DNA of 64,000 nt from a bacterium. Its GTDB lineage: Bacteria; Elusimicrobiota; Elusimicrobia; Elusimicrobiales; UBA9959. Shown in pieces: positions 1-64,000 of the stretch (positions are counted from its first letter, which is position 1; each line of letters starts with the position of its first letter). A program made the translations under genes and the position numbers. The stretch covers positions 25,460 through 89,459 of the forward strand of contig JAJZRA010000001.1 of the NCBI GenBank assembly GCA_021847485.1, in the 5' to 3' direction. The notes under the pieces were generated by a model, which was not told where the DNA came from, made no database searches, and saw only the letters and a program-made list of their open reading frames with translations.

Positions 1-911
1 AAAGAGCCGCTCTTCGCGCCGGCCAACCGCGCGAGGGCCGCCGCCTTGAACGCGTCGGGCTCGGCGATCTCGGCCGCGGCGGGGGAATGTTTTAGGACCT
101 CCGCCAGCGCGAACCACGCGCCGCCGCCGTGGAGCAGCACCGGGCCCGGCCGCTTCAGCGCGAGCAGCGGCACGTGCACCAGCTCCTCGGGGGCCGGGTC
201 GTCGGGCGCGTGCAGCGGCCTGCCGTCCTCGTAGACGGAGCCGTCCGCCGTCACGGAGAGACGGGAACCCTCGGTCTGGACCGTGCCGACGGGCGGCGGG
301 GCGGGCGGCTTGAGCGTCCACAGCCGCGGGGCCGCGGCAGCCGCCGCGCCCAGGACCAGGACCGCGAAGCCGGCCGCCGCCGCCTTGCGGGGCGAGCGCG
401 GCCGCAGGGCGGCCCAGGCCGCCGCCAGCGCCAGCGCCGGTATTGCCAGCACCAGCACCGGCTCCACGCCGGGAAAAAGATGGTAATAGAGGACCGTGAA
501 AGCGCCCGCCGCCGCGGACCCGGCGGCCTCGGCCGCGTAGAACGCCGCCGGCCTGCCGCCGAGCGCCAGGCCTGCGGCGAAGCCGTTCGCGAGCGCGGCG
601 GGCAGGCAGAGCAGGGCCGGGCCGGCCAGCATGGCGGCAAGCCCCGGCTGGTAGAGGGCGGGCAGCGCGCCGGGTACCAGGCGCACGGCGAGAACGTTGA
701 GCGGCGCGGCGAGGGCGAAGAGCAGCGCCGCCCCGGCGAAGCCCCGCTCGCCGCCGCGCGCCAGCCGGGCCCCGGCGCCGGTCCAGACCAGCCAGGCCGC
801 CAGCGCCGCGGCCAGCGAGAGCTCGTGCGCCGCGAAGACCTGCGAGATCTCCCGCAGCAGCAGCGTCTGGGCCAGCAGCGAGGCCAGGCCGAAGAGTAGG
901 AAGAGCGCCAT
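1..911 (-). CDS. Membrane-embedded spermidine-synthase-like protein (C-term truncated by window edge)
   Basis: Open frame from ATG at 911 to window edge, not in ORF track: MALFLLFGLASLLAQTLLLREISQVFAAHELSLAAALAAWLVW..., then Rossmann-like LLHGGGAWFALAEVLKHSPAAAEIAEPDAFKAAAL. Confidence 0.7.
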   Translation of the reverse strand, partial: MALFLLFGLASLLAQTLLLREISQVFAAHELSLAAALAAWLVWTGAGARLARGGERGFAGAALLFALAAPLNVLAVRLVPGALPALYQPGLAAMLAGPALLCLPAALANGFAAGLALGGRPAAFYAAEAAGSAAAGAFTVLYYHLFPGVEPVLVLAIPALALAAAWAALRPRSPRKAAAAGFAVLVLGAAAAAAPRLWTLKPPAPPPVGTVQTEGSRLSVTADGSVYEDGRPLHAPDDPAPEELVHVPLLALKRPGPVLLHGGGAWFALAEVLKHSPAAAEIAEPDAFKAAALARLAGAKSGS

Positions 912-933
912 CGATTTTATATCATAATATACC

Positions 934-2064
934 ATGACCGGCACGGGCAACGTCAGGGGGAGAACTGTCGGGGCGGGCGTCTTCGGGGCGCTCCTCTTCC
1001 TGCCGGTCTTTTTCCTTTCCTCGCGCATAGCCGCGGCCGGTCCCGGCGCCCGCTACGCGCTGCCCTGGGCGCTCTTCGCCGCCGGCATCGGCGCGGCCAT
1101 CGTTTACACCGGCAGGGTCTCCTTTTTCCGGCGTATATTCTTTTCGGTCTCCGCGCTGGCCTTCCTGGTCCACTTCAAGCTGGGGATGCTCTACAAGGTT
1201 TTCAACGTCACCTGCTCCAAGGACGCCCCTTTCTGCCATATAGCGATGGCGCCCTACTTTACCGGCTACCTCTACCAGCAGTATCTCGCCTTCATGAGCG
1301 GCGGCTGGAAGCTGTGGGGGCCGCTGACGCTGGGCGCGGCGTGGCTCTTCGTGACGCTGGCGATAGGCAGGGGCTGGTGCTCCTGGGCCTGTTTCTACGG
1401 CGGGATAGACGACGGCCTGCGCGCGCTGCCGCGCCGCGCCCTGCTGAAGCCCGGCGCCTGGGCCGCCAGGTTCAGGGACCTGCCCGCCGCGCTGCTGGTC
1501 TTCCTGCTGCTGGCCTCCTTCGCCTATATGCTGCCGGTCTACTGTCTGTGGCTCTGCCCGTTCAAGCTGACGGGGGAGTTCCTGGACGCCGAGCGCTCGA
1601 CGAGGGCGCTGCAGTACGGCCTGATGGGCCTGGCGCTGGCGGCGCTGACGCTCGGGCCGCTGCTCACCAAGAAGCGCGTCTTCTGCTCCTACCTGTGCCC
1701 GTTCGCCGCCTGGCAGGCCTTCTGGGGGCGGATCAACCCTTTCCGCGTGACGCCGGCCGAGGCCTGTTCCGGCTGCGGCGCCTGCGCGCGCGTCTGCCCT
1801 ATGTCGGCCATAAAGAGCGGGCCGGGAGGCAGGGCCGAGGTCCTCGCCTACTGCAACCTCTGCGGCGAATGCGTGGAAGCCTGCCCCGCCGGAGGCTTGC
1901 GCTATACCCTCTTCGGGCTGGAGCTCCCCGGCGGCGGCGCCCTGGCCGGTTTCCTGACCGCGCAGAATTTTTACGTGTACTCGGCCCTGACGCTGGGGGC
2001 CGTATTCTCTTCGTTGTGGGCGCCGGCAGCGCTGAAGGACGTGATCGGCGCGCTGGCCCGCTAA
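934..2064 (+). CDS. 4Fe-4S binding polyferredoxin membrane protein (NapH/CcoG-like)
   Basis: TM helices, CLWLCPFK, CSYLCPF, CSGCGACARVCP and CNLCGECVEACP motifs. Confidence 0.85.
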   Translation: MTGTGNVRGRTVGAGVFGALLFLPVFFLSSRIAAAGPGARYALPWALFAAGIGAAIVYTGRVSFFRRIFFSVSALAFLVHFKLGMLYKVFNVTCSKDAPFCHIAMAPYFTGYLYQQYLAFMSGGWKLWGPLTLGAAWLFVTLAIGRGWCSWACFYGGIDDGLRALPRRALLKPGAWAARFRDLPAALLVFLLLASFAYMLPVYCLWLCPFKLTGEFLDAERSTRALQYGLMGLALAALTLGPLLTKKRVFCSYLCPFAAWQAFWGRINPFRVTPAEACSGCGACARVCPMSAIKSGPGGRAEVLAYCNLCGECVEACPAGGLRYTLFGLELPGGGALAGFLTAQNFYVYSALTLGAVFSSLWAPAALKDVIGALAR

Positions 2065-2076
2065 AAGGATGGAAGA

Positions 2077-2271
2077 ATGAAAGACGGGAAATGGCTGGAA
2101 CCGCGCTACACTAGCAAGGAGATCTTCGAGAAGGATTACTCCAAGCTTGACCTCTCCGGAATGGAAGTGAGGTGCCCGGGCTGCAAGGACGGGGTCGCGC
2201 TCAACCATAAGAACAACTTCGGCAAGAACGCCGGCTGGTGCAAGCGCTGCAACCGGGCCGTCAACATCTAG
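2077..2271 (+). CDS. Small zinc-ribbon-like protein
   Basis: 64 aa with CPGC...CKRC; SD-like aaagga upstream. Confidence 0.6.
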   Translation: MKDGKWLEPRYTSKEIFEKDYSKLDLSGMEVRCPGCKDGVALNHKNNFGKNAGWCKRCNRAVNI

Positions 2272-2289
2272 CGCCGTCAGCGGTCCGAG

Positions 2290-2907
2290 ATGCCGGCACT
2301 TTTCGCCGAAGGCTTCCTGCTGGGGCTTTCCACCGGCTTCTACTGCCTCGCCTCCTGCCTGCCGCTGCTGGCGCCGTACATGCTGGCCGAGGGCGGCGGG
2401 ACCTGGAAGCCCAACCTCCTGATCTTCCTGCGTTTCGCGGGCGGCCGCCTGGCCGCCTACGCGCTCTTCGCGCTGCTGGCCACGCTGGCGGGCCGGGCCG
2501 GCCGGTACGCGCTGCCCGGCTGGGCGGTGCCCGCCTCGCTGCTGGCCTGCGGCCTGCTGATGACGGCCCTGGCCCTGCTGCGGACGGCCGGCGGGGGGAA
2601 GGCTCTCTGCGCTCTCGAGCGCGGGCTTTCCCCGGCCCTCAAGAGGCTGCCGCTGGCTATGGGCTTCGCCACCGGAATTAACATCTGCCCGCCTTTCGCC
2701 GCCGGCTTTCTTAGGCTGGTCGGGCTGGCCGACCTGCCGAAGGGCTTCGCTTACTTCGGCGGCTTCTTCGTTTCCACTACCCTTTTCCTGACCCCGGTCC
2801 TGCTGGGGACCCCCTGGCTGGGCCGGCGCGCCAACGAGATCGGGCGCCTCACCCTGCTGGTGGCCGGCCTCTGGTTCTGCCTGCTCGGGCTTAAAGGTCT
2901 TATTTGA
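2290..2907 (+). CDS. TauE/SafE or DsbD-like membrane protein
   Basis: Six-TM-like polytopic protein with ATGINICPPFAAGFLR. Confidence 0.65.
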   Translation: MPALFAEGFLLGLSTGFYCLASCLPLLAPYMLAEGGGTWKPNLLIFLRFAGGRLAAYALFALLATLAGRAGRYALPGWAVPASLLACGLLMTALALLRTAGGGKALCALERGLSPALKRLPLAMGFATGINICPPFAAGFLRLVGLADLPKGFAYFGGFFVSTTLFLTPVLLGTPWLGRRANEIGRLTLLVAGLWFCLLGLKGLI

Positions 2908-2926
2908 CATTCGTCATAGGTCCTAG

Positions 2927-2950
2927 GGCCTATATCCATATAGGCCTTTT
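2927..2950 (+). terminator. Intrinsic terminator
   Basis: GGCCTATAT-cc-ATATAGGCC followed by TTTT. Confidence 0.6.
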
Positions 2951-2954
2951 GGCC

Positions 2955-2984
2955 TTGCCGGGTTTTACCTTTCGGGCCTATAAT
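2955..2984 (+). promoter_or_regulatory. Sigma70-like promoter for M14 peptidase gene
   Basis: TTGCCG-N18-TATAAT. Confidence 0.5.
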
Positions 2985-3022
2985 TAATAAGTAGTTGATT
3001 ATAGTCAACAAGGATTTTCAGC

Positions 3023-4318
3023 ATGAAGAAACTGCTCCTCGTCTCCCTGCTCCTCCAGGCCGCTTATTTCGCGGCGCCGCTCCAGGCCGAAGACAATGTC
3101 TCCTATTCCCAGCTGCTCGCCCAGCTGAGCGTGCCCGCGGCCGACATAGCCCCGGAGCCTTCCTATTCCAAGTCCACCCTGCCGGGCGCGGACGAGGGGC
3201 GTTACTGGGTAACGGTGCTGGCCGCCGACAAGCACGCCCGTACCCGCCTGCTGGAAGCCGGCATGGACATCGTGGAGATCAGCAAGGACAGGGTCTCCGG
3301 CTTCGCCGGCCCCTACACGATGGCGCAGCTCTCCTCCAAGGCCTTCACCCTGGTCTCCAAGGTGCCGGCCTCCGCGCTGGCGGGCGGCTATAACAAGGAT
3401 TTCCCTTCGGCCGACTCCGCCTACCACAACTACAAGGAGACGACCGACCTGCTGAACTCGCTGGCCGCCAAGAACTCCGACATCGCCTCGGTCTTCTCCA
3501 TCGGCAAGACCACCGAGGGCCGCGATATCTGGTGCCTGCGCATCAACTCCAGCGCCAAGGGCACGGCGCCCAGCTCCAAGCCGGGGGCTTTCTTCCTGGG
3601 CAATATCCACGCCCGCGAGCACCTGGCCAACGAGGTGCCGCTGCTGCTGGCCGCCTGGCTGATGGACCACCGCAACGACGCCGACGTCAAGAAATATATA
3701 TCCACGCTCGACATCTACATAGTGCCGATGGGCAACCCCGACGGCGTGGAGTACGACGTCAAGAGCGGCAGCTACCAGTACTACCGCAAGAACATGAGCG
3801 TCAACAGCGACAAGTCGCGGGGCGTGGACCTCAACCGCAACTTCGATTCCTGGTGGTGCGAGTCCGGGGCCTCGACGTACCCGAACTCCGACACCTACTG
3901 CGGCCCTAAGGCCTTCTCCGAGCCCGAGAGCCAGGCCATCAAGCGTTTCTTCGAGGCGCGCCGCAACATCAAGACGCACATCAGCTACCACTCCTACGCG
4001 AGCGAGATCCTCTACCCGTGGGGCGGCAACGAGGCCGACGTGCCCAACGCCAAGGACAAGCAGGCTTTCGTGAAGATCGCGGGCGAGATGGCCAAGCTGA
4101 CCGGCTACGAGTCGCTGAAGTCCAGCGACATGTACATCGCCACCGGCGACAGCTGCGACTGGGCCTACGCCGCCACCGGCGTGCTGGCCTTCACGTTCGA
4201 GCTGGAAGGCCGCGGCTTCTACCCGGGTGCGGCCATCATCAACGGGGCGGCGGACCGCAATATCAAGGCGGCCGTCTACCTGCTGAGCGTGACCGATAAT
4301 CCCTACAAGAACATCTGA
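3023..4318 (+). CDS. Secreted zinc carboxypeptidase, M14 family
   Basis: Signal peptide; GNIHAREHLANE, DLNRNF, ISYHSY, FTFELE catalytic motifs. Confidence 0.93.
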   Translation: MKKLLLVSLLLQAAYFAAPLQAEDNVSYSQLLAQLSVPAADIAPEPSYSKSTLPGADEGRYWVTVLAADKHARTRLLEAGMDIVEISKDRVSGFAGPYTMAQLSSKAFTLVSKVPASALAGGYNKDFPSADSAYHNYKETTDLLNSLAAKNSDIASVFSIGKTTEGRDIWCLRINSSAKGTAPSSKPGAFFLGNIHAREHLANEVPLLLAAWLMDHRNDADVKKYISTLDIYIVPMGNPDGVEYDVKSGSYQYYRKNMSVNSDKSRGVDLNRNFDSWWCESGASTYPNSDTYCGPKAFSEPESQAIKRFFEARRNIKTHISYHSYASEILYPWGGNEADVPNAKDKQAFVKIAGEMAKLTGYESLKSSDMYIATGDSCDWAYAATGVLAFTFELEGRGFYPGAAIINGAADRNIKAAVYLLSVTDNPYKNI

Positions 4319-4337
4319 GCGGCCAGGCCGCGCAAGA

Positions 4338-4369
4338 AAGGCCCGGGACTCCCCGGGCCTTTTCTTTTT
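4338..4369 (+). terminator. Intrinsic terminator
   Basis: AAGGCCCGGG-actc-CCCGGGCCTT then TTCTTTTT. Confidence 0.85.
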
Positions 4370-4390
4370 CTAATAGCCGCCCCGGGGGCG

Positions 4391-5296
4391 CTATTTAAGG
4401 GTGAGCGAGTAGGACTTGATGGTGAAGGCGGGGTAGTAGGATTCCTTGGCCTTGACCAGGCCGGGCTTGCCGAGGTCGCTCTCCTTGTTGATGAAGGAGT
4501 AGCCGTGCGGCAGGTGCTTGGCCAGCTCGTTGTCGAGGAACTGGTAGAGGCCCTTCACGTCGTCGAGGGCCTTCTCGAAATTGAGCACGAAGACGCCGTC
4601 GGAGAGGCGCGAGCCGAAGGCGAAGCCGGAGATCTCGCCGTCGATGCGGACCAGCACGCCCTTCATCTCGAGCAGCTCGAAGTGCTTTAACCCGGTGACG
4701 ATGGCCTTGCGCTCGCAGTTCAGCATGTCCAGCCGCGCGCCCACTTCGGGGTCCCTGGCCCAGCGGTCCAGCAGGTTCAGGCAGGCGCCGTTGTTGGCCT
4801 TGGTCAGCGGTTCCACCTTCACTTTTTTCAGCGCGGCCGTCTGCTTGTTGAACTGCGCTATCAGGTTGCGCTTCTTGGAATACTTGTGGCCGGCCAGGCC
4901 GGCCATGTCGGAGGTCCGGTAGAGGTAATCCTTGTAGCCCTGCTGCTCCTCCACGGTGAAGAGCTCCTCCAGAGCGGAGCGGTGGCGCTCGCAGTAGTCC
5001 TGCGGCACGTAATAATAGCGGGTATGGCGGTGGCGGCGGGCGACGTCGGCGAGCTCGCGCGGCTCGAGCTCGCGGAAAGGGCACGGCACCGGCATCAGCA
5101 GGCGCTTCTCCGACGGCGGCTCGATGTCGGTCTCGGCGATCAGCAGCAGGTCGCCGTCTATCCGCCAGCCCACCTCGTAGAGGCAGCGGTTCCAGACCAC
5201 TATCGTGGCGGGGGAATACTCGCACAGCGGGTAGCGGTGCTTGTCGAAGAACTTCTTTATCGAGGGGTAATCCTCGGGCTTGAGACGGTTAAACAT
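4391..5296 (-). CDS. DUF2156 (phosphatidylglycerol lysyltransferase C-term-like) protein
   Basis: GNAT-like fold protein with YLYRTSDMAGLAGHKYSKKRNLIAQF, typical of DUF2156. Confidence 0.8.
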   Translation of the reverse strand: MFNRLKPEDYPSIKKFFDKHRYPLCEYSPATIVVWNRCLYEVGWRIDGDLLLIAETDIEPPSEKRLLMPVPCPFRELEPRELADVARRHRHTRYYYVPQDYCERHRSALEELFTVEEQQGYKDYLYRTSDMAGLAGHKYSKKRNLIAQFNKQTAALKKVKVEPLTKANNGACLNLLDRWARDPEVGARLDMLNCERKAIVTGLKHFELLEMKGVLVRIDGEISGFAFGSRLSDGVFVLNFEKALDDVKGLYQFLDNELAKHLPHGYSFINKESDLGKPGLVKAKESYYPAFTIKSYSLTLK

Positions 5297-5717
5297 GGGT
5301 GCCTTTGGAGAGCATCGGCAGGGCCCGTCCCAGCCGGCGGAAGCCGAGCTTCCGGTAGAAAGGGTGGGAATCGTCCTGGGCGATCAGGGCGACCCAGCCT
5401 ATCCCGTCGCGGCGCAGGCGGGCCAGCACGGCGCGCACCAGCCGGCGGCCGGTGCCGCGGCCGCGTTCGCTCTCGAGCACGGCCACGTCCTGGATGTAGG
5501 CGTCGCTGGCGCGGTCGCTGATGGCGCGGGCCATGCCGACCACTTCGCCCCCGCGCTCGGCCACCGCGAAGCAGTGGCTGCCGCGGATGAGGCGCCGCAG
5601 GCCGGCCGGGGTGTCTCCCGGCTTCCACCAGCCGTGGGCGCGGTAAAGTGTTATAATCCTTTTCAGGGTCCCGGGCGAAGGGGCGGTCACGAACCTGAAA
5701 GTAGGCTTGCCGGGCAT
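5289..5717 (-). CDS. GNAT family N-acetyltransferase
   Basis: QDVAVLESERGRGTGRRLVRAVL...HPFYRKLGFRR. Confidence 0.88.
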   Translation of the reverse strand: MPGKPTFRFVTAPSPGTLKRIITLYRAHGWWKPGDTPAGLRRLIRGSHCFAVAERGGEVVGMARAISDRASDAYIQDVAVLESERGRGTGRRLVRAVLARLRRDGIGWVALIAQDDSHPFYRKLGFRRLGRALPMLSKGTHV

Positions 5718-5771
5718 ACGAGCATGATATAAATCTTCCGGGCGCCCTGGAAAGCGCCGCGGGGAGGGGAT

Positions 5772-6554
5772 ATGTACTCAGAAGACAGGAACGGGCTGAA
5801 GCTGCTGAAGTTCGACAATTTCAGGGGCGCCGACGGCGTGACCTGCGCCGTCTCCACGCGCGCCGGAGGCCTTAGCTCCGGCCCGTACGCCGGCCTGAAC
5901 CTCGGGCCCGGCACCGGGGACGACCCGGAGAAGGTGGACGGCAACCTGGAACTGCTCTGCGCCGCCATCGGGGCGGAACCCGCCCGCCTGGAGCGCATGC
6001 GCCAGCGGCATACCGCCAACGTGGCCGTGGCGGAAGGGGGAGGCGGCGTCCCTCCCGACAACACGGACGCCCTGGTGACCGCCGTACCCGGCGTGCCGCT
6101 GCTGGCCCTGTCGGCGGACTGCGCCCTGACCGCGCTCTACGACCGCAGGCGCAACGTGCTGGCCGTGGCCCACAGCGGCTGGCGCGGCGCCCTGCTGGGC
6201 GTGCACGCCGCGGCGCTGGGCGTCATGCGCCTGCGCTTCGGCACCGAGCCCTCCGACGTGACCGCCGGGATCTCGCCGATGATCTCGGCCGCCCGCTACC
6301 CGGTGCGGGCCGACTTCCTGGAGAAGCTAAAGACCTTCTGGCCGGACGGGGCCGACCGCCGCTTCCTGACGATGAAGGACGGCGTTCATTTCTTCAGCCT
6401 GCGCGAGCTGCTGCGCGTCCAGCTGGAGCGGCTGGGCGTGACGGACCACGAGTTCATGCACCTGTGCACCTACGACGAGAAGGAGATGTTCTACTCCTGG
6501 CGGAGGGACGGGGAGAGGACGGGGCGCTTCGGACTGATCGCGATGCTGCGCTAG
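5772..6554 (+). CDS. pgeF: Peptidoglycan editing factor PgeF (YfiH/laccase-domain family)
   Basis: RQRHTANV, ADCALTALYD, AHSGWRGALLG, CTYDE motifs. Confidence 0.9.
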   Translation: MYSEDRNGLKLLKFDNFRGADGVTCAVSTRAGGLSSGPYAGLNLGPGTGDDPEKVDGNLELLCAAIGAEPARLERMRQRHTANVAVAEGGGGVPPDNTDALVTAVPGVPLLALSADCALTALYDRRRNVLAVAHSGWRGALLGVHAAALGVMRLRFGTEPSDVTAGISPMISAARYPVRADFLEKLKTFWPDGADRRFLTMKDGVHFFSLRELLRVQLERLGVTDHEFMHLCTYDEKEMFYSWRRDGERTGRFGLIAMLR

Positions 6555-6555
6555 C

Positions 6556-7328
6556 CTAGCGCAGCATATCCCAGACTATCTTGCCGAGCAGCGAGGCCGA
6601 GACCAGGAAGAGCATCGGCCGGATGGCCCATGCCCCTTTCCGGAGGGCGACGTGGGCGCCGGCGTAGTTGCCGGCCATGCCGGCCACGCCCATGGCCAGG
6701 CCGAGGCGCAGGTCCACCCTGCCCAGGGCCAGGAAGGTCGCCAGCGCGGCGAGGTTGGAGACCAGGTTCAAGAGCTTCGCCAGCGCGGTGGAGCGCAGCA
6801 GGTCGTAGCCGCAGGCCCGCGAGAAGGCCAGCGCCAGGAAGGTCCCCGTGCCCGGCCCCAGCAGCCCGTCGTAGAAACTGATCCCGAAAGCTATCAGGCA
6901 GGAGCGGGAGAGCAGCGCGCCCTCGGAGAAGCGCGAGCTGGTGTCCGAGAAGCCGAAGCCTTTCCGCGCCGCGAGGAAGACCGCGACCGGCGGCAGCAGG
7001 ACTATCAGCAGGTACCGGACCGCCTCCGGCGGCACCAGCGAGACCGCCCTCGCCCCTAAAAAGGCCCCTACGGCCCCGACGGCGGCCATGATGAAGAGCA
7101 GGTCGGCCCGGGTGCGGGTCTCGCGCAGGAACCTGCCCGCGGCCACCGCGGTGCCCATCGAAGAGGAAAGTTTATTGGTGCCCAGCAGCAGCGCCGGGGA
7201 GAGGCCGTGGGCCAGGTAGGCCGGCAGCGTTATCAGGCCGCCGCCGCCGGCCATCGAGTCGACGAAGCCGGCCAGGAAGACCAGCAGGGCCAGCGGCAGG
7301 TAAGGCTGGGCCGTGTGCAGGAGTTCGA

Positions 7329-7332
<4 letters not shown>
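6556..7332 (-). CDS. TSUP family sulfite exporter TauE/SafE-like permease
   Basis: FLAGFVDSMAGGGGLITLPAYL and GTNKLSSSMGTAVA. Confidence 0.88.
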
Positions 7333-10700
<3,368 letters not shown>

Positions 10701-10823
10701 GTTTTGCGCGGCCCCGGGGCCGCCGCGAGGTATGATACAAAAATAGCGGGGGGGCGCGCTTTGCGCGCCGGGCGCATAATATGTAGAATTAAAAATCAAA
10801 ATAAGCGGCGAAAAGGACCGGCC

Positions 10824-12566
10824 ATGGAAAAAGACGCTAACCTTGAGAGGATACGCAACACCATAGAGATCTCCGGCGGGGGCAAGCGCGTGGATACGCT
10901 GCTGCGCAACGCGCGCGTCATCAACACGTTCTCGGGGGACATCCACCGCACGCACGTGGCCATCCACGGCGGCAAGATCGTCGGCTTCGGCGACTACAAG
11001 GCCAAGCGCACGGTGGACCTCAAAGGCGCCTACGTCGCCCCCGGCTTCATCGACGGCCACGTCCATATCGAGAGTTCGATGGTCAAGGTCCCCGAGTTCG
11101 CCCGCACCGTGCTGCCGTGCGGCACCACCTCCGTGGTGATAGATCCGCACGAGATCGCCAACGTGCTCGGCCTGGACGGCATAAAGTACATGCTCTCCTC
11201 CAGCCTCAACGCCGTGCTCGGCGTCTACGTGATGCTGCCGTCCTGCGTGCCGGCCACGCACCTCGAGACCGCCGGCGCCGAGCTGGACGCGCACGACCTG
11301 TCGCTGCTGCTGGGCGACGACCGCGTGCTGGGCATAGGCGAGATGATGAACTACCCCGGCGTGATCTTCCGCGACCGCGGCGTGCTGGAGAAGATCGCCA
11401 TAGCGAAGAACAAGGTGATCGACGGCCACGCGCCGATGCTCAAGGACAAGCAGCTCTACGCCTACGTCTCGGCCGGCATCAAGAGCGACCACGAGTGCAC
11501 CGACGTCGCCGAGGCCCGCGAGAAGCTGCGCGCCGGCATGTACATCATGATCCGCGAAGGCACGGCCGCCAAGAACCTCAGGGGCCTGCTGCCGCTCGTC
11601 AATTCCGAGAATTCCCGCAAGTTCATCTTCGTCACGGACGACCGCCACCTCGAGGACATAGAGCGGGAGGGCCATATAGACTACCTGGTGCGCACCGCGG
11701 TGCGCCTCGGCGTGGACCCTATCCGCGCTATCCAGATGGCGACGATCAACACGGCCGAGTACTTCGGGCTGAAGAACCTCGGCGCGATAGCCCCCGGTTA
11801 CCAGGCCGACATCGTGGTCCTGCAGGACCTGAAGGGCCTGAAGGTCACCAAGGTCTTCAAGCAGGGCCGCCTCGTCGCATCCGACCGCCGCATCGCCCCG
11901 GGCGTCATCAAGGACTACGAGGGCAAGGCCCGCGGCACCGTCAACGTGAAGTGGATCGAGCACGAGGACTTCGCGCTGAAGGCCGAGGGGGACTACGCCC
12001 GGGTCATCAACGTCGTCCCGGACCAGATCGTCACGAAGATGACCGTGGAGAAGGTCAAGCAGGACGGCGGGTACGTCTCCTCGGACACCGACCGCGACGT
12101 CCTGAAGATCGCCGTCATCGAGCGGCACATGGCCTCCGGCCGCATCGCCAAGGGCCTCGTGAAGGGCTTCGGCCTGAAGAAGGGGGCGATAGCCTCCTCG
12201 GTCTCCCATGACTCGCATAATATCGTGGTGATCGGCACGCACGACGGCGACATGTACACGGCCGCCGTGCAGGTGGTAAAGATGCAGGGCGGCATAGTGG
12301 CCGCGCTCAACGGCCAGGTGCTGGAGGCGCTGCCGCTGCCGGTGGCCGGCCTGATGTCCGACCGCAGCTCCGAGTTCGTGCGCGAGAAGCTCAAGCGCCT
12401 CTCGGAAACCGCCCGGATGCTGGGCTCCAGGCTCTCCGACCCTTTCATGGCGATGGCCTTCCTGACGCTGCCGCCCATCCCGGAGCTCCGGATCACGGAC
12501 CGCGGCGTCATCGACGCGGTCAAGTTCCAGGTCACGCCGCTCTTCTGCGGCCCCAAAGGCAGATGA
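10824..12566 (+). CDS. ade: Adenine deaminase
   Basis: Amidohydrolase: PGFIDGHVHIESSMV, PHEIANVLG, SHDSHNIVVIG, GLMSDRSSEFV; start at MEKDANLERIRN within longer track ORF. Confidence 0.92.
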   Translation: MEKDANLERIRNTIEISGGGKRVDTLLRNARVINTFSGDIHRTHVAIHGGKIVGFGDYKAKRTVDLKGAYVAPGFIDGHVHIESSMVKVPEFARTVLPCGTTSVVIDPHEIANVLGLDGIKYMLSSSLNAVLGVYVMLPSCVPATHLETAGAELDAHDLSLLLGDDRVLGIGEMMNYPGVIFRDRGVLEKIAIAKNKVIDGHAPMLKDKQLYAYVSAGIKSDHECTDVAEAREKLRAGMYIMIREGTAAKNLRGLLPLVNSENSRKFIFVTDDRHLEDIEREGHIDYLVRTAVRLGVDPIRAIQMATINTAEYFGLKNLGAIAPGYQADIVVLQDLKGLKVTKVFKQGRLVASDRRIAPGVIKDYEGKARGTVNVKWIEHEDFALKAEGDYARVINVVPDQIVTKMTVEKVKQDGGYVSSDTDRDVLKIAVIERHMASGRIAKGLVKGFGLKKGAIASSVSHDSHNIVVIGTHDGDMYTAAVQVVKMQGGIVAALNGQVLEALPLPVAGLMSDRSSEFVREKLKRLSETARMLGSRLSDPFMAMAFLTLPPIPELRITDRGVIDAVKFQVTPLFCGPKGR

Positions 12567-13735
12567 GGCGCGCCGCCCTGCCGCTCCTGCTGCTGCTGAC
12601 GGCCCTGCCGGCGGCCGCCGCCCGCATAGAGCGGGGGCCTTACCTCGAGAACATGGCCAAGGACATGGTCACGGTCCGCTTCAGGGTGGACGCGGCCACG
12701 CCCGCCTGGGTCACGTACGGGGCGGCCCCGGACTGCGAGCGGTTCCTGACCATCTTCCCGGCAGCCAGGGAGCAGAAGGCGCCGCTCTTCGGCCTGCTGC
12801 CCGACACGACGCACTGCTACCGCATCTACCTGCCCGCCGACCAGAGCACCGGCGTCTACAAGGCCTACGAGGGGACCTTCGCCACTTTCCGCGACGAGGA
12901 CAAGCCGCGTTTCTCGTTCCTGGCGTTCGGCGACTCCGGCTCCGGCACCCCGGAGCAGCTGCAGCTGGCCGGCCAGATGGACAAGTTCTCCCCGGACTTC
13001 GTGCTGCACCTGGGCGACATGGTGGAGTCCGGCCTCGACGCGGACGCGGACGCGCAGTATTTCCGCCCCTACGCCGGCCTGCAGGCCCGCGTTCCCTTCT
13101 TTCAGGCGCTGGGCAACCACGACTACGGCGCCGACGCCCGCGCCGCGGCCGGCCGCGGTTTCCTGCGGGCCAACTACGTGCCGTTCCACAGCACCCCGCT
13201 GACCGGGCTGCCGCCGCATTACTATTTCTTCGACGTCGGCAACGCCCGCTTCTTCGTCCTGGACGCCAACGCCTTCGACGGCGCGAAGTTCGCCCCGTCG
13301 CTGGAGCCGGGGTCCCGGCAGTACAGGTGGCTGGAGCGCTTCCTGGCCAGGACCGACAAGACCTGGAAGTTCGTGGCGGTGCACGAGCCGCTCTACTCCA
13401 CCGGGGCGCACGGCACTTCCGAGGCCGAGCTCAAGGCCCTGGAACCGCTCTTCCTGAAATACAAGGTGGACCTGGTCTTCCAGGGGCACGACCACGACTA
13501 CGAGCGCACGACGCCGGTGCGCGCCGGCGCTCCTGACGAGGCGGAAGGGATAGTCTATGTCACGCTGGGGGGAGGGGGCAGCACGCTCTATATCCAGCGG
13601 CGCAACGAGGACTGGTCCGAGAAGTTCCTGCCGACGTACAGCTTCGCCTACGCCGAGGTCGCTGACAAGGCTTTCACGATGACCGTCTACAACAAGGACG
13701 GCGAGGTCATAGACACGCTGGAGGTCACCAAGTAG
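12563..13735 (+). CDS. Secreted metallophosphoesterase (purple acid phosphatase-like)
   Basis: Signal peptide; FGDSGSG, HLGDMVE, LGNHDYG, VHEPLYSTGAHG, FQGHDHDYER. Confidence 0.9.
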   Translation: MRRAALPLLLLLTALPAAAARIERGPYLENMAKDMVTVRFRVDAATPAWVTYGAAPDCERFLTIFPAAREQKAPLFGLLPDTTHCYRIYLPADQSTGVYKAYEGTFATFRDEDKPRFSFLAFGDSGSGTPEQLQLAGQMDKFSPDFVLHLGDMVESGLDADADAQYFRPYAGLQARVPFFQALGNHDYGADARAAAGRGFLRANYVPFHSTPLTGLPPHYYFFDVGNARFFVLDANAFDGAKFAPSLEPGSRQYRWLERFLARTDKTWKFVAVHEPLYSTGAHGTSEAELKALEPLFLKYKVDLVFQGHDHDYERTTPVRAGAPDEAEGIVYVTLGGGGSTLYIQRRNEDWSEKFLPTYSFAYAEVADKAFTMTVYNKDGEVIDTLEVTK

Positions 13736-13753
13736 GGGGGCGCCTCCCGCCTT

Positions 13754-15742
13754 ATGCGGAAGACGGAATCTGACGGGAACGGCCGGGCGCCTTTTTTTAC
13801 GCTGCAGCGCAAGCTGCTGGCGGCGGTCGTCTTTTTCAGCGCCCTGCTGGCGGTGAATTTCAAGTTCTATCTCGGCCTGGAGCGGGAATCCTCCGGACTG
13901 CTGCCGGCTATAAACCTGCTTAGCGAGCAGCGCCTCCTCGCCGGGGAGATCGGCTGTTTCGCGCAGCTCCCGGCGGGCGGGCCCGCTTCCGGCGGCCGCA
14001 AAGCGCAGGAGCTGGCCGCTAAATTCTCGGGCAACCTGGCCGCCCTGGCCGGGACTTCCCCTGCGGGCAGCGTACTGCGTCATTCTCCTTCCCCCGAGCT
14101 GGAAAAGGCGCTGGCGTCGGTGGAAGCGCAATGGGAGCCGCTGCGCGAGGCCCTCGTGGCGGCCTCCCTTACCGGCCGGGACGGACCTTCCCGGTCCTCC
14201 CGCCTGCAGCTGCGGCGGCGCTCCGCCGTGCTGGAGGAGGCCTGCGACCGCGCCTACCAGGCCGCCCTGGCGCACAGCCACGCCATGGTCCTGGGGCTGC
14301 GGAACTCGCTTATCTACCTCTTCCTTGCCGATATACTCGCGGCAGTTCTCATGCTGGTCCTGGCCCGCAGGTACCTGGTCGCCCCCATAATCCGCCTGGA
14401 CAAGGCGGCTTCGGAGGCGGCCGCCGGCCGGTTGATGCGGGTGGGCGGCCCGTCGGGCCGAGACGAGTTGGGGCGGCTCGTCGCTTCGTATAACGCCATG
14501 GTCGACGCCATCCAGCGCGACGCCGACATAAAGGCCGTCTTCAATAGTCTGCTGGCCATCGCCATCGAGCGTCTCCCTATGGAGGAGATGCTCTCCCGGA
14601 TGCTGAAGCGCATCCTCTCCATCCCCTGGCTGACGATAGAGTCCAAAGGCGCGATCCTGACGGCCGACGGCTCCGGGGAACTGGAGATGAGGGCCCAGTT
14701 CGGCCTGGACGGACCCACCCTCGCCGCCTGCGCTAAAGTTCCTTTGGGACGCTGCCTGTGCGGCCGGGCCGCCAGGGACAGGAAGCTGGTTTTCGCCGCC
14801 GACCTGGATCCCCGCCACGAGGTCCGTTACGAGGGGATAACGCCTCACGGCCATTACTGCATCCCGATAGTGTCCAAGGGAAGGCTGTTGGGCGTGCTGA
14901 CCGTCTACCTGAAGGCCGGGCACGTCAAGATAGACGACGACGTAAGGGTGCTGGGCGCCATCGCCGACCTGCTGGCCGGAGTAATAGAGGCGCAGCAGGC
15001 CGAAGAGGAGCGCTCCAGGCTCACCGAGACGCTGAGGCAGGCCCAGAAGATGGAGGCGATGGGCCTGATGGCCGGCGGCGTGGCCCATGATTTCCAGACC
15101 ATCCTGAGGGCTATCGCTTCCTATCTCGACCCGCTGCTCCGGGCCGCCGCGGAGTGCCCCCGCAACGCGTCCGACATAGACGGGATAAAGGATGCGGTGG
15201 CCAAGGGGACTTCGCTGACGCGGCAACTGCTCGCTTTCAGCCGCAAGCAGGCGTTAAGGCTCAAGCCTGTCGAGTTGGGCGAAGCCGCGCTGGGCATGCG
15301 CAAGGTCCTGGAAGGTATCCTGGGCGGGGGAGTGCGGCTGGAGATAGATCCGGGACCCGGACGGATCAACGCGGACATCGGCCAGTTGGAGCAGATATTC
15401 ATAAACCTGGCGGCTAACGCCAGGGACGCCATGCCTGAAGGCGGGAGGTTCTCGGTCGCCGTCTCGGCCGCCGCCCTGGACGGGAGCGGCCGCGGGGAAC
15501 TGGCGGACGCCAGGCCCGGCGCTTATGTCCTGCTTTCCGTGAGCGACACCGGTTCGGGGATGAGCGAGACGACGGCCGGGAAGATCTTCGAACCTTTCTT
15601 CACCACTAAACGGCCCGGTCAAGGGACCGGGCTGGGGCTCTCCACCGTCTACGGCATCGTAAAACAGAGCGGAGGATATATCTCCGTCGAAAGCTCGCCC
15701 GGCAAGGGGACCAGGTTCAGCATCTATTTCCCGGCCGTCTGA
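13754..15742 (+). CDS. Sensor histidine kinase (TM, HAMP, GAF, HisKA, HATPase)
   Basis: GGVAHDFQTILRAI, NLAANARDAM, DTGSGM, GTGLGLSTVYGIVKQSGG. Confidence 0.88.
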   Translation: MRKTESDGNGRAPFFTLQRKLLAAVVFFSALLAVNFKFYLGLERESSGLLPAINLLSEQRLLAGEIGCFAQLPAGGPASGGRKAQELAAKFSGNLAALAGTSPAGSVLRHSPSPELEKALASVEAQWEPLREALVAASLTGRDGPSRSSRLQLRRRSAVLEEACDRAYQAALAHSHAMVLGLRNSLIYLFLADILAAVLMLVLARRYLVAPIIRLDKAASEAAAGRLMRVGGPSGRDELGRLVASYNAMVDAIQRDADIKAVFNSLLAIAIERLPMEEMLSRMLKRILSIPWLTIESKGAILTADGSGELEMRAQFGLDGPTLAACAKVPLGRCLCGRAARDRKLVFAADLDPRHEVRYEGITPHGHYCIPIVSKGRLLGVLTVYLKAGHVKIDDDVRVLGAIADLLAGVIEAQQAEEERSRLTETLRQAQKMEAMGLMAGGVAHDFQTILRAIASYLDPLLRAAAECPRNASDIDGIKDAVAKGTSLTRQLLAFSRKQALRLKPVELGEAALGMRKVLEGILGGGVRLEIDPGPGRINADIGQLEQIFINLAANARDAMPEGGRFSVAVSAAALDGSGRGELADARPGAYVLLSVSDTGSGMSETTAGKIFEPFFTTKRPGQGTGLGLSTVYGIVKQSGGYISVESSPGKGTRFSIYFPAV

Positions 15743-15773
15743 CCGGCAGGGCTGAAAATTCCGGAAAAAACTA

Positions 15774-15802
15774 TTGCTACCCGTACGTCTTTGTGCTATA
15801 AT
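15774..15802 (+). promoter_or_regulatory. Sigma70 promoter of tRNA-fMet
   Basis: TTGCTA-N17-TATAAT; -10 ends 5 nt before mature tRNA 5' end. Confidence 0.75.
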
Positions 15803-15807
15803 AAATG

Positions 15808-15885
<78 letters not shown>

Positions 15886-15908
15886 GTTTAAGCAATTCGA
15901 ACCTGAGA

Positions 15909-15960
15909 CAAGAAATATCAGGCCGGGCCCCAGATGAAAATCTGGGGCTTCGTGTTTTAT
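15909..15960 (+). repeat. 52-bp hairpin element copy 1
   Basis: caagaaatatcaggccgg + GCCCCAGAT-GAAA-ATCTGGGGC + ttcgtgttttat. Confidence 0.85.
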
Positions 15961-16052
15961 GGCGGCTGGCGAGCGGGCACCCGGAGGGTGGCTGCCACGC
16001 ATCGGGCGCACGGCATGATTATGCCGTGCTCTAAAGCGGCCCTCACCTTCGG

Positions 16053-16104
16053 CAAGAAATATCAGGCCGGGCCCCGGATGAAGATCCGGGGCTTCGTGTT
16101 TTAT
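16053..16104 (+). repeat. 52-bp hairpin element copy 2
   Basis: Same element with GCCCCGGAT-GAAG-ATCCGGGGC (compensatory pair change). Confidence 0.85.
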
Positions 16105-16182
16105 ACGGTTCTCCGGCCGCGCTTTACCTCGCCGCCGCGGCGTCAGTTGAAATGGGCCGCCAATAACTATAGAATAGGTCCG

Positions 16183-18345
16183 ATGACCACCTCATGGCGT
16201 TTCAAGGACGAAGGCCTCCTGCGCTGCCTCGCGGGGCTGGACGGCGTGACCCCGCAACAGGTGGCGAAGTTCAGGAATGAGCGACGCAAGTACCTGTCGC
16301 ATTCTCTTATCGAGGCCGGGACCGTCACGCAGGAACGCCTGGTAGGCGCCGTGGAGGCGGCTTACAGGTGCCGCTACGTCCCGCTCTCCGCCGACAGGGC
16401 GGAGAAGTTCGCGCTGTCCCTGGTGCCGGAGCGGATCTGCCGCAAGTACGACCTGGTCCCGCTGCGCCTGACCGAGAGCGAGATGCTGGTGGCCACTTAC
16501 GATCCGGCGGACCTGAACGCACAGGCGGACGTCGAGGCCCTTACGGGGCGGCGCGTCAGGCCGCAGTTCAGCCTCCCGCTGGAGATCGAGAGCTGCCTTG
16601 ACCAGCTCTATAGTTCCGACAAGGTCATCTTCGACCTGCTCAGCCGCGTGGAGGCGCCCGACGATATCATGGTGGTGGGCGGGACCGGAGGCGAGGCGCC
16701 GCCGGCGGACGCCGTCTCCTCCCCGGTCATAACGCTGGTCAATTCCATCATCTCGCAGGCCTACCGCAAGCGTTCCTCGGACATCCACATCGAGCACGAG
16801 GAGCAGGGCAGCCACGTCCGCATCCGGATAGACGGCGAGCTCAGGAACATCATGAAACTGCCGCGCTACGTGGCGGCCGGGCCGGTCGTTTCCCGCATCA
16901 AGATCATGTCGGAACTGGACGTGTCCAACCATATGCGGCCGCAGGACGGCCGCACCAAGGTCCGTATCGGGCCGGCGGAGGTCGGCCTGCGCGTCTCCAC
17001 GCTGCCCACCGCCTACGGCGAGAAGGTCGTCATCCGCATCCTGGACCAGCGCGCCGCCGAGGTCCCGTTCGAGAAGCTGGGCTTCGCCCCCGAGGTGGCC
17101 GCCGCGCTGGACAGGTGCGTCTCCGCCCATCAGGGAATACTGCTGGTGACCGGCCCTACCGGCTCCGGCAAGACCACCACCCTTTATTCCGTCCTTAATA
17201 AGGTAAAGCAGGAGACCAGCAACGTCGTTACCGCGGAGGACCCCATAGAGTACAAGCTGGCCGGCATCAACCAAGTGCAGGTGAACGAGCGGCAGGGGCT
17301 CTCCTTCGCCTCCGTCCTGCGGTCGGTGCTGCGCCAGGACCCCGACATCATCATGGTGGGCGAGATCCGCGACAGGGAGACGGCCGACATGGCCTTCCAG
17401 GCCGCGATGACCGGCCACCTGGTCCTTTCGACGCTGCACACCAACGACACCGTCTCCGCCATCTCGCGCCTGGCGGACATGGGCGTGGACCGCTTCAAGA
17501 TCTCGCCCGGCCTGCTGGCCGTGACCGCGCAGCGGCTGGTCCGCCGCCTCTGCCCGCAGTGCAGGCGGCCGGTCCCGCCGGAGGAACTGCCCGCCGGCGT
17601 CGCCAGGGAGCTGGCGCGCCACGGTTTCGGCGCCGCCTGTTACCGCGCGGCCGGCTGCAAGGCCTGCGAAGGCTCCGGCTACTCCGGGCGCACCTCCATC
17701 GTGGAACTGCTGCTGGTGGACGCCAAGGTGAAGGAGCACATCAATTCCGGAGTTCCGGCGGAGACCATTAAGGCGAGGGCCCTGGCGTCCGGCAGCCTCA
17801 GGACTATCGGAAAGGACGCCCTCTGGCACCTGTCCACGGGGGAGACCGACCTGAAGGAGATAGAGCCGTACCTGGATGCGCCGGGCGCCGAGCCCGAGGC
17901 CGATCCCGGCCCGGAGGCCGCCTCCGCTCCGTCCCCGCGCCCGGCGGGCGCGCCGGCCCGCCGCCCGCGCGTGATGGTGGCCGACGACGACGCCATAATG
18001 CGCATGCTCATGCGCAAGGCCATCGAAAGCGCCGGCTACGAGGCGCTCGAGGCAGCGGACGGGGAGGAGGCCATCACCAGGATAGCCGCCGGCCCCGCCC
18101 CCGACCTGCTGGTGGCCGACATCAATATGCCGCGCCTCGACGGCCTCGGCCTGGTGAAGGGCGTGCGCGGAACGCTGGGGCTGCTGGACCTGCCGGTCAT
18201 CATGCTGACCAGCGAAAGCTCCGACAGGAGCCAGGAGCTGGCCTTCCAGTTGGGGGCGGACGATTACGTGATAAAGCCGTTCAAGGGCCCGCTGGTCATG
18301 GCCCGGATAACGGCCGCGCTCAGGCGGGCCGGCCGCGTGAAGTGA
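16183..18345 (+). CDS. PilB/GspE-type ATPase with N-terminal MshEN-like and C-terminal response-regulator receiver domain
   Basis: GPTGSGKTTTLYSVL, RQDPDIIMVGEIRD, CPQC...CKACEGSGYSGR; C-term VMVADDDAIMRML...LLVADINMPRLDG...VIMLTSES...GADDYVIKPF. Confidence 0.9.
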   Translation: MTTSWRFKDEGLLRCLAGLDGVTPQQVAKFRNERRKYLSHSLIEAGTVTQERLVGAVEAAYRCRYVPLSADRAEKFALSLVPERICRKYDLVPLRLTESEMLVATYDPADLNAQADVEALTGRRVRPQFSLPLEIESCLDQLYSSDKVIFDLLSRVEAPDDIMVVGGTGGEAPPADAVSSPVITLVNSIISQAYRKRSSDIHIEHEEQGSHVRIRIDGELRNIMKLPRYVAAGPVVSRIKIMSELDVSNHMRPQDGRTKVRIGPAEVGLRVSTLPTAYGEKVVIRILDQRAAEVPFEKLGFAPEVAAALDRCVSAHQGILLVTGPTGSGKTTTLYSVLNKVKQETSNVVTAEDPIEYKLAGINQVQVNERQGLSFASVLRSVLRQDPDIIMVGEIRDRETADMAFQAAMTGHLVLSTLHTNDTVSAISRLADMGVDRFKISPGLLAVTAQRLVRRLCPQCRRPVPPEELPAGVARELARHGFGAACYRAAGCKACEGSGYSGRTSIVELLLVDAKVKEHINSGVPAETIKARALASGSLRTIGKDALWHLSTGETDLKEIEPYLDAPGAEPEADPGPEAASAPSPRPAGAPARRPRVMVADDDAIMRMLMRKAIESAGYEALEAADGEEAITRIAAGPAPDLLVADINMPRLDGLGLVKGVRGTLGLLDLPVIMLTSESSDRSQELAFQLGADDYVIKPFKGPLVMARITAALRRAGRVK

Positions 18346-18395
18346 CCGGCCATTATTTTGTAAGATTATGCGCAGTGGATCCCAGGAGGATTAAG

Positions 18396-19163
18396 ATGAA
18401 AAAGATACTTCTCGCTGTTTTCGCCTGCTTCATGGCGGGCACCGCGCTGGCCGCGGACAACACCGACCTTACCGAAGACCAGAAGACCCTGTACTTCCTC
18501 GGCAAAGCCGTCAGTTCCAAGATCAAGCAGTTCGACTTCACCCCCGAGGAGACCAAGTACATCGTCATGGGCTTCTCGGAGTCGCTGGAGGGCAAGCCCG
18601 CCAAGGCCGACGATTCCTACGGCATGAAGCTCAACGAGTACCTCGCCAAGAAGCAGGAGGCCGCGGTGGCCAAGCAGAAGGAGGCCGCCAAGCCCTTCCT
18701 CGAGAAGATGGCCAAGGAGAAGGGCGCCAAGACTCTGCCGTCCGGCGTGATCTATATCCCCGTCAAGGAAGGCAAGGGGGCCAGCCCCAAGGCCTCCGAC
18801 ATGGTCAAGGTGCACTACCACGGCACCTTCCCCGACGGTAAGGTCTTCGACTCCTCGGTGGAGCGCGGCACTCCCGCCGAGTTCCCGCTCAACGGCGTGA
18901 TCCCGTGTTGGACCGAGGGCGTGCAGAAGATGAAGGTCGGCGGCAAGGCCAAGCTGGTCTGCCCGTCCGACACCGCCTACGGCGACCAGGGCGCGGGCGG
19001 CGCCATCCCCGGCGGCGCCACGCTGGTGTTCGACGTGGAACTGCTCGACATCGTCAAGCCCGAGGCCCCGGCCAAACCGGCCGCCAAGCCCGCCAAGAAG
19101 GACGCTCCCAAGGCCGAGGCCAAGCCCGCCGAAGCCAAGCCCGCCGAGACCAAGAAGAACTGA
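18396..19163 (+). CDS. FKBP-type peptidyl-prolyl isomerase with N-terminal dimerisation region and K/A/P tail
   Basis: Signal peptide; VKVHYHGTFPDGKVFDSSVERG...GVIPCWTEGVQKMKVGGKAKLVCP. Confidence 0.92.
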   Translation: MKKILLAVFACFMAGTALAADNTDLTEDQKTLYFLGKAVSSKIKQFDFTPEETKYIVMGFSESLEGKPAKADDSYGMKLNEYLAKKQEAAVAKQKEAAKPFLEKMAKEKGAKTLPSGVIYIPVKEGKGASPKASDMVKVHYHGTFPDGKVFDSSVERGTPAEFPLNGVIPCWTEGVQKMKVGGKAKLVCPSDTAYGDQGAGGAIPGGATLVFDVELLDIVKPEAPAKPAAKPAKKDAPKAEAKPAEAKPAETKKN

Positions 19164-19184
19164 AGCGCGGTCAGCGGATAAAGA

Positions 19185-19217
19185 AAAAGCCCCGGGGTTC
19201 TCCCGGGGCTTTTTTTC
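19185..19217 (+). terminator. Intrinsic terminator
   Basis: AAAAGCCCCGGG-gttct-CCCGGGGCTTTTTTT. Confidence 0.9.
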
Positions 19218-19228
19218 TGAGGGCGGTT

Positions 19229-20152
19229 TCAGGCTTTCTTCCCGTCCGGCTTTATCAGCACCGACAGCAGCATCGACAGGGCCAGGATCCCCAGCACCAC
19301 GCCGAGCGAAAGGATGGCGGGGATATGTACGAAGTCGGAGGCCAGCATCTTGCAGCCCACGTAGAACAGGATGACCGAGATGCCGGTCTTGAGATAGCGG
19401 AACAGGTCCAGCAGCGAGGCCAGGAGGAAGTACAGCGAGCGCAGGCCGACCACGGCGAAGACGTTGGAGGTGTAGACGATGAAGGCCTCCTTGGAGATGG
19501 CCAGCACCGCCGGGATCGAGTCCACCGCGAAGATCAGGTCCGAGGTCTCGATGACGAGCAGCGTGGCGAAGAGGGGGGTGGCGTAGAGCACCGCGTCCCT
19601 GCGCACGAAGAAGTCGCCGCTGCGGTCGTCCTTGGCGATGGGCATGACTTTCGCCAGCAGCTTCAGCACCGGGTTCGCGCCGGGGTCCATCTCCTCGTCC
19701 TTCTGGAAGTACATCTTGAAGGCCGTGTAGATCAGGATGGCGCCGAAGACGTAGATGATCCAGCCGAAGGCCTTTATCAGGCCGACGCCGGTGAAGATCA
19801 GGATCATGCGCATCACGACGGCGCCTATGATGCCCCAGGTCAGGATCTTCGGCTGGTACCGCTTGTCCACGCCGAAGTAGGCGAAGATCATCACGAAGAC
19901 GAACATATTGTCCATCGAGAGGGAATACTCGATGACGTAGCCCGTGAAGAACTCTATCATGCGCTCGTAGCCCAGCATGTAGCCGGTCAGGAAGCCGAAC
20001 AGCGAGGCCACCAGCACCCAGAAGCCGCAGAGCATCAGCGCTTCCTTGCGCGTGATCTCGTGCGCGCGGCCTGCCGAGAGCTTTATGTCGGCCGCGAACA
20101 GCGATGCCGCGGTGACGCCGAAGACCAGCCACATGATCTCGAGAGGTGTCAT
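19229..20152 (-). CDS. TerC family membrane protein
   Basis: GYVIEYSLSMDNMFVFVMIFAYF, ETSDLIFAVDSIPAVLAISKEAFIVYTSNVFAVVGLRSLYF. Confidence 0.92.
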   Translation of the reverse strand: MTPLEIMWLVFGVTAASLFAADIKLSAGRAHEITRKEALMLCGFWVLVASLFGFLTGYMLGYERMIEFFTGYVIEYSLSMDNMFVFVMIFAYFGVDKRYQPKILTWGIIGAVVMRMILIFTGVGLIKAFGWIIYVFGAILIYTAFKMYFQKDEEMDPGANPVLKLLAKVMPIAKDDRSGDFFVRRDAVLYATPLFATLLVIETSDLIFAVDSIPAVLAISKEAFIVYTSNVFAVVGLRSLYFLLASLLDLFRYLKTGISVILFYVGCKMLASDFVHIPAILSLGVVLGILALSMLLSVLIKPDGKKA

Positions 20153-20242
20153 GATAAAGGAGATTATATTAAATAAAGCGCGGTTTACTTTTACGGTGAT
20201 ATTGTCTAGAATTTACTGACACCATTCGGTATAGGAGGAGAA

Positions 20243-21226
20243 ATGAGCGATACGTTCGATATAGTGCTCCTGCTGGCCCTGCCCGCTTCCGGCAAGTCCG
20301 AAGTGCGGCGCTTCCTGGCCAACATCGAGCCCGAGAGGCTTACGAAAGAATTCCACATCGGCCCCAACCTGCAGCTGGACGACTTTCCGTACGTCCATAT
20401 GATGCGCCGCGCCGACGACGAGCTCGGCAAGCTCGGCAAGGCTCGCATGTTCTTCAAGAGCGGCGACAAGCCGTTCATCGACCCCAAGGACTGGGGGACC
20501 CTGATCCACCTCCTCAACGAGGATTACCACGACCTGATGAAGAAGAACGTCGTGAAGGCGGATTCCGCCGCCGACCTGCTGATGCGCCGCATCGACAAGG
20601 CCGGCGAGAAGGCCAAGCTCGCCCCGCGCCTGGCGAAACTGGACAAGGACACCTGGACCAAGGTGGCCCAGGCCCTGGAAAAGGAAGCGAGGGCGATGCT
20701 CGACGAGAAGCACGCCGCCTACCCCGCCTCGTTCGAGGGCAAGACCATAGTCATCGAGGCCGCCCGCGGCGGTCCGGACAAATCGACCTTCCCTCTGCAG
20801 GACCCGCTCGGTTACCAGTACTCGCTGCGCGAGCTGGACCCCGAGATCCTCAAGCGCGCCGTGATCCTCTACGTCTGGGTCACCCCGGAGGAGAGCCGCC
20901 GCAAGAACACGGCCCGCACCAACCCGAACGACCCGGGCTCGATCCTGCACCACGGCGTGCCGATGGAAGTGATGCTCAACGACTACGGCTGCGACGACAT
21001 GGACTACCTCGAGAAGACCTCCGAAGTGCCCGGCACGATCACCGTGGCCAACGGCGGCGTGAAGTACCACGTCCCGATAGGCCGCTTCGACAACCGCGTG
21101 GACAAGACCTCGTTCCTGCGCGTCGACAAGAAGGACTGGGACCCGAAGATGGTGGCCGACGTCACCAGCGGCATCAAGGGAGCTACCGACAAGCTGTACT
21201 CGATGCTGGCCGCCGCCCGGAAGTAA
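20243..21226 (+). CDS. Uncharacterised protein with Walker A-like motif
   Basis: SD AGGAGG; IVLLLALPASGKSEVRRFL at N-terminus. Confidence 0.7.
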   Translation: MSDTFDIVLLLALPASGKSEVRRFLANIEPERLTKEFHIGPNLQLDDFPYVHMMRRADDELGKLGKARMFFKSGDKPFIDPKDWGTLIHLLNEDYHDLMKKNVVKADSAADLLMRRIDKAGEKAKLAPRLAKLDKDTWTKVAQALEKEARAMLDEKHAAYPASFEGKTIVIEAARGGPDKSTFPLQDPLGYQYSLRELDPEILKRAVILYVWVTPEESRRKNTARTNPNDPGSILHHGVPMEVMLNDYGCDDMDYLEKTSEVPGTITVANGGVKYHVPIGRFDNRVDKTSFLRVDKKDWDPKMVADVTSGIKGATDKLYSMLAAARK

Positions 21227-21246
21227 GGGCGTACGGCGAAAAAGAA

Positions 21247-21281
21247 GAGGGCCCCGGCGAAAACCGGGGCCCTTCTCTTTT
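21247..21281. terminator. Bidirectional-type terminator between convergent genes
   Basis: GAGGGCCCCGG-cgaaaa-CCGGGGCCCTTCTCTTTT. Confidence 0.8.
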
Positions 21282-21294
21282 GCCGGGACGGCGG

Positions 21295-22764
21295 CTATTT
21301 GTTCCAGTCGTCGGCGGGGGCGGGGGCCAGCCGGCTGTTGTGGCGGCCGTAGAAGAAGTAGATCGCCAGGCCGATGCCCATCCAGACTATCAGCCGCAGC
21401 CAGGTGGCCAGCGGCAGCATGAACATCTGCCCGACGGTGATCAGGATGCCCAGGGCCGGCACCAGCGGCACCAGCGGGGTCTTGAACGGCCGGGCGAGGT
21501 CCGGGTGGGTCCGCCTGAGCACTATGATGCTGGCGCAGACTATCGCGAAGGCGAGCAGCGTGCCGATCGAGACCATCTCGCCGAGCGCGCCTATCGGGAA
21601 CAGCCCGCCGAACACCGCCGCCACCGCGCCGGTCGCCATCGTGGTGACGTGCGGCGTGCGGAACTTCGGGTGCACCTTCGAGAAGAAGGGGGGCAGCAGG
21701 CCGTCCATCGCCATCGCGTAGAAGATGCGCGGCTGGCCCAGCAGCAGTACCAGCATCACCGAGGAGAGGCCCGCTATCGCGCCTATCTTGATGAACTTGC
21801 GCAGCCAGAAGAGCTGGGGACCGGCGGCGTTGACGCCGACGGCGATCGGGTCGGGGACGTTGAGCAGGTCGAACTTCACGATGCCGGTCAGCACCAGCGC
21901 TACGGCGATGTAGAGCACCGTGCAGACGGCCAGCGACGCGAGGATGCCTATCGGCATGTCGCGCTGCGGGTTCTTGGCCTCCTGCGCGGCCGTCGAGACC
22001 GCGTCGAAGCCTATGTAGGCGAAGAAGATCACGCCCGCGGCCCGGAAGACGCCGCTCCAGCCGAACTGGCCGAAAGTGCCGGTGTTGGCCGGCATGAACG
22101 GGTCCCAGTTGGCCCGGTTTATGTAGGCGACGCCGAAGACGATGAACAGGATGACCACCGTGACCTTGGCGAACACCGCGAAGTCGTTGACGGTGGCGGA
22201 CTCCTGGATGCCGATCACCAGCAGGCCGGTCACCACGGCGATGATCAGCACGGCGGGCAGGTTGATGATCCCGCCGGTGGCGGCCCAGCCGGTGGCGGGG
22301 TCGAACGCGAACGGCGCGCTCGACAGCGCGGCCGGGATATTGATCCCGAAGTCTTTCAGGAAGCTTACGACGTAGCCGCTCCAGCCGACGGAGACGGCCG
22401 CGGCGCCGAACAGGTACTCGAGGATCAGGTCCCAGCCGATGATCCAGGCCAGCAGTTCGCCTATCGTCGCGTAGGAATAGGTATAGGCGGAGCCGGCTAT
22501 CGGGATCATCGAGGCGAACTCGGCGTAGCAGAGGCCGGCGAAAGCGCAGCCTACGGCCGAGATGATGAACGACAGCACGATGGCGGGGCCGGCGTACTGC
22601 GCGGCCGCCTGGCCGGTCAGCACGAAGATGCCCGCGCCTATGATGCCGCCGATGCCGAGCAGCGTGAGGTTCATCGCGCCGAGCGCGCGCTTGAGCGAAT
22701 GCTCCTTCTCCGACGCCTGCTCCATCAGCGCGGCCAAGGATTTCTTCCTGAACAATGCCTGCAT
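21295..22764 (-). CDS. APC family amino acid permease
   Basis: GIGGIIGAGIFVLTG, SFIISAVGCAFAGLCYAEFASMIPIAGSAYTY, FFAYIGFDAVSTAAQEAKNPQRDMP. Confidence 0.93.
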   Translation of the reverse strand: MQALFRKKSLAALMEQASEKEHSLKRALGAMNLTLLGIGGIIGAGIFVLTGQAAAQYAGPAIVLSFIISAVGCAFAGLCYAEFASMIPIAGSAYTYSYATIGELLAWIIGWDLILEYLFGAAAVSVGWSGYVVSFLKDFGINIPAALSSAPFAFDPATGWAATGGIINLPAVLIIAVVTGLLVIGIQESATVNDFAVFAKVTVVILFIVFGVAYINRANWDPFMPANTGTFGQFGWSGVFRAAGVIFFAYIGFDAVSTAAQEAKNPQRDMPIGILASLAVCTVLYIAVALVLTGIVKFDLLNVPDPIAVGVNAAGPQLFWLRKFIKIGAIAGLSSVMLVLLLGQPRIFYAMAMDGLLPPFFSKVHPKFRTPHVTTMATGAVAAVFGGLFPIGALGEMVSIGTLLAFAIVCASIIVLRRTHPDLARPFKTPLVPLVPALGILITVGQMFMLPLATWLRLIVWMGIGLAIYFFYGRHNSRLAPAPADDWNK

Positions 22765-22865
22765 AAGCCTCCCTGAAGATACGGAATAGCGGAAATACTA
22801 CTAATTTCTCCCGTCGGGCGCAAGGCGGAGCCCGTCGTGAGGGGGGCGGTATCCCGCCTCGGGTT

Positions 22866-22894
22866 TTGAAATTCCGTTAAAATTACTATATAAT
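22866..22894 (+). promoter_or_regulatory. Sigma70 promoter of tRNA-Thr
   Basis: TTGAAA-N17-TATAAT. Confidence 0.75.
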
Positions 22895-22905
22895 TATATT
22901 CCATT

Positions 22906-22977
22906 GCCGAGGTAGCTCAATGGTAGAGCATTCGCTTCGTAAGCGACAGGTTGTGGGTTCGAGTCCCATCCTCGGCT
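22906..22977 (+). tRNA. tRNA-Thr (CGT), CCA not encoded
   Basis: GCCGAGG...CCTCGGC-T, loop TTCGTAA, T-loop TTCGAGT. Confidence 0.9.
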
Positions 22978-23034
22978 GAAGATCTTTCCGTGAACCAGGG
23001 GTTTGGCCCGTCCTTTCCGCGTTCCTCCGCTACC

Positions 23035-25416
23035 ATGTCAAAGAAAAACATCCCGTCCCCCGCAGAGTTCGACGACGTCAGCTTCGCGCCCGGGGTCAGC
23101 TTCGCGCGCAAGGTCATCTGGTGGTGGCTGCCGCTGCTGTACCTGCTGATCTCGGACACGTTCTACCTGCGCACCTACGATTCGGCGCAGGTGAAGATCA
23201 CGCTGCTGCAGATGGGCGGCATCGGCCTGATAGGGCTGTGGGCCTCGCTGCTGCTGCTCGAGGGGCGCCGCGCCTTCCGCCGCGAGGATTTCATCTTCCT
23301 GGCCCCGTTCTTCGCCTACCTGCTCTACGTGGTGGTCTCGTTCACGCACGCGCCCTACAAGGGCCCCAGCGTAGACGACTTCGTCCGCTACATCATCTAC
23401 ATGTCGATCACGCTGATCGTGGTGCGGGAGTTCACCACCGAAGCCATCGACCGCCTGACGAAGGTGCTGATCATCACGGCCTACATCGCCGTCCTCTACG
23501 GCGTAGTTCAGTTCCTCGACTTCCACTTCTTCCCGCCGAAAGAACAGGGGCCCGGCCTGGACCCGTTCGTCTGGCGCGGGGCTTTCGGGCGCCGCATCTT
23601 CTCCACCTACGGCAATCCCAACTTCTTCGGCAACTTCCTGGTGCTGATCTTCCCTATCGCGCTGACGCAGTTCATGAAGAAGCGTTCGGTCTTCCTGCTG
23701 CCGCTGGTGCTGCTGGACCTGTTCTGCCTCTACGCCACCGAGACCAAGGGCGCGCTGCTGGGCTTCGGCATTTCGTCGTTCCTGTTCCTGGTGTTCTACA
23801 GCTACTTCTTCCTGCGCGACAGGCTGCCTATCAGCCGTCCCAAGTTCCTGGGGCTCGCGCTGCTGCTGCCGCTTACGGCCGTCCTCGTGATCTACAAGAT
23901 AGGCAACCCCATCTCCTACAGTTTCCGCATCAACACCTGGCTGTCCACCTGGGAAATGGTGGAGTCCCACCCGCTCGTCGGCCTGGGCGTGGGCAGTTTC
24001 AAGGTGATCTACCCGGCCTACCGCCGGCCGGCGATCTTCCACCTCGAGGGCAAGCATAACACCGAGACCGACCACGCCGAGGAGGAACACCTCGAGCAGT
24101 GGATGGACAACGGCCTTATAGGCATGGGGCTCTACCTGTGGGTCATAGTCTTCGTGACCGTGGTGGGCCTCCGGGCGCTGGGCGTTATGACGGAAGGACT
24201 TAAAGGCTCCAGGCCGCCGCCGGTGGCCTACGACCTGCTCGGCTACCTCACCGCGCTGCTGGGCATGCTCATCCATAACTTTACCGACGTCAGCATGCGC
24301 TTCGTCTCCTCGGGCGTCTACCTGGGCCTGCTGCCCGGCGTCATCATCAACCTGGCCCGCGGCCACGCGCTGTGGGAACTGCATTACAAGGACGAGGCCG
24401 CCGCCCCCAAGGCCGACCAGGGCCCCGCGCCTTTCTCCTGGGGGCTCTGGGCGGCCAGGGCCGCCGCCCTGTGCGCCCTGTTCTACACGGCTTTCCTCGT
24501 GCTCAGCCAGTTCGACGGGCTGCAGGGCCCGCTGCGCAACTACGTCGCCACCGGCGAGATCCTGCAGTGGTACATCTCCTGGGCGCTGATGCTGTTCTGC
24601 GTGGGCGGCGCCGTCTACGCCTTCGGCAACGTGCTGCTGCGGGGCCTGTCCCCGGCGGTCCCGGTGGTGGTGATCCTCGTCATGTTCCCGATCTACTACT
24701 TCTGGGGCTGGTTCAAGGGCGACGTCTACCACAACATGGCCATCTACTTCTCCAAGCAGGGCAAGTGGGAGGACGCGATCAGCTATTACGAGAAGGTCAA
24801 CAAGCTCAACCCCAGTTTCATCATGCCCTACTACTTCACGGGCAACGTGTTCAACGACCGCTTCAACATGCAGAAGAGCTATCACCCCGAGTGGGGCGAC
24901 AGGAACGAGGTTCCCCGGGACGACTTCGAGCGCGCGATGGCGGCCTACGAGAAGGCCCGGGCGCTGGCGCCGAACTACGTGCAGATGCATCACCAGGTCG
25001 GCACGCTCTACCTGAAGATGTACGAGTACTACATGCGGGCCGGCAAGCCGCAGGAGGCCGCGCTCTACCTGGACAAGGCCCTCGCGCGCCTGAACCTCTA
25101 CGAGAACCTCGACCCGGTCTACCCGCTCAACTACTACCGGAAGGCGCAGGCCTATATAATGAAGCGCGACCTCCCGGCGGCGGAACGGGAGTATCTCAAC
25201 AACATCTACGCGTGGCGCTGCTACGTCAAAGGCCACCTGCACGAGTCGCCCGAGGCCTACACCAACCTGGGCAACGTCCAGTACGCCCTGGGTAAGTACC
25301 GGGAGGCCGCCGAGAGCTACCGGAAGGCGCTCGCGCTGGACCCCGCCTACGAGCAGGCCAGGCGCAACCTCGGCATAGTCCTGGGGCGGCTGCCGGCCGC
25401 CCAGGCCCGGAAATAG
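23035..25416 (+). CDS. O-antigen ligase-like (Wzy/WaaL superfamily) membrane protein with C-terminal TPRs
   Basis: Polytopic; YGNPNFFGNFLVLIFP, HNTETDHAEEEHLEQWMDNGLIG; TPRs at C-term. Track ORF start lies inside the tRNA; start moved to MSKKNIPS. Confidence 0.85.
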   Translation: MSKKNIPSPAEFDDVSFAPGVSFARKVIWWWLPLLYLLISDTFYLRTYDSAQVKITLLQMGGIGLIGLWASLLLLEGRRAFRREDFIFLAPFFAYLLYVVVSFTHAPYKGPSVDDFVRYIIYMSITLIVVREFTTEAIDRLTKVLIITAYIAVLYGVVQFLDFHFFPPKEQGPGLDPFVWRGAFGRRIFSTYGNPNFFGNFLVLIFPIALTQFMKKRSVFLLPLVLLDLFCLYATETKGALLGFGISSFLFLVFYSYFFLRDRLPISRPKFLGLALLLPLTAVLVIYKIGNPISYSFRINTWLSTWEMVESHPLVGLGVGSFKVIYPAYRRPAIFHLEGKHNTETDHAEEEHLEQWMDNGLIGMGLYLWVIVFVTVVGLRALGVMTEGLKGSRPPPVAYDLLGYLTALLGMLIHNFTDVSMRFVSSGVYLGLLPGVIINLARGHALWELHYKDEAAAPKADQGPAPFSWGLWAARAAALCALFYTAFLVLSQFDGLQGPLRNYVATGEILQWYISWALMLFCVGGAVYAFGNVLLRGLSPAVPVVVILVMFPIYYFWGWFKGDVYHNMAIYFSKQGKWEDAISYYEKVNKLNPSFIMPYYFTGNVFNDRFNMQKSYHPEWGDRNEVPRDDFERAMAAYEKARALAPNYVQMHHQVGTLYLKMYEYYMRAGKPQEAALYLDKALARLNLYENLDPVYPLNYYRKAQAYIMKRDLPAAEREYLNNIYAWRCYVKGHLHESPEAYTNLGNVQYALGKYREAAESYRKALALDPAYEQARRNLGIVLGRLPAAQARK

Positions 25417-25422
25417 CCGGCG

Positions 25423-28041
25423 ATGCAGGCCCAGGACGACAAACTCCCTGTCCGGCGCGGCCTGCTGGCCGCGCTGCTGACGGCGGCGTTCTTCGTCGCC
25501 CCGCTGCTGTTCTTTACGGGGCTCACGCGCAACCCGTACTACCTGCAGATCGTCATCCTCAACCTCGCCCTGCTCGGCGCGTCGGCCCTCTTTCTCCTCG
25601 CGTCGCTCAGGCGCGGGACCTGGCTGCTGCCGCGGGCCGCGGCCTCGCGGCCTTTAGCCGCCCTGGGGCTGATCTACCTGGCTTCTTTCCTTCTGTCCTG
25701 GTTCGGCCACGCCCCGTTCTTCCGGCCCGCCATGGCCTCCGAAGGGCTCAAGGCGGGGCTTTTCTTCCTGATCAACGTCGCGGCGGTCTTCTACCTCTCT
25801 TACTCCGTGCCTTTCGCCGGCGAGGGGGAGGAGGAGCCCCGGGCCGGAAGGTGGCTGGCGCTGGTCCTGGGCTGGGGCGCGCTGTGGCTGCTGTTCCCGT
25901 TCCTGCGCACCCCTCCGGCCGGCAACGGGCTGCTCGATCGGCTGCTGGACCCGTACGGCCTGCTGGTCTGGGCCGCCGGCTTCGCCGCCGTGTGGGCCCT
26001 GGTCCGGCGCTGCCGCCAGGAGGACGTCCTGCACCTGGCCCTCGCGGCGGGCGTCATCGCGTCGCTCTACGGCATCCTCGAGTACTTCCACGTCGAAGTG
26101 GTCTGGGCGAAACTGATAAACCCGTACGGCAACCGCTCCGTCTCCACGTTCGGAAATCCGAACTTCATCTCCACTTACGTCGTCATCCTGCTGCCGCTGG
26201 CGGTCTCGCTCCTGCTTAAGGCCCGGGGCGCGGCCCAGCGCTGGTTCTACGGACTCGCGGTCCTGTCCTACGAGGGCATGCTGATGTGCAGCCTGACCCG
26301 CTCCTCCTGGATAGGCGCGGCGGCGGCGCTGGCCCTCCTGTTCTCGTTCCGCTCCCACCGGGAGGCCCTGAAGGCCGGCAGGCGCTTCCTCTACCCTTTC
26401 TTCGGCGCCGCGCTGCTGCTGCTGCTCTTCTGGCCCGCCAGCTCGCTCAAACCCCTGAGTTCGGGCCTGCTGGACAGGGTCTCGGAAGCGGTGACGAACG
26501 TGAATTCCCCGTCCGACATAAACCTCGCCGGCGACACGGGCAGGGTCTACGCCTCGCTGCACCAGCGCCTGCTGATCTGGACCAGCGCCTGGCAGATGGG
26601 CCTGCAGGACCCGCTGCTCGGCAACGGTTGGGGGCAGTTCGAGCTCTTCTATCCCTTCTTCCAGGGGCGCCTGATGCTGGCCTACCCGATGGCGCGCGGC
26701 CTGCGCACCCACGCCAATAACGCGCATAACGAGGTCCTAGAGCAGTGGTCGCAGGCCGGCATTCTCGGCCTCGGGGCTTTCCTCTGGCTGCTGGTGGTCC
26801 TGTTCGGCGGCTTCCTGCGCTTCTACCGGTCCGCCGGGCCGGAGGCCGCCTATCCGGCGGTGCCGCTGGCGGCCGGGCTGGCCGGCGCGCTCGCCGACAA
26901 CATGCTCAACGTTTCCCTGCATTTCGCGGTGCCGGCCCTCGCCTTCTGGTGGGTGGCCGGGGCGCTCGCGCGGCGGACGGCCGGGGCCGTCCAGCGCGGG
27001 CCGTGGGCCCGTCCCCGCCTCTCAGCGGTCCTCGCCTGGGCGCTGCTCGGGGCCTGCCTGGCCGGGGCCTGGTTCTGGCAGCGCCAGTTCAAGAGGGAGT
27101 TCCTCTACTTCGAAGGCTTCCGGGCCATGCGGGCCGGCGACGCGCGGGGCGCGGCGGAGAGCCTGTTCGGGGCGTGGCAGGCGCACCCGCGCGAGGTCAA
27201 CAGCAACTACGAGATGGGCAACGCCTACGTGCGCTCCGGGGACGAGCAGAAAGGTCTGTGGGCCTACGGCGAAGCGCTCAAGTCCAACGCCGGTTACGAC
27301 GAGATCTACTTCAACAGGGCCATAGTTCTCAAACGCCTGGGCCGCCTGGCCGAGGCCCGCGCCGACCTGCGGGCCTCCACGCTGATCAACCCGATGAACC
27401 TGACCGCCTGGCAGGCGCTCGCCGAGGCTTACCTGACCGACCCGGGGAAGGCCGCGCTCGCGCCGGAGGCCGTCGCCGACTTTTCCGAGGCGGTCAGGGT
27501 CTTCCCGCACGACGGGAATCTCTGGAACACGCTTGGGTATTTCTACACGCTGGCCAAGGACTACAAAGCCGCCCGCGACGCCTACGGGAGGGGGGTCCTG
27601 GAGGACCCGGAGAACCGCATGCTCGCCGAGAACCTGGCCGGCGTCTCGCGGCAGCTCGGGACCGTCAACGACCCGGACCTGGCCTGGCTGGCCGCCTATT
27701 CCAGGCTGGCGGCCTCGCTCTCCGGGACGCCCGGGCCGGGGGACCTGAAAGCGGCCGACGGGCTGGTGGCCGCGCACCCCGGCAACGTGAAAGCCCTGGC
27801 GCTGCGCGCCAAGCTGCTCTTCAAGGCCGGCCGTCTCGACGAGGCCGCCGCGGACCTGAGGGCGGTGCTGGCCGAGGACTACGCCGACAACTCGGCCCGC
27901 TACGGGCTGGCGGTTATCCTGGAAAAGAAGGGGGACCTGAAAGGCGCGGCGGCGCAGTGGCGCGCTTTCCTGGAGCTGGAGCCGGGCAACTCCGCGGTCG
28001 CGGCGCGCCTGAAGGCGGATTCGCAAGGACCGGCGCGCTGA
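25423..28041 (+). CDS. O-antigen ligase-like membrane protein with C-terminal TPRs (paralogue)
   Basis: FGNPNFISTYVVILLP, HANNAHNEVLEQWSQAGILGLG; TPRs. Confidence 0.85.
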   Translation: MQAQDDKLPVRRGLLAALLTAAFFVAPLLFFTGLTRNPYYLQIVILNLALLGASALFLLASLRRGTWLLPRAAASRPLAALGLIYLASFLLSWFGHAPFFRPAMASEGLKAGLFFLINVAAVFYLSYSVPFAGEGEEEPRAGRWLALVLGWGALWLLFPFLRTPPAGNGLLDRLLDPYGLLVWAAGFAAVWALVRRCRQEDVLHLALAAGVIASLYGILEYFHVEVVWAKLINPYGNRSVSTFGNPNFISTYVVILLPLAVSLLLKARGAAQRWFYGLAVLSYEGMLMCSLTRSSWIGAAAALALLFSFRSHREALKAGRRFLYPFFGAALLLLLFWPASSLKPLSSGLLDRVSEAVTNVNSPSDINLAGDTGRVYASLHQRLLIWTSAWQMGLQDPLLGNGWGQFELFYPFFQGRLMLAYPMARGLRTHANNAHNEVLEQWSQAGILGLGAFLWLLVVLFGGFLRFYRSAGPEAAYPAVPLAAGLAGALADNMLNVSLHFAVPALAFWWVAGALARRTAGAVQRGPWARPRLSAVLAWALLGACLAGAWFWQRQFKREFLYFEGFRAMRAGDARGAAESLFGAWQAHPREVNSNYEMGNAYVRSGDEQKGLWAYGEALKSNAGYDEIYFNRAIVLKRLGRLAEARADLRASTLINPMNLTAWQALAEAYLTDPGKAALAPEAVADFSEAVRVFPHDGNLWNTLGYFYTLAKDYKAARDAYGRGVLEDPENRMLAENLAGVSRQLGTVNDPDLAWLAAYSRLAASLSGTPGPGDLKAADGLVAAHPGNVKALALRAKLLFKAGRLDEAAADLRAVLAEDYADNSARYGLAVILEKKGDLKGAAAQWRAFLELEPGNSAVAARLKADSQGPAR

Positions 28042-28141
28042 GCAGGTCAAAAACCTGTAACAATCCTGTAATAATTAGGCAAACAGGAAAAGGTTGAATA
28101 TAGACGCGGAGGGCCCGGTACGGCCCCGCGGAGCTTTTAAA

Positions 28142-29965
28142 ATGAGAAAATACCATGCCCCTAAACTGGCGACGCCGGCCCTGCTGCTGGCCCTGCTGCT
28201 CGCCCCGACCGGCCAGTTCCTCCCGGAGCTTTCCGCCCAGGCAGGCCGCAGCGGCGGGGTCAGCCGCTCGATGGAGCAGGCCATCCGCCTCTACCACGAG
28301 GGGCAGGACACCGAGGCGATGGACAGGTTCATGGATATCCTGGTCAAGGGCACGCCGTCGGAGAAGGCCCTCGCCAACGAGTACATCTCCAAGATAACGC
28401 TGCGCATGAACACCGGCGTCAATACCGTCAAGGACCGCGGGGCCGAACCGTCCGCCCTGCACGAGGTCTCGGTGGCGAAGCCCCGCGATACGGGCGCGGG
28501 CCGCCCGGCGGACGACGTCAGGGGCGGCGACGACCGGGAAGAGGACGAGGGCGGCGCCGCGGAGGAGGGGGAGGCGCAGAAGGCGCGGGCTTCGGAGAAG
28601 ATAACGGCCCGGATCGCCCAGATGCGCAGGGACCTGCTGCTGGAACTGGGCCGCGGCAACGCGGTCAAGATCTATATGGGCGATTCGATGCCGAAGGCCC
28701 TGACGCTGGACCCCGCTTACTTCTTCACCGGAGAGACCTCCTTCCGCCCCGGCAGCGACAAGACCCTGGCCGCCTTGGCGGGCCTGCTCTTCACGCTGGG
28801 CAAGGCCAACTGCCTGATCCTGCCGGAAGGCACGGCGGAGGGCGACGTAAAGATCCGCAGCATCCGCCGGGCGCTGGCCCTGAACTCCTATTTCGAGTCC
28901 CGCGGCATCTCCAAGTCCCGGCTGGAGGTCAACCTGACCGGGACCGGCGTCAGCTTCCCCCGGGAACTGACCAATATAAGCGGAATGGTCATCATCTTCG
29001 ATTATGACAAGGCCCCGCTACTCAAGGACGAGGCGGACCCCAGGACGAAGGGGCCGCGCGTCTCTCTCGGCGTCTACCCCACTTCGATCTCCGTGCAGAA
29101 GAACGAAGGCGCCATAGTGGAGTTCTCCGTCTTCGAACCCCCTACCGGCTCCCCGACGTGGAAGTTCCAGGTCTTCCAGGTGCAGAAGGACGGTTCCCGG
29201 CTCCAGCTCCAGGAATTCTCCGGCTCCGGCCCCCAGTACAACCAGAGTTTCTGGAACGGCCGCAAGAAGTTCTTCGGCGCTCCCTACCCTTCGGGCAAGT
29301 ACATGTTCACCGTGACCGCCTCCGACATCGAGGGCAGGGAGACCTCGCTGTCCCGGCTGCTGCTGGTCAAGCCCACCGCGGAGGAGGAGCGCGCCGCGCT
29401 GATGGCCAGGCCCGCCGCGCGTTCGGCCGAACGCAGGGAGACCGTGACCCCCTCGGGCGTCAAGGCCAGGGCGGTGACGAGGAAAGGCGCCGCGTTGAAA
29501 GGCAAGACCCTCAAGGGCAAGGCTCCAGCCAGGGTCAAGGGCAAGGGCGCCAAGACCCGCAAGAAGAAGCCGGCCGCGGCCGCTCCCCCGGCCGGGGACT
29601 CCGCGGAGCCGCGGAACGGCGGCGAAGCTCCTTCCGGCGACTCCCAGCCCGCGGCCTTCTCGGGCCAGGTCAGCTACAAGATCTATTTCAAGGAGAACAC
29701 CACCAGCCTGACGGCCACCAGCGAGAAGCGCCTGGCCCAGGTGGCGGAGACCCTGGGCTACTATCCGATGGCCACCATAATCCTTACCGGCTACGCCTAT
29801 TCCGGAGAGGCGAATGCGGACGCGGTGGCCGAGAGCCGGGCCGACTACGTCGCCGCCCGCCTGGCCGAAAAGTACAGGATAGACCGTTCCAGGATGGAGG
29901 TCAACTCAGCGGTCTCGGAAGTGCCGAAGAGTATCGTGGAGATAAAACTTGCCGGTAAGGAATAG
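28142..29965 (+). CDS. OmpA-family protein with two OmpA-like regions and Ig-like middle
   Basis: C-term KIYFKENTTSLTATSEKRLAQVAETL...LTGYAYSGEANADAVAESRADYVAARL; weaker copy in middle (ALNSYFESRGISKSRLEVNLTG). Confidence 0.78.
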   Translation: MRKYHAPKLATPALLLALLLAPTGQFLPELSAQAGRSGGVSRSMEQAIRLYHEGQDTEAMDRFMDILVKGTPSEKALANEYISKITLRMNTGVNTVKDRGAEPSALHEVSVAKPRDTGAGRPADDVRGGDDREEDEGGAAEEGEAQKARASEKITARIAQMRRDLLLELGRGNAVKIYMGDSMPKALTLDPAYFFTGETSFRPGSDKTLAALAGLLFTLGKANCLILPEGTAEGDVKIRSIRRALALNSYFESRGISKSRLEVNLTGTGVSFPRELTNISGMVIIFDYDKAPLLKDEADPRTKGPRVSLGVYPTSISVQKNEGAIVEFSVFEPPTGSPTWKFQVFQVQKDGSRLQLQEFSGSGPQYNQSFWNGRKKFFGAPYPSGKYMFTVTASDIEGRETSLSRLLLVKPTAEEERAALMARPAARSAERRETVTPSGVKARAVTRKGAALKGKTLKGKAPARVKGKGAKTRKKKPAAAAPPAGDSAEPRNGGEAPSGDSQPAAFSGQVSYKIYFKENTTSLTATSEKRLAQVAETLGYYPMATIILTGYAYSGEANADAVAESRADYVAARLAEKYRIDRSRMEVNSAVSEVPKSIVEIKLAGKE

Positions 29966-30001
29966 ACAAATATCAACTATATTATTTAAAATCTAAAAGT
30001 T

Positions 30002-31576
30002 ATGGCTAAAACAGAAGGGAAGGCCTTTCTGGGCGTCTACGTTTCTCCGAAGGAGATCTCGATCGCCCAGATGAAGATAGGCAAGGACTCCAAACCGGAG
30101 CCCGAGCACCTCGTTACCTTCCCGACGGGCTTCGCGGTGAAGGAGGGGATGCTGCGCCCCCTGTCCCTCAACCACGAGTTCTTCAGCGAGAAGGCCCCCT
30201 GGCTGGCGCCTTTCAAGCAGGCCATCAAGAGCGTTTCCTGGGACACCTCTTCGGCCGTCGTGACGCTCTCCCCGCAGTTCGCGATCCTCCGCTATTTCGT
30301 GATGCCGGCCATCGAGCGCCGTTTCTGGAGCAAGTCGATCCCGCTCGAGTCCAAGAAGTACATCCCGGTCTCCTTCGAGGAGGTCGTCTACGATTTCAAC
30401 GCCGTGCCCGCGGACGGCGGCAAGAAGCTGGGCGTGCTGTTCGGCCTGACCCAGCGCAAGAGCGTCGAGTTCCTGACCGAGACCCTCAAGTCCGCGGGGC
30501 TTACCCTGGCGGCCCTGGAGGTCAGCGCCGTCTCCCTTGAACGGCTGCTCGGTTTTACTGACGCCCAGGATCACGACGCGAAGGGCTACATCCATTTCGC
30601 CGCCGGCACCACGCTGATGATGTTCTCCCACGGCGGCTATCCGGTGCTGTACCGCGAGACGGATTCCGACGCCGGCGGCACTATGAGCGACCGCCGCCGC
30701 CTGGACATAAACGGCGCGGTCCAGTTCGTGGACCGCTATGTGGGCGGGAAGGACTACAAGAAGATCATGCTCAGCGGCGACGGCGCCGAGGGCGCCAAGC
30801 CCGCCGCCGAGAAGGAAGCCGCGCCGATAGCCGTGGAGGTCTGGGACTGCGCCAAGACCTGCGGCCTGAAGGGCAACGAGGCCGCCGGGCTCTTCGCGGC
30901 GGGCGCCGCGCTGCGCGAGCGGGTCCCGGGCCGCCTGAAGCTGGACGTCTCGGGCGTCAGCACCGCCGCCGCGCTCGAGAAACAGGTGCAGTCCTACGTC
31001 TGGAACGTCACCTTCATGCTCGGCGGGTTCCTTCTGCTCCTCGCGCTGATCGCCCAAGCCAGGCTCATGATGATCAATTCCCGCCTGGTCGGCCTGAACT
31101 CCAGGGTGATGGACGTCTCGGAACTGGAGGGCAGCGACGCCGACACCATACGGGCGAAGATAGAGCGGATACAGGCGGACGCCAAGATGCTCACGTCCCT
31201 CACGCAGGACGCTAATACCCTGGCGCCCAAGCTTTCCGCCATCGCCGACCAGATCCCCCAGCCCCTCTGGATCGTAGATATCAACTACTCGAGCCCGCTG
31301 GGAGTGTCCGAGGCGATGGGCTCCTCCACCGAGCTGAAACTGGTCGGGGAGACCTTCCTCAAGGGCGAGGCCAAGATGCGCGCCGTCGACGCGTTCACCA
31401 AGGCCCTGAAGGCCACGCCGGAGTTCAAGCCTTTCACGCCGCCGGCCGGGAGGATGGACAGCACTACGGACGCCGAGAGTTCCCAGCCCGGGATGGCGAC
31501 GCCGTCCGGGGAGGACCCGCTGGCCCCTAAGCCGGGCGGCTTCTCGGTGACCTGCGTCGCCAACAAGAGGAACTAG
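30002..31576 (+). CDS. PilM-PilN-like fusion (type IV pilus inner-membrane platform)
   Basis: N-term PilM-like actin fold (FLGVYVSPKEISIAQMK), TM at WNVTFMLGGFLLLLALIAQ, PilN-like C-term; operon position. Confidence 0.75.
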   Translation: MAKTEGKAFLGVYVSPKEISIAQMKIGKDSKPEPEHLVTFPTGFAVKEGMLRPLSLNHEFFSEKAPWLAPFKQAIKSVSWDTSSAVVTLSPQFAILRYFVMPAIERRFWSKSIPLESKKYIPVSFEEVVYDFNAVPADGGKKLGVLFGLTQRKSVEFLTETLKSAGLTLAALEVSAVSLERLLGFTDAQDHDAKGYIHFAAGTTLMMFSHGGYPVLYRETDSDAGGTMSDRRRLDINGAVQFVDRYVGGKDYKKIMLSGDGAEGAKPAAEKEAAPIAVEVWDCAKTCGLKGNEAAGLFAAGAALRERVPGRLKLDVSGVSTAAALEKQVQSYVWNVTFMLGGFLLLLALIAQARLMMINSRLVGLNSRVMDVSELEGSDADTIRAKIERIQADAKMLTSLTQDANTLAPKLSAIADQIPQPLWIVDINYSSPLGVSEAMGSSTELKLVGETFLKGEAKMRAVDAFTKALKATPEFKPFTPPAGRMDSTTDAESSQPGMATPSGEDPLAPKPGGFSVTCVANKRN

Positions 31577-31578
31577 AT

Positions 31579-32178
31579 ATGACGCCGCTCATAACTTCCC
31601 TGCTGGCCAAGGCCCGGTCCTTCTTCAAGGACATGGCGGATAACGTCATGATCATCTACGGGGAGAAGGGGATAGAGCCTTTCAAGAAGCCGCTGATGAT
31701 AGCCCTTCCTACGCTGCTGGTGCTCTACGCCGGCGTCTACAGCCCGCTCGGCTCGAAGCTCTCCGCGGCCAAGACCAAGCTGGAAGTGCTTACCGTGGTG
31801 GCGCAGTACGCCTCCGATTACCAGGACGCCAAGACCAGGCTGTCCGCCTACCAGCGCAGGCTGCCGCTGCTCAAGGACAAGGACGAGTGGCTTAACTACA
31901 TCATCACCAGCACGGCGCGCTCCTACGGCATCTCTTTCGACGGGGTCAGCGGCCAGAAGGAGTCCGAGATCGGCAATTTCCTGGTGGTCTCGCGCGAGGT
32001 CACGGTGACCACCACCTACGCCAAGCTCGGTAAATGGCTGGCAGAGATAGAGAATTCCCCGATCTTCCTGAGGGTCATCGAGCTGGACGCCCGCCGCGAC
32101 GCCAATAACCCCGGCACGGTAAAGGTCACGTTCCGCCTGGCCACCGTCTTCCCGCGGTTCCAGGGGGGGAGGGGCTGA
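31579..32178 (+). CDS. PilO/GspM-like pilus assembly protein
   Basis: Single TM, coiled coil, position between PilMN and PilP/secretin. Confidence 0.7.
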   Translation: MTPLITSLLAKARSFFKDMADNVMIIYGEKGIEPFKKPLMIALPTLLVLYAGVYSPLGSKLSAAKTKLEVLTVVAQYASDYQDAKTRLSAYQRRLPLLKDKDEWLNYIITSTARSYGISFDGVSGQKESEIGNFLVVSREVTVTTTYAKLGKWLAEIENSPIFLRVIELDARRDANNPGTVKVTFRLATVFPRFQGGRG

Positions 32179-32179
32179 T

Positions 32180-32908
32180 ATGAAGAGCCTTACCTCCATG
32201 CTGGGCTGGCTGCTGCTGCTGGCGGTGCTGGCGGTGCCGTCTTTCCTTTTCTATAACTGGTGGACCAAGAGCAGGCAGCAGACCTCCTCCGAACTGGCGC
32301 AGGAACCGGTGCAGGCCAACATCTTCCCGTCCTCCGAGAAGGCCGCGCCCGCCGCCCCGCCGGCCCGGTCCACCGCTCCCGCGCCTTCCCCCGAGGTCCA
32401 GCCCGGCCCCAAGGCCGCGCAGGAGAGTGCTTCCCAGCCGGCGGCCGCCACCCGCCCCGCGGCGCAGCAGGCCGCCCGGCAGCCCGCGCCGCAGCAGCCC
32501 GCGCCCCAGCCGCCGGCCCCCGCTTCCCAACCGGCGCAGGTCCAGCAGTCCAGCGCGCCGGCCCGCTCGGTCGCGGTCTCCACCGCGCCTAAGCCGGTTT
32601 CTTACTACGACCCGAAGACCGACCGCGATCCCACCCTTTCGCCTGCCGACTACAGCAAGATCAAAAAGCTCGAGCTGGAGCGCCTGGAGGCGGCCCGCCA
32701 GGCGCGCCTGGCGGCTTTACATCGTCCTTCCGAGCCGACCATCGAGAGCCGCCTGCTGCTCCAGGGGATAATAGGCAACGCGGCCATCATAAACGGGGAC
32801 ATGTATTACGCCGGGCAGTCGGTGCGGGGCGCCAAGATACTTAAGATCGGCGCCAATTACGTCATATTGGAATACAAGGGCCGCAGGTTCCGGAAGGTGC
32901 TCAGGTAG
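32180..32908 (+). CDS. PilP/GspC-like protein with Pro/Ala/Gln-rich linker
   Basis: TM, P/A/Q linker, C-term LLLQGIIGNAAIINGDMYYAGQSVRGAKILKIGANYVILEYKGRRFRKVL. Confidence 0.75.
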   Translation: MKSLTSMLGWLLLLAVLAVPSFLFYNWWTKSRQQTSSELAQEPVQANIFPSSEKAAPAAPPARSTAPAPSPEVQPGPKAAQESASQPAAATRPAAQQAARQPAPQQPAPQPPAPASQPAQVQQSSAPARSVAVSTAPKPVSYYDPKTDRDPTLSPADYSKIKKLELERLEAARQARLAALHRPSEPTIESRLLLQGIIGNAAIINGDMYYAGQSVRGAKILKIGANYVILEYKGRRFRKVLR

Positions 32909-32972
32909 CGGCTCTGGCCCCGGCCCGGGAACTTAACATATAATGAATGTCAGGGAGCCTCACGGAGGAGCT

Positions 32973-34697
32973 ATGAAAACCTTGAAAATTATGCTGGCGC
33001 TGGCGCTGGCGCTGGAACAGGTGGTCTTTCCCGTCTCGTACCTGTTCGCGCAGGACGAGGTGCCCTCCGCGGACAAGAACTTCGCGCAGGACCTCCAGGG
33101 GCCTTCCGGGGACGAGGGCGGCCCGATCATGGAGGGCCAGGCCTCCCAGTCGGCCGAGGCGGCCCCTCCCGCCACGATGCCGCAGGCCCAGACCCCGGGG
33201 TCCCCGATAGAGTCCGTCCAGATCGGCGGCGCCGCGCCGAAGGACGCCCCGATGTACGAGGACGCCGAGTCCGTCTCGCCGCTCGACCGCAAGATCGGCC
33301 CGATCCGCCTCAAGGGCGCGCCGCTCTCCACCTTTCTCGACGTGGTTTCCGCCCAGTCCAAGGTCAACTTCATCATCACCGAGGGCCTGGAATCCAAAAC
33401 GATCACCGTGTTCCTGCGCAAGACCACCGTCCGCGAGGCCCTCGAACTGCTGCTGCGCGTCAAAGGCCTGACCTACCAGCGCATCGGCAAGAGCAATACC
33501 TACGTCGTGCAGAAGCGTTCGGCCGATATGCCGAACCTGATCACCAAGATCTATACCCTCAACTATATCCCGCTGATCCCGATCACCTCTATCGGCGAGG
33601 AGCTCGCGTCCATCACCTCCCAGGACGTTTCCTCCAACGTGGATCAGAACCAGCAGCAGGGCGGCGGGCAGGGCAACGCCCTCAAGAGCGCCGACAGCAA
33701 CATCGCCATCCTCGGCATCGTGCGCAGCGTGCTTTCCAAGAAGTACGGCAAGCTCGCCACCGACCCGCGCACCAACACGCTGATCATCACCGACGTGCCG
33801 GAGGTCTTCCCGCAGGTCGAGCAGATCATCGCCGAGCTGGATAAGAAAGCCCCGCAGATCCTGATCGAGGCCCAGATCGTGGAGATCAACACCGACCGCA
33901 TGAACGAGCTCGGCATCGAGTGGGGCGGCAGCCGCGGCGAGATGGCCTTCTTCGCCGGCCCTGCCCGCCTGACCGACTACGGTCTGCGGCCCGGCTTCTA
34001 TTCCGGCGACCAGTGGAAGAAGTTCTTCCCGGTCACGCAGGATATCGGCACCGCCGCCTCGGGCAGCTCCGGCGGCAGCTCCGGCGGCTCCATCGACCCG
34101 CTCTTCTCCACCGGCCAGCAGAGCTCGAAGGGCGTCTACTACGGCATCTTCAGCCTCGCGCAGCTGCAGGCCATCTTCCGCGCGCTGATCTCGAAGGGCG
34201 AGGCCCGCTACCTCGGCAAGCCCAAGATCGTCGCGATGAACAACAAGACCGCGCTGATCACGATAGCCAAGGACGCCGCGATGGGCACGCAGAGCACCGT
34301 CGCCTCGGCCGGCGGCTCCTCCGGCACGCAGTCCACCGGCGTGGAGCGCCGCCGCATCGGCCTCGTGCTCAAGGTCACGCCCCAGGTCAACAAGGAAGGG
34401 TTCATCACGATGATCGTGCAGCCCGCCTACGCCGACATGGTCGCTTCGGCCGTCACCGTGCAGGGGTCCACCGTCTACGACCCGGTCAGCCGCGGCGCCT
34501 CGACGATGGTGCGCGTCAAGAACGGGCAGACCGTGGTCATCGGCGGCATGCTCGCTTCCACCGAGAACAAGACCATCAAGAAGGTGCCGCTGCTGGGCTA
34601 CATCCCGATCATCGGCTGGCTGTTCACGAGCGTGAGTTCCAGGCGGACCAACACCGACCTGGTCATGTTCCTGACCCCGACCATACTGGTCGACTAG
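32973..34697 (+). CDS. Type IV pilus/T2SS secretin (PilQ/GspD-like)
   Basis: STN-like ISxPLSTFLDVVSAQSKVNFI; ILIEAQIVEINTDRMNELGIEWG; secretin C-term VVIGGMLASTENKTIKKVPLLGYIPIIGWLF. Confidence 0.9.
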   Translation: MKTLKIMLALALALEQVVFPVSYLFAQDEVPSADKNFAQDLQGPSGDEGGPIMEGQASQSAEAAPPATMPQAQTPGSPIESVQIGGAAPKDAPMYEDAESVSPLDRKIGPIRLKGAPLSTFLDVVSAQSKVNFIITEGLESKTITVFLRKTTVREALELLLRVKGLTYQRIGKSNTYVVQKRSADMPNLITKIYTLNYIPLIPITSIGEELASITSQDVSSNVDQNQQQGGGQGNALKSADSNIAILGIVRSVLSKKYGKLATDPRTNTLIITDVPEVFPQVEQIIAELDKKAPQILIEAQIVEINTDRMNELGIEWGGSRGEMAFFAGPARLTDYGLRPGFYSGDQWKKFFPVTQDIGTAASGSSGGSSGGSIDPLFSTGQQSSKGVYYGIFSLAQLQAIFRALISKGEARYLGKPKIVAMNNKTALITIAKDAAMGTQSTVASAGGSSGTQSTGVERRRIGLVLKVTPQVNKEGFITMIVQPAYADMVASAVTVQGSTVYDPVSRGASTMVRVKNGQTVVIGGMLASTENKTIKKVPLLGYIPIIGWLFTSVSSRRTNTDLVMFLTPTILVD

Positions 34698-34703
34698 GAC
34701 GTT

Positions 34704-36452
34704 ATGGCAGGCAAGAGACTCGGCGAGATAATGGTCCAGTCCGGCTGGATCGACGAGGACAAGCTCAACAAGGCCCTCAAGGTCCAGCAACTGCAGGGGG
34801 GGCTGATAGGCGAGGTCCTCATCAAGCTCCACTACGCCACCGAGGAGCAGGTGGCGCAGGCCCTCGGGCGCCAGCTCGGCATCACCTACGCCTCCCGCGA
34901 GAACCAGATCCTTAACCCCGAGAAGGGCCAGGGCCTGGAGAAGTCCATTCCCGAGAAGTTCGCGCGCGACAACGCGGTGGTCCCGCTGTTCATCGAGAAC
35001 AACACGCTCGCCGTGGCGATGACGGACCCGACCAACATCCTGATGCTGGACAACATCAAGCTCGTGTCCGGCATGGAGATCACGCCGTTCATAGCCACCA
35101 AGGCGCAGATCCTCAAGGTCATAGACTCCTTCTACCAGGGCCAGACCAACCTGATCGACAAGGTCATAGAGAAGGGCGCGGGCCAGGGCCAGGGGGAGAT
35201 GTCCGACGCCGACGTCATAACGCCGGACGGCAAGCTGGACCTGGACAAGGTCATCATCGGCGAGTCCAAGGGCGCCCAGAGCATCAAGCTCGTCAACGCC
35301 ATCATGAAGCAGGCGATCAGCGAGCGCACCTCGGACATCCACCTGGAGAAGTTCGACGAGAAGGTCTCGCTGAGGCTGCGCATCGACGGCGTGCTCTACG
35401 AGCGCAGCGCGCCGCCGGCCGACCTCGTGGACGCCATGATCTCCCGCGTGAAGATCCTCTCCAAGCTCGACATCTCCGAGCGCCGCCTGCCGCAGGACGG
35501 CAGCTTCTCGATCAAGTACCAGAACCGCATCATCGAGATCCGCGTCAGCGTCTGCCCGACCGTGTTCGGCGAGAAGCTGGTCATGCGTATCCTCGACAAG
35601 GGCTCGGTGGAGCTCAACATCAACATCATCGGCTTCGAACAGCGCCAGAAGGACGACTTCCTGAAGGCCGCCCAGGCCCCGAACGGCCTGATCTTCCTGA
35701 CCGGCCCGACCGGCTCCGGCAAGACGACGACGCTCAACGCCGTGCTGAACACGATCAAGTCCCCCGAGATCAACATCATGACGCTGGAGGACCCCGTCGA
35801 AATAAAGATGGAGGGCATCAGCCAGGTGCAGATCAAGCCGCAGATCGGCCTGACCTTCGCCAGCGGCCTGCGCTCGTTCCTCCGCCAGGACCCCGACGTC
35901 ATCCTCGTCGGCGAGGTCCGCGACAACGAGACCGCCGAAGCCTGCCTCAAGGCGGCCATGACCGGCCACCTCGTGCTCTCGACGCTGCATACCAACAGCG
36001 CGCTCGAGGCCGTGCCGCGCCTTTTGGACATGGGCATCGAGAAGTACCTGCTCGCGAGCACGCTGCTCTGCCTGGCCGCGCAGCGCCTCGTGCGCCAGCT
36101 CTGCCCCGACTGCAAGACGCCCTACCGGCCCTCGCAGCAGGAGATCGACCAGTTCGCGGCGGAGTCCATGCTGAACCCGCTGCCGGACCTGACCAAGCTG
36201 ACTTTCTACAAGCCGCGCGGCTGCCCGAAGTGCTTCAACATGGGCTATAAGGGCCGCAAGGCCATCTACGAGGTCTATTTCAACACCGAGGCCATGAAGA
36301 GCATCATCTACAGGGACGCCGACGTGCAGAAGCTCTCCGTGGAGGCCGCCAAGGGCGGCGCCTGGAACCTGCGCGCCAGCGGCTGGCGCAAGGTGCTGGC
36401 CGGCGTGACCTCCGTTGAGGACATGCTTTCCGTTACCGTCACCGAGCGGTAA
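34704..36452 (+). CDS. PilB/GspE assembly ATPase
   Basis: MshEN N-term, GPTGSGKTTTLNAVL, RQDPDVILVGEVRDNETAEACLKAAMTGHLVLSTLHTN, CPDCKTPY...CPKCFNMGYKGR. Confidence 0.93.
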   Translation: MAGKRLGEIMVQSGWIDEDKLNKALKVQQLQGGLIGEVLIKLHYATEEQVAQALGRQLGITYASRENQILNPEKGQGLEKSIPEKFARDNAVVPLFIENNTLAVAMTDPTNILMLDNIKLVSGMEITPFIATKAQILKVIDSFYQGQTNLIDKVIEKGAGQGQGEMSDADVITPDGKLDLDKVIIGESKGAQSIKLVNAIMKQAISERTSDIHLEKFDEKVSLRLRIDGVLYERSAPPADLVDAMISRVKILSKLDISERRLPQDGSFSIKYQNRIIEIRVSVCPTVFGEKLVMRILDKGSVELNINIIGFEQRQKDDFLKAAQAPNGLIFLTGPTGSGKTTTLNAVLNTIKSPEINIMTLEDPVEIKMEGISQVQIKPQIGLTFASGLRSFLRQDPDVILVGEVRDNETAEACLKAAMTGHLVLSTLHTNSALEAVPRLLDMGIEKYLLASTLLCLAAQRLVRQLCPDCKTPYRPSQQEIDQFAAESMLNPLPDLTKLTFYKPRGCPKCFNMGYKGRKAIYEVYFNTEAMKSIIYRDADVQKLSVEAAKGGAWNLRASGWRKVLAGVTSVEDMLSVTVTER

Positions 36453-36500
36453 GGCTTGGAACGGACGCGGTATTTTTTGTAGATTGACTGACGGGGAGAT

Positions 36501-37727
36501 ATGGGAAGATTCATCTATACCGTACAGGACGCCCAGGGCACGGTCACGACCGGCGCCGTGGACGCCGACGACGAGGACGGCGCGGTACAGTCCCTGCAGA
36601 CCAAGGGGCTGTTCATCCTCTCCATCCAGTCCGAGAGCGTAAAGTCCAAGGGCATCCTCAACATCAAGAAGATAAGCGGCGGGGGGAAGGTCTCCGGCCG
36701 CGAGATGGTGTTCTTCGGCGAGCAGATGGCCACGCTGCTCGGCGGCGGCATCCCGCTGGTCCGCGCGCTCTCGCTCCTGAGCGAGCACGCCGAGAACAAG
36801 GCCCTCGGCGTGGTGCTCTCGTCCGTGACCAAGGAGGTCTCGGCCGGCGGCGCGCTCCATAAGGCGCTCGAGAAGCACCCGAAGGTCTTCGACGAGATCT
36901 GGATCTCGCTGGTGCAGGCCGGCGAGGTCTCCGGCCAGCTGCCGACCGTGCTGCGCCAGATCACCACCTACAACGAGGCGCAGGAGAACATCAAGTCCAA
37001 GATCGTCACCGCCCTGGCCTACCCGGCCGTGCTGATGACGATGTCCATCGGCGTGCTGATCTACTTCATCGTCTACATCGTGCCGGTCTTCGCCGACATC
37101 TTCAAGGACTTCAACCTCCAGCTGCCGCTGATCACCCGCGTCATCATGGCCGTCTCGGCCGTGATCACCAAATACCTGGTCTTCATGATCGTGCTCGGGA
37201 TAGGCGGCATCTTCGGCTTCCGCGCCTATATCGCCACGCCGCCGGGCCGGCTGACCTGGAACCACATCCAGTTCGGCATTCCCTTCTTCGGCGGCCTGAT
37301 CCGCAGCATGCAGATCGAGCGCATGCTGACGACGATGGCCACGCTGATCCGCTCGGGCGTCAGCATCCTGAACTCGGTCTCGGTGCTCGAGGGCGCCTTC
37401 AGGAAGAACATGATCTTCCAGAACGCGCTGAAGCAGGCCAAGAACGACATCGCCAGCGGCCGGTCGATCTCGGAGTCCTTCAAGAAGACCGGCATCTTCC
37501 CGCCTATGGTCACCGAGATGATGTGGATGGGAGAGGAGTCCGGCAAGCTGCCGGACATCATCGTCGTGCTGTCCAAGTACTACCAGGAGCAGATCGACCA
37601 GTTCATCCGCCGCTTCTCCTCCATGGTGGACCCGATCCTGGTCGTCGGCATCGGCGGCGTGATCGCCGTCATCGTGATGAGCATCTTCATGCCCATCTTC
37701 CAGCTGTCGCAGATCGGCGCCGGCTGA
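36501..37727 (+). CDS. PilC/GspF inner-membrane platform protein
   Basis: FFGEQMATLLGGGIPLVRALSLL; FSSMVDPILVVGIGGVIAVIVMSIFMPIFQLSQ. Confidence 0.93.
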   Translation: MGRFIYTVQDAQGTVTTGAVDADDEDGAVQSLQTKGLFILSIQSESVKSKGILNIKKISGGGKVSGREMVFFGEQMATLLGGGIPLVRALSLLSEHAENKALGVVLSSVTKEVSAGGALHKALEKHPKVFDEIWISLVQAGEVSGQLPTVLRQITTYNEAQENIKSKIVTALAYPAVLMTMSIGVLIYFIVYIVPVFADIFKDFNLQLPLITRVIMAVSAVITKYLVFMIVLGIGGIFGFRAYIATPPGRLTWNHIQFGIPFFGGLIRSMQIERMLTTMATLIRSGVSILNSVSVLEGAFRKNMIFQNALKQAKNDIASGRSISESFKKTGIFPPMVTEMMWMGEESGKLPDIIVVLSKYYQEQIDQFIRRFSSMVDPILVVGIGGVIAVIVMSIFMPIFQLSQIGAG

Positions 37728-37760
37728 CGGTCAGCGGGCGGCCGCAAGCAGGAGAAAAAA

Positions 37761-38255
37761 ATGAACAGAAAAGGCTTTACGCTGATAGAGCTGATGGTGG
37801 TGGTGCTGATCATGGGCATCCTGGCCTCGATGGGCATCCCCTACTACTACAAGACTATCGAGACCTCCCGCGCCGGCGACGCCGTGGCGCTGGGCCACCT
37901 GATCGCCAACGCCAACCGGATGTACAACATCGATAGGCCCGGCTCCCCGATCAGCGGCGGCATCACGAACGGCTGCAACACCCAGACCTGCACCACCGCC
38001 ACCGGCGCCTGCATCCTGATAGCCTGCAGCTACGTCGCCGCTCAGGACTGGAACGGCGGTTCCTACGACTTCTACGCCTGCAACGGCGCCACCGGGGGGC
38101 CCTGCTGCGGCAACGGCGGCGTCGGCGAGACCGGCGTCTCCTGCGCCAGGCGCAAGTCCGGGGTCGGTTTCCCTTACGCTAACTGGGGCTACCAGTTCTA
38201 CAGCAGCGGCCGCTGCTACGCGGTGGGGGGCGCGCCGAGCTGTCCCAAGTTCTGA
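37761..38255 (+). CDS. Type IV pilin/pseudopilin, Cys-rich
   Basis: MNRKG|FTLIELMVVVLIMGILASMGIPYYYKTIETSRAGDA. Confidence 0.9.
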   Translation: MNRKGFTLIELMVVVLIMGILASMGIPYYYKTIETSRAGDAVALGHLIANANRMYNIDRPGSPISGGITNGCNTQTCTTATGACILIACSYVAAQDWNGGSYDFYACNGATGGPCCGNGGVGETGVSCARRKSGVGFPYANWGYQFYSSGRCYAVGGAPSCPKF

Positions 38256-38256
38256 T

Positions 38257-38718
38257 ATGACGCGGAGAAGGCCCGGCCAGACCCTTGTCGAGGTGGTAAT
38301 GGCGACCATGATAGCCGCCATGACGACCACGGCCGTCTTTTCCGTCATCCTCTCCAGTTTCGTCGGAGGCGCGAAGGCCGACAAGCGCGACACGGCGGCG
38401 GCCATCATGCGCCGCGCGCAGGAGACGCTCCGGAGCTACGTGAGCGTGGACCCTTATAACTCGGTTTATTCGGCCGGCCCTTTAGGCAGCCCCGGCCGCT
38501 GGCCGGCGGACAACTCCGGCACCTGGGCGCTGCGCGCGGGCCCTCACGATATTTCCTCGCTGCTGACCGGCACGCCGCTGGCCGGCGCGGGCGCGTCTTT
38601 TACGTACACGGTTGCCAACAGCGACTGCCTGGGCCTGATCCCGGCTGGCGGGGATCTGGGCCCGAACGGGGAGTTCGCCTGCAAGACGGTGGTGTTCAAT
38701 CTCGTCTACCCGGACTGA
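38257..38718 (+). CDS. Minor pseudopilin
   Basis: MTRRRPG|QTLVEVVMATMIAAMTTTAVFSVILSSF (E5 kept). Confidence 0.8.
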   Translation: MTRRRPGQTLVEVVMATMIAAMTTTAVFSVILSSFVGGAKADKRDTAAAIMRRAQETLRSYVSVDPYNSVYSAGPLGSPGRWPADNSGTWALRAGPHDISSLLTGTPLAGAGASFTYTVANSDCLGLIPAGGDLGPNGEFACKTVVFNLVYPD

Positions 38719-38720
38719 CC

Positions 38721-39467
38721 ATGAAAACACGTCCCGGCTTCACACTGGCGGAACTGCTGCTCGCGGTGATCATCTTTTCGTTCATGATGACGTCGCTGGC
38801 GACCATCTATTCCACCGCCAACCGCAACATGTTCCAGAACTACCGGGCCAACATCGTAAAGACCAACGTCGGGATAGCGATGCGGGCCATCCAGAACACC
38901 CTCGTCGGGGCGACCCGCCTGGACACCCCGATCTACGGCGCTTCCGGCAATATCCTCGCTTTCGCGACCAACGTGGACCAGAACACCGGCTGTTACCCGG
39001 TCAACACCGACGCGTCCTCTTCCCGGCTGATCCAGGGCGTTTACCTGAGCGCCGCGAGCCCGCCGGCCTGGCATTATTTCTGCGTGGCTCAGGACGCCAC
39101 TACCCCGGGCGTGACGGCCCTGTATTACCATACCGGCCTTATTCCCCTCGGTCCTCCCGGCACCGGCTGCGACTCGGCGACGCCGGCCATCTGGGACCGG
39201 AACGGGGCCAACGGCTACCCGGCCTTCTGCGGCTTCGGGGGGGGCGGGACCGTGACCCTGCTGATGCAGATAAAGGACAACTCCGCCCCGGTGGTCATTC
39301 CGCCCCTGTTCAGCCGCAGCAACGCCGATAACGTCTACGAGAAGGACCTGGTCCTGGTCCGCCTGCGCTCCTACTGGTCCGCCTCCTCCCGCGGCTTCGG
39401 CAAGTCCCAGCGCGACGTGGATTTCTCGCTTGCCAGCGCCGTCAAGGCCAGCATCCCGGTGCAGTGA
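38721..39467 (+). CDS. Minor pseudopilin (GspJ/PilW-like)
   Basis: MKTRPG|FTLAELLLAVIIFSFMMTSLATIY. Confidence 0.85.
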   Translation: MKTRPGFTLAELLLAVIIFSFMMTSLATIYSTANRNMFQNYRANIVKTNVGIAMRAIQNTLVGATRLDTPIYGASGNILAFATNVDQNTGCYPVNTDASSSRLIQGVYLSAASPPAWHYFCVAQDATTPGVTALYYHTGLIPLGPPGTGCDSATPAIWDRNGANGYPAFCGFGGGGTVTLLMQIKDNSAPVVIPPLFSRSNADNVYEKDLVLVRLRSYWSASSRGFGKSQRDVDFSLASAVKASIPVQ

Positions 39468-39519
39468 GCGCCCTCCCCGCGCCCTTGCCGTTCGCCGGTT
39501 TCTCTGCTAGACTATCATT

Positions 39520-39837
39520 ATGACGCCCCGGCTCCGGAAAGGCATGGTGCTGCTGCAGACCCTCGTCCTCTCCGTCATCCTGTCGATGATAGCGGTGATG
39601 GTCATGAAGTGGGTCCTGGGCCGCTATATGCTCGCGGCGCGCAACGTCCGCTCCAACGAGGCGAAGGTCCATTCACAGGGGTATTCCTCCCAGCAGTTCA
39701 CCACCTGGAACTTCAACCTGACTCTCGTCACCTCCAACGGCGGCACCACGATGGACACCAAGTCGGTGCGCTACGTCACCGAAGGCGGCAGCTCCGGGAT
39801 GCGGCGGTTCCTGATCTCCTCCGACGAAGACCAGTAG
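39520..39837 (+). CDS. Pilin-like minor protein, no Glu5 (GspK/PilX-like N-term)
   Basis: MTPRLRKG|MVLLQTLVLSVILSMIAVMVMKWVL. Confidence 0.65.
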   Translation: MTPRLRKGMVLLQTLVLSVILSMIAVMVMKWVLGRYMLAARNVRSNEAKVHSQGYSSQQFTTWNFNLTLVTSNGGTTMDTKSVRYVTEGGSSGMRRFLISSDEDQ

Positions 39838-39853
39838 CCCGCGGGGACCAGCC

Positions 39854-40783
39854 ATGCGCCGCCTCCTGCTGACCTGCTGCCTGCTAGCCGCCCCGGCCCT
39901 CGCCGCGGAGCCTCCCGCGTCTCCGCCCCCGGCGGCCCCGGCCGCGCCCGCCGCGCCGCGCACCGCCTGGCATCTCAAATCCTCGCCGCATTTCGAGATC
40001 TACCACGAGTCGTCCTGGTCCCCGGCCTCCATCTCCCTCGAGATGGAGCGGATGTACGCCTCCATGCGCATGAGCATGGCCATGTTCGCGCCGTGGATGA
40101 TAAAGGAGAAGGCGAAGATCTACATCTACGCCTCGCAGGATTCCTACCTGAACGGCGAGTTCGCCCCGCCCAAATGGTCGAAGGGCCTGGCCTATTCCGC
40201 CAGGAAGACGATCGTCGTCTACGACACCGGCGACGCGGCCAAGCTCAAGGCCGTCATCGCCCACGAGCTGGGGCACCTCTATTTCGAGGGCTACTTCGCC
40301 GAGAAGCTGAAATACCCGCCGCAATGGCTCAACGAGGGACTGGCCGTCTACCTGGAGGACTCCTCCTTCCCGGAAGGCGGGCCGTGGGGCAGGGCGCTCG
40401 CCTATTTCCCCGAGGCGCGCCGCTACCCGTTCGACCGCTTCTTCGACCTGAAGATCGACCAGCTGGATTCCGACGCCAGGATAGCCGACTGGTACCTGCA
40501 GGCCTACGGCGCGGTGCTCTACCTCTACCGTCCTTCCCAGCGGCTGCAGTTCAAAGGCCTCTGCGAGGCGCTGCGCTCAGGAGAGGGGCTGCAGGACGCG
40601 CTGTGGAAGTATTACAGGGTGGGCGGCGGAAAGGATTTCGCGCGCAAGTGGGGGGCGTGGCTGCAGGAGTACAGCCGCAACGAACAGGCCGGCGAAAGCG
40701 GGGGGATGCGGTCGGCCAGCTTCAACTTCAAGCCGGTACAGTTGTCTTCGTTCACGTTCACCAATTTCGGGTCAAAACGATAG
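39854..40783 (+). CDS. Secreted gluzincin-type metallopeptidase (MA-like)
   Basis: Signal peptide; AVIAHELGHLYFEGYF (HExxH), WLNEGLAVYLED. Confidence 0.85.
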   Translation: MRRLLLTCCLLAAPALAAEPPASPPPAAPAAPAAPRTAWHLKSSPHFEIYHESSWSPASISLEMERMYASMRMSMAMFAPWMIKEKAKIYIYASQDSYLNGEFAPPKWSKGLAYSARKTIVVYDTGDAAKLKAVIAHELGHLYFEGYFAEKLKYPPQWLNEGLAVYLEDSSFPEGGPWGRALAYFPEARRYPFDRFFDLKIDQLDSDARIADWYLQAYGAVLYLYRPSQRLQFKGLCEALRSGEGLQDALWKYYRVGGGKDFARKWGAWLQEYSRNEQAGESGGMRSASFNFKPVQLSSFTFTNFGSKR

Positions 40784-42517
40784 GCCGGCGGCCTTATAGA
40801 GGTCGGCCAGGGCCGCCAGGTCCGCTTTATCGCCCGGGGAAAGCCCCGGGCTCTTCTTCGTCCCCGTCATCAGCAGCGTGAGCGCCGCCTCGCGGTGGCC
40901 GGGGTCCTCGGCGAGGGCCCGGCGCAGGAGGGCCGTCCCGGCCGCGCGCCGGCCGCGGTGGAGTTCCAGCAGGCCTTCGAGATAGAGCGCGTCCGCGGAA
41001 CGCGGGGCCAGGGCCAGCGCTTCCCGCGCCGTCGCGCCGGCGTCGGCGGGGCGGCGGCACCAGGCCTGAGCGTAGGCCAGGCGAAGCTTCAGGCCCGCGC
41101 TGGCCGGCGCCAGGCGGGACGCCTCGGCAGCCTCGCGCAGGGCGCCGGCGCAGTCGCCGCCGCGCAGCAGGACCGCGGCCAGGTTAGCGCGGGCGCGGGG
41201 CACGCCGGGGCCGCGCCTGACCGCCTCCGAGAAGAAGGCTTCGTCGTCACGGAAGGAGGGGGCGCGCCGCAGGGTCGCCCAGGAGAGGCCGGCCAGCCAG
41301 GCCAGCGTAAGAACGGCCGCCGCTGCGGCCGCGGGGCGCTTGCGGGCCCTGCCCAGCAGGGCCGCCGCCAGCAGGGCCCCGCCGGCCAGCGGGAAATACA
41401 GGTAGCGGTCCGCCCGCAGGTTGTAGATCGGCACCAGGTTCCAGACAGGGGCCAGCGTCAGCACCGAAAGGGTGATCCCCAGCCCCGCCAGGTCGCGCCG
41501 GAGCAGCAGCAGGAGGCCGGCGGCCGCGGCGGCCAGCGGCAGCGCCAGCAGCGCCAGGCCTTCGGCCGAGAACCCGCGGACCGGCGGGTTGTAGTCGGAG
41601 TTCAGCCCCGCGGGGAAGGCCATGGCCGCCGCGTAGGAGGAGAGGACGCCCCCCATCGTGAAGAGGTTGGCCTCCCGGTCGGTATACACCCCGCTCCAGG
41701 GCATGGCGGGCGCCGGCCTGGAGCGGGGGGCGGCGCGCGGGAACAGGGCGGCCGGGTAGGCGGCGGCCGGAGCGCTTATTCCCGGGGCCGAGACGCCTTC
41801 TATCGAGTAGCCCGAGCGCGGGGCCCGGAACCAGACGTAGAAGCCGGCGGCGAGGAGCAGGGCGGCCAGCAGCGGCGCCGAGCGCCTCAGGCCTTCCCTG
41901 CCGGTATCGAAATAGACCGCGGCGGCCGCGGCCGCCGGGAGCACCGCCGCCGTCTCCACGCTGAGCATCCCTAGCAGCGCGCAGGCCGCGGCCGCGGCCG
42001 CCTTGCCGGCGGCCGGGCGCCTGGCGTTGAAGACGGCGGCGAGCAGGGCGCAGGTAAAGAAGAAGAAGCCCAGCAGGTGGGACCTGAAGACGGCCACGTT
42101 CACCGCCTCGGCGGCCGCCGGATGAACGGCGAACAGCAGCGCCCCGCCCAGCGCGGGCAGGAGCCCGCCGGAAAGCGTCAGGATTAGCAGGAAAAGCAGC
42201 GCCGAGTCGCAGGCGTGCAGCAGCAGGTTGGTCAGCCGCAGGCCGTAGGGCCCGGCGCCGGAGCAGGCGTCCAGCAGCAGCGAGGCGTTCACTACGGGGC
42301 GGGAGCTCATCGGGACCGGCAGCACCTTCACCAGGTTGACGGGGGACAGCGCCGCGGGCAGGTTGCGGCAGTCCGAGGCGAAGGAGCCGGGACCGAGGAA
42401 AGCCGCGTCGTCCCAGAGCAGGCTGCCCGAGAGGGACGGCAGGTGGACCAGCGCGGCGGCGCAGAAGACCAGCGCGGCGGCCGCCAGCGCGGGCGCGGTT
42501 TTTACCCGGTTCTCCAT
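40772..42517 (-). CDS. TMTC-like GT-C membrane protein with TPRs
   Basis: LPSLSGSLLWDD, RPVVNASLLLDACSGAGPYGLRLTNLLLHACDSALLF; C-term TPRs. Confidence 0.8.
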   Translation of the reverse strand: MENRVKTAPALAAAALVFCAAALVHLPSLSGSLLWDDAAFLGPGSFASDCRNLPAALSPVNLVKVLPVPMSSRPVVNASLLLDACSGAGPYGLRLTNLLLHACDSALLFLLILTLSGGLLPALGGALLFAVHPAAAEAVNVAVFRSHLLGFFFFTCALLAAVFNARRPAAGKAAAAAACALLGMLSVETAAVLPAAAAAAVYFDTGREGLRRSAPLLAALLLAAGFYVWFRAPRSGYSIEGVSAPGISAPAAAYPAALFPRAAPRSRPAPAMPWSGVYTDREANLFTMGGVLSSYAAAMAFPAGLNSDYNPPVRGFSAEGLALLALPLAAAAAGLLLLLRRDLAGLGITLSVLTLAPVWNLVPIYNLRADRYLYFPLAGGALLAAALLGRARKRPAAAAAAVLTLAWLAGLSWATLRRAPSFRDDEAFFSEAVRRGPGVPRARANLAAVLLRGGDCAGALREAAEASRLAPASAGLKLRLAYAQAWCRRPADAGATAREALALAPRSADALYLEGLLELHRGRRAAGTALLRRALAEDPGHREAALTLLMTGTKKSPGLSPGDKADLAALADLYKAAGLSF

Positions 42518-42575
42518 CGGTAAAGAATTCTATAATATTACGCGGGGGCGCCGCCCCCGGGCCAAGGAGAGCCGC

Positions 42576-43370
42576 ATGAAGAAGATCAGCGTAGTCATAC
42601 CCGTCCACAACGCACCGCAGGACCTGAAGCTCTGCGTGGAGAGCCTCGCGCGCACCGCGAAGGGCGCCTATGAACTCATCCTGGTCGACAACGGCTCGGC
42701 CGCGCCGGCCAGGCGCTATATCGCCTCGCTGAAAGGGGCGGTGAAGATAGCTTCCAGGACCAACCGCGGGTTCTCGTGGGCCGTGAACCGCGGCCTCCGG
42801 GCGGCCTCCGGCGACTATATCGCCGTGGTGAACAGCGACGTGGCCTTCTTCGACGGCGGCCTGCAGGGGCTGGCCGCCTGCCTCGACGCCAGCCCCGAGG
42901 CCGGGGCCTGCGGCCCGCTCACTAACCGCACCGTCGGCGTGCAGCGGGTGGTGCTCGACCCGAAGGTGGAGAAGGACGCGGCGTCGCTCGGCGTCTTCGC
43001 CCAGGCGATGCGCCTGAAGTTCGCGGGCGAGCGCTTCGACGTGCACCGGCTGGTCGGCTTCTGCCTGATGCTGCGGCGCGAAGCCTACGAGAGCGTCGGC
43101 CTCTTCGACGAGCGTTTCGGCACGGGCTGCTTCGAGGATTTCGACTACTGCCTGCGCCTGCGCCAGGCCGGCTGGAAGCTGAAGGCCGCCAAGGACGTCT
43201 TCGTCTGGCACCGGCACCACGCCAGCTTCGACGGGCACGACCATTTCCATTCCTGCGCGGTGAAGAACCGCGAGGTCTTCGTGGACAAGTGGTGCCGCAA
43301 GGCGCTGGAGTTCCTCGACGAGCTGGACCCGGCGCTGGAGACGGCGCCGCCGCGCGGGGCGGCCCGCTAG
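42576..43370 (+). CDS. Glycosyltransferase family 2
   Basis: MKKISVVIPVHNAPQDLKLCVESL; VVNSDVAFFD; GCFEDFDYCLRLRQAGWKL; SD aaggag. Confidence 0.92.
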   Translation: MKKISVVIPVHNAPQDLKLCVESLARTAKGAYELILVDNGSAAPARRYIASLKGAVKIASRTNRGFSWAVNRGLRAASGDYIAVVNSDVAFFDGGLQGLAACLDASPEAGACGPLTNRTVGVQRVVLDPKVEKDAASLGVFAQAMRLKFAGERFDVHRLVGFCLMLRREAYESVGLFDERFGTGCFEDFDYCLRLRQAGWKLKAAKDVFVWHRHHASFDGHDHFHSCAVKNREVFVDKWCRKALEFLDELDPALETAPPRGAAR

Positions 43371-43380
43371 GAGCCCGCCG

Positions 43381-46300
43381 GTGCGCAAGACCTACCCCGT
43401 CCTCGGCCACTCGATGCGCTTCGCGCTGGAGCCCGGCGACGCCGTGGAGGCCGAGCCCTGCCCGCCGGAGGAGTTGAGGGCGGGGGAACTGGCTCTGCTG
43501 GTAAAATGGGAAGGCTCCCGCCCCGGCGGCTACGTGGTGCACCGCGTGCTGCTCAACCTGGAGCTGGCCGGCCGCCGCCTGCTGCTGACCAAGGGCGACG
43601 CCAATCTGCTGCCGGACCTCCCTCCGCGGGCGTTCCAGCCGGTGGGCCGGGCCCTGGCCGGCGGGTCCCCGCCCCGCGTCCCGTGGCCCCTCGCCGCGGC
43701 CTATTCCTGGGCGGCCGGCCGCCTGCTCTCGGCCTGCGTCTTCCTGGTTTATTACCTGCTGCGCGCCCTGGCGGCCCTGCCGGCCTTCAGCCGGCCGGCC
43801 GTCAACGCCCTGGCCCTGCTCTGGGAGACACGCGTTTATCCGAGGCTGCCGGCCCTGCTCGCCGCGCCGGTGCGCCTGGCCCCGGCGGCCGCGGCGCGCC
43901 CTCTCGTCCGGAGCGGCCGGCTGGCCGCCGGCGAGACCTGGTCCGGCGAGGTTACCGTGGCCGATTACCTCATTATCCCGCCGGGCGTCGCCGTGACGGT
44001 GCGGCCAGGCACCCGGATCTCCTTCGTCAGGCGGGAGCCCTGGTTCTTTCCCGTGCTGCGCGCCGGGGAGGGGCCGCGCGAACTGGACAGCCGCCTGGCC
44101 AAGATCCTGGTCTACGGCGAGTTGCGCGCGGAGGGGGGCGCCGGGGCCCCGGTCGTCATGGGCGGGCCCTCCTTCGGCGGCCTGCACGCGCTGGGCGGGG
44201 GCCGCATCTCGCTCTCCGGCTGTTCTCTGGAAAACTCCGGCGGCGCGGCCCTGAGCGCCTGGGACCATTCCCTGGCCGCGGCCTCGCGCTGCTCGTTCGC
44301 CTCCTGCGCTCGCGGCGCCGAGGCCTTCGGCTCCGGCGCCCTGTCGCTGGACGCCTGCTCCTTCGGGGCGCCGGCCGGCCCGGCCGCGCGCGCCTGCGAC
44401 GGGGCCTCGCTGCTGCTTTCCCGCTGCGCGGTCTCCGCCGGCGGCGGCCCGGCCGTAGAGCTCTCGGGTTCGGCTTTCGCCGGGCTCTCCGGCCTTTCGG
44501 TCTCGGACTGCGCCGGCGGCCTTTCCGCCTCGGGCGGGGCCGCGGTCCTGTTGAGGGGCTGCGCTTTCTCGGGCTGCTCAGGTCAGGCCGCGGAAGCCGG
44601 CGACGGCGCCTCTTTCTCCGCCGTCGCCTGTTCCTTCTCCCGTGGCGGCGCCGGCCTGGCCGTCCGGGGGCGGGCCCGCGTTAGGCTGGAAGCCTGCTCC
44701 TTCTCCGCCAACCGCGGCCCCGCCGTCAGGCTCTGCGGCCCCGCCGCCCTTCGCGTCCGGGGTTGCGCCTTCGCGGGCGGGGGGAGCGGCATCGAGGGCG
44801 CGGGCAGGCTTTCGGCGGACATCGAGGGATCGTCTTTCGTCTCGGCCGGAGGCCCGGCCCTGCGTTTCGAACGACCTGCCCGGGTGGAGGCCTCCTCGCT
44901 GACCATTTCCGACTGCCGCGCGGGACTGGTGCTGTCGGGGGCGGCGGCGGCCGTCTGCCGCGGCCTGCGAGTAGAGAGTACCGCGGGCCCCGCCCTGCTG
45001 GCGGAGGACTGCCGGGACCTGCGCGTTACCGGCGCGTCCTTCTCCGGCTGCTCCTCCGGAACCGTCCTCTCCGGTATCACCGCGGCTTCGCTGAGCGGCT
45101 GCTCTTTCTCCGGCGGGGCCGGCGCGGGCTGCGCCGTCTCCGGCCCCGCCCGCGCCCGGCTGACGGGCTGCGGTTTCTCCGGCGGCGGGCTGAAGCTCTC
45201 CGGCGCAGCGGAAGTCTCCGGAGAGGACTGCTCCTTCTCAGGCCGGACGGGCCCGGCCGTGCAGGCCTGCGGGGCGGCCGCCCTGGCGCTGAGCCGGGCC
45301 TCTTTCTCGTCCGCCGGCCCGGCCGCGGCCGCGTGGGACTCGGCCTCGCTTTCCCTGACGGGCGCGCGCGTCTCGTCGGGAGGGGGGCCGGCCCTGGCCG
45401 TCTCGGGCCGGGCCTCGCTGGCCTGCTCCTCCTGCGCCGTCTCCGCCGTCTCCGACGCGGTCGGCGTCTCCGGCGGCGCCCGCGCGCTGCTCGAGGGCAG
45501 CCGCCTCTCCTCGGCCGGCGGCGCCGCGCTGAACCTGGGGTCCGGCTCGGCTGCGGCGCTGGGCTGCGAGCTGAACGGCCGCGGCGGCGTTCTGGCGACC
45601 GGCGGAGAATTGCGGCTCGAGGATTCCCGCGTGAACGCCTCGGCTTACGGGATAGACTCCTCGGCCGCCGTGTCCGTCAGCGGGACCAGCGTCCGCGGCG
45701 GCGCGGAGGGGGGAGCCAGGCTGACCGGGCCGGGTTCAGTTCGCGGGCTGTCCGTAGAGGCCGCTCCCTATCCCGGCATTTCAGCCGGGCCCGAAGTGGA
45801 CGTCTCCGGCGCCGTCTATAACGGCCGGCCTTGGAGCCGTCCCGCCGCCCCGGCGCGCGGTCCGGCCGCCAGGCGCCTGCTCTTCTCCTTCGCCGCGGCC
45901 ACGGCGGGGCTGCCCGTCCTCTCCTCCGTTTACCGGCTGATCTACGCCGCCGCCGCGCGGCTGGCCCCCGCGCTGCTAGGCGTGCGCGGTCTGCGCGCCG
46001 TCTATCTCTACCGCGGGATGACCGAGCGGGACTGGGTCCCGGGGCTGAGCGACATGGACCTGGCTTTCGTCCTCGACGCGCTCCCGCCGGCGGAGGACCG
46101 GCGCGCCTACGCGGGCCTCAAGACCCGCCTTTCCGGCTTCAGGACGCTCTTCCCTTTCACCGGCGAGGCTCTGGTGGCCTCTTTCGGAGAGCTCGCGGCC
46201 TTCCTGCCCGCCTGGGGGATAAAAGGCTCGGAGTTCCGGCGCACGGCCCGCCTGCTGGCGGGCGAGCCGCTCCCGGCGGGGCCGGCCGTCCCCGGCCCGG

Positions 46301-47277
46301 GGGATGACACCGAAGCTTTCTATTCCTACACGCTGCTGATGCGCCACTTTTTCGAGAGCGGGGCGCCTGAGAACTTCCTGCGCCGCAACTGCCTTAAGAA
46401 CCTGGCGGATATCCGCCGCTACCTGGACGTCTCGTCCCCGGAGCGCGGCTCGCGCGGGGCTTACGCGCGGGCGGCCGGCCTGCCGCTGGACGCTTACTCC
46501 GGTTTTCCGCGGGAGCGCAGCGCCTTCCTGGCCTTCTCGGCCCTGCACGCGGCCGCGGCCGGGCGCGCCCGCTGGCGCCCGGCCGGCGAAGCCGCCGCCG
46601 GAGGCGGCGGCTGGTTCAACGTTCCGGTCTTCGAGGCCGCCTGCCGCGGCCTGGCCCGCCGCGCCGGCTTCGACGTGGGGGTCGCGCTGGATTCCCTCTA
46701 CCGGGTCTATGTGGTGCTTCCCGACGAGCGGGCCGGGGACGAAGCGGCTTTCCGCAGCGCCTGCGCGGCCCTGGCCGCGGCGCGCGCCTCCGAGCCGGCG
46801 CTGGGAGCCTCGCCGCTGGTCCTTACGGCCTCCTCCTTCGCTCTGCTGGCCCGCCTGCCCTATCTCAACAATCCGCTGCTCTGGGCCGACGCCGCGGCCG
46901 CCCCGGCCGGCTCCGGCCCGGAGGACGGCGGCGTGCGCACCTTCGGCCTGCCGGGCCTGCCGGAACCGCCCGGTCCGGCGGAGCTGCGCGCGGCCGCCGT
47001 CTACGCGGCGCGCCATTTCCGCGCGTCGTGGCGTTCGCTGTGGGGGGAGATGCCGCCGCACTATTTCTATACCCGCGTCTGCGGCCTGGAACTGCTGCTG
47101 CGGACCGGGGCCAGCCCGGCCTTCAGCGGCCCGGAGGGCCTGCGGGCGGCGCTGGCCGCCGCGGGGGGCGCCGCCCCGGACTGGCGCGCCTTCCTGGCCG
47201 GCGGGGCGGGGGCGGAGAATTACGAACATATAGCGGCGCGGGCCGCGGCGCTGGGGAGGCTGGCCGATGCGGCCTGA
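43381..47277 (+). CDS. Giant fusion: S26B-type peptidase domain + parallel beta-helix + nucleotidyltransferase-like domain
   Basis: N-term LGHSMRFALEPGD...VVHRVLL...LTKGDANLLPD; middle ~22-aa GCSFSG-type repeats after SGEVTVADYLIIPPGVAVTVRPGTRISF; C-term YRGMTERDWVPGLSDMDLAFVLD. Confidence 0.8.
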   Translation: MRKTYPVLGHSMRFALEPGDAVEAEPCPPEELRAGELALLVKWEGSRPGGYVVHRVLLNLELAGRRLLLTKGDANLLPDLPPRAFQPVGRALAGGSPPRVPWPLAAAYSWAAGRLLSACVFLVYYLLRALAALPAFSRPAVNALALLWETRVYPRLPALLAAPVRLAPAAAARPLVRSGRLAAGETWSGEVTVADYLIIPPGVAVTVRPGTRISFVRREPWFFPVLRAGEGPRELDSRLAKILVYGELRAEGGAGAPVVMGGPSFGGLHALGGGRISLSGCSLENSGGAALSAWDHSLAAASRCSFASCARGAEAFGSGALSLDACSFGAPAGPAARACDGASLLLSRCAVSAGGGPAVELSGSAFAGLSGLSVSDCAGGLSASGGAAVLLRGCAFSGCSGQAAEAGDGASFSAVACSFSRGGAGLAVRGRARVRLEACSFSANRGPAVRLCGPAALRVRGCAFAGGGSGIEGAGRLSADIEGSSFVSAGGPALRFERPARVEASSLTISDCRAGLVLSGAAAAVCRGLRVESTAGPALLAEDCRDLRVTGASFSGCSSGTVLSGITAASLSGCSFSGGAGAGCAVSGPARARLTGCGFSGGGLKLSGAAEVSGEDCSFSGRTGPAVQACGAAALALSRASFSSAGPAAAAWDSASLSLTGARVSSGGGPALAVSGRASLACSSCAVSAVSDAVGVSGGARALLEGSRLSSAGGAALNLGSGSAAALGCELNGRGGVLATGGELRLEDSRVNASAYGIDSSAAVSVSGTSVRGGAEGGARLTGPGSVRGLSVEAAPYPGISAGPEVDVSGAVYNGRPWSRPAAPARGPAARRLLFSFAAATAGLPVLSSVYRLIYAAAARLAPALLGVRGLRAVYLYRGMTERDWVPGLSDMDLAFVLDALPPAEDRRAYAGLKTRLSGFRTLFPFTGEALVASFGELAAFLPAWGIKGSEFRRTARLLAGEPLPAGPAVPGPGDDTEAFYSYTLLMRHFFESGAPENFLRRNCLKNLADIRRYLDVSSPERGSRGAYARAAGLPLDAYSGFPRERSAFLAFSALHAAAAGRARWRPAGEAAAGGGGWFNVPVFEAACRGLARRAGFDVGVALDSLYRVYVVLPDERAGDEAAFRSACAALAAARASEPALGASPLVLTASSFALLARLPYLNNPLLWADAAAAPAGSGPEDGGVRTFGLPGLPEPPGPAELRAAAVYAARHFRASWRSLWGEMPPHYFYTRVCGLELLLRTGASPAFSGPEGLRAALAAAGGAAPDWRAFLAGGAGAENYEHIAARAAALGRLADAA
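44180..45830 (+). repeat. Degenerate coding repeat region (beta-helix coils)
   Basis: Recurrent LxGCSFSGGxGxAV-like units, ~22 aa period, GC-rich. Confidence 0.75.
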
Positions 47278-48283
47278 CCCGGTCATAAGCGCGCTCATCA
47301 TCACGCGGGGGCGGGAGCCCCTGCTGCGCGATTGCCTGGCGGCCCTGCGCGCCGCCGGTCCGGCGGAGGTCATCGTGGGCGTGAACGGGGAGGATCCCGC
47401 CTCGCTGCGCGCGGCCGCGGATTTCCCGGGGACCCGGGCCGCGGCGCTGCCGCGGATGTGCCGCGGCGAGGCCCGCAACGCGCTGGCCGCGCTGGCCTCG
47501 GGGCGCTGGCTCTGCTTTCTCGACGACGACACCGTGCCTCCGCCGGGCTATTTCGACAGGCTAGCGGCGCTGATCGCCGCCGACCCCGGGGCCGCCGTCT
47601 TCGGCGGGGGGCAGCTGCCGTCGCCGCGCGCCGGGGCCTTCGAGACGGCCGCCTACTGGACGCTGGCCTCGCGCTGGGGTTCCGGCCCCTTCGCCGAGCG
47701 CTTCCGCGCCGCCGAAGGCACCCGCCGGGCGGGGCCCGAAAAGTTCATCCTCTGCAACCTGGCGCTGGACCGGGAATTCCTGCGGCGCGAAGGGCTCGCT
47801 TTCGAGGGACACCTGACCAGCGCCGAGGAGAACCTGCTGCTCAACCGCATGGCCGCCGCCGGCGCCGCCATGGCGCTCAGCGGGGACCTGAACCTCGTGC
47901 ACCGGCGCCGCGCCGCGCCCGGGGCTTTCCTGCGGCAGACCTTCTCCTGCGCCCGGGGGCGGGCCCAGATAACCCTGCTCAGCCGGCGGGGTTTCCACCC
48001 GTTCACGCTGCTGCCCGCGTGCGGCCTGCTGGCCGCCGCCGCGCTGGCCGTCCTGCGGCCGGGGTGGCTGGCGGCCGCGGTCTGCGGCTACGCCGCCTGC
48101 TGCGCCGCCGCGGCGGCCCTTTCCGGCGCTCCGGCCCGTCTGAAGCCCGGCGTGGCGGCGCTGTTCCCGGCCGTCCACCTGGCGTACGCGGCGGGGCTGC
48201 TGTGGGGGGCGGGCGAAGCCGCCGCGGATAAGGTTTTCAGCGCGGGCCGCCCGGCCCGCTGCAGCTGCGAAGGAAATCCCTGA
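47267..48283 (+). CDS. Glycosyltransferase family 2 with C-terminal TM helices
   Basis: ISALIITRGREPLLRDCLAAL; CFLDDDTVPPPGYF; SAEENLLLNRM. Confidence 0.88.
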   Translation: MRPDPVISALIITRGREPLLRDCLAALRAAGPAEVIVGVNGEDPASLRAAADFPGTRAAALPRMCRGEARNALAALASGRWLCFLDDDTVPPPGYFDRLAALIAADPGAAVFGGGQLPSPRAGAFETAAYWTLASRWGSGPFAERFRAAEGTRRAGPEKFILCNLALDREFLRREGLAFEGHLTSAEENLLLNRMAAAGAAMALSGDLNLVHRRRAAPGAFLRQTFSCARGRAQITLLSRRGFHPFTLLPACGLLAAAALAVLRPGWLAAAVCGYAACCAAAAALSGAPARLKPGVAALFPAVHLAYAAGLLWGAGEAAADKVFSAGRPARCSCEGNP

Positions 48284-49238
48284 GCGCGTCCGCGCTCCGC
48301 TCCGGCCCGGGGCCGGTAACGAACGTCCAGAAAGAAGCGTCCCTGATCAGGCCGGCGGCGGCGCGCAGGCGGGAGAGCAGTATGCCCGCTTTGGCCGCCG
48401 CGTCGGCGGGGGAAGGCCTCAGGAAATATTCCGCCATCTGCGGCACCCCGTGCCCGGCCACGAGCGCCGCCGCCAGCGCGGCCGCGGCGGGGGCCGACCC
48501 GCACCTCTCGATGCGCGGGGCCGGGCCCCGGCGCAGCAGGAAAACGTGGGCCGGCCGGACCGGGCCGGAGGCCAGGCGCCCGGCGGCGCCGGCTGGAACT
48601 AGGCGCTTCGGCGGATAATGGCGGCGGCGCAGGAGTTCCGCGCCGGGGAAGCGGGCAAGGTGGGGGCTGCCCCCGTCAAGCCCCACGCGCAGGGGGAAAG
48701 GCAGCAGGCCGGCCGGGGAGAGCAGCGGCGTGTCGTCGGAGATCAGCGCGAAGGCCGGGTCCCGCAGAAGCTCCAGCAGCAGCGTGGTCTTGCCCGTGCC
48801 CTGAGACCCGCAGAAGACAAGCCCCCCGGCCGCCGAGGCCAGCGCGCCCGCGTGCAGCCGGTGTAGCCCCCTCCGGTCCAGCCATTCGCCCGCGCGCGAG
48901 AGGACCAGCAGGTAAAGCAATTCCCGCAGCAGGTGCGGTTCCCCGGCGGAGACCCGGCATTTGCCGGAAACGTAATCCAGTTCGCAGAGGGCCCCTTCGG
49001 GGTACCAGACTTTCCTCGTCCCGGGAGGGGAGGCCAGCACCGTCCATTTGGCGCGGGCGAACAGCGCGCGGCCGGGCGGGCGGGGGACGGGGGCGAGCTC
49101 GGCCAGTACGTCCACGTCGGGAGGATCGCTCCCGGGGGCGGCGAAGGCCGCGAGGTCGGCGGCGAGGCCGGCCACCGCGGCGGCATCGCCGGCCGCGCGC
49201 ACCCGGCAGCCGTGCACCAACAGGCAGGCCCGCGTCAC
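48237..49238 (-). CDS. HPr kinase-related protein (HprK-like)
   Basis: LHAGALASAAGGLVFCGSQGTGKTTLLLELLRDPAFALISDDTPLL; GTG start overlaps upstream TGA (GTGA). Track ORF is N-extended. Confidence 0.8.
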   Translation of the reverse strand: MTRACLLVHGCRVRAAGDAAAVAGLAADLAAFAAPGSDPPDVDVLAELAPVPRPPGRALFARAKWTVLASPPGTRKVWYPEGALCELDYVSGKCRVSAGEPHLLRELLYLLVLSRAGEWLDRRGLHRLHAGALASAAGGLVFCGSQGTGKTTLLLELLRDPAFALISDDTPLLSPAGLLPFPLRVGLDGGSPHLARFPGAELLRRRHYPPKRLVPAGAAGRLASGPVRPAHVFLLRRGPAPRIERCGSAPAAAALAAALVAGHGVPQMAEYFLRPSPADAAAKAGILLSRLRAAAGLIRDASFWTFVTGPGPERSADALRDFLRSCSGPGGPR

Positions 49239-50146
49239 GCGCCCTCCCTGAGGCGGCGCAGCGTCCGCCTGAAGTTGTCCGGCGTGTCGGTGCGCAGCAC
49301 CTCGGCGCCGGGCGGGAGGCGGCAGATGAACTCGGTGAGCATCGCGCCGGGGGCCATCTCGACGAAGAGCGAGGCCCCCGCGGCGGCCATGGCCTCCACC
49401 GATTCGCACCACTTGACCCTGTGGTTGGCCCCGCGCAGCAGCGCGCGGCGCAGGCCGGCGCCGTCGAGATGCGGCCTGGCGTCGCAGTTGGCGTAGACCG
49501 GGAAGGCCGGGTCCGCGAAGGGGCGGGAGTCGAAATAGGGGCGCAGCTCCGCGGCGTAGGCGTCGTAGGCGGAGGTGTGGAAGGCGTTGGGCTCGGGCGA
49601 GACGGTCAGCCGGTGGCGGCGCCCGGCGAGCGCCCGCTTCAGCCTGCCCACCGCGCCGGGCGAGACGCCGACGAAGCCTATCGAGGGGCGGGAGAAATAG
49701 GTGATGAGCTCGCAGAAATCCCCGGCGGAGCGCAGCGCCGCGGCCGCCGCCTGCAGGGCCCGGCGCGGCACGCCGTAGACCGTGGCCAGCCGCGTCGGGA
49801 AGCGCAGGTTGTGGGGCTGGCCGCGGAGCAGCATCTCGCGGGCCGTGCCCAGGCAGTCCTCGGCGGAGAAGACGCCGGCGAAGGCGCAGGCGCTGAACTC
49901 GCCCATGCTGCGCCCGGCGGCCATGTCCGCCGCGGCGCCGCCGGCGCGCAGCGCGCGGGCCACGGCGAGCGACAGGTAGAGCGTGACCTCTATGAAGACG
50001 CTGGGATGGGGGGTGTCGGGAGGCGGGAACAGCAGGGACCTGTCCCCTTCGAACATGATCCGGCGCAGGTCGAACGGGCTGGCGGGGGCCAGCCGGTCCA
50101 GCTCCCTCCTGACCGCCGGGACGCCGCGGTAGAGGTCCAGGCCCAT
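49235..50146 (-). CDS. FabD-like acyltransferase; conserved N-terminus FLFPGSGTQYPG lies upstream of the only in-frame start
   Basis: GRSMGEFSACAFAG (GxSxG), NAFHTSAYD, FVEMAPGAMLTEF; frame open upstream to about 50250 without ATG/GTG/TTG. Confidence 0.78.
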   Translation of the reverse strand: MGLDLYRGVPAVRRELDRLAPASPFDLRRIMFEGDRSLLFPPPDTPHPSVFIEVTLYLSLAVARALRAGGAAADMAAGRSMGEFSACAFAGVFSAEDCLGTAREMLLRGQPHNLRFPTRLATVYGVPRRALQAAAAALRSAGDFCELITYFSRPSIGFVGVSPGAVGRLKRALAGRRHRLTVSPEPNAFHTSAYDAYAAELRPYFDSRPFADPAFPVYANCDARPHLDGAGLRRALLRGANHRVKWCESVEAMAAAGASLFVEMAPGAMLTEFICRLPPGAEVLRTDTPDNFRRTLRRLREGA

Positions 50147-50201
50147 GCCGGGGTACTGCGTACCCGAGCCGGGGAAGAGGAAGGCCGTCCGGGGGCGCGC
50201 G

Positions 50202-50306
50202 CTACGGCTTGAAGGCCGACGCGACTTCGCTGATCTTACCGTGGGATTTCACCTGCGGCTTCTGGTATTTCTTCTGCTTCTGCTGGGGTTTCTTCGGCTG
50301 TTTCAT
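50202..50306 (-). CDS. Candidate RiPP precursor/leader peptide, 34 aa (not in ORF track)
   Basis: MKQPKKPQQKQKKYQKPQVKSHGKISEVASAFKP*; ATGA overlap with PqqD-like stop; YxxPxVxxxG motif. Confidence 0.6.
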   Translation of the reverse strand: MKQPKKPQQKQKKYQKPQVKSHGKISEVASAFKP

Positions 50307-50584
50307 TCCGCAGCCTCCGGCGAGAGGATTTTGAGTCTGGAAAGGTCTTCGATGAAAGCGGCCACGTCGGCGGCCGCCTGCGCGGGCGGGATGCCGTACT
50401 CGGCGGCGAGGGCCTCGGCTATCTTGGCCGGCCGGCGGCCCGCGGCGAGCAGCTCCCAGACGAAAGTGCCGGTCCCGTTGGCGGAATAGTACTCGGAGGT
50501 CCGGAGGTCCAGGATGACGGCCTCGTCCCCGGTCCTGCGCCAGGCGATAGTCTTCGGTACGGGGCTTTTCTTGTCCGCTGCCAT
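50303..50584 (-). CDS. PqqD-like peptide-binding (RRE) protein
   Basis: AVILDLRTSEYYSANGTGTFVWELLAAGRRPAKIAEALAAEYGIPPAQAAADVAAFIEDLSRLKIL. Confidence 0.88.
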   Translation of the reverse strand: MAADKKSPVPKTIAWRRTGDEAVILDLRTSEYYSANGTGTFVWELLAAGRRPAKIAEALAAEYGIPPAQAAADVAAFIEDLSRLKILSPEAAE

Positions 50585-50590
50585 GGGGCT

Positions 50591-50596
50591 ATTCTA
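50591..50596 (-). promoter_or_regulatory. -10 element TAGAAT, 6 nt before pqqD-like ATG
   Basis: TAGAAT-N6-ATG, overlaps radical SAM stop codon. Confidence 0.5.
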
Positions 50597-51502
50597 GCAA
50601 ACTCGCGCGGGCGCGTGGCACGGGAAAATGCCGGGGCGCGTCCGTTCGCCGCCGAAGAAGCGCCGGAGGCCGCGGTCCGCCCGGCCGAGCGCGCGCCCGG
50701 AGTAGGGGCAGCTCCTGACCGAAAGGTCCGCGTCCACGAACAGGATCTCGCCGGCGGCGGCCGCGCAGTCCCGGCGCCCGGGCCGCACGCAGCCGCGCGA
50801 GAAACCGTCCGGCGCGGCGGCGGCCAGCGCGGCGGCGAGGCGCCTGGAAGGGGCGGCCTTGCCGCCGGAGCGCGGGGAATACATGACCGTCCTGGCGCCG
50901 TGCGCGCCGAGGCGCCGCGCCAGGGCCAGCAGGCGGCGGACCCCGGCGGCGCCGGGCCGCGCCGAGAAGAGGCAGGAGGAGACGTGCACGAAGAGCCCGG
51001 CGCCGAGCGCGGCGGCCACGGCGGCTTCGGCCTTGCGGAAGGAGCCGGGCCCGGCCAGCGCGTCGTGGCGGCTCCGCTCGGCGGAGTGCAGGCTGATCAT
51101 CGCCAGCGAGAGGCCCGCCGCCGCGAGTTCCGCCGCGCGGGCGGCCCCGAGGCGCTGGCCGTTGGTGTCGAGCTGGGTGAAGAGGCCGAGCCGGGAGGCC
51201 AGCCGCACGGCGGCGTCCAGCCCGGGGTAGAGCAGCGGCTCGCCGCCGAAGAAGGCGACGCGCGGTATCCCGGCCGCGGCGGCTTCCTTCAGGAGGCGGC
51301 GCAGGCGCGCGGGAGGGATGTCGGGGCCGGCGGGGCCGCCGCGGTACTTGCAGTGGCGGCACGCGAGGTCGCAGCGCGACGTCAGCCCGACGTAGAGCGT
51401 GTCCGGCGTGCCGGGCGGCAGGCCGGTGAGGCGGCGTTTGAGCACGGCCATGTCCAGGAGCGCGCGGGGCGAGAGGCGGAGTTTACCTGCTGCGGAGGCC
51501 AT
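50594..51502 (-). CDS. Radical SAM protein with C-terminal Cys cluster (SPASM/Twitch-like)
   Basis: LTSRCDLACRHCKYRG (CxxxCxxC), FFGGEPLLYPG, C-term CVRPGRRDC...CPYSG. Confidence 0.88.
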   Translation of the reverse strand: MASAAGKLRLSPRALLDMAVLKRRLTGLPPGTPDTLYVGLTSRCDLACRHCKYRGGPAGPDIPPARLRRLLKEAAAAGIPRVAFFGGEPLLYPGLDAAVRLASRLGLFTQLDTNGQRLGAARAAELAAAGLSLAMISLHSAERSRHDALAGPGSFRKAEAAVAAALGAGLFVHVSSCLFSARPGAAGVRRLLALARRLGAHGARTVMYSPRSGGKAAPSRRLAAALAAAAPDGFSRGCVRPGRRDCAAAAGEILFVDADLSVRSCPYSGRALGRADRGLRRFFGGERTRPGIFPCHAPARVC

Positions 51503-51506
51503 ACGG

Positions 51507-51520
51507 GAATTCTATAATAT
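51507..51520. promoter_or_regulatory. Overlapping divergent -10 elements
   Basis: ATTCTATAAT: TATAAT-N6-ATG(51525,+) and TAGAAT-N6-ATG(51502,-). Confidence 0.6.
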
Positions 51521-51524
51521 ACTC

Positions 51525-52286
51525 ATGCTGGTGATTAAGGCCGGCGGCAGCGTGCTGACCCGCAAGGGGGACGTACCGGTCTTCGACCGGGCGGCCGCCG
51601 CGCGCCTGGCCGCGGAGCTCGCGCTGCTCCGGGAGCCCTTCATCCTGACGCACGGCACCGGCTCTTTCGGCAAACCTCCGGCCGTGCGCTACGGCTACCT
51701 CGGCGGAAAGATAGCGCCGGGCGCGGCCCCGGTGGAGCGCATCAACGCCTCGCTGCTGGAGCTGCACCGCGCCTTCCTCGCCGAGCTGCTGGCGGCGGGG
51801 GTGCGGGCCGCGAGCCTCCCCGGTCCGGAAAATTTCGTCCTCAGGGCCGGGCGCCCGGTACCGGCGGACCCGGCCGCCCTGGCCGGCCTGCTCGGCCGCG
51901 GCGCGGCGCCGGTGGTGTCCAGCGGCATCTTCCCCGACGGGGCCGGCGGGGGGACGGTAGTCTCCAGCGACGCCCTCGCGGCCGGGCTGGCCCGCCTGTT
52001 CCGCCCCAGGCTGGCCGTCTTCCTGACCGACTCCGACGGCGTCACCGGCCCCGGCGGAAGACCGCTGCGCGAGGCCGGAGCGCGGGAGCTGCTGCGCGCC
52101 TGCCGGCCGGCGCCGGGCGACGTCAGCGGCGGCATGGCCGGCAAGGCCGCCCAGCTGGCGCGCATCGCCGCCCTCGGGATCCCGGCGGCGGTGACGGACG
52201 GGCGCCGCCGCGGCTGGGGGGCCAGGCTCGCCTCGGGCGCCCTGCCGGGCGGCACCTTCGTCCGGCCCGGCCGAAGGCCGGCTTAA
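51525..52286 (+). CDS. Isopentenyl phosphate kinase-like amino acid kinase family protein
   Basis: MLVIKAGGSVLTRKG, LTHGTGSFGKPPAVRYG, FLTDSDGVTG, DVSGGMAGKAAQL. Confidence 0.75.
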   Translation: MLVIKAGGSVLTRKGDVPVFDRAAAARLAAELALLREPFILTHGTGSFGKPPAVRYGYLGGKIAPGAAPVERINASLLELHRAFLAELLAAGVRAASLPGPENFVLRAGRPVPADPAALAGLLGRGAAPVVSSGIFPDGAGGGTVVSSDALAAGLARLFRPRLAVFLTDSDGVTGPGGRPLREAGARELLRACRPAPGDVSGGMAGKAAQLARIAALGIPAAVTDGRRRGWGARLASGALPGGTFVRPGRRPA

Positions 52287-52313
52287 GATTTGATATCATA
52301 GTCCCCTGTAAAG

Positions 52314-53357
52314 ATGACCACTACCCGATTGTCCCTGAGCGGCCTCTACCGGCTCCCCTGGAGCGTGCCTGACAACATTATCTCGTGGATAGAGCCCACC
52401 AAGAACTGCAATCTCTCCTGCCCCGGCTGCTATTCCCTTAATTCGCCGGGCGCGCACCGGCCCGCGGCCGAGGTCTCGGCGGAGCTGCGCCGCATAGCCG
52501 AAGGGGCCAGGTCCGACGTGCTGGCGATAGGCGGCGGGGAGCCGCTCACCTATCCGGGGCTGACGGAGCTTACGGCGGAGGCTAAGGCCCTCGGCTTCAA
52601 GCCTTTTCTCAACACCAACGGCCTGCTGGCCACGGCGGAGCGCCTGAAGGAGCTTAAGGCCGCCGGCCTGGCCGGCGTAACCTTCCACGTGGACAGCCTG
52701 CAGAACAGGCCCGGCTGGGAAGGCGCCGACGAGGAGAAGCTCAACGCCCTGCGCGCCGGGCTAGGGGCCCTGTGCCGCCCGCTGGGCCTTACCTGCTATT
52801 TCAGCATGACCGTGACCGGCTCCAACCTGCCCGGCGTCCCGGCGGTCCTGCGCTGGGCCAGGGCCAATCCTGCGACGGCGCACATGGCGCTTTTCATCTC
52901 CTACAAGGAACCGGCGGCGGGCGGGACCGCCTCCGCCGGCGCCGAGGCGCCTCTGCCGGAGGTATGGGCCCGGGCCGCGGAGGCCGAGCCGGGCCTCGAG
53001 GCCGCCGGCTACGTCAATTCCGCGCTCAAGTTCTCGAAGGCCAAGTGGCTGGTCTCGCTGGCCGCCGTCTCGCCTTCCGCCGGTGTGCTCGGCTATTTCG
53101 GGCCCCGGGCCCTCGAGGCCCTGCAGGCGGTCCCGCACCTGCTGCGCGGGCGCTATCCCGGCAGCGCCGCCCCGCGCTGGCAGCGGGCGGGGCGCTTGTT
53201 CTCGCTGCTTACGCTCTGGGACCGCGGGGCGCGCCGCGCCGCGCTGCGCGCTTTCCTGGAGCCGGCGGCCTGGACTTCCCCTGTCTGGCTGCAGCCGCTC
53301 GTCTTCATCGAGCCGGACACCCTGGTCAAGGACGGGCGCCCCGTCTTCTTCCTGTGA
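52314..53357 (+). CDS. Radical SAM protein
   Basis: IEPTKNCNLSCPGCYSLN (CxxxCxxC), LAIGGGEPLTYPG, FLNTNGLL. Confidence 0.85.
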   Translation: MTTTRLSLSGLYRLPWSVPDNIISWIEPTKNCNLSCPGCYSLNSPGAHRPAAEVSAELRRIAEGARSDVLAIGGGEPLTYPGLTELTAEAKALGFKPFLNTNGLLATAERLKELKAAGLAGVTFHVDSLQNRPGWEGADEEKLNALRAGLGALCRPLGLTCYFSMTVTGSNLPGVPAVLRWARANPATAHMALFISYKEPAAGGTASAGAEAPLPEVWARAAEAEPGLEAAGYVNSALKFSKAKWLVSLAAVSPSAGVLGYFGPRALEALQAVPHLLRGRYPGSAAPRWQRAGRLFSLLTLWDRGARRAALRAFLEPAAWTSPVWLQPLVFIEPDTLVKDGRPVFFL

Positions 53358-54163
53358 TGGTCCTGCTGGAACGCCTTTCTTCCGCCCGCGCGCAGCTGCC
53401 GCTGCTCGCGCTGCTCTGCTTCCTGTACGCGGCCTCCCTGATGGGCCTGCCGCTCACCGGCGACGCGCTCAGGCTGGGCCTCGCCAATTACGCCTTCATG
53501 CAGCTGGTCTATCTGGCGGACCGGTACTTCGCCCCGGCGGAGGACGCCGCCAACGGCGTGCGCCCGCCGGAGCCGCTGCCGGTGCCGGGCTCGGTCTTCT
53601 TCTTCGCGCTGGCCGCGGCGGCGGCCTATATCGCCTCCTTCCCGCGGCAATGGGTGTTCCCGGCGGCCGGCCTGCTGCTCTTTTTCCTCTATTCCTTCCC
53701 GCCGCTAGGCCGGCTGCGGCTCAAGAACTTCTTCCTGTCCAAGACGCTGATCAACGCCTCGCTCTTCACGGCGGCGGTGACGTTCTCCCCGGCGCTGCTC
53801 AGGTGGGGGGCGGAACCGCCGGTGCTGGCGGCCGTCGCGCGCGCCGCCGCCGGGATGTTCCCCGCGGCCCTCTGCCTGACGGTGCTGCTGGACGTGCGCG
53901 ACGCGGCCGGGGACGCGGCGGCCGGGGTCAGGACGCTGCCGGTTGTCCTGGGGGCCCGCCGGGCTTCGCTGGGCGTAGCGGTACTTGCCGCGGCCGCGGG
54001 CCTGCTGGCCTGGCACGGCGGGTCCCGCTTCGGGACGGCTTTCTACGCGGTCCTCGCGGGGGCTTCGCTCTTCGCGGCGGGGCGTGGCCGGCTCTACTTC
54101 GAGGGCTGCCTGCTGGCGCTCAACCTGCTGGCGGCCTGCGCGCTTTTCGGGGGATGGAGGTAA
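53357..54163 (+). CDS. UbiA-family prenyltransferase
   Basis: Polytopic; LLDVRDAAGDAAAGVRTLPVVLG second motif; first Asp motif divergent (YLADRYFAPAEDAANG). Confidence 0.78.
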   Translation: MVLLERLSSARAQLPLLALLCFLYAASLMGLPLTGDALRLGLANYAFMQLVYLADRYFAPAEDAANGVRPPEPLPVPGSVFFFALAAAAAYIASFPRQWVFPAAGLLLFFLYSFPPLGRLRLKNFFLSKTLINASLFTAAVTFSPALLRWGAEPPVLAAVARAAAGMFPAALCLTVLLDVRDAAGDAAAGVRTLPVVLGARRASLGVAVLAAAAGLLAWHGGSRFGTAFYAVLAGASLFAAGRGRLYFEGCLLALNLLAACALFGGWR

Positions 54164-54164
54164 C

Positions 54165-55193
54165 GTGGCGAAGCTTCACGAGACGTACCGGCTCAGGACG
54201 CGGGAACGGGTCTATGCCAGGATAGCCGCCTGGCTGCGGGCCGAGGCCCGCGGGCTCGAGCCCTCTTTCGCCCGGCAGGTGGCGGACTACCCGCTCAGGC
54301 GCGGCAAGGCCGCGCGGGCCGCCCTGCTGACGCTTTTCTACGGGGCCTGCGGCGGCCGGGACGGGCGCGCCGCCGTCGACGCGGCGGCCGCCTACGAGAT
54401 GCTGGAGTCGTGGGGTATCGGGCGCGACGACATCCTCGACGGGGCGCTGCTGCGCCGCGGGGGCCCGGCGCTGCACGTCAAGTACGGCCTGCCCTCGGCG
54501 CTGAACGCGCTGGACTACCTGCACGTGCTGGTCTTCAAGTTCATCCTGCGCTCGCGGGCCCTCGGCGCCGGGCAGCGGGACGCGCTCTTCGGGCTGTTCG
54601 CCGAGGCTTCGCGCCGGACTCTGGCCGGCCAGCACGAGGATATCCGCAGCCGCGGCCTCCCGCTGGAGCGCCTCACCGAGGCCAAATGCCTAGCCCTGGC
54701 CGGGGGGAAGACGGCCTACTATACCGTCTATTACCCGTGCCTGGCCGGAGCGCTGCTGGCGGGGCGCAAGGAGCCGCCCGCCCTCGCGGACTTCGCCTGG
54801 AGGATCGGGACCGCGTTCCAGCTCATCGACGACGTGCTCGACGCCGAGAACGAAGGCGGCGGGCGCTTCGGCAAGGCGGTGGGCAACGACATCCGCGAGC
54901 GCAAGCGGACGCTGGTCCTCTTGCGCGCCTACCGCGCGGCTTCGCCCGCGGAGCGCGGGTTCCTGCGGCGTCTCTACGAGGATTTTTCCGCCCCGCCGCG
55001 CGAGGCCGACGTCCGCCGGGCGCGCGCGCTGATGCTGCGCCTCGGGGCGCCGGCCGAAGCCAGGCGGACGGCGGAGGGGCTGGCTGCCTCGGCGCTGGAA
55101 CTCTTCGAGCGCCGGCTCGCCCCGGGGCTGCGGCCGCGCGAGGCCGGGATCCTGCGCGGGCTGCTCGGCTTCCTTACCGGGAGGGACCATTAG
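54165..55193 (+). CDS. Polyprenyl diphosphate synthase, both Asp-rich motifs intact
   Basis: GTG start; GRDDILDGALLRRGGPALH and FQLIDDVLDAENEGG. Confidence 0.87.
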   Translation: MAKLHETYRLRTRERVYARIAAWLRAEARGLEPSFARQVADYPLRRGKAARAALLTLFYGACGGRDGRAAVDAAAAYEMLESWGIGRDDILDGALLRRGGPALHVKYGLPSALNALDYLHVLVFKFILRSRALGAGQRDALFGLFAEASRRTLAGQHEDIRSRGLPLERLTEAKCLALAGGKTAYYTVYYPCLAGALLAGRKEPPALADFAWRIGTAFQLIDDVLDAENEGGGRFGKAVGNDIRERKRTLVLLRAYRAASPAERGFLRRLYEDFSAPPREADVRRARALMLRLGAPAEARRTAEGLAASALELFERRLAPGLRPREAGILRGLLGFLTGRDH

Positions 55194-55263
55194 GCGCCCG
55201 TCCGTCCTCCTGCCGGGCTGCCGCTCCCTGGCCCTCGAGGACCGCTGCAGGACGGTCCTGCCT

Positions 55264-56277
55264 TTGATCACGGCGGCGACGCTGGATTCCCTGCCGGCGT
55301 CCTTTCCGGCCGCGTCCTTCCCGGGCGGCGCCGCCCGGGCCGGCGCGGCCGCCGGCAGGCTGCTGCGCCCGCCGGCCAGGCTTTACGTCGGGCGGATGGG
55401 CAAGCGGCTGCGCCCGCTGATAACGGCCGTCGTCCTCGAAGGCCTCGGCCGGCGGCCCGGCCGTTTCGCCGGGGCCCTCGGCGCGATAGAGCTGATGGAG
55501 GCCTCGACCGTCAGCTTCGACGACATCATCGACCATTCCGACGTCCGGCGCGGCGGCCCGGCCACGCACGTCCTTTACGGCCGCGGGCGCGCCTACCTGG
55601 CCTACCAGGCCGCCTATAACTGGGCCTACCGGGCCTTCCTGGACCCGGCCCTGCCGCTGGAACCCCGGCGGCGGGCCGAACTGCTCTCCTCGCTGGCCCG
55701 CGAGATCTTCGCCTACGGCTACGGCCAGGCCTCGGAACTCCGGTGGAGCGCGCGCCGCCGCGCGCCGTCGCCGGGGGAGTACCTGTCGATGACCTGGGAC
55801 AGGATCCGCTTCCTCTCTTTCAACGGGCCGCTGCGCATAGGGGCGCTGCTCGGCGGGGCGCCGCGGGAGGCCCTGCCGCGCTTCGCGGCCGCCGGCTCCT
55901 GGCTCGGCATGGCCTACCACCTGCACGGCGACGAGCTCAACCTGTTCCCGCGCTCCGCGGAGTGGGGCAAGCCCCTCGCCGACGACATCACCGGCGGCCG
56001 GTATACCTTCCTCTACCTGACCGCTATGCGGCTTTCCTCCGCGCCGCGCCGCCGCCTGCTCGCGCGGGCGCTGGGGGACCGCCGGATTTCCGGCGGGGCC
56101 CTTAAAAATGTTATAGATATAGTCCGGGACAGCGGCGCCGTCGCCGAGAACCGCAGGAAGATAGGCGTCTTCCACCGCCGGGCGGCGGCGGCCTTGAAGG
56201 GGCTGCCGCTGGCCGCCGGGAGCCGCCGCCTGCTGCTGGACCTCGCACGTTACATGGCCTATGACAGGACGAAATAG
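55264..56277 (+). CDS. Polyprenyl synthase paralogue, second Asp-rich motif degenerate
   Basis: SFDDIIDHSDVRRGGPATH; second motif replaced by YHLHGDELNLF; TTG start uncertain. Confidence 0.8.
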   Translation: MITAATLDSLPASFPAASFPGGAARAGAAAGRLLRPPARLYVGRMGKRLRPLITAVVLEGLGRRPGRFAGALGAIELMEASTVSFDDIIDHSDVRRGGPATHVLYGRGRAYLAYQAAYNWAYRAFLDPALPLEPRRRAELLSSLAREIFAYGYGQASELRWSARRRAPSPGEYLSMTWDRIRFLSFNGPLRIGALLGGAPREALPRFAAAGSWLGMAYHLHGDELNLFPRSAEWGKPLADDITGGRYTFLYLTAMRLSSAPRRRLLARALGDRRISGGALKNVIDIVRDSGAVAENRRKIGVFHRRAAAALKGLPLAAGSRRLLLDLARYMAYDRTK

Positions 56278-56280
56278 AAT

Positions 56281-56989
56281 GAAGCTTCTCGTCAGCCCCG
56301 CCGACCTGCGCGAGGCCGCCGTGGTCGCGCGGTCCGGCGCCGATATCCTCGACCTCAAGAACCCGGCCGAAGGCTCGCTCGGGGCCAACTTCCCGTGGGT
56401 GCTCGCCGCCGTGATCCGGCGCCTGCGCCGCCCCGGGCTGGAGTTCAGCGCCGCCATAGGCGACCTCGGGTTCCAGCCCGGCACCGCCGCGCTCGCCGCC
56501 CACGCCGCGGCCTCGCTCGGGGCCGACTACGTGAAGGCCGGCCTCTACGGGGTGAAGGACCTGCGCCGCGCGCTGCCGCTGGCCGCCGCCGTGGTGAAGG
56601 GCGTCAGGACCGGGCGTCCCCGCGCCCGGGCCGTGATCGCGGGCTACGCCGACTGGCGCCGTTTCGGCGGCCTGGCCCCGCTGGACCTGGTGCGCGCCGC
56701 CCGCAAGGCCGGCGCCGGTCTGGTGATGCTGGACACGGCGCTCAAGGACGGCCGCTCCCTTTTCGACAATATGACCCACCGCGAACTCGAGCGCTTCCTG
56801 GCAGCGGCCCGGAAGGCCGGGCTGGGCACGGCGCTCGCCGGGTCCGTCAGGGCCGAACACCTGCCCGCGCTGGCCGCGCTGGGGCCCGACATCGTCGGGC
56901 TGCGCGGCGCCGTCTGCCTGGGCGGGGACCGCCGCCGGCGGGTCTGCCCGCGGCGTTTGGCCGAGCTGAGGCGCGCATGCGGCGCTTGA
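56281..56989 (+). CDS. mfnB: (5-formylfuran-3-yl)methyl phosphate synthase-like (UPF0264/MfnB family)
   Basis: MKLLVSPADLREA..GADILDLKNPAEGSLGANFPWV, ADYVKAGLYG, MLDTALKDGRSLFD, ALAGSV, DIVGLRGAVCLGGDR; closely follows archaeal MfnB. Confidence 0.88.
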
Positions 56990-57498
56990 CCCCGCTCTTC
57001 CCCGGGCCCCGCGGCCTGGCCGCCTGGCATAAGGCTTTCCTCGGGCGCGATCCTTTCGGGGGCTGCGGCCCGGCGCCGTCGGCCGCGTTCTTCCGGCCCG
57101 CCGCCCGGCTGTGCCGCCTGCCTTCCCCGGCCGAGAAGCTCCTGCCCCGCTCCCTTCCCGCCGCCGTCAGAAGGGAAGCCGTCATGGCCGTGCGCCTGTG
57201 GCAGGCCTCGCAAAAGGTCACGGAGGACCTCGTCCGGAGCGGCAGGTCCCTGGCCGGCATGGACGCGGACATGACGATGAATTTCGCGATGGCCCTCGGG
57301 AACTACTCCCGCTTCCTGCTTTTTTCCTCGCGCGGGCTGGCGCCGGAGGCGCAGCTGGCGCTGCACCGCGCTTTCGCCGCGGAGATGACCGCCATGCCGG
57401 CCGCGCTGGCCCTGCGCCGGCCGGGGGCGCGCTTCTCGCCCGCCGCTTCCGCCGGGCGCCTGGCCGCCGCCTTCGCGGCACTGGAGGACCGAAGATGA
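56977..57498 (+). CDS. Hypothetical helical protein, 173 aa
   Basis: MRRLTPLFPGPRGLAAWHKAFLG...; overlaps mfnB stop and abuts methyltransferase. Track ORF extends out of phase into mfnB. Confidence 0.6.
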   Translation: MRRLTPLFPGPRGLAAWHKAFLGRDPFGGCGPAPSAAFFRPAARLCRLPSPAEKLLPRSLPAAVRREAVMAVRLWQASQKVTEDLVRSGRSLAGMDADMTMNFAMALGNYSRFLLFSSRGLAPEAQLALHRAFAAEMTAMPAALALRRPGARFSPAASAGRLAAAFAALEDRR

Positions 57499-58334
57499 AG
57501 ACCGACCCCCGCTGGCTGGCCCGGATAGCGGCCCTGTACGACTCCAAGCGCAGGGATTTCAACTGGCGCCTGGCCGCCGACGGGGTTATACACCACCATA
57601 ACGGCCTCGCTTACGGCAAGGCCGCTTTTCTGCGGCGCCTGCGGCGCGCCTCCCCGGAGGGCGCGGACAGGATCATCCACGATTCCGAGACCGCGCTCTC
57701 CCGGCTGGGCTTCCGGTACCTCGGCCGCCCGGCCCCCGGCGCGGTCCTGCTCGACGCGGGCTGCGGCCGCGGCGGTTCCAGCCTGCTGCTCGCCGCGAAA
57801 TATCCGCGCCTGGCGATACGCGGCGTGACGCTGTCCGCCTACCAGGCCGCGGCGGCCCGCGCCGCGGCGAAGGCCCGCGGCCTCGGGGCCCGCGTGCGTT
57901 TCAGCCGGGCGTCCATGCTGGACCTGCCGTTCAAAAAAGGGTCTTTCGACCTGGTCTGGGCCTGCGAATCCACCGAGCACGTGCCCGACCTGCGCGACTT
58001 CTTCCGCGAGGCGGCCCGGGCGGCCCGGCCCGGGGCGCGGCTCGTCGTGATAGCCTGGGTGCTCAACCCGGCGCACCCGCGCGCCGCCGGGTTCGCGGCC
58101 CTGACCGACCGGGCCTACGTTACCCGCGTGCACCCGGAAGAGGAGTACCTCCGGGCGGCGTCCGCGGAGGGCTGGCGGCTGCGCCTGAAAAAGGACCTGA
58201 CCGGCCCGACGGCGGCCTACTGGGCCGGCCGCGCCGCGTTGAAGTCCGGCTCGGGGACCGAAGCCTTCATGGCCCCGGCCTTCGCCTCGCGCGCTCTGCT
58301 CTACCGGTTATATTCTTACGACCTTGTCGAATGA
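57495..58334 (+). CDS. SAM-dependent methyltransferase, prenyl/sterol C-methyltransferase-like
   Basis: VIHHHNGLAYG, LLDAGCGRGGSSLLLA, LDLPFKKGSFDLVWACESTEHVPD. Confidence 0.82.
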   Translation: MKTDPRWLARIAALYDSKRRDFNWRLAADGVIHHHNGLAYGKAAFLRRLRRASPEGADRIIHDSETALSRLGFRYLGRPAPGAVLLDAGCGRGGSSLLLAAKYPRLAIRGVTLSAYQAAAARAAAKARGLGARVRFSRASMLDLPFKKGSFDLVWACESTEHVPDLRDFFREAARAARPGARLVVIAWVLNPAHPRAAGFAALTDRAYVTRVHPEEEYLRAASAEGWRLRLKKDLTGPTAAYWAGRAALKSGSGTEAFMAPAFASRALLYRLYSYDLVE

Positions 58335-59900
58335 CGGCCAGGCCGCGGCCGCGGCCTTGACGGTGTTCAGGTTTATCCTCGCGCAGTCCTCGGGCGGGCC
58401 GTAGGCCCCGCCGAGCACCAGGCAGGCCGGCACGCCGAGCGAGGCCAGCCTGCCGAAGAGGAATTCGTCCCTCTCCCTGAGCCCGGCCTCGGTCAGCGCC
58501 AGGCCTCCCAGCGCGTCCTTCCAGTAGGCGTCCGCCGAACACAGCGCGAAGACGAAGTCAGGCCTGCGGACCCGCAGGAAATCCTCCAGTCCTCTCTTCA
58601 CCGCCTCCAGGTAGCGCGCGTCCCCGCAGCCGGGGGGGATGTCCACGTCCATGGAGGAGCGGACGCGCTCGGCCGGGTAGCCGTCGGCCCGGTGGGCGGA
58701 GAACGTTCCCACGGCCCCGTCGGCGAGGATGAAAGCCGTGCCGTTGCCCTGGTGGGCGTCGAGGTCTATCACAACGGGGCGCGCGGCCAGGCCTTCCTTC
58801 AGCAGGGCGCGCGCCGCCACGGCGAGGTCGTTGACGGGGCAGAAGCCTTCTCCGCGGTCCGGGAAGGCGTGGTGCCCTCCGCCGTGGGGGAAGACCCCGA
58901 GCGTCCGGGAGGCGGCCGCGGCCCTGGCCGCCTCCAGCGTGCCGCCGGCCAGGCGCCAGGCCGCCGGCAGCAGCGCGCGGGAATGAGGCATGGCCAAAGT
59001 CTTCTCTTCTTCGGGCGAGAGGTCGTTGGTTTTCAGCCGCGCGAGCCAGGCCGGCGTGTGGGCCAGCAGCAGCTCTTCGTCGGAGGCCGGCGCGGCCTCC
59101 TTCAGGGCGAAGCCGTCCGCCTTCAGCGCCCCGAGCAGCGCCGGGAAGCGTTCCAGGCCTTCGCGGAAGGAGGAGCCGGGGGCGCGGGAAGGACCGGCTT
59201 CCGGCATACCCGCCGCGGGCCCGAGGTAGGCCGGGCGGCCGCGGTCGAGGCAGAGCGCCGCGTCGGCGAGCGACCGGGCGAGCTCCCCGTCGTGCGTGGC
59301 GAAGACCAGGATGGCCCCCGCGGCCTTCAGAGCGCGCAGCTCGCGCAGGCAGGCGGCGCGGAAGGCGGCGTCGCCCACGGCGAGCGTCTCGTCGAACAGG
59401 TAGAGGCCCGCGCCGGAGCGCAGCGCGGCCATGAAAGGGAGGCGCAGTTTCATGCCGGCCGAAAGCTCGCCGGCCCTGGCGTTGCGCAGGTGCTCGAGGC
59501 CGGCCGCGGCCATGATGCGCTCGGCGGCTTCGGCCGGCGCGCCGGGCACGCCGAAGACGGCGGCGCAGAGGCGCGCGTTCTCCTTGACGCTGAGGCGCTC
59601 CTGCAGCACCGAGGCGAAGCCGAGCAGGCAGGCGCGGCCGCCCGAGAACGAGACCGAGCCGGCCGAAGGCGAGGCGACGCCTGCCAGGACCTTGAGCAGC
59701 GTGGTCTTGCCGGAGCCGTTCGGCCCGCAGACCGCCAGCGCGTCGCCGGGCTCGAGGTCGAAGGAGACCCCGGAGAGCGCCTCGAAGGGCCGGGAGGGGG
59801 AGCTGCCGCTGAAGAAGCGCCGCAGGGCCGACAGGGTGTCCTCGCGCGGCAGCGCGACGCGGTAGGTCTTGGCCAGGCCCTTTACGGAGAGCCCGCTCAC
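58308..59900 (-). CDS. ABC transporter ATPase (TagH/Wzt-like) fused to HDAC11-like deacylase domain
   Basis: GPNGSGKTTLLKVLAG, ELSAGMKLRL, LYLFDETLAVGD; then GGGHHAFPDRGEGFCPVND, VIDLDAHQGNGTAF, LGGLALTEAGLRERDEFLF; GTG start overlaps permease stop. Confidence 0.85.
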   Translation of the reverse strand: MSGLSVKGLAKTYRVALPREDTLSALRRFFSGSSPSRPFEALSGVSFDLEPGDALAVCGPNGSGKTTLLKVLAGVASPSAGSVSFSGGRACLLGFASVLQERLSVKENARLCAAVFGVPGAPAEAAERIMAAAGLEHLRNARAGELSAGMKLRLPFMAALRSGAGLYLFDETLAVGDAAFRAACLRELRALKAAGAILVFATHDGELARSLADAALCLDRGRPAYLGPAAGMPEAGPSRAPGSSFREGLERFPALLGALKADGFALKEAAPASDEELLLAHTPAWLARLKTNDLSPEEEKTLAMPHSRALLPAAWRLAGGTLEAARAAAASRTLGVFPHGGGHHAFPDRGEGFCPVNDLAVAARALLKEGLAARPVVIDLDAHQGNGTAFILADGAVGTFSAHRADGYPAERVRSSMDVDIPPGCGDARYLEAVKRGLEDFLRVRRPDFVFALCSADAYWKDALGGLALTEAGLRERDEFLFGRLASLGVPACLVLGGAYGPPEDCARINLNTVKAAAAAWPSFDKVVRI

Positions 59901-60652
59901 AGCGCGTCCTCCACCCGGCGGCGGGCCAGGCGCAGCGCGGCCAGCCCGGCCGCGGGTACCGCGGCGGACCAGACCAGCAGGGTAAGAAGATCGGCCGCCG
60001 GCGGGGCGGAACCGGCCGCGGCGGCGCGCGCCCCGTCGATGAGGGCGGCCAGCGGGTTCAGCGCGAGCAGCGAGGCCCTGCCGGGCGGCAGGGCCGAGAG
60101 GGGGTAGAAGACCGGCGTCAGGAAGAAGCCGGCCGTCAGCAGGATGGACCAGATGCGTTCCACGTCGGAATACAGCACGTAGAGCGGCGCCAGCGCCAGC
60201 CCCGCCCCGGCCGCCAGCAGCAGGCAGGCCAGGTCGAGCGCGGGCAGCCAGAGCCACGAGAGCGAGGGCGCGGGGCCGAAGGCCGCCAGCAGCGCGCACA
60301 TGGCGGCCAGCTCCAGCAGGTGGGAAAGGTAGACGCTCAGCAGCGAGGCCGCGACCGGCAGCTCGTAGGGGAGCGGGTAGTTGGAGACCAGGTGGCCGCG
60401 CCGCAGCAGGCTCGAGAGCGCGTACGAGGAGGCCGAAGCGAAGAAGTTCCACTCGACGACGCCGATCAGCAGGAAGACGGCGTAGTCGGCCTGGGCCCGC
60501 CCGAGCCAGCGCACGAAGAGGCCGTAGAGGACGGCGAACATCAGGGCCGGGTGCAGCAGGGTCCACAGGAAGCCGAGGAAGGTGCTCTGCTGGCGCAGGC
60601 GCCATTCGACGCGGGTCAGCGCCACCAGCCTGGCTAAAGCGGCTTTCTGCAT
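59897..60652 (-). CDS. ABC-2 type permease (polysaccharide/teichoic acid exporter-like)
   Basis: LVALTRVEWRLRQQSTFLGFLWTLLHPALMFAVLYGLFVRWLG. Confidence 0.88.
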   Translation of the reverse strand: MQKAALARLVALTRVEWRLRQQSTFLGFLWTLLHPALMFAVLYGLFVRWLGRAQADYAVFLLIGVVEWNFFASASSYALSSLLRRGHLVSNYPLPYELPVAASLLSVYLSHLLELAAMCALLAAFGPAPSLSWLWLPALDLACLLLAAGAGLALAPLYVLYSDVERIWSILLTAGFFLTPVFYPLSALPPGRASLLALNPLAALIDGARAAAAGSAPPAADLLTLLVWSAAVPAAGLAALRLARRRVEDAL

Positions 60653-60664
60653 AGCGTAATTATA

Positions 60665-61546
60665 TCAGGTACGGGCGCAGCGCAGGAAGCAGCCGGCGCA
60701 CCAGCGGGACCGGTAGCCGGCCGCCGGCGGCCTCAGCGCCTCCGGGCGCTCCAGCGGGGCGCGCAGGTCCTTGTGGAAAGGGCAGAGGTAGAACTCGCCC
60801 TCGGGGGCCAGCATCAGGAACGTCTCCCCGGCGCCGCAGGCGCCCGAGGGGCCGCCGCCGAGGAAGTCCAGCGCCTGCCTGAGGCCGGCGGCCTCAGATG
60901 AGGAGGGACCCGCTTCCTGCAGGGCGCGGCGCAGCCCCGCGGCCAGCGCCTTCCTTTCAGCCGGCCCCGGCTCCAGGCCGGCGGTGTTGGCGTTCGGCAC
61001 GAGGAACTGCGGGGCCAGCGGCACGCCGAGGCGGCGCGCCGCGGCCCAGGCTTCGTAGAAGGCCGCCGCGTTGCGGGCCGTGGCGGTAAAGGTAAGACCG
61101 GCGGAGAGTCCCGGGAAATCCGTCTTCACGGCGGCCAGCGAGAGCGCCAGGGCCGCGAAGGCGCCGGGCCTGCCGCGCAGCTCGTCGTGCAGCGGCCCGG
61201 GCCCGTCGAGCGAAGAACCGAGGTGCAGGCGGGACAGCAGGGCCCGCGGCAGCGAGCGCAGCAGGTCTTGAACGGCGGCCGGGTCGTGGAGCGAGGTCAG
61301 CAGCGCGAGCCGCGCCCGCGGGAAAGCCTTGGCCGCGCGTTTCAGGGCCGCGGCGAGGCCGGGGTAGAGCAGCGGCTCGCCGCCGGAGAAGGAGACCAGC
61401 TTCAGGTCCCGGAACGCGGGGGAGGCGAAGACCAGGTCCAGCGCGGCCGCGGAAAGGCGCGCCCCGCCGAGCAGGCGGTGGTCGCAGGCCAGGCACGCGT
61501 TGGGACAGGCGTGCAGCAGTTCGACGTGCAGGGCCTCAAGCGGCAT
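60665..61546 (-). CDS. Radical SAM protein
   Basis: ELLHACPNACLACDHR (CxxxCxxC), SFSGGEPLLYPG, C-term CxxF..CAGCFLRC. Confidence 0.85.
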   Translation of the reverse strand: MPLEALHVELLHACPNACLACDHRLLGGARLSAAALDLVFASPAFRDLKLVSFSGGEPLLYPGLAAALKRAAKAFPRARLALLTSLHDPAAVQDLLRSLPRALLSRLHLGSSLDGPGPLHDELRGRPGAFAALALSLAAVKTDFPGLSAGLTFTATARNAAAFYEAWAAARRLGVPLAPQFLVPNANTAGLEPGPAERKALAAGLRRALQEAGPSSSEAAGLRQALDFLGGGPSGACGAGETFLMLAPEGEFYLCPFHKDLRAPLERPEALRPPAAGYRSRWCAGCFLRCART

Positions 61547-62722
61547 CCAGCACCTTCCCGTAGACCGAGCAGAGGGTCTCGATCACGCCCCCGAAGGAGA
61601 ATCTCCCGCGCACCAGGCCCAGTGCCTCCCGCGCCAGGCCGGCCCTCAGGCCGGGGTCGCGCAGCAGCGCCGCGGCCGCGGCCGCCAGCCCGGAGTCGGT
61701 CGAGGCCGTAAGCAGGTGGCGCCCGGGCTCCGCGCCCTCTATGCCGGCGGCCGCCTCTTCGGAGGCCGCTACGGGGAGGCCGGCCGCGAAGGCTTCCAGG
61801 ATCTTTCCTTTGGCGCCCAGCCCGTAGCGTACCGGCGCCGCGAAAACGGAGGCCCGCCAGAGGAAAGGCCGGATATCGGCGACGGTGCCCGGCACCGAGA
61901 CCGAGTAGCCGGCCAGGGCCGCCACCGGCGGGGTGGGGCAGGAACCCGCCAGCGTCAGCGAGGCCCCGGGGATCTCCGCCTTGACCAGGGGGAAAATGCG
62001 CCGCGCCAGCCTCAGCGCGGCGTCCTCGTTGGGGTAGTGGGGGTAATGGCCGAGGAACAGCACTTCTGACGGGTCCCGCACGGAACCGGCGGGCGGGACG
62101 AAGTCGCCCGGCTCTACGGCGTTCGGCGTGACGGCGGTGATCCGGGCCGAGAGGTAGCGGGCGATGTCGCGCCCGTCGCTGGCGGTGATGAAGGTGGCGG
62201 CGGCGAAGCGGCCGTAATGGCGGCGGGCGTAGCGGCGCGCGCGGAGGAACTCGGCGGCCTTGAAGAAGCCCTTGAGGCCGGCGGTCTCGCGCAGGTAGTA
62301 CTTCCAGGGGTAAAGATAGCTGGAATCGATCTCGGTGTAGACGGCGGGGAGGTCCGGCGGCAGGGCGGAGGCGTAGGCCGCCATCTCGGAGAAAAGGATA
62401 TGGACCAGCTCGGCCCGCGTCTCGGCCGCCGCGGCGGCGAAGGCGCGCGCGGCTTCGGCCGACCAGTACATGGCCGGCAGGGCGGGGAGACCGGCGCCCT
62501 CGGCGCCGCGGGGCCTGGGGAGCAGGTAGACCTTCCGGAAGACCCTGCCTTCCAGGGTCATCGCGAGGGCGGTCTGGTGGGCGGCGGCCCCGTCGGCGGC
62601 GAAAGAGAAGAGCGACACCTCGTGCCCGGCCGCGGCCAGGCCCTCGGCCACCTTGGCGGTCCACTTCTCCCCGCCGGAAATGGAGGGGTAGGGGAAGCGC
62701 GGGGCCGCCAGCAGGACCCTGC

Positions 62723-62726
<4 letters not shown>
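61536..62726 (-). CDS. Glycosyltransferase family 4
   Basis: [68 protein letters not shown]. Confidence 0.88.

Positions 62727-64000
<1,274 letters not shown>

Follow-up and report, generated by a model that had tools for sequence, protein, structure and literature searches.

The gene cassette described here probably encodes an RRE-dependent, RiPP-like pathway of peptide modification that proceeds by the steps set out below. A short precursor gene adjoins genes for an RRE and for modifying enzymes, and the whole is conserved as a unit; the peptide product most likely carries a phosphate and probably a sugar, with a radical modification and an acyl group besides in this clade, a chemistry that we infer. 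A sequence-only reading of the same DNA had suggested a RiPP-like modification system, and the conserved peptide/PqqD operon upholds the core of that suggestion, although its filing with the HPr-rel-A cassettes fails and its acyl-transfer step keeps a conditional standing. The Elusimicrobia group is known almost entirely from DNA and is mostly uncultured, and a literature search returned no description of this gene combination and nothing relevant on Elusimicrobia RiPPs.

Cassette organization and gene calls

All five minus-strand open reading frames proposed at 48237-51502 of the window (the whole 64,000-nucleotide stretch analysed) are present, encoding a radical SAM enzyme, a PqqD-type RRE, a 34-aa peptide, a FabD-like protein and an HprK-like protein (Table 1). 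The ATGA and GTGA overlaps said to join most of them were found between the PqqD and peptide genes (ATGA) and between the FabD-like and HprK-like genes (GTGA), whereas a 9-bp gap separates the radical SAM gene from that for PqqD. The unit is larger than five genes, with the GT2 gene and the peptidase/beta-helix/nucleotidyltransferase gene travelling along.

Table 1. Features of the cassette and its neighbours (window coordinates).
Feature	Position	Strand	Evidence
Radical SAM enzyme, CxxxCxxC plus four invariant Cys C-terminally (twitch/SPASM-like auxiliary cluster)	50594..51502	-	PF04055, alignment
PqqD-family RRE (peptide-binding chaperone), lasso-B1 type	50303..50584	-	PF05402, NF033530, 5v1u
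34-aa peptide MKQPKKPQQKQKKYQKPQVKSHGKISEVASAFKP	50202..50306	-	conserved beside PqqD, dN/dS
FabD-like acyltransferase, start codon uncertain in window genome	49235..50188	-	TIGR00128, profile vs PDB FabD
HprK/PEPCK-fold P-loop kinase	48237..49238	-	predicted model, Foldseek, conserved motif
GT2 glycosyltransferase, convergent partner	47267..48283	+	PF00535, TIGR03965 below cut-off, synteny
Signal-peptidase-like/right-handed beta-helix/nucleotidyltransferase-fold three-part protein	43381..47277	+	TIGR02228, Beta_helix, model
C-terminal nucleotidyltransferase-like domain of three-part protein (RGMxxxxWxPxLSDMDLA)	45814..47277	+	alignment, structure, Foldseek
Isopentenyl-phosphate-kinase-like gene, associated, not core	51525..52286	+	NF040647, distribution

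Two mechanical gene starts required correction: that of the HprK-like ORF (49412) is too early, the real start being GTG at 49238, and that of the FabD-like gene (50146) is too late. The FabD-like start lies within the peptide ORF in all 12 relatives examined (GTG, once ATG). It is an oddity of the window itself that this intra-peptide start codon is missing; GCG stands in its place, and the start used there is therefore uncertain. The constant +1 offset of the FabD frame from the peptide ORF had suggested a programmed +1 frameshift fusing the two products, an idea that the internal start codon of all 12 relatives ruled out.

The five genes co-occur elsewhere, in identical order, in 11 further congeneric genomes and in two genomes that belong to the same Elusimicrobia family but to other genera; a further relative (G153) has a variant arrangement of the cassette, with a PaaK-type acyl-CoA ligase gene inserted between the radical SAM and FabD-like genes. 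Among 32 congeneric genomes, the peptide and the FabD-like gene are found in exactly the same 13. Across the phylum the peptide family is accompanied by the kinase family in 34 of 34 genomes (hypergeometric P about 1e-32), and outside the genus in 14 of 14 peptide-bearing genomes (P about 4e-14), both P values being inflated by phylogenetic non-independence; the peptide was not detected in 21 of the 55 kinase-positive genomes. Outside this clade the core consists of peptide, kinase and glycosyltransferases, without the FabD-like gene, and in deep lineages the kinase and GT2 also stand among polysaccharide-type genes (GT4, GT9, ABC-2 exporters). A scan of genome contigs gave matches from close Elusimicrobia relatives only.

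The peptide and its RRE

The peptide ORF is more than a chance reading frame, since it is present and conserved in every relative with the cassette and the purifying selection on it is strong, with a dN/dS of 0.055 over codons 13-25 and of 0.011 over the last nine, codons 26-34. It is kept next to PqqD in 16 further genomes of four genera, and is 68-82% identical to the peptides of 12 relatives. Neither of the outcomes named beforehand as counting against the sequence-only reading, a peptide not kept beside PqqD and five genes that do not occur together elsewhere, was observed. A variable, Lys-rich N-terminus is followed by a YxxPxV leader motif and then by an invariant SxVASAFKP tail; the leader, of YxxPxL type, matches the lasso motif, with lasso leader models giving weak matches, below cut-off, in relatives. 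Overlap with the FabD gene does not account for the conservation of the tail, which is identical in a genome (G157) whose peptide and FabD-like genes do not overlap. The form of the tail goes with the presence of the FabD-like gene: all 12 peptides read from genomes in which no adjacent FabD-like gene was found end in Tyr, whereas none from FabD-bearing genomes does, the tail in this clade being AFKP instead.

RREs of the PqqD family are known peptide chaperones, and the assignment of the neighbouring protein to that family was sound (PF05402, E 5.8e-20). It scores 62.8 bits against the lasso_PqqD model NF033530 (cut-off 70), and its closest solved structure is that of lasso TbiB1 (5v1u, E 7e-19).

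Candidate modifying enzymes

The radical SAM protein (Pfam PF04055, E 1.6e-20) bears its cluster motif as C44xxxC48xxC51 and, as earlier supposed, further cysteines towards the C-terminus, C238, C246, C265 and C295, which are invariant in an alignment of 12 sequences. Its nearest NCBIfam models (GeoRSP, PqqE and MftC-type) all score below cut-off.

The sequence relation of the HprK-like protein to characterised peptide kinases is weak. Sequence matches were weak (TIGR04355, E 2e-4) and a sequence search of solved structures gave P-loop noise, with PEPCK at E 0.1, so the fold was settled by structure comparison. By Foldseek the predicted model (pLDDT 78) matched PEPCK (probability 1.00, E 6e-8) and HPr kinase 1ko7 (E 6e-5), in agreement with the HPr-kinase-like P-loop protein first proposed; a viral fold library held nothing beyond viral PEPCK. 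In the alignment H129, G144, G149, K150, T151, D168 and D169 are invariant or nearly so, with Gly 147 and D168 varying in a few relatives, and the protein combines the H-G-G-G-K-S/T-D-D motif of lasso-precursor kinases with the HprK/PEPCK fold.

The FabD-like protein, a second copy alongside a housekeeping FabD, scores below the FabD equivalog cut-off (TIGR00128: 100.7 bits, E 1e-28, cut-off 260.9); its family profile matches malonyl transacylases (FabD) of the PDB at E 9e-42, and the catalytic Q11, S94 and H204 are invariant. Arg117 is the malonate-binding residue of FabD, and its equivalent column, placed by alignment to PDB FabDs, is variable (R, L, K, N or E in 13 sequences). The acyltransferase that had been proposed is thus borne out in family and catalytic residues, although not in the malonyl-binding residue. 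The protein would transfer an acyl group onto the peptide; it might instead be a hydrolase.

The GT2 protein (PF00535, E 1.7e-11), whose gene adjoins that of the kinase across the phylum, finds its best NCBIfam match in mycofactocin MftF (TIGR03965: E 5e-12, 45.4 bits, cut-off 280), and proteins from relatives match the same model at E 1e-17 and 5e-19, also below cut-off. In the three-part protein the N-terminal domain (TIGR02228, 29.3 bits) has a Ser (GHSM) and a His (HRV) that are kept in relatives, the second part is a Beta_helix (E 2.5e-30), and the C-terminal model resembles AadA (Foldseek probability 0.97, E 0.02). This protein occurs in nine of nine peptide-bearing congeners surveyed, with a strong match in none of 14 others. 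The isopentenyl-phosphate-kinase-like gene (NF040647, 86.8 bits, cut-off 120) is found in six of nine cassette genomes and in none of 14 others; a search of the literature on isopentenyl phosphate kinase in Elusimicrobia returned nothing relevant.

A model of peptide modification

It is proposed that PqqD binds to the 34-aa peptide at its YxKPx[ILV] leader and displays the short C-terminal tail (roughly S30-A-F-K-P34). The HprK-like kinase would phosphorylate S30 or S26 of the peptide, and the radical SAM enzyme would install a carbon-centred modification in the tail. By way of its Ser94 the FabD-like protein may take an acyl group other than malonyl from CoA or from a carrier and hand it to the peptide, or may trim such a group. 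A sugar could be attached by the GT2 and by the nucleotidyltransferase domain, possibly to the phosphate, as happens in pseudomycoidin; release of the tail may fall to the S26-like domain. With a tail of only about 4-9 residues, the core is not certain. A short tail that does not vary suggests a product with a fixed function, which would be a short peptide of constant structure, serving as a cofactor, a signal or an envelope component, and not an antibiotic of the diversifying kind.

Other readings of the locus must be weighed against this model. As the kinase and GT2 lie amid polysaccharide-type genes in deep lineages, they could act on a glycan, and an unlikely alternative is that the locus serves envelope glycan or glycolipid biosynthesis, the two enzymes working on a sugar-lipid and the peptide and PqqD being a regulator or assembly factor. 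The surroundings of the locus, rich in GT2, GT4, GT9, ABC-2 exporters, polyprenyl synthases and UbiA, would suit such a role; however, PqqD RREs are chaperones of peptides, and the peptide family, with its lasso-type leader, never occurs without the kinase. It is rather unlikely that the peptide is instead a carrier or scaffold on the RRE, a small molecule being built on its tail and later cut off, with the FabD-like protein loading acyl groups as onto an ACP. FabD normally loads a carrier, and the FabD-family fold, the very short invariant tail and the PaaK-type ligase of the G153 cassette are consistent with this, but the peptide has no phosphopantetheine-type motif, the five-gene operon has no condensing enzyme, and lineages without the FabD-like gene retain the same leader and kinase.

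That the locus is a lasso peptide cluster, or the decayed remnant of one, is highly improbable despite its lasso-type RRE and leader and a kinase and nucleotidyltransferase as in pseudomycoidin. The organism's own genome gave no hit for the lasso B2 protease (Transglut_core3), and in 36 of the 37 genomes searched none scored over cut-off; the locus holds no asparagine-synthetase-like cyclase (the sole match, elsewhere in the genome, is a marginal one to a fragment), and a ring at residue 7-9 would need a longer tail than this peptide has; these contradict a lasso cluster, and strong purifying selection on the peptide disfavours decay.

Returning to peptide modification, we tentatively suggest, as a possibility short of an expectation, a new RiPP class of the Elusimicrobiota, with very short peptides, a lasso-type leader without a lasso, an HprK-fold peptide kinase and glycosyltransferases, in which one clade recruited a peptide-acylating FabD-fold enzyme and exchanged the ancestral Tyr-ended tail for AFKP, the invariant product being cofactor-like or envelope-linked. 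If so, this would be, to our knowledge, the first case of a FabD-fold enzyme in a RiPP-type pathway, and an entire phylum would be putting the lasso toolkit of leader, RRE, kinase and nucleotidyltransferase to use with no lasso being formed. The exchange of tails between clades that have the FabD-like gene and clades that lack it offers a direct way to learn which residues each enzyme modifies.

Comparison with known systems

The cassette shares with HPr-rel-A an HprK-like protein accompanied by PqqD and a nucleotidyltransferase-like protein, and adds a radical SAM enzyme, peptide, FabD-like protein and GT2; membership, to which the sequence-only reading had pointed, is rejected on the scores of TIGR04352 (HprK_rel_A; 16.8 bits against 200) and TIGR04353 (PqqD_rel_X; 20.1 against 35). 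Among phosphorylated and phosphoglycosylated lasso systems, BsfA/BsfK/BsfB1 has a YxxPxL leader, a kinase with an RRE and the kinase motif H-G-G-G-K-S-D-D (PMC10368454), and in pseudomycoidin a kinase and a nucleotidyltransferase bring about phosphoglycosylation (PMC8498205). With these and paeninodin the cassette shares a YxxPxL-type leader, a PqqD-type B1 RRE, the HprK-like kinase motif and a nucleotidyltransferase-fold protein; it differs in having neither B2 protease nor lasso cyclase, in its tail of about 4-9 residues, and in its added radical SAM and FabD-like genes. A second cassette of the same genus, with a 47-aa ALACGKC peptide, has the same leader style, PqqD, short HprK-like protein, S24/S26-like protease and radical SAM enzyme, but a longer, Cys-containing core and no FabD-like gene. 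Mycofactocin (MftA/B/C/F) is similar in its short precursor, PqqD-like RRE, radical SAM enzyme and GT2, for which MftF is the best NCBIfam match, and in the Tyr-ended peptides of relatives; here, in contrast, a kinase and FabD-like protein are added and this clade's peptide ends in AFKP, and Mft models all score far below cut-off (TIGR03962, MftC, 48.1 against 265). Finally, the FabD-like protein has in common with FabD (malonyl-CoA:ACP transacylase) the fold family, the catalytic Ser and His and the oxyanion Gln, whereas its operon partner is a peptide rather than an ACP and its Arg117-equivalent is not conserved.

Conservation of the cassette

The genome that holds the window is 83% complete and consists of 122 contigs; its nearest named records are Elusimicrobia MAGs. 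By tblastn, the order radical SAM, PqqD, peptide, FabD-like, HprK-like is kept in 12 of 16 relatives, with the GT2 gene and the three-part protein convergent to the five genes in the same 12; these comprise 11 congeneric genomes and one from another genus, counting one (G030) in which the radical SAM gene runs past the contig end. By its own terms the sequence-only reading would have failed had the peptide not been kept next to PqqD in relatives or had the five genes not co-occurred elsewhere; in this arrangement the peptide is kept there and the five genes do co-occur, in fixed order. Additional members are G156, G157 and G031 (the last spread over more than one contig), and G153 holds a variant form. 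Among 32 congeneric genomes, the peptide and a strong FabD-like match occur in an identical set of 13, and a strong HprK match occurs in those 13 plus G013 and G025. The three-part protein (N- to C-terminal: signal-peptidase-like domain, beta-helix, nucleotidyltransferase-like domain) is present in all nine peptide-bearing congeners of the 23 surveyed; the sole other match in this set is a weak one, in a single genome. Shared order and co-occurrence thus indicate that the seven genes behave as one unit. Phylum-wide, the kinase profile has strong matches in 55 of 342 Elusimicrobiota genomes, a GT2 gene adjoining the kinase in most of the kinase loci fetched. A widened peptide profile matched 34 genomes, all within the 55 (P about 1e-32), and outside the genus all 14 peptide genomes have the kinase (P about 4e-14), relatedness inflating the significance of both.

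Cassette genes and neighbours in the window
Feature	Position	Strand or orientation
Radical SAM	50594-51502	minus
PqqD (RRE)	50303-50584	minus
34-aa peptide	50202-50306	minus
FabD-like	49235 to about 50188	minus
HprK-like	48237-49238	minus
GT2	47267-48283	facing (convergent to) minus-strand genes
Three-part protein, 1298 residues	43381-47277	facing (convergent to) minus-strand genes
Isopentenyl-phosphate-kinase-like, UbiA, two polyprenyl synthases, geranyl-diphosphate C-methyltransferase-like	51525-56277	
4-HFC-P synthase	56279-58334	
Histone-deacetylase-family domain fused to ABC transporter ATPase	58308-59900	

An isopentenyl-phosphate-kinase-like gene occurs in 6 of 9 cassette genomes versus 0 of 14 others, accompanied in several by UbiA, two polyprenyl synthases and 4-HFC-P synthase; as it is missing in two near-complete cassette genomes, it is regarded as associated, not core. 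The window's 4-HFC-P synthase is an MfnB-type furan enzyme (PF04476, E 2e-75), and the genes at 51525-58334 possibly form a furan/terpenoid pathway. The ABC ATPase fusion gene is adjoined by ABC-2 permease, radical SAM and GT4 genes, and a same-family, same-length gene recurs in relatives.

Peptide and tail types

Thirteen peptide sequences align without gaps, residues 1-12 being variable and KYxKPx[ILV]xxHGK[IL]S[ED]VASAFKP near-invariant, with dN/dS of 0.37 (codons 2-12), 0.055 (13-25) and 0.011 (26-34). The FabD-like gene starts within the peptide gene in most genomes; in G157 the two do not overlap, yet the tail is identical, which places the selection on the peptide itself. This internal start is GTG or ATG in 12 relatives and GCG in the window (50206-50230), where no in-frame ATG, GTG or TTG was found ahead of the FabD-like FPGSGTQ motif.

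Where the FabD-like gene is present, the tail is ASAFKP in all except G153 (L023:463-778, GWA2_51_34), which encodes two tandem peptides with a common leader and the tails GIIVRE and GADDDPVR, and whose cassette has an additional acyl-CoA ligase, flexirubin-FlxY-like. Operons without it, its absence from deep genomes being assessed within the fetched loci, include peptide-GT4-GT2-kinase (G214), PqqD-GT9-GT4-GT2-kinase-peptide (G230) and peptide-GT4-kinase (G228); tails in such operons (ALARSY, ALAHSY, AAFSALY, AAFSLLY, ASFRTFY, ASFSYTY, RAFQLLY) end in Tyr every time, and the congeneric G013 and G025, also without the FabD-like gene, have a Tyr tail. Tail and enzyme set co-vary, as would be expected if the tail were the modified part, although shared ancestry may instead account for this pattern.

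Loci L179-L185 of the same family hold a second cassette, in which a 44-47-aa peptide ending ALACGKC...CKTLKKFS is partnered by PqqD, a short HprK-like protein, an S24/S26-like protease and a radical SAM. Lasso-like or SynChlorMet-like loci occur in G002 (L039, L189), with genes for an ScmA-like peptide (E 5e-4), PqqD, HprK-like, Transglut_core3 and asparagine-synthase-like proteins.

Enzymes, proposed pathway and comparison with lasso systems

The FabD-like enzyme retains Gln11, Ser94 and His204; in the alignment, the position of FabD's malonate-binding arginine, Arg117 in E. coli, is occupied by R, L, K, N or E, and with this position variable the enzyme is not expected to use malonyl. Seven cysteines are invariant across the two motifs of the radical SAM enzyme, and the nucleotidyltransferase domain model gives a modest yet fold-consistent match to AadA (prob 0.97, E 0.02). 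The predicted kinase model (pLDDT 78) adopts a PEPCK/HprK fold, and its conserved residues (H129, G144, G149, K150, T151, D168, D169) match the H-G-G-G-K-S-D-D set shared by lasso-precursor kinases (PMC10368454).

The cassette is a conserved operon with a strongly selected peptide, catalytic motifs and co-occurring genes. In the pathway proposed here, the RRE would present the peptide and the kinase would phosphorylate one of its serines, after which the glycosyltransferases may act, by likeness to pseudomycoidin, a lasso peptide that is phosphoglycosylated by a kinase plus a nucleotidyltransferase (PMC8498205). The radical SAM step and acyl transfer would be additions in this clade, and release of the tail may fall to the S26-like domain.

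By NCBIfam's models the cassette falls outside HPr-rel-A, which the sequence-only reading had brought up as background, and no description of the cassette was found in the open-access literature searched, a body without most subscription journals. A lasso cluster is ruled out, as no B2 protease was found and the locus has no cyclase. The nearest match of the RRE is the lasso RRE TbiB1, and the peptide's YxxPxL matches the leader motif that the lasso precursor BsfA carries at positions -17 to -12 (PMC10368454); in that register, the leader would leave only about four residues (AFKP). The cassette appears to work like a RiPP pathway assembled from the lasso toolkit.
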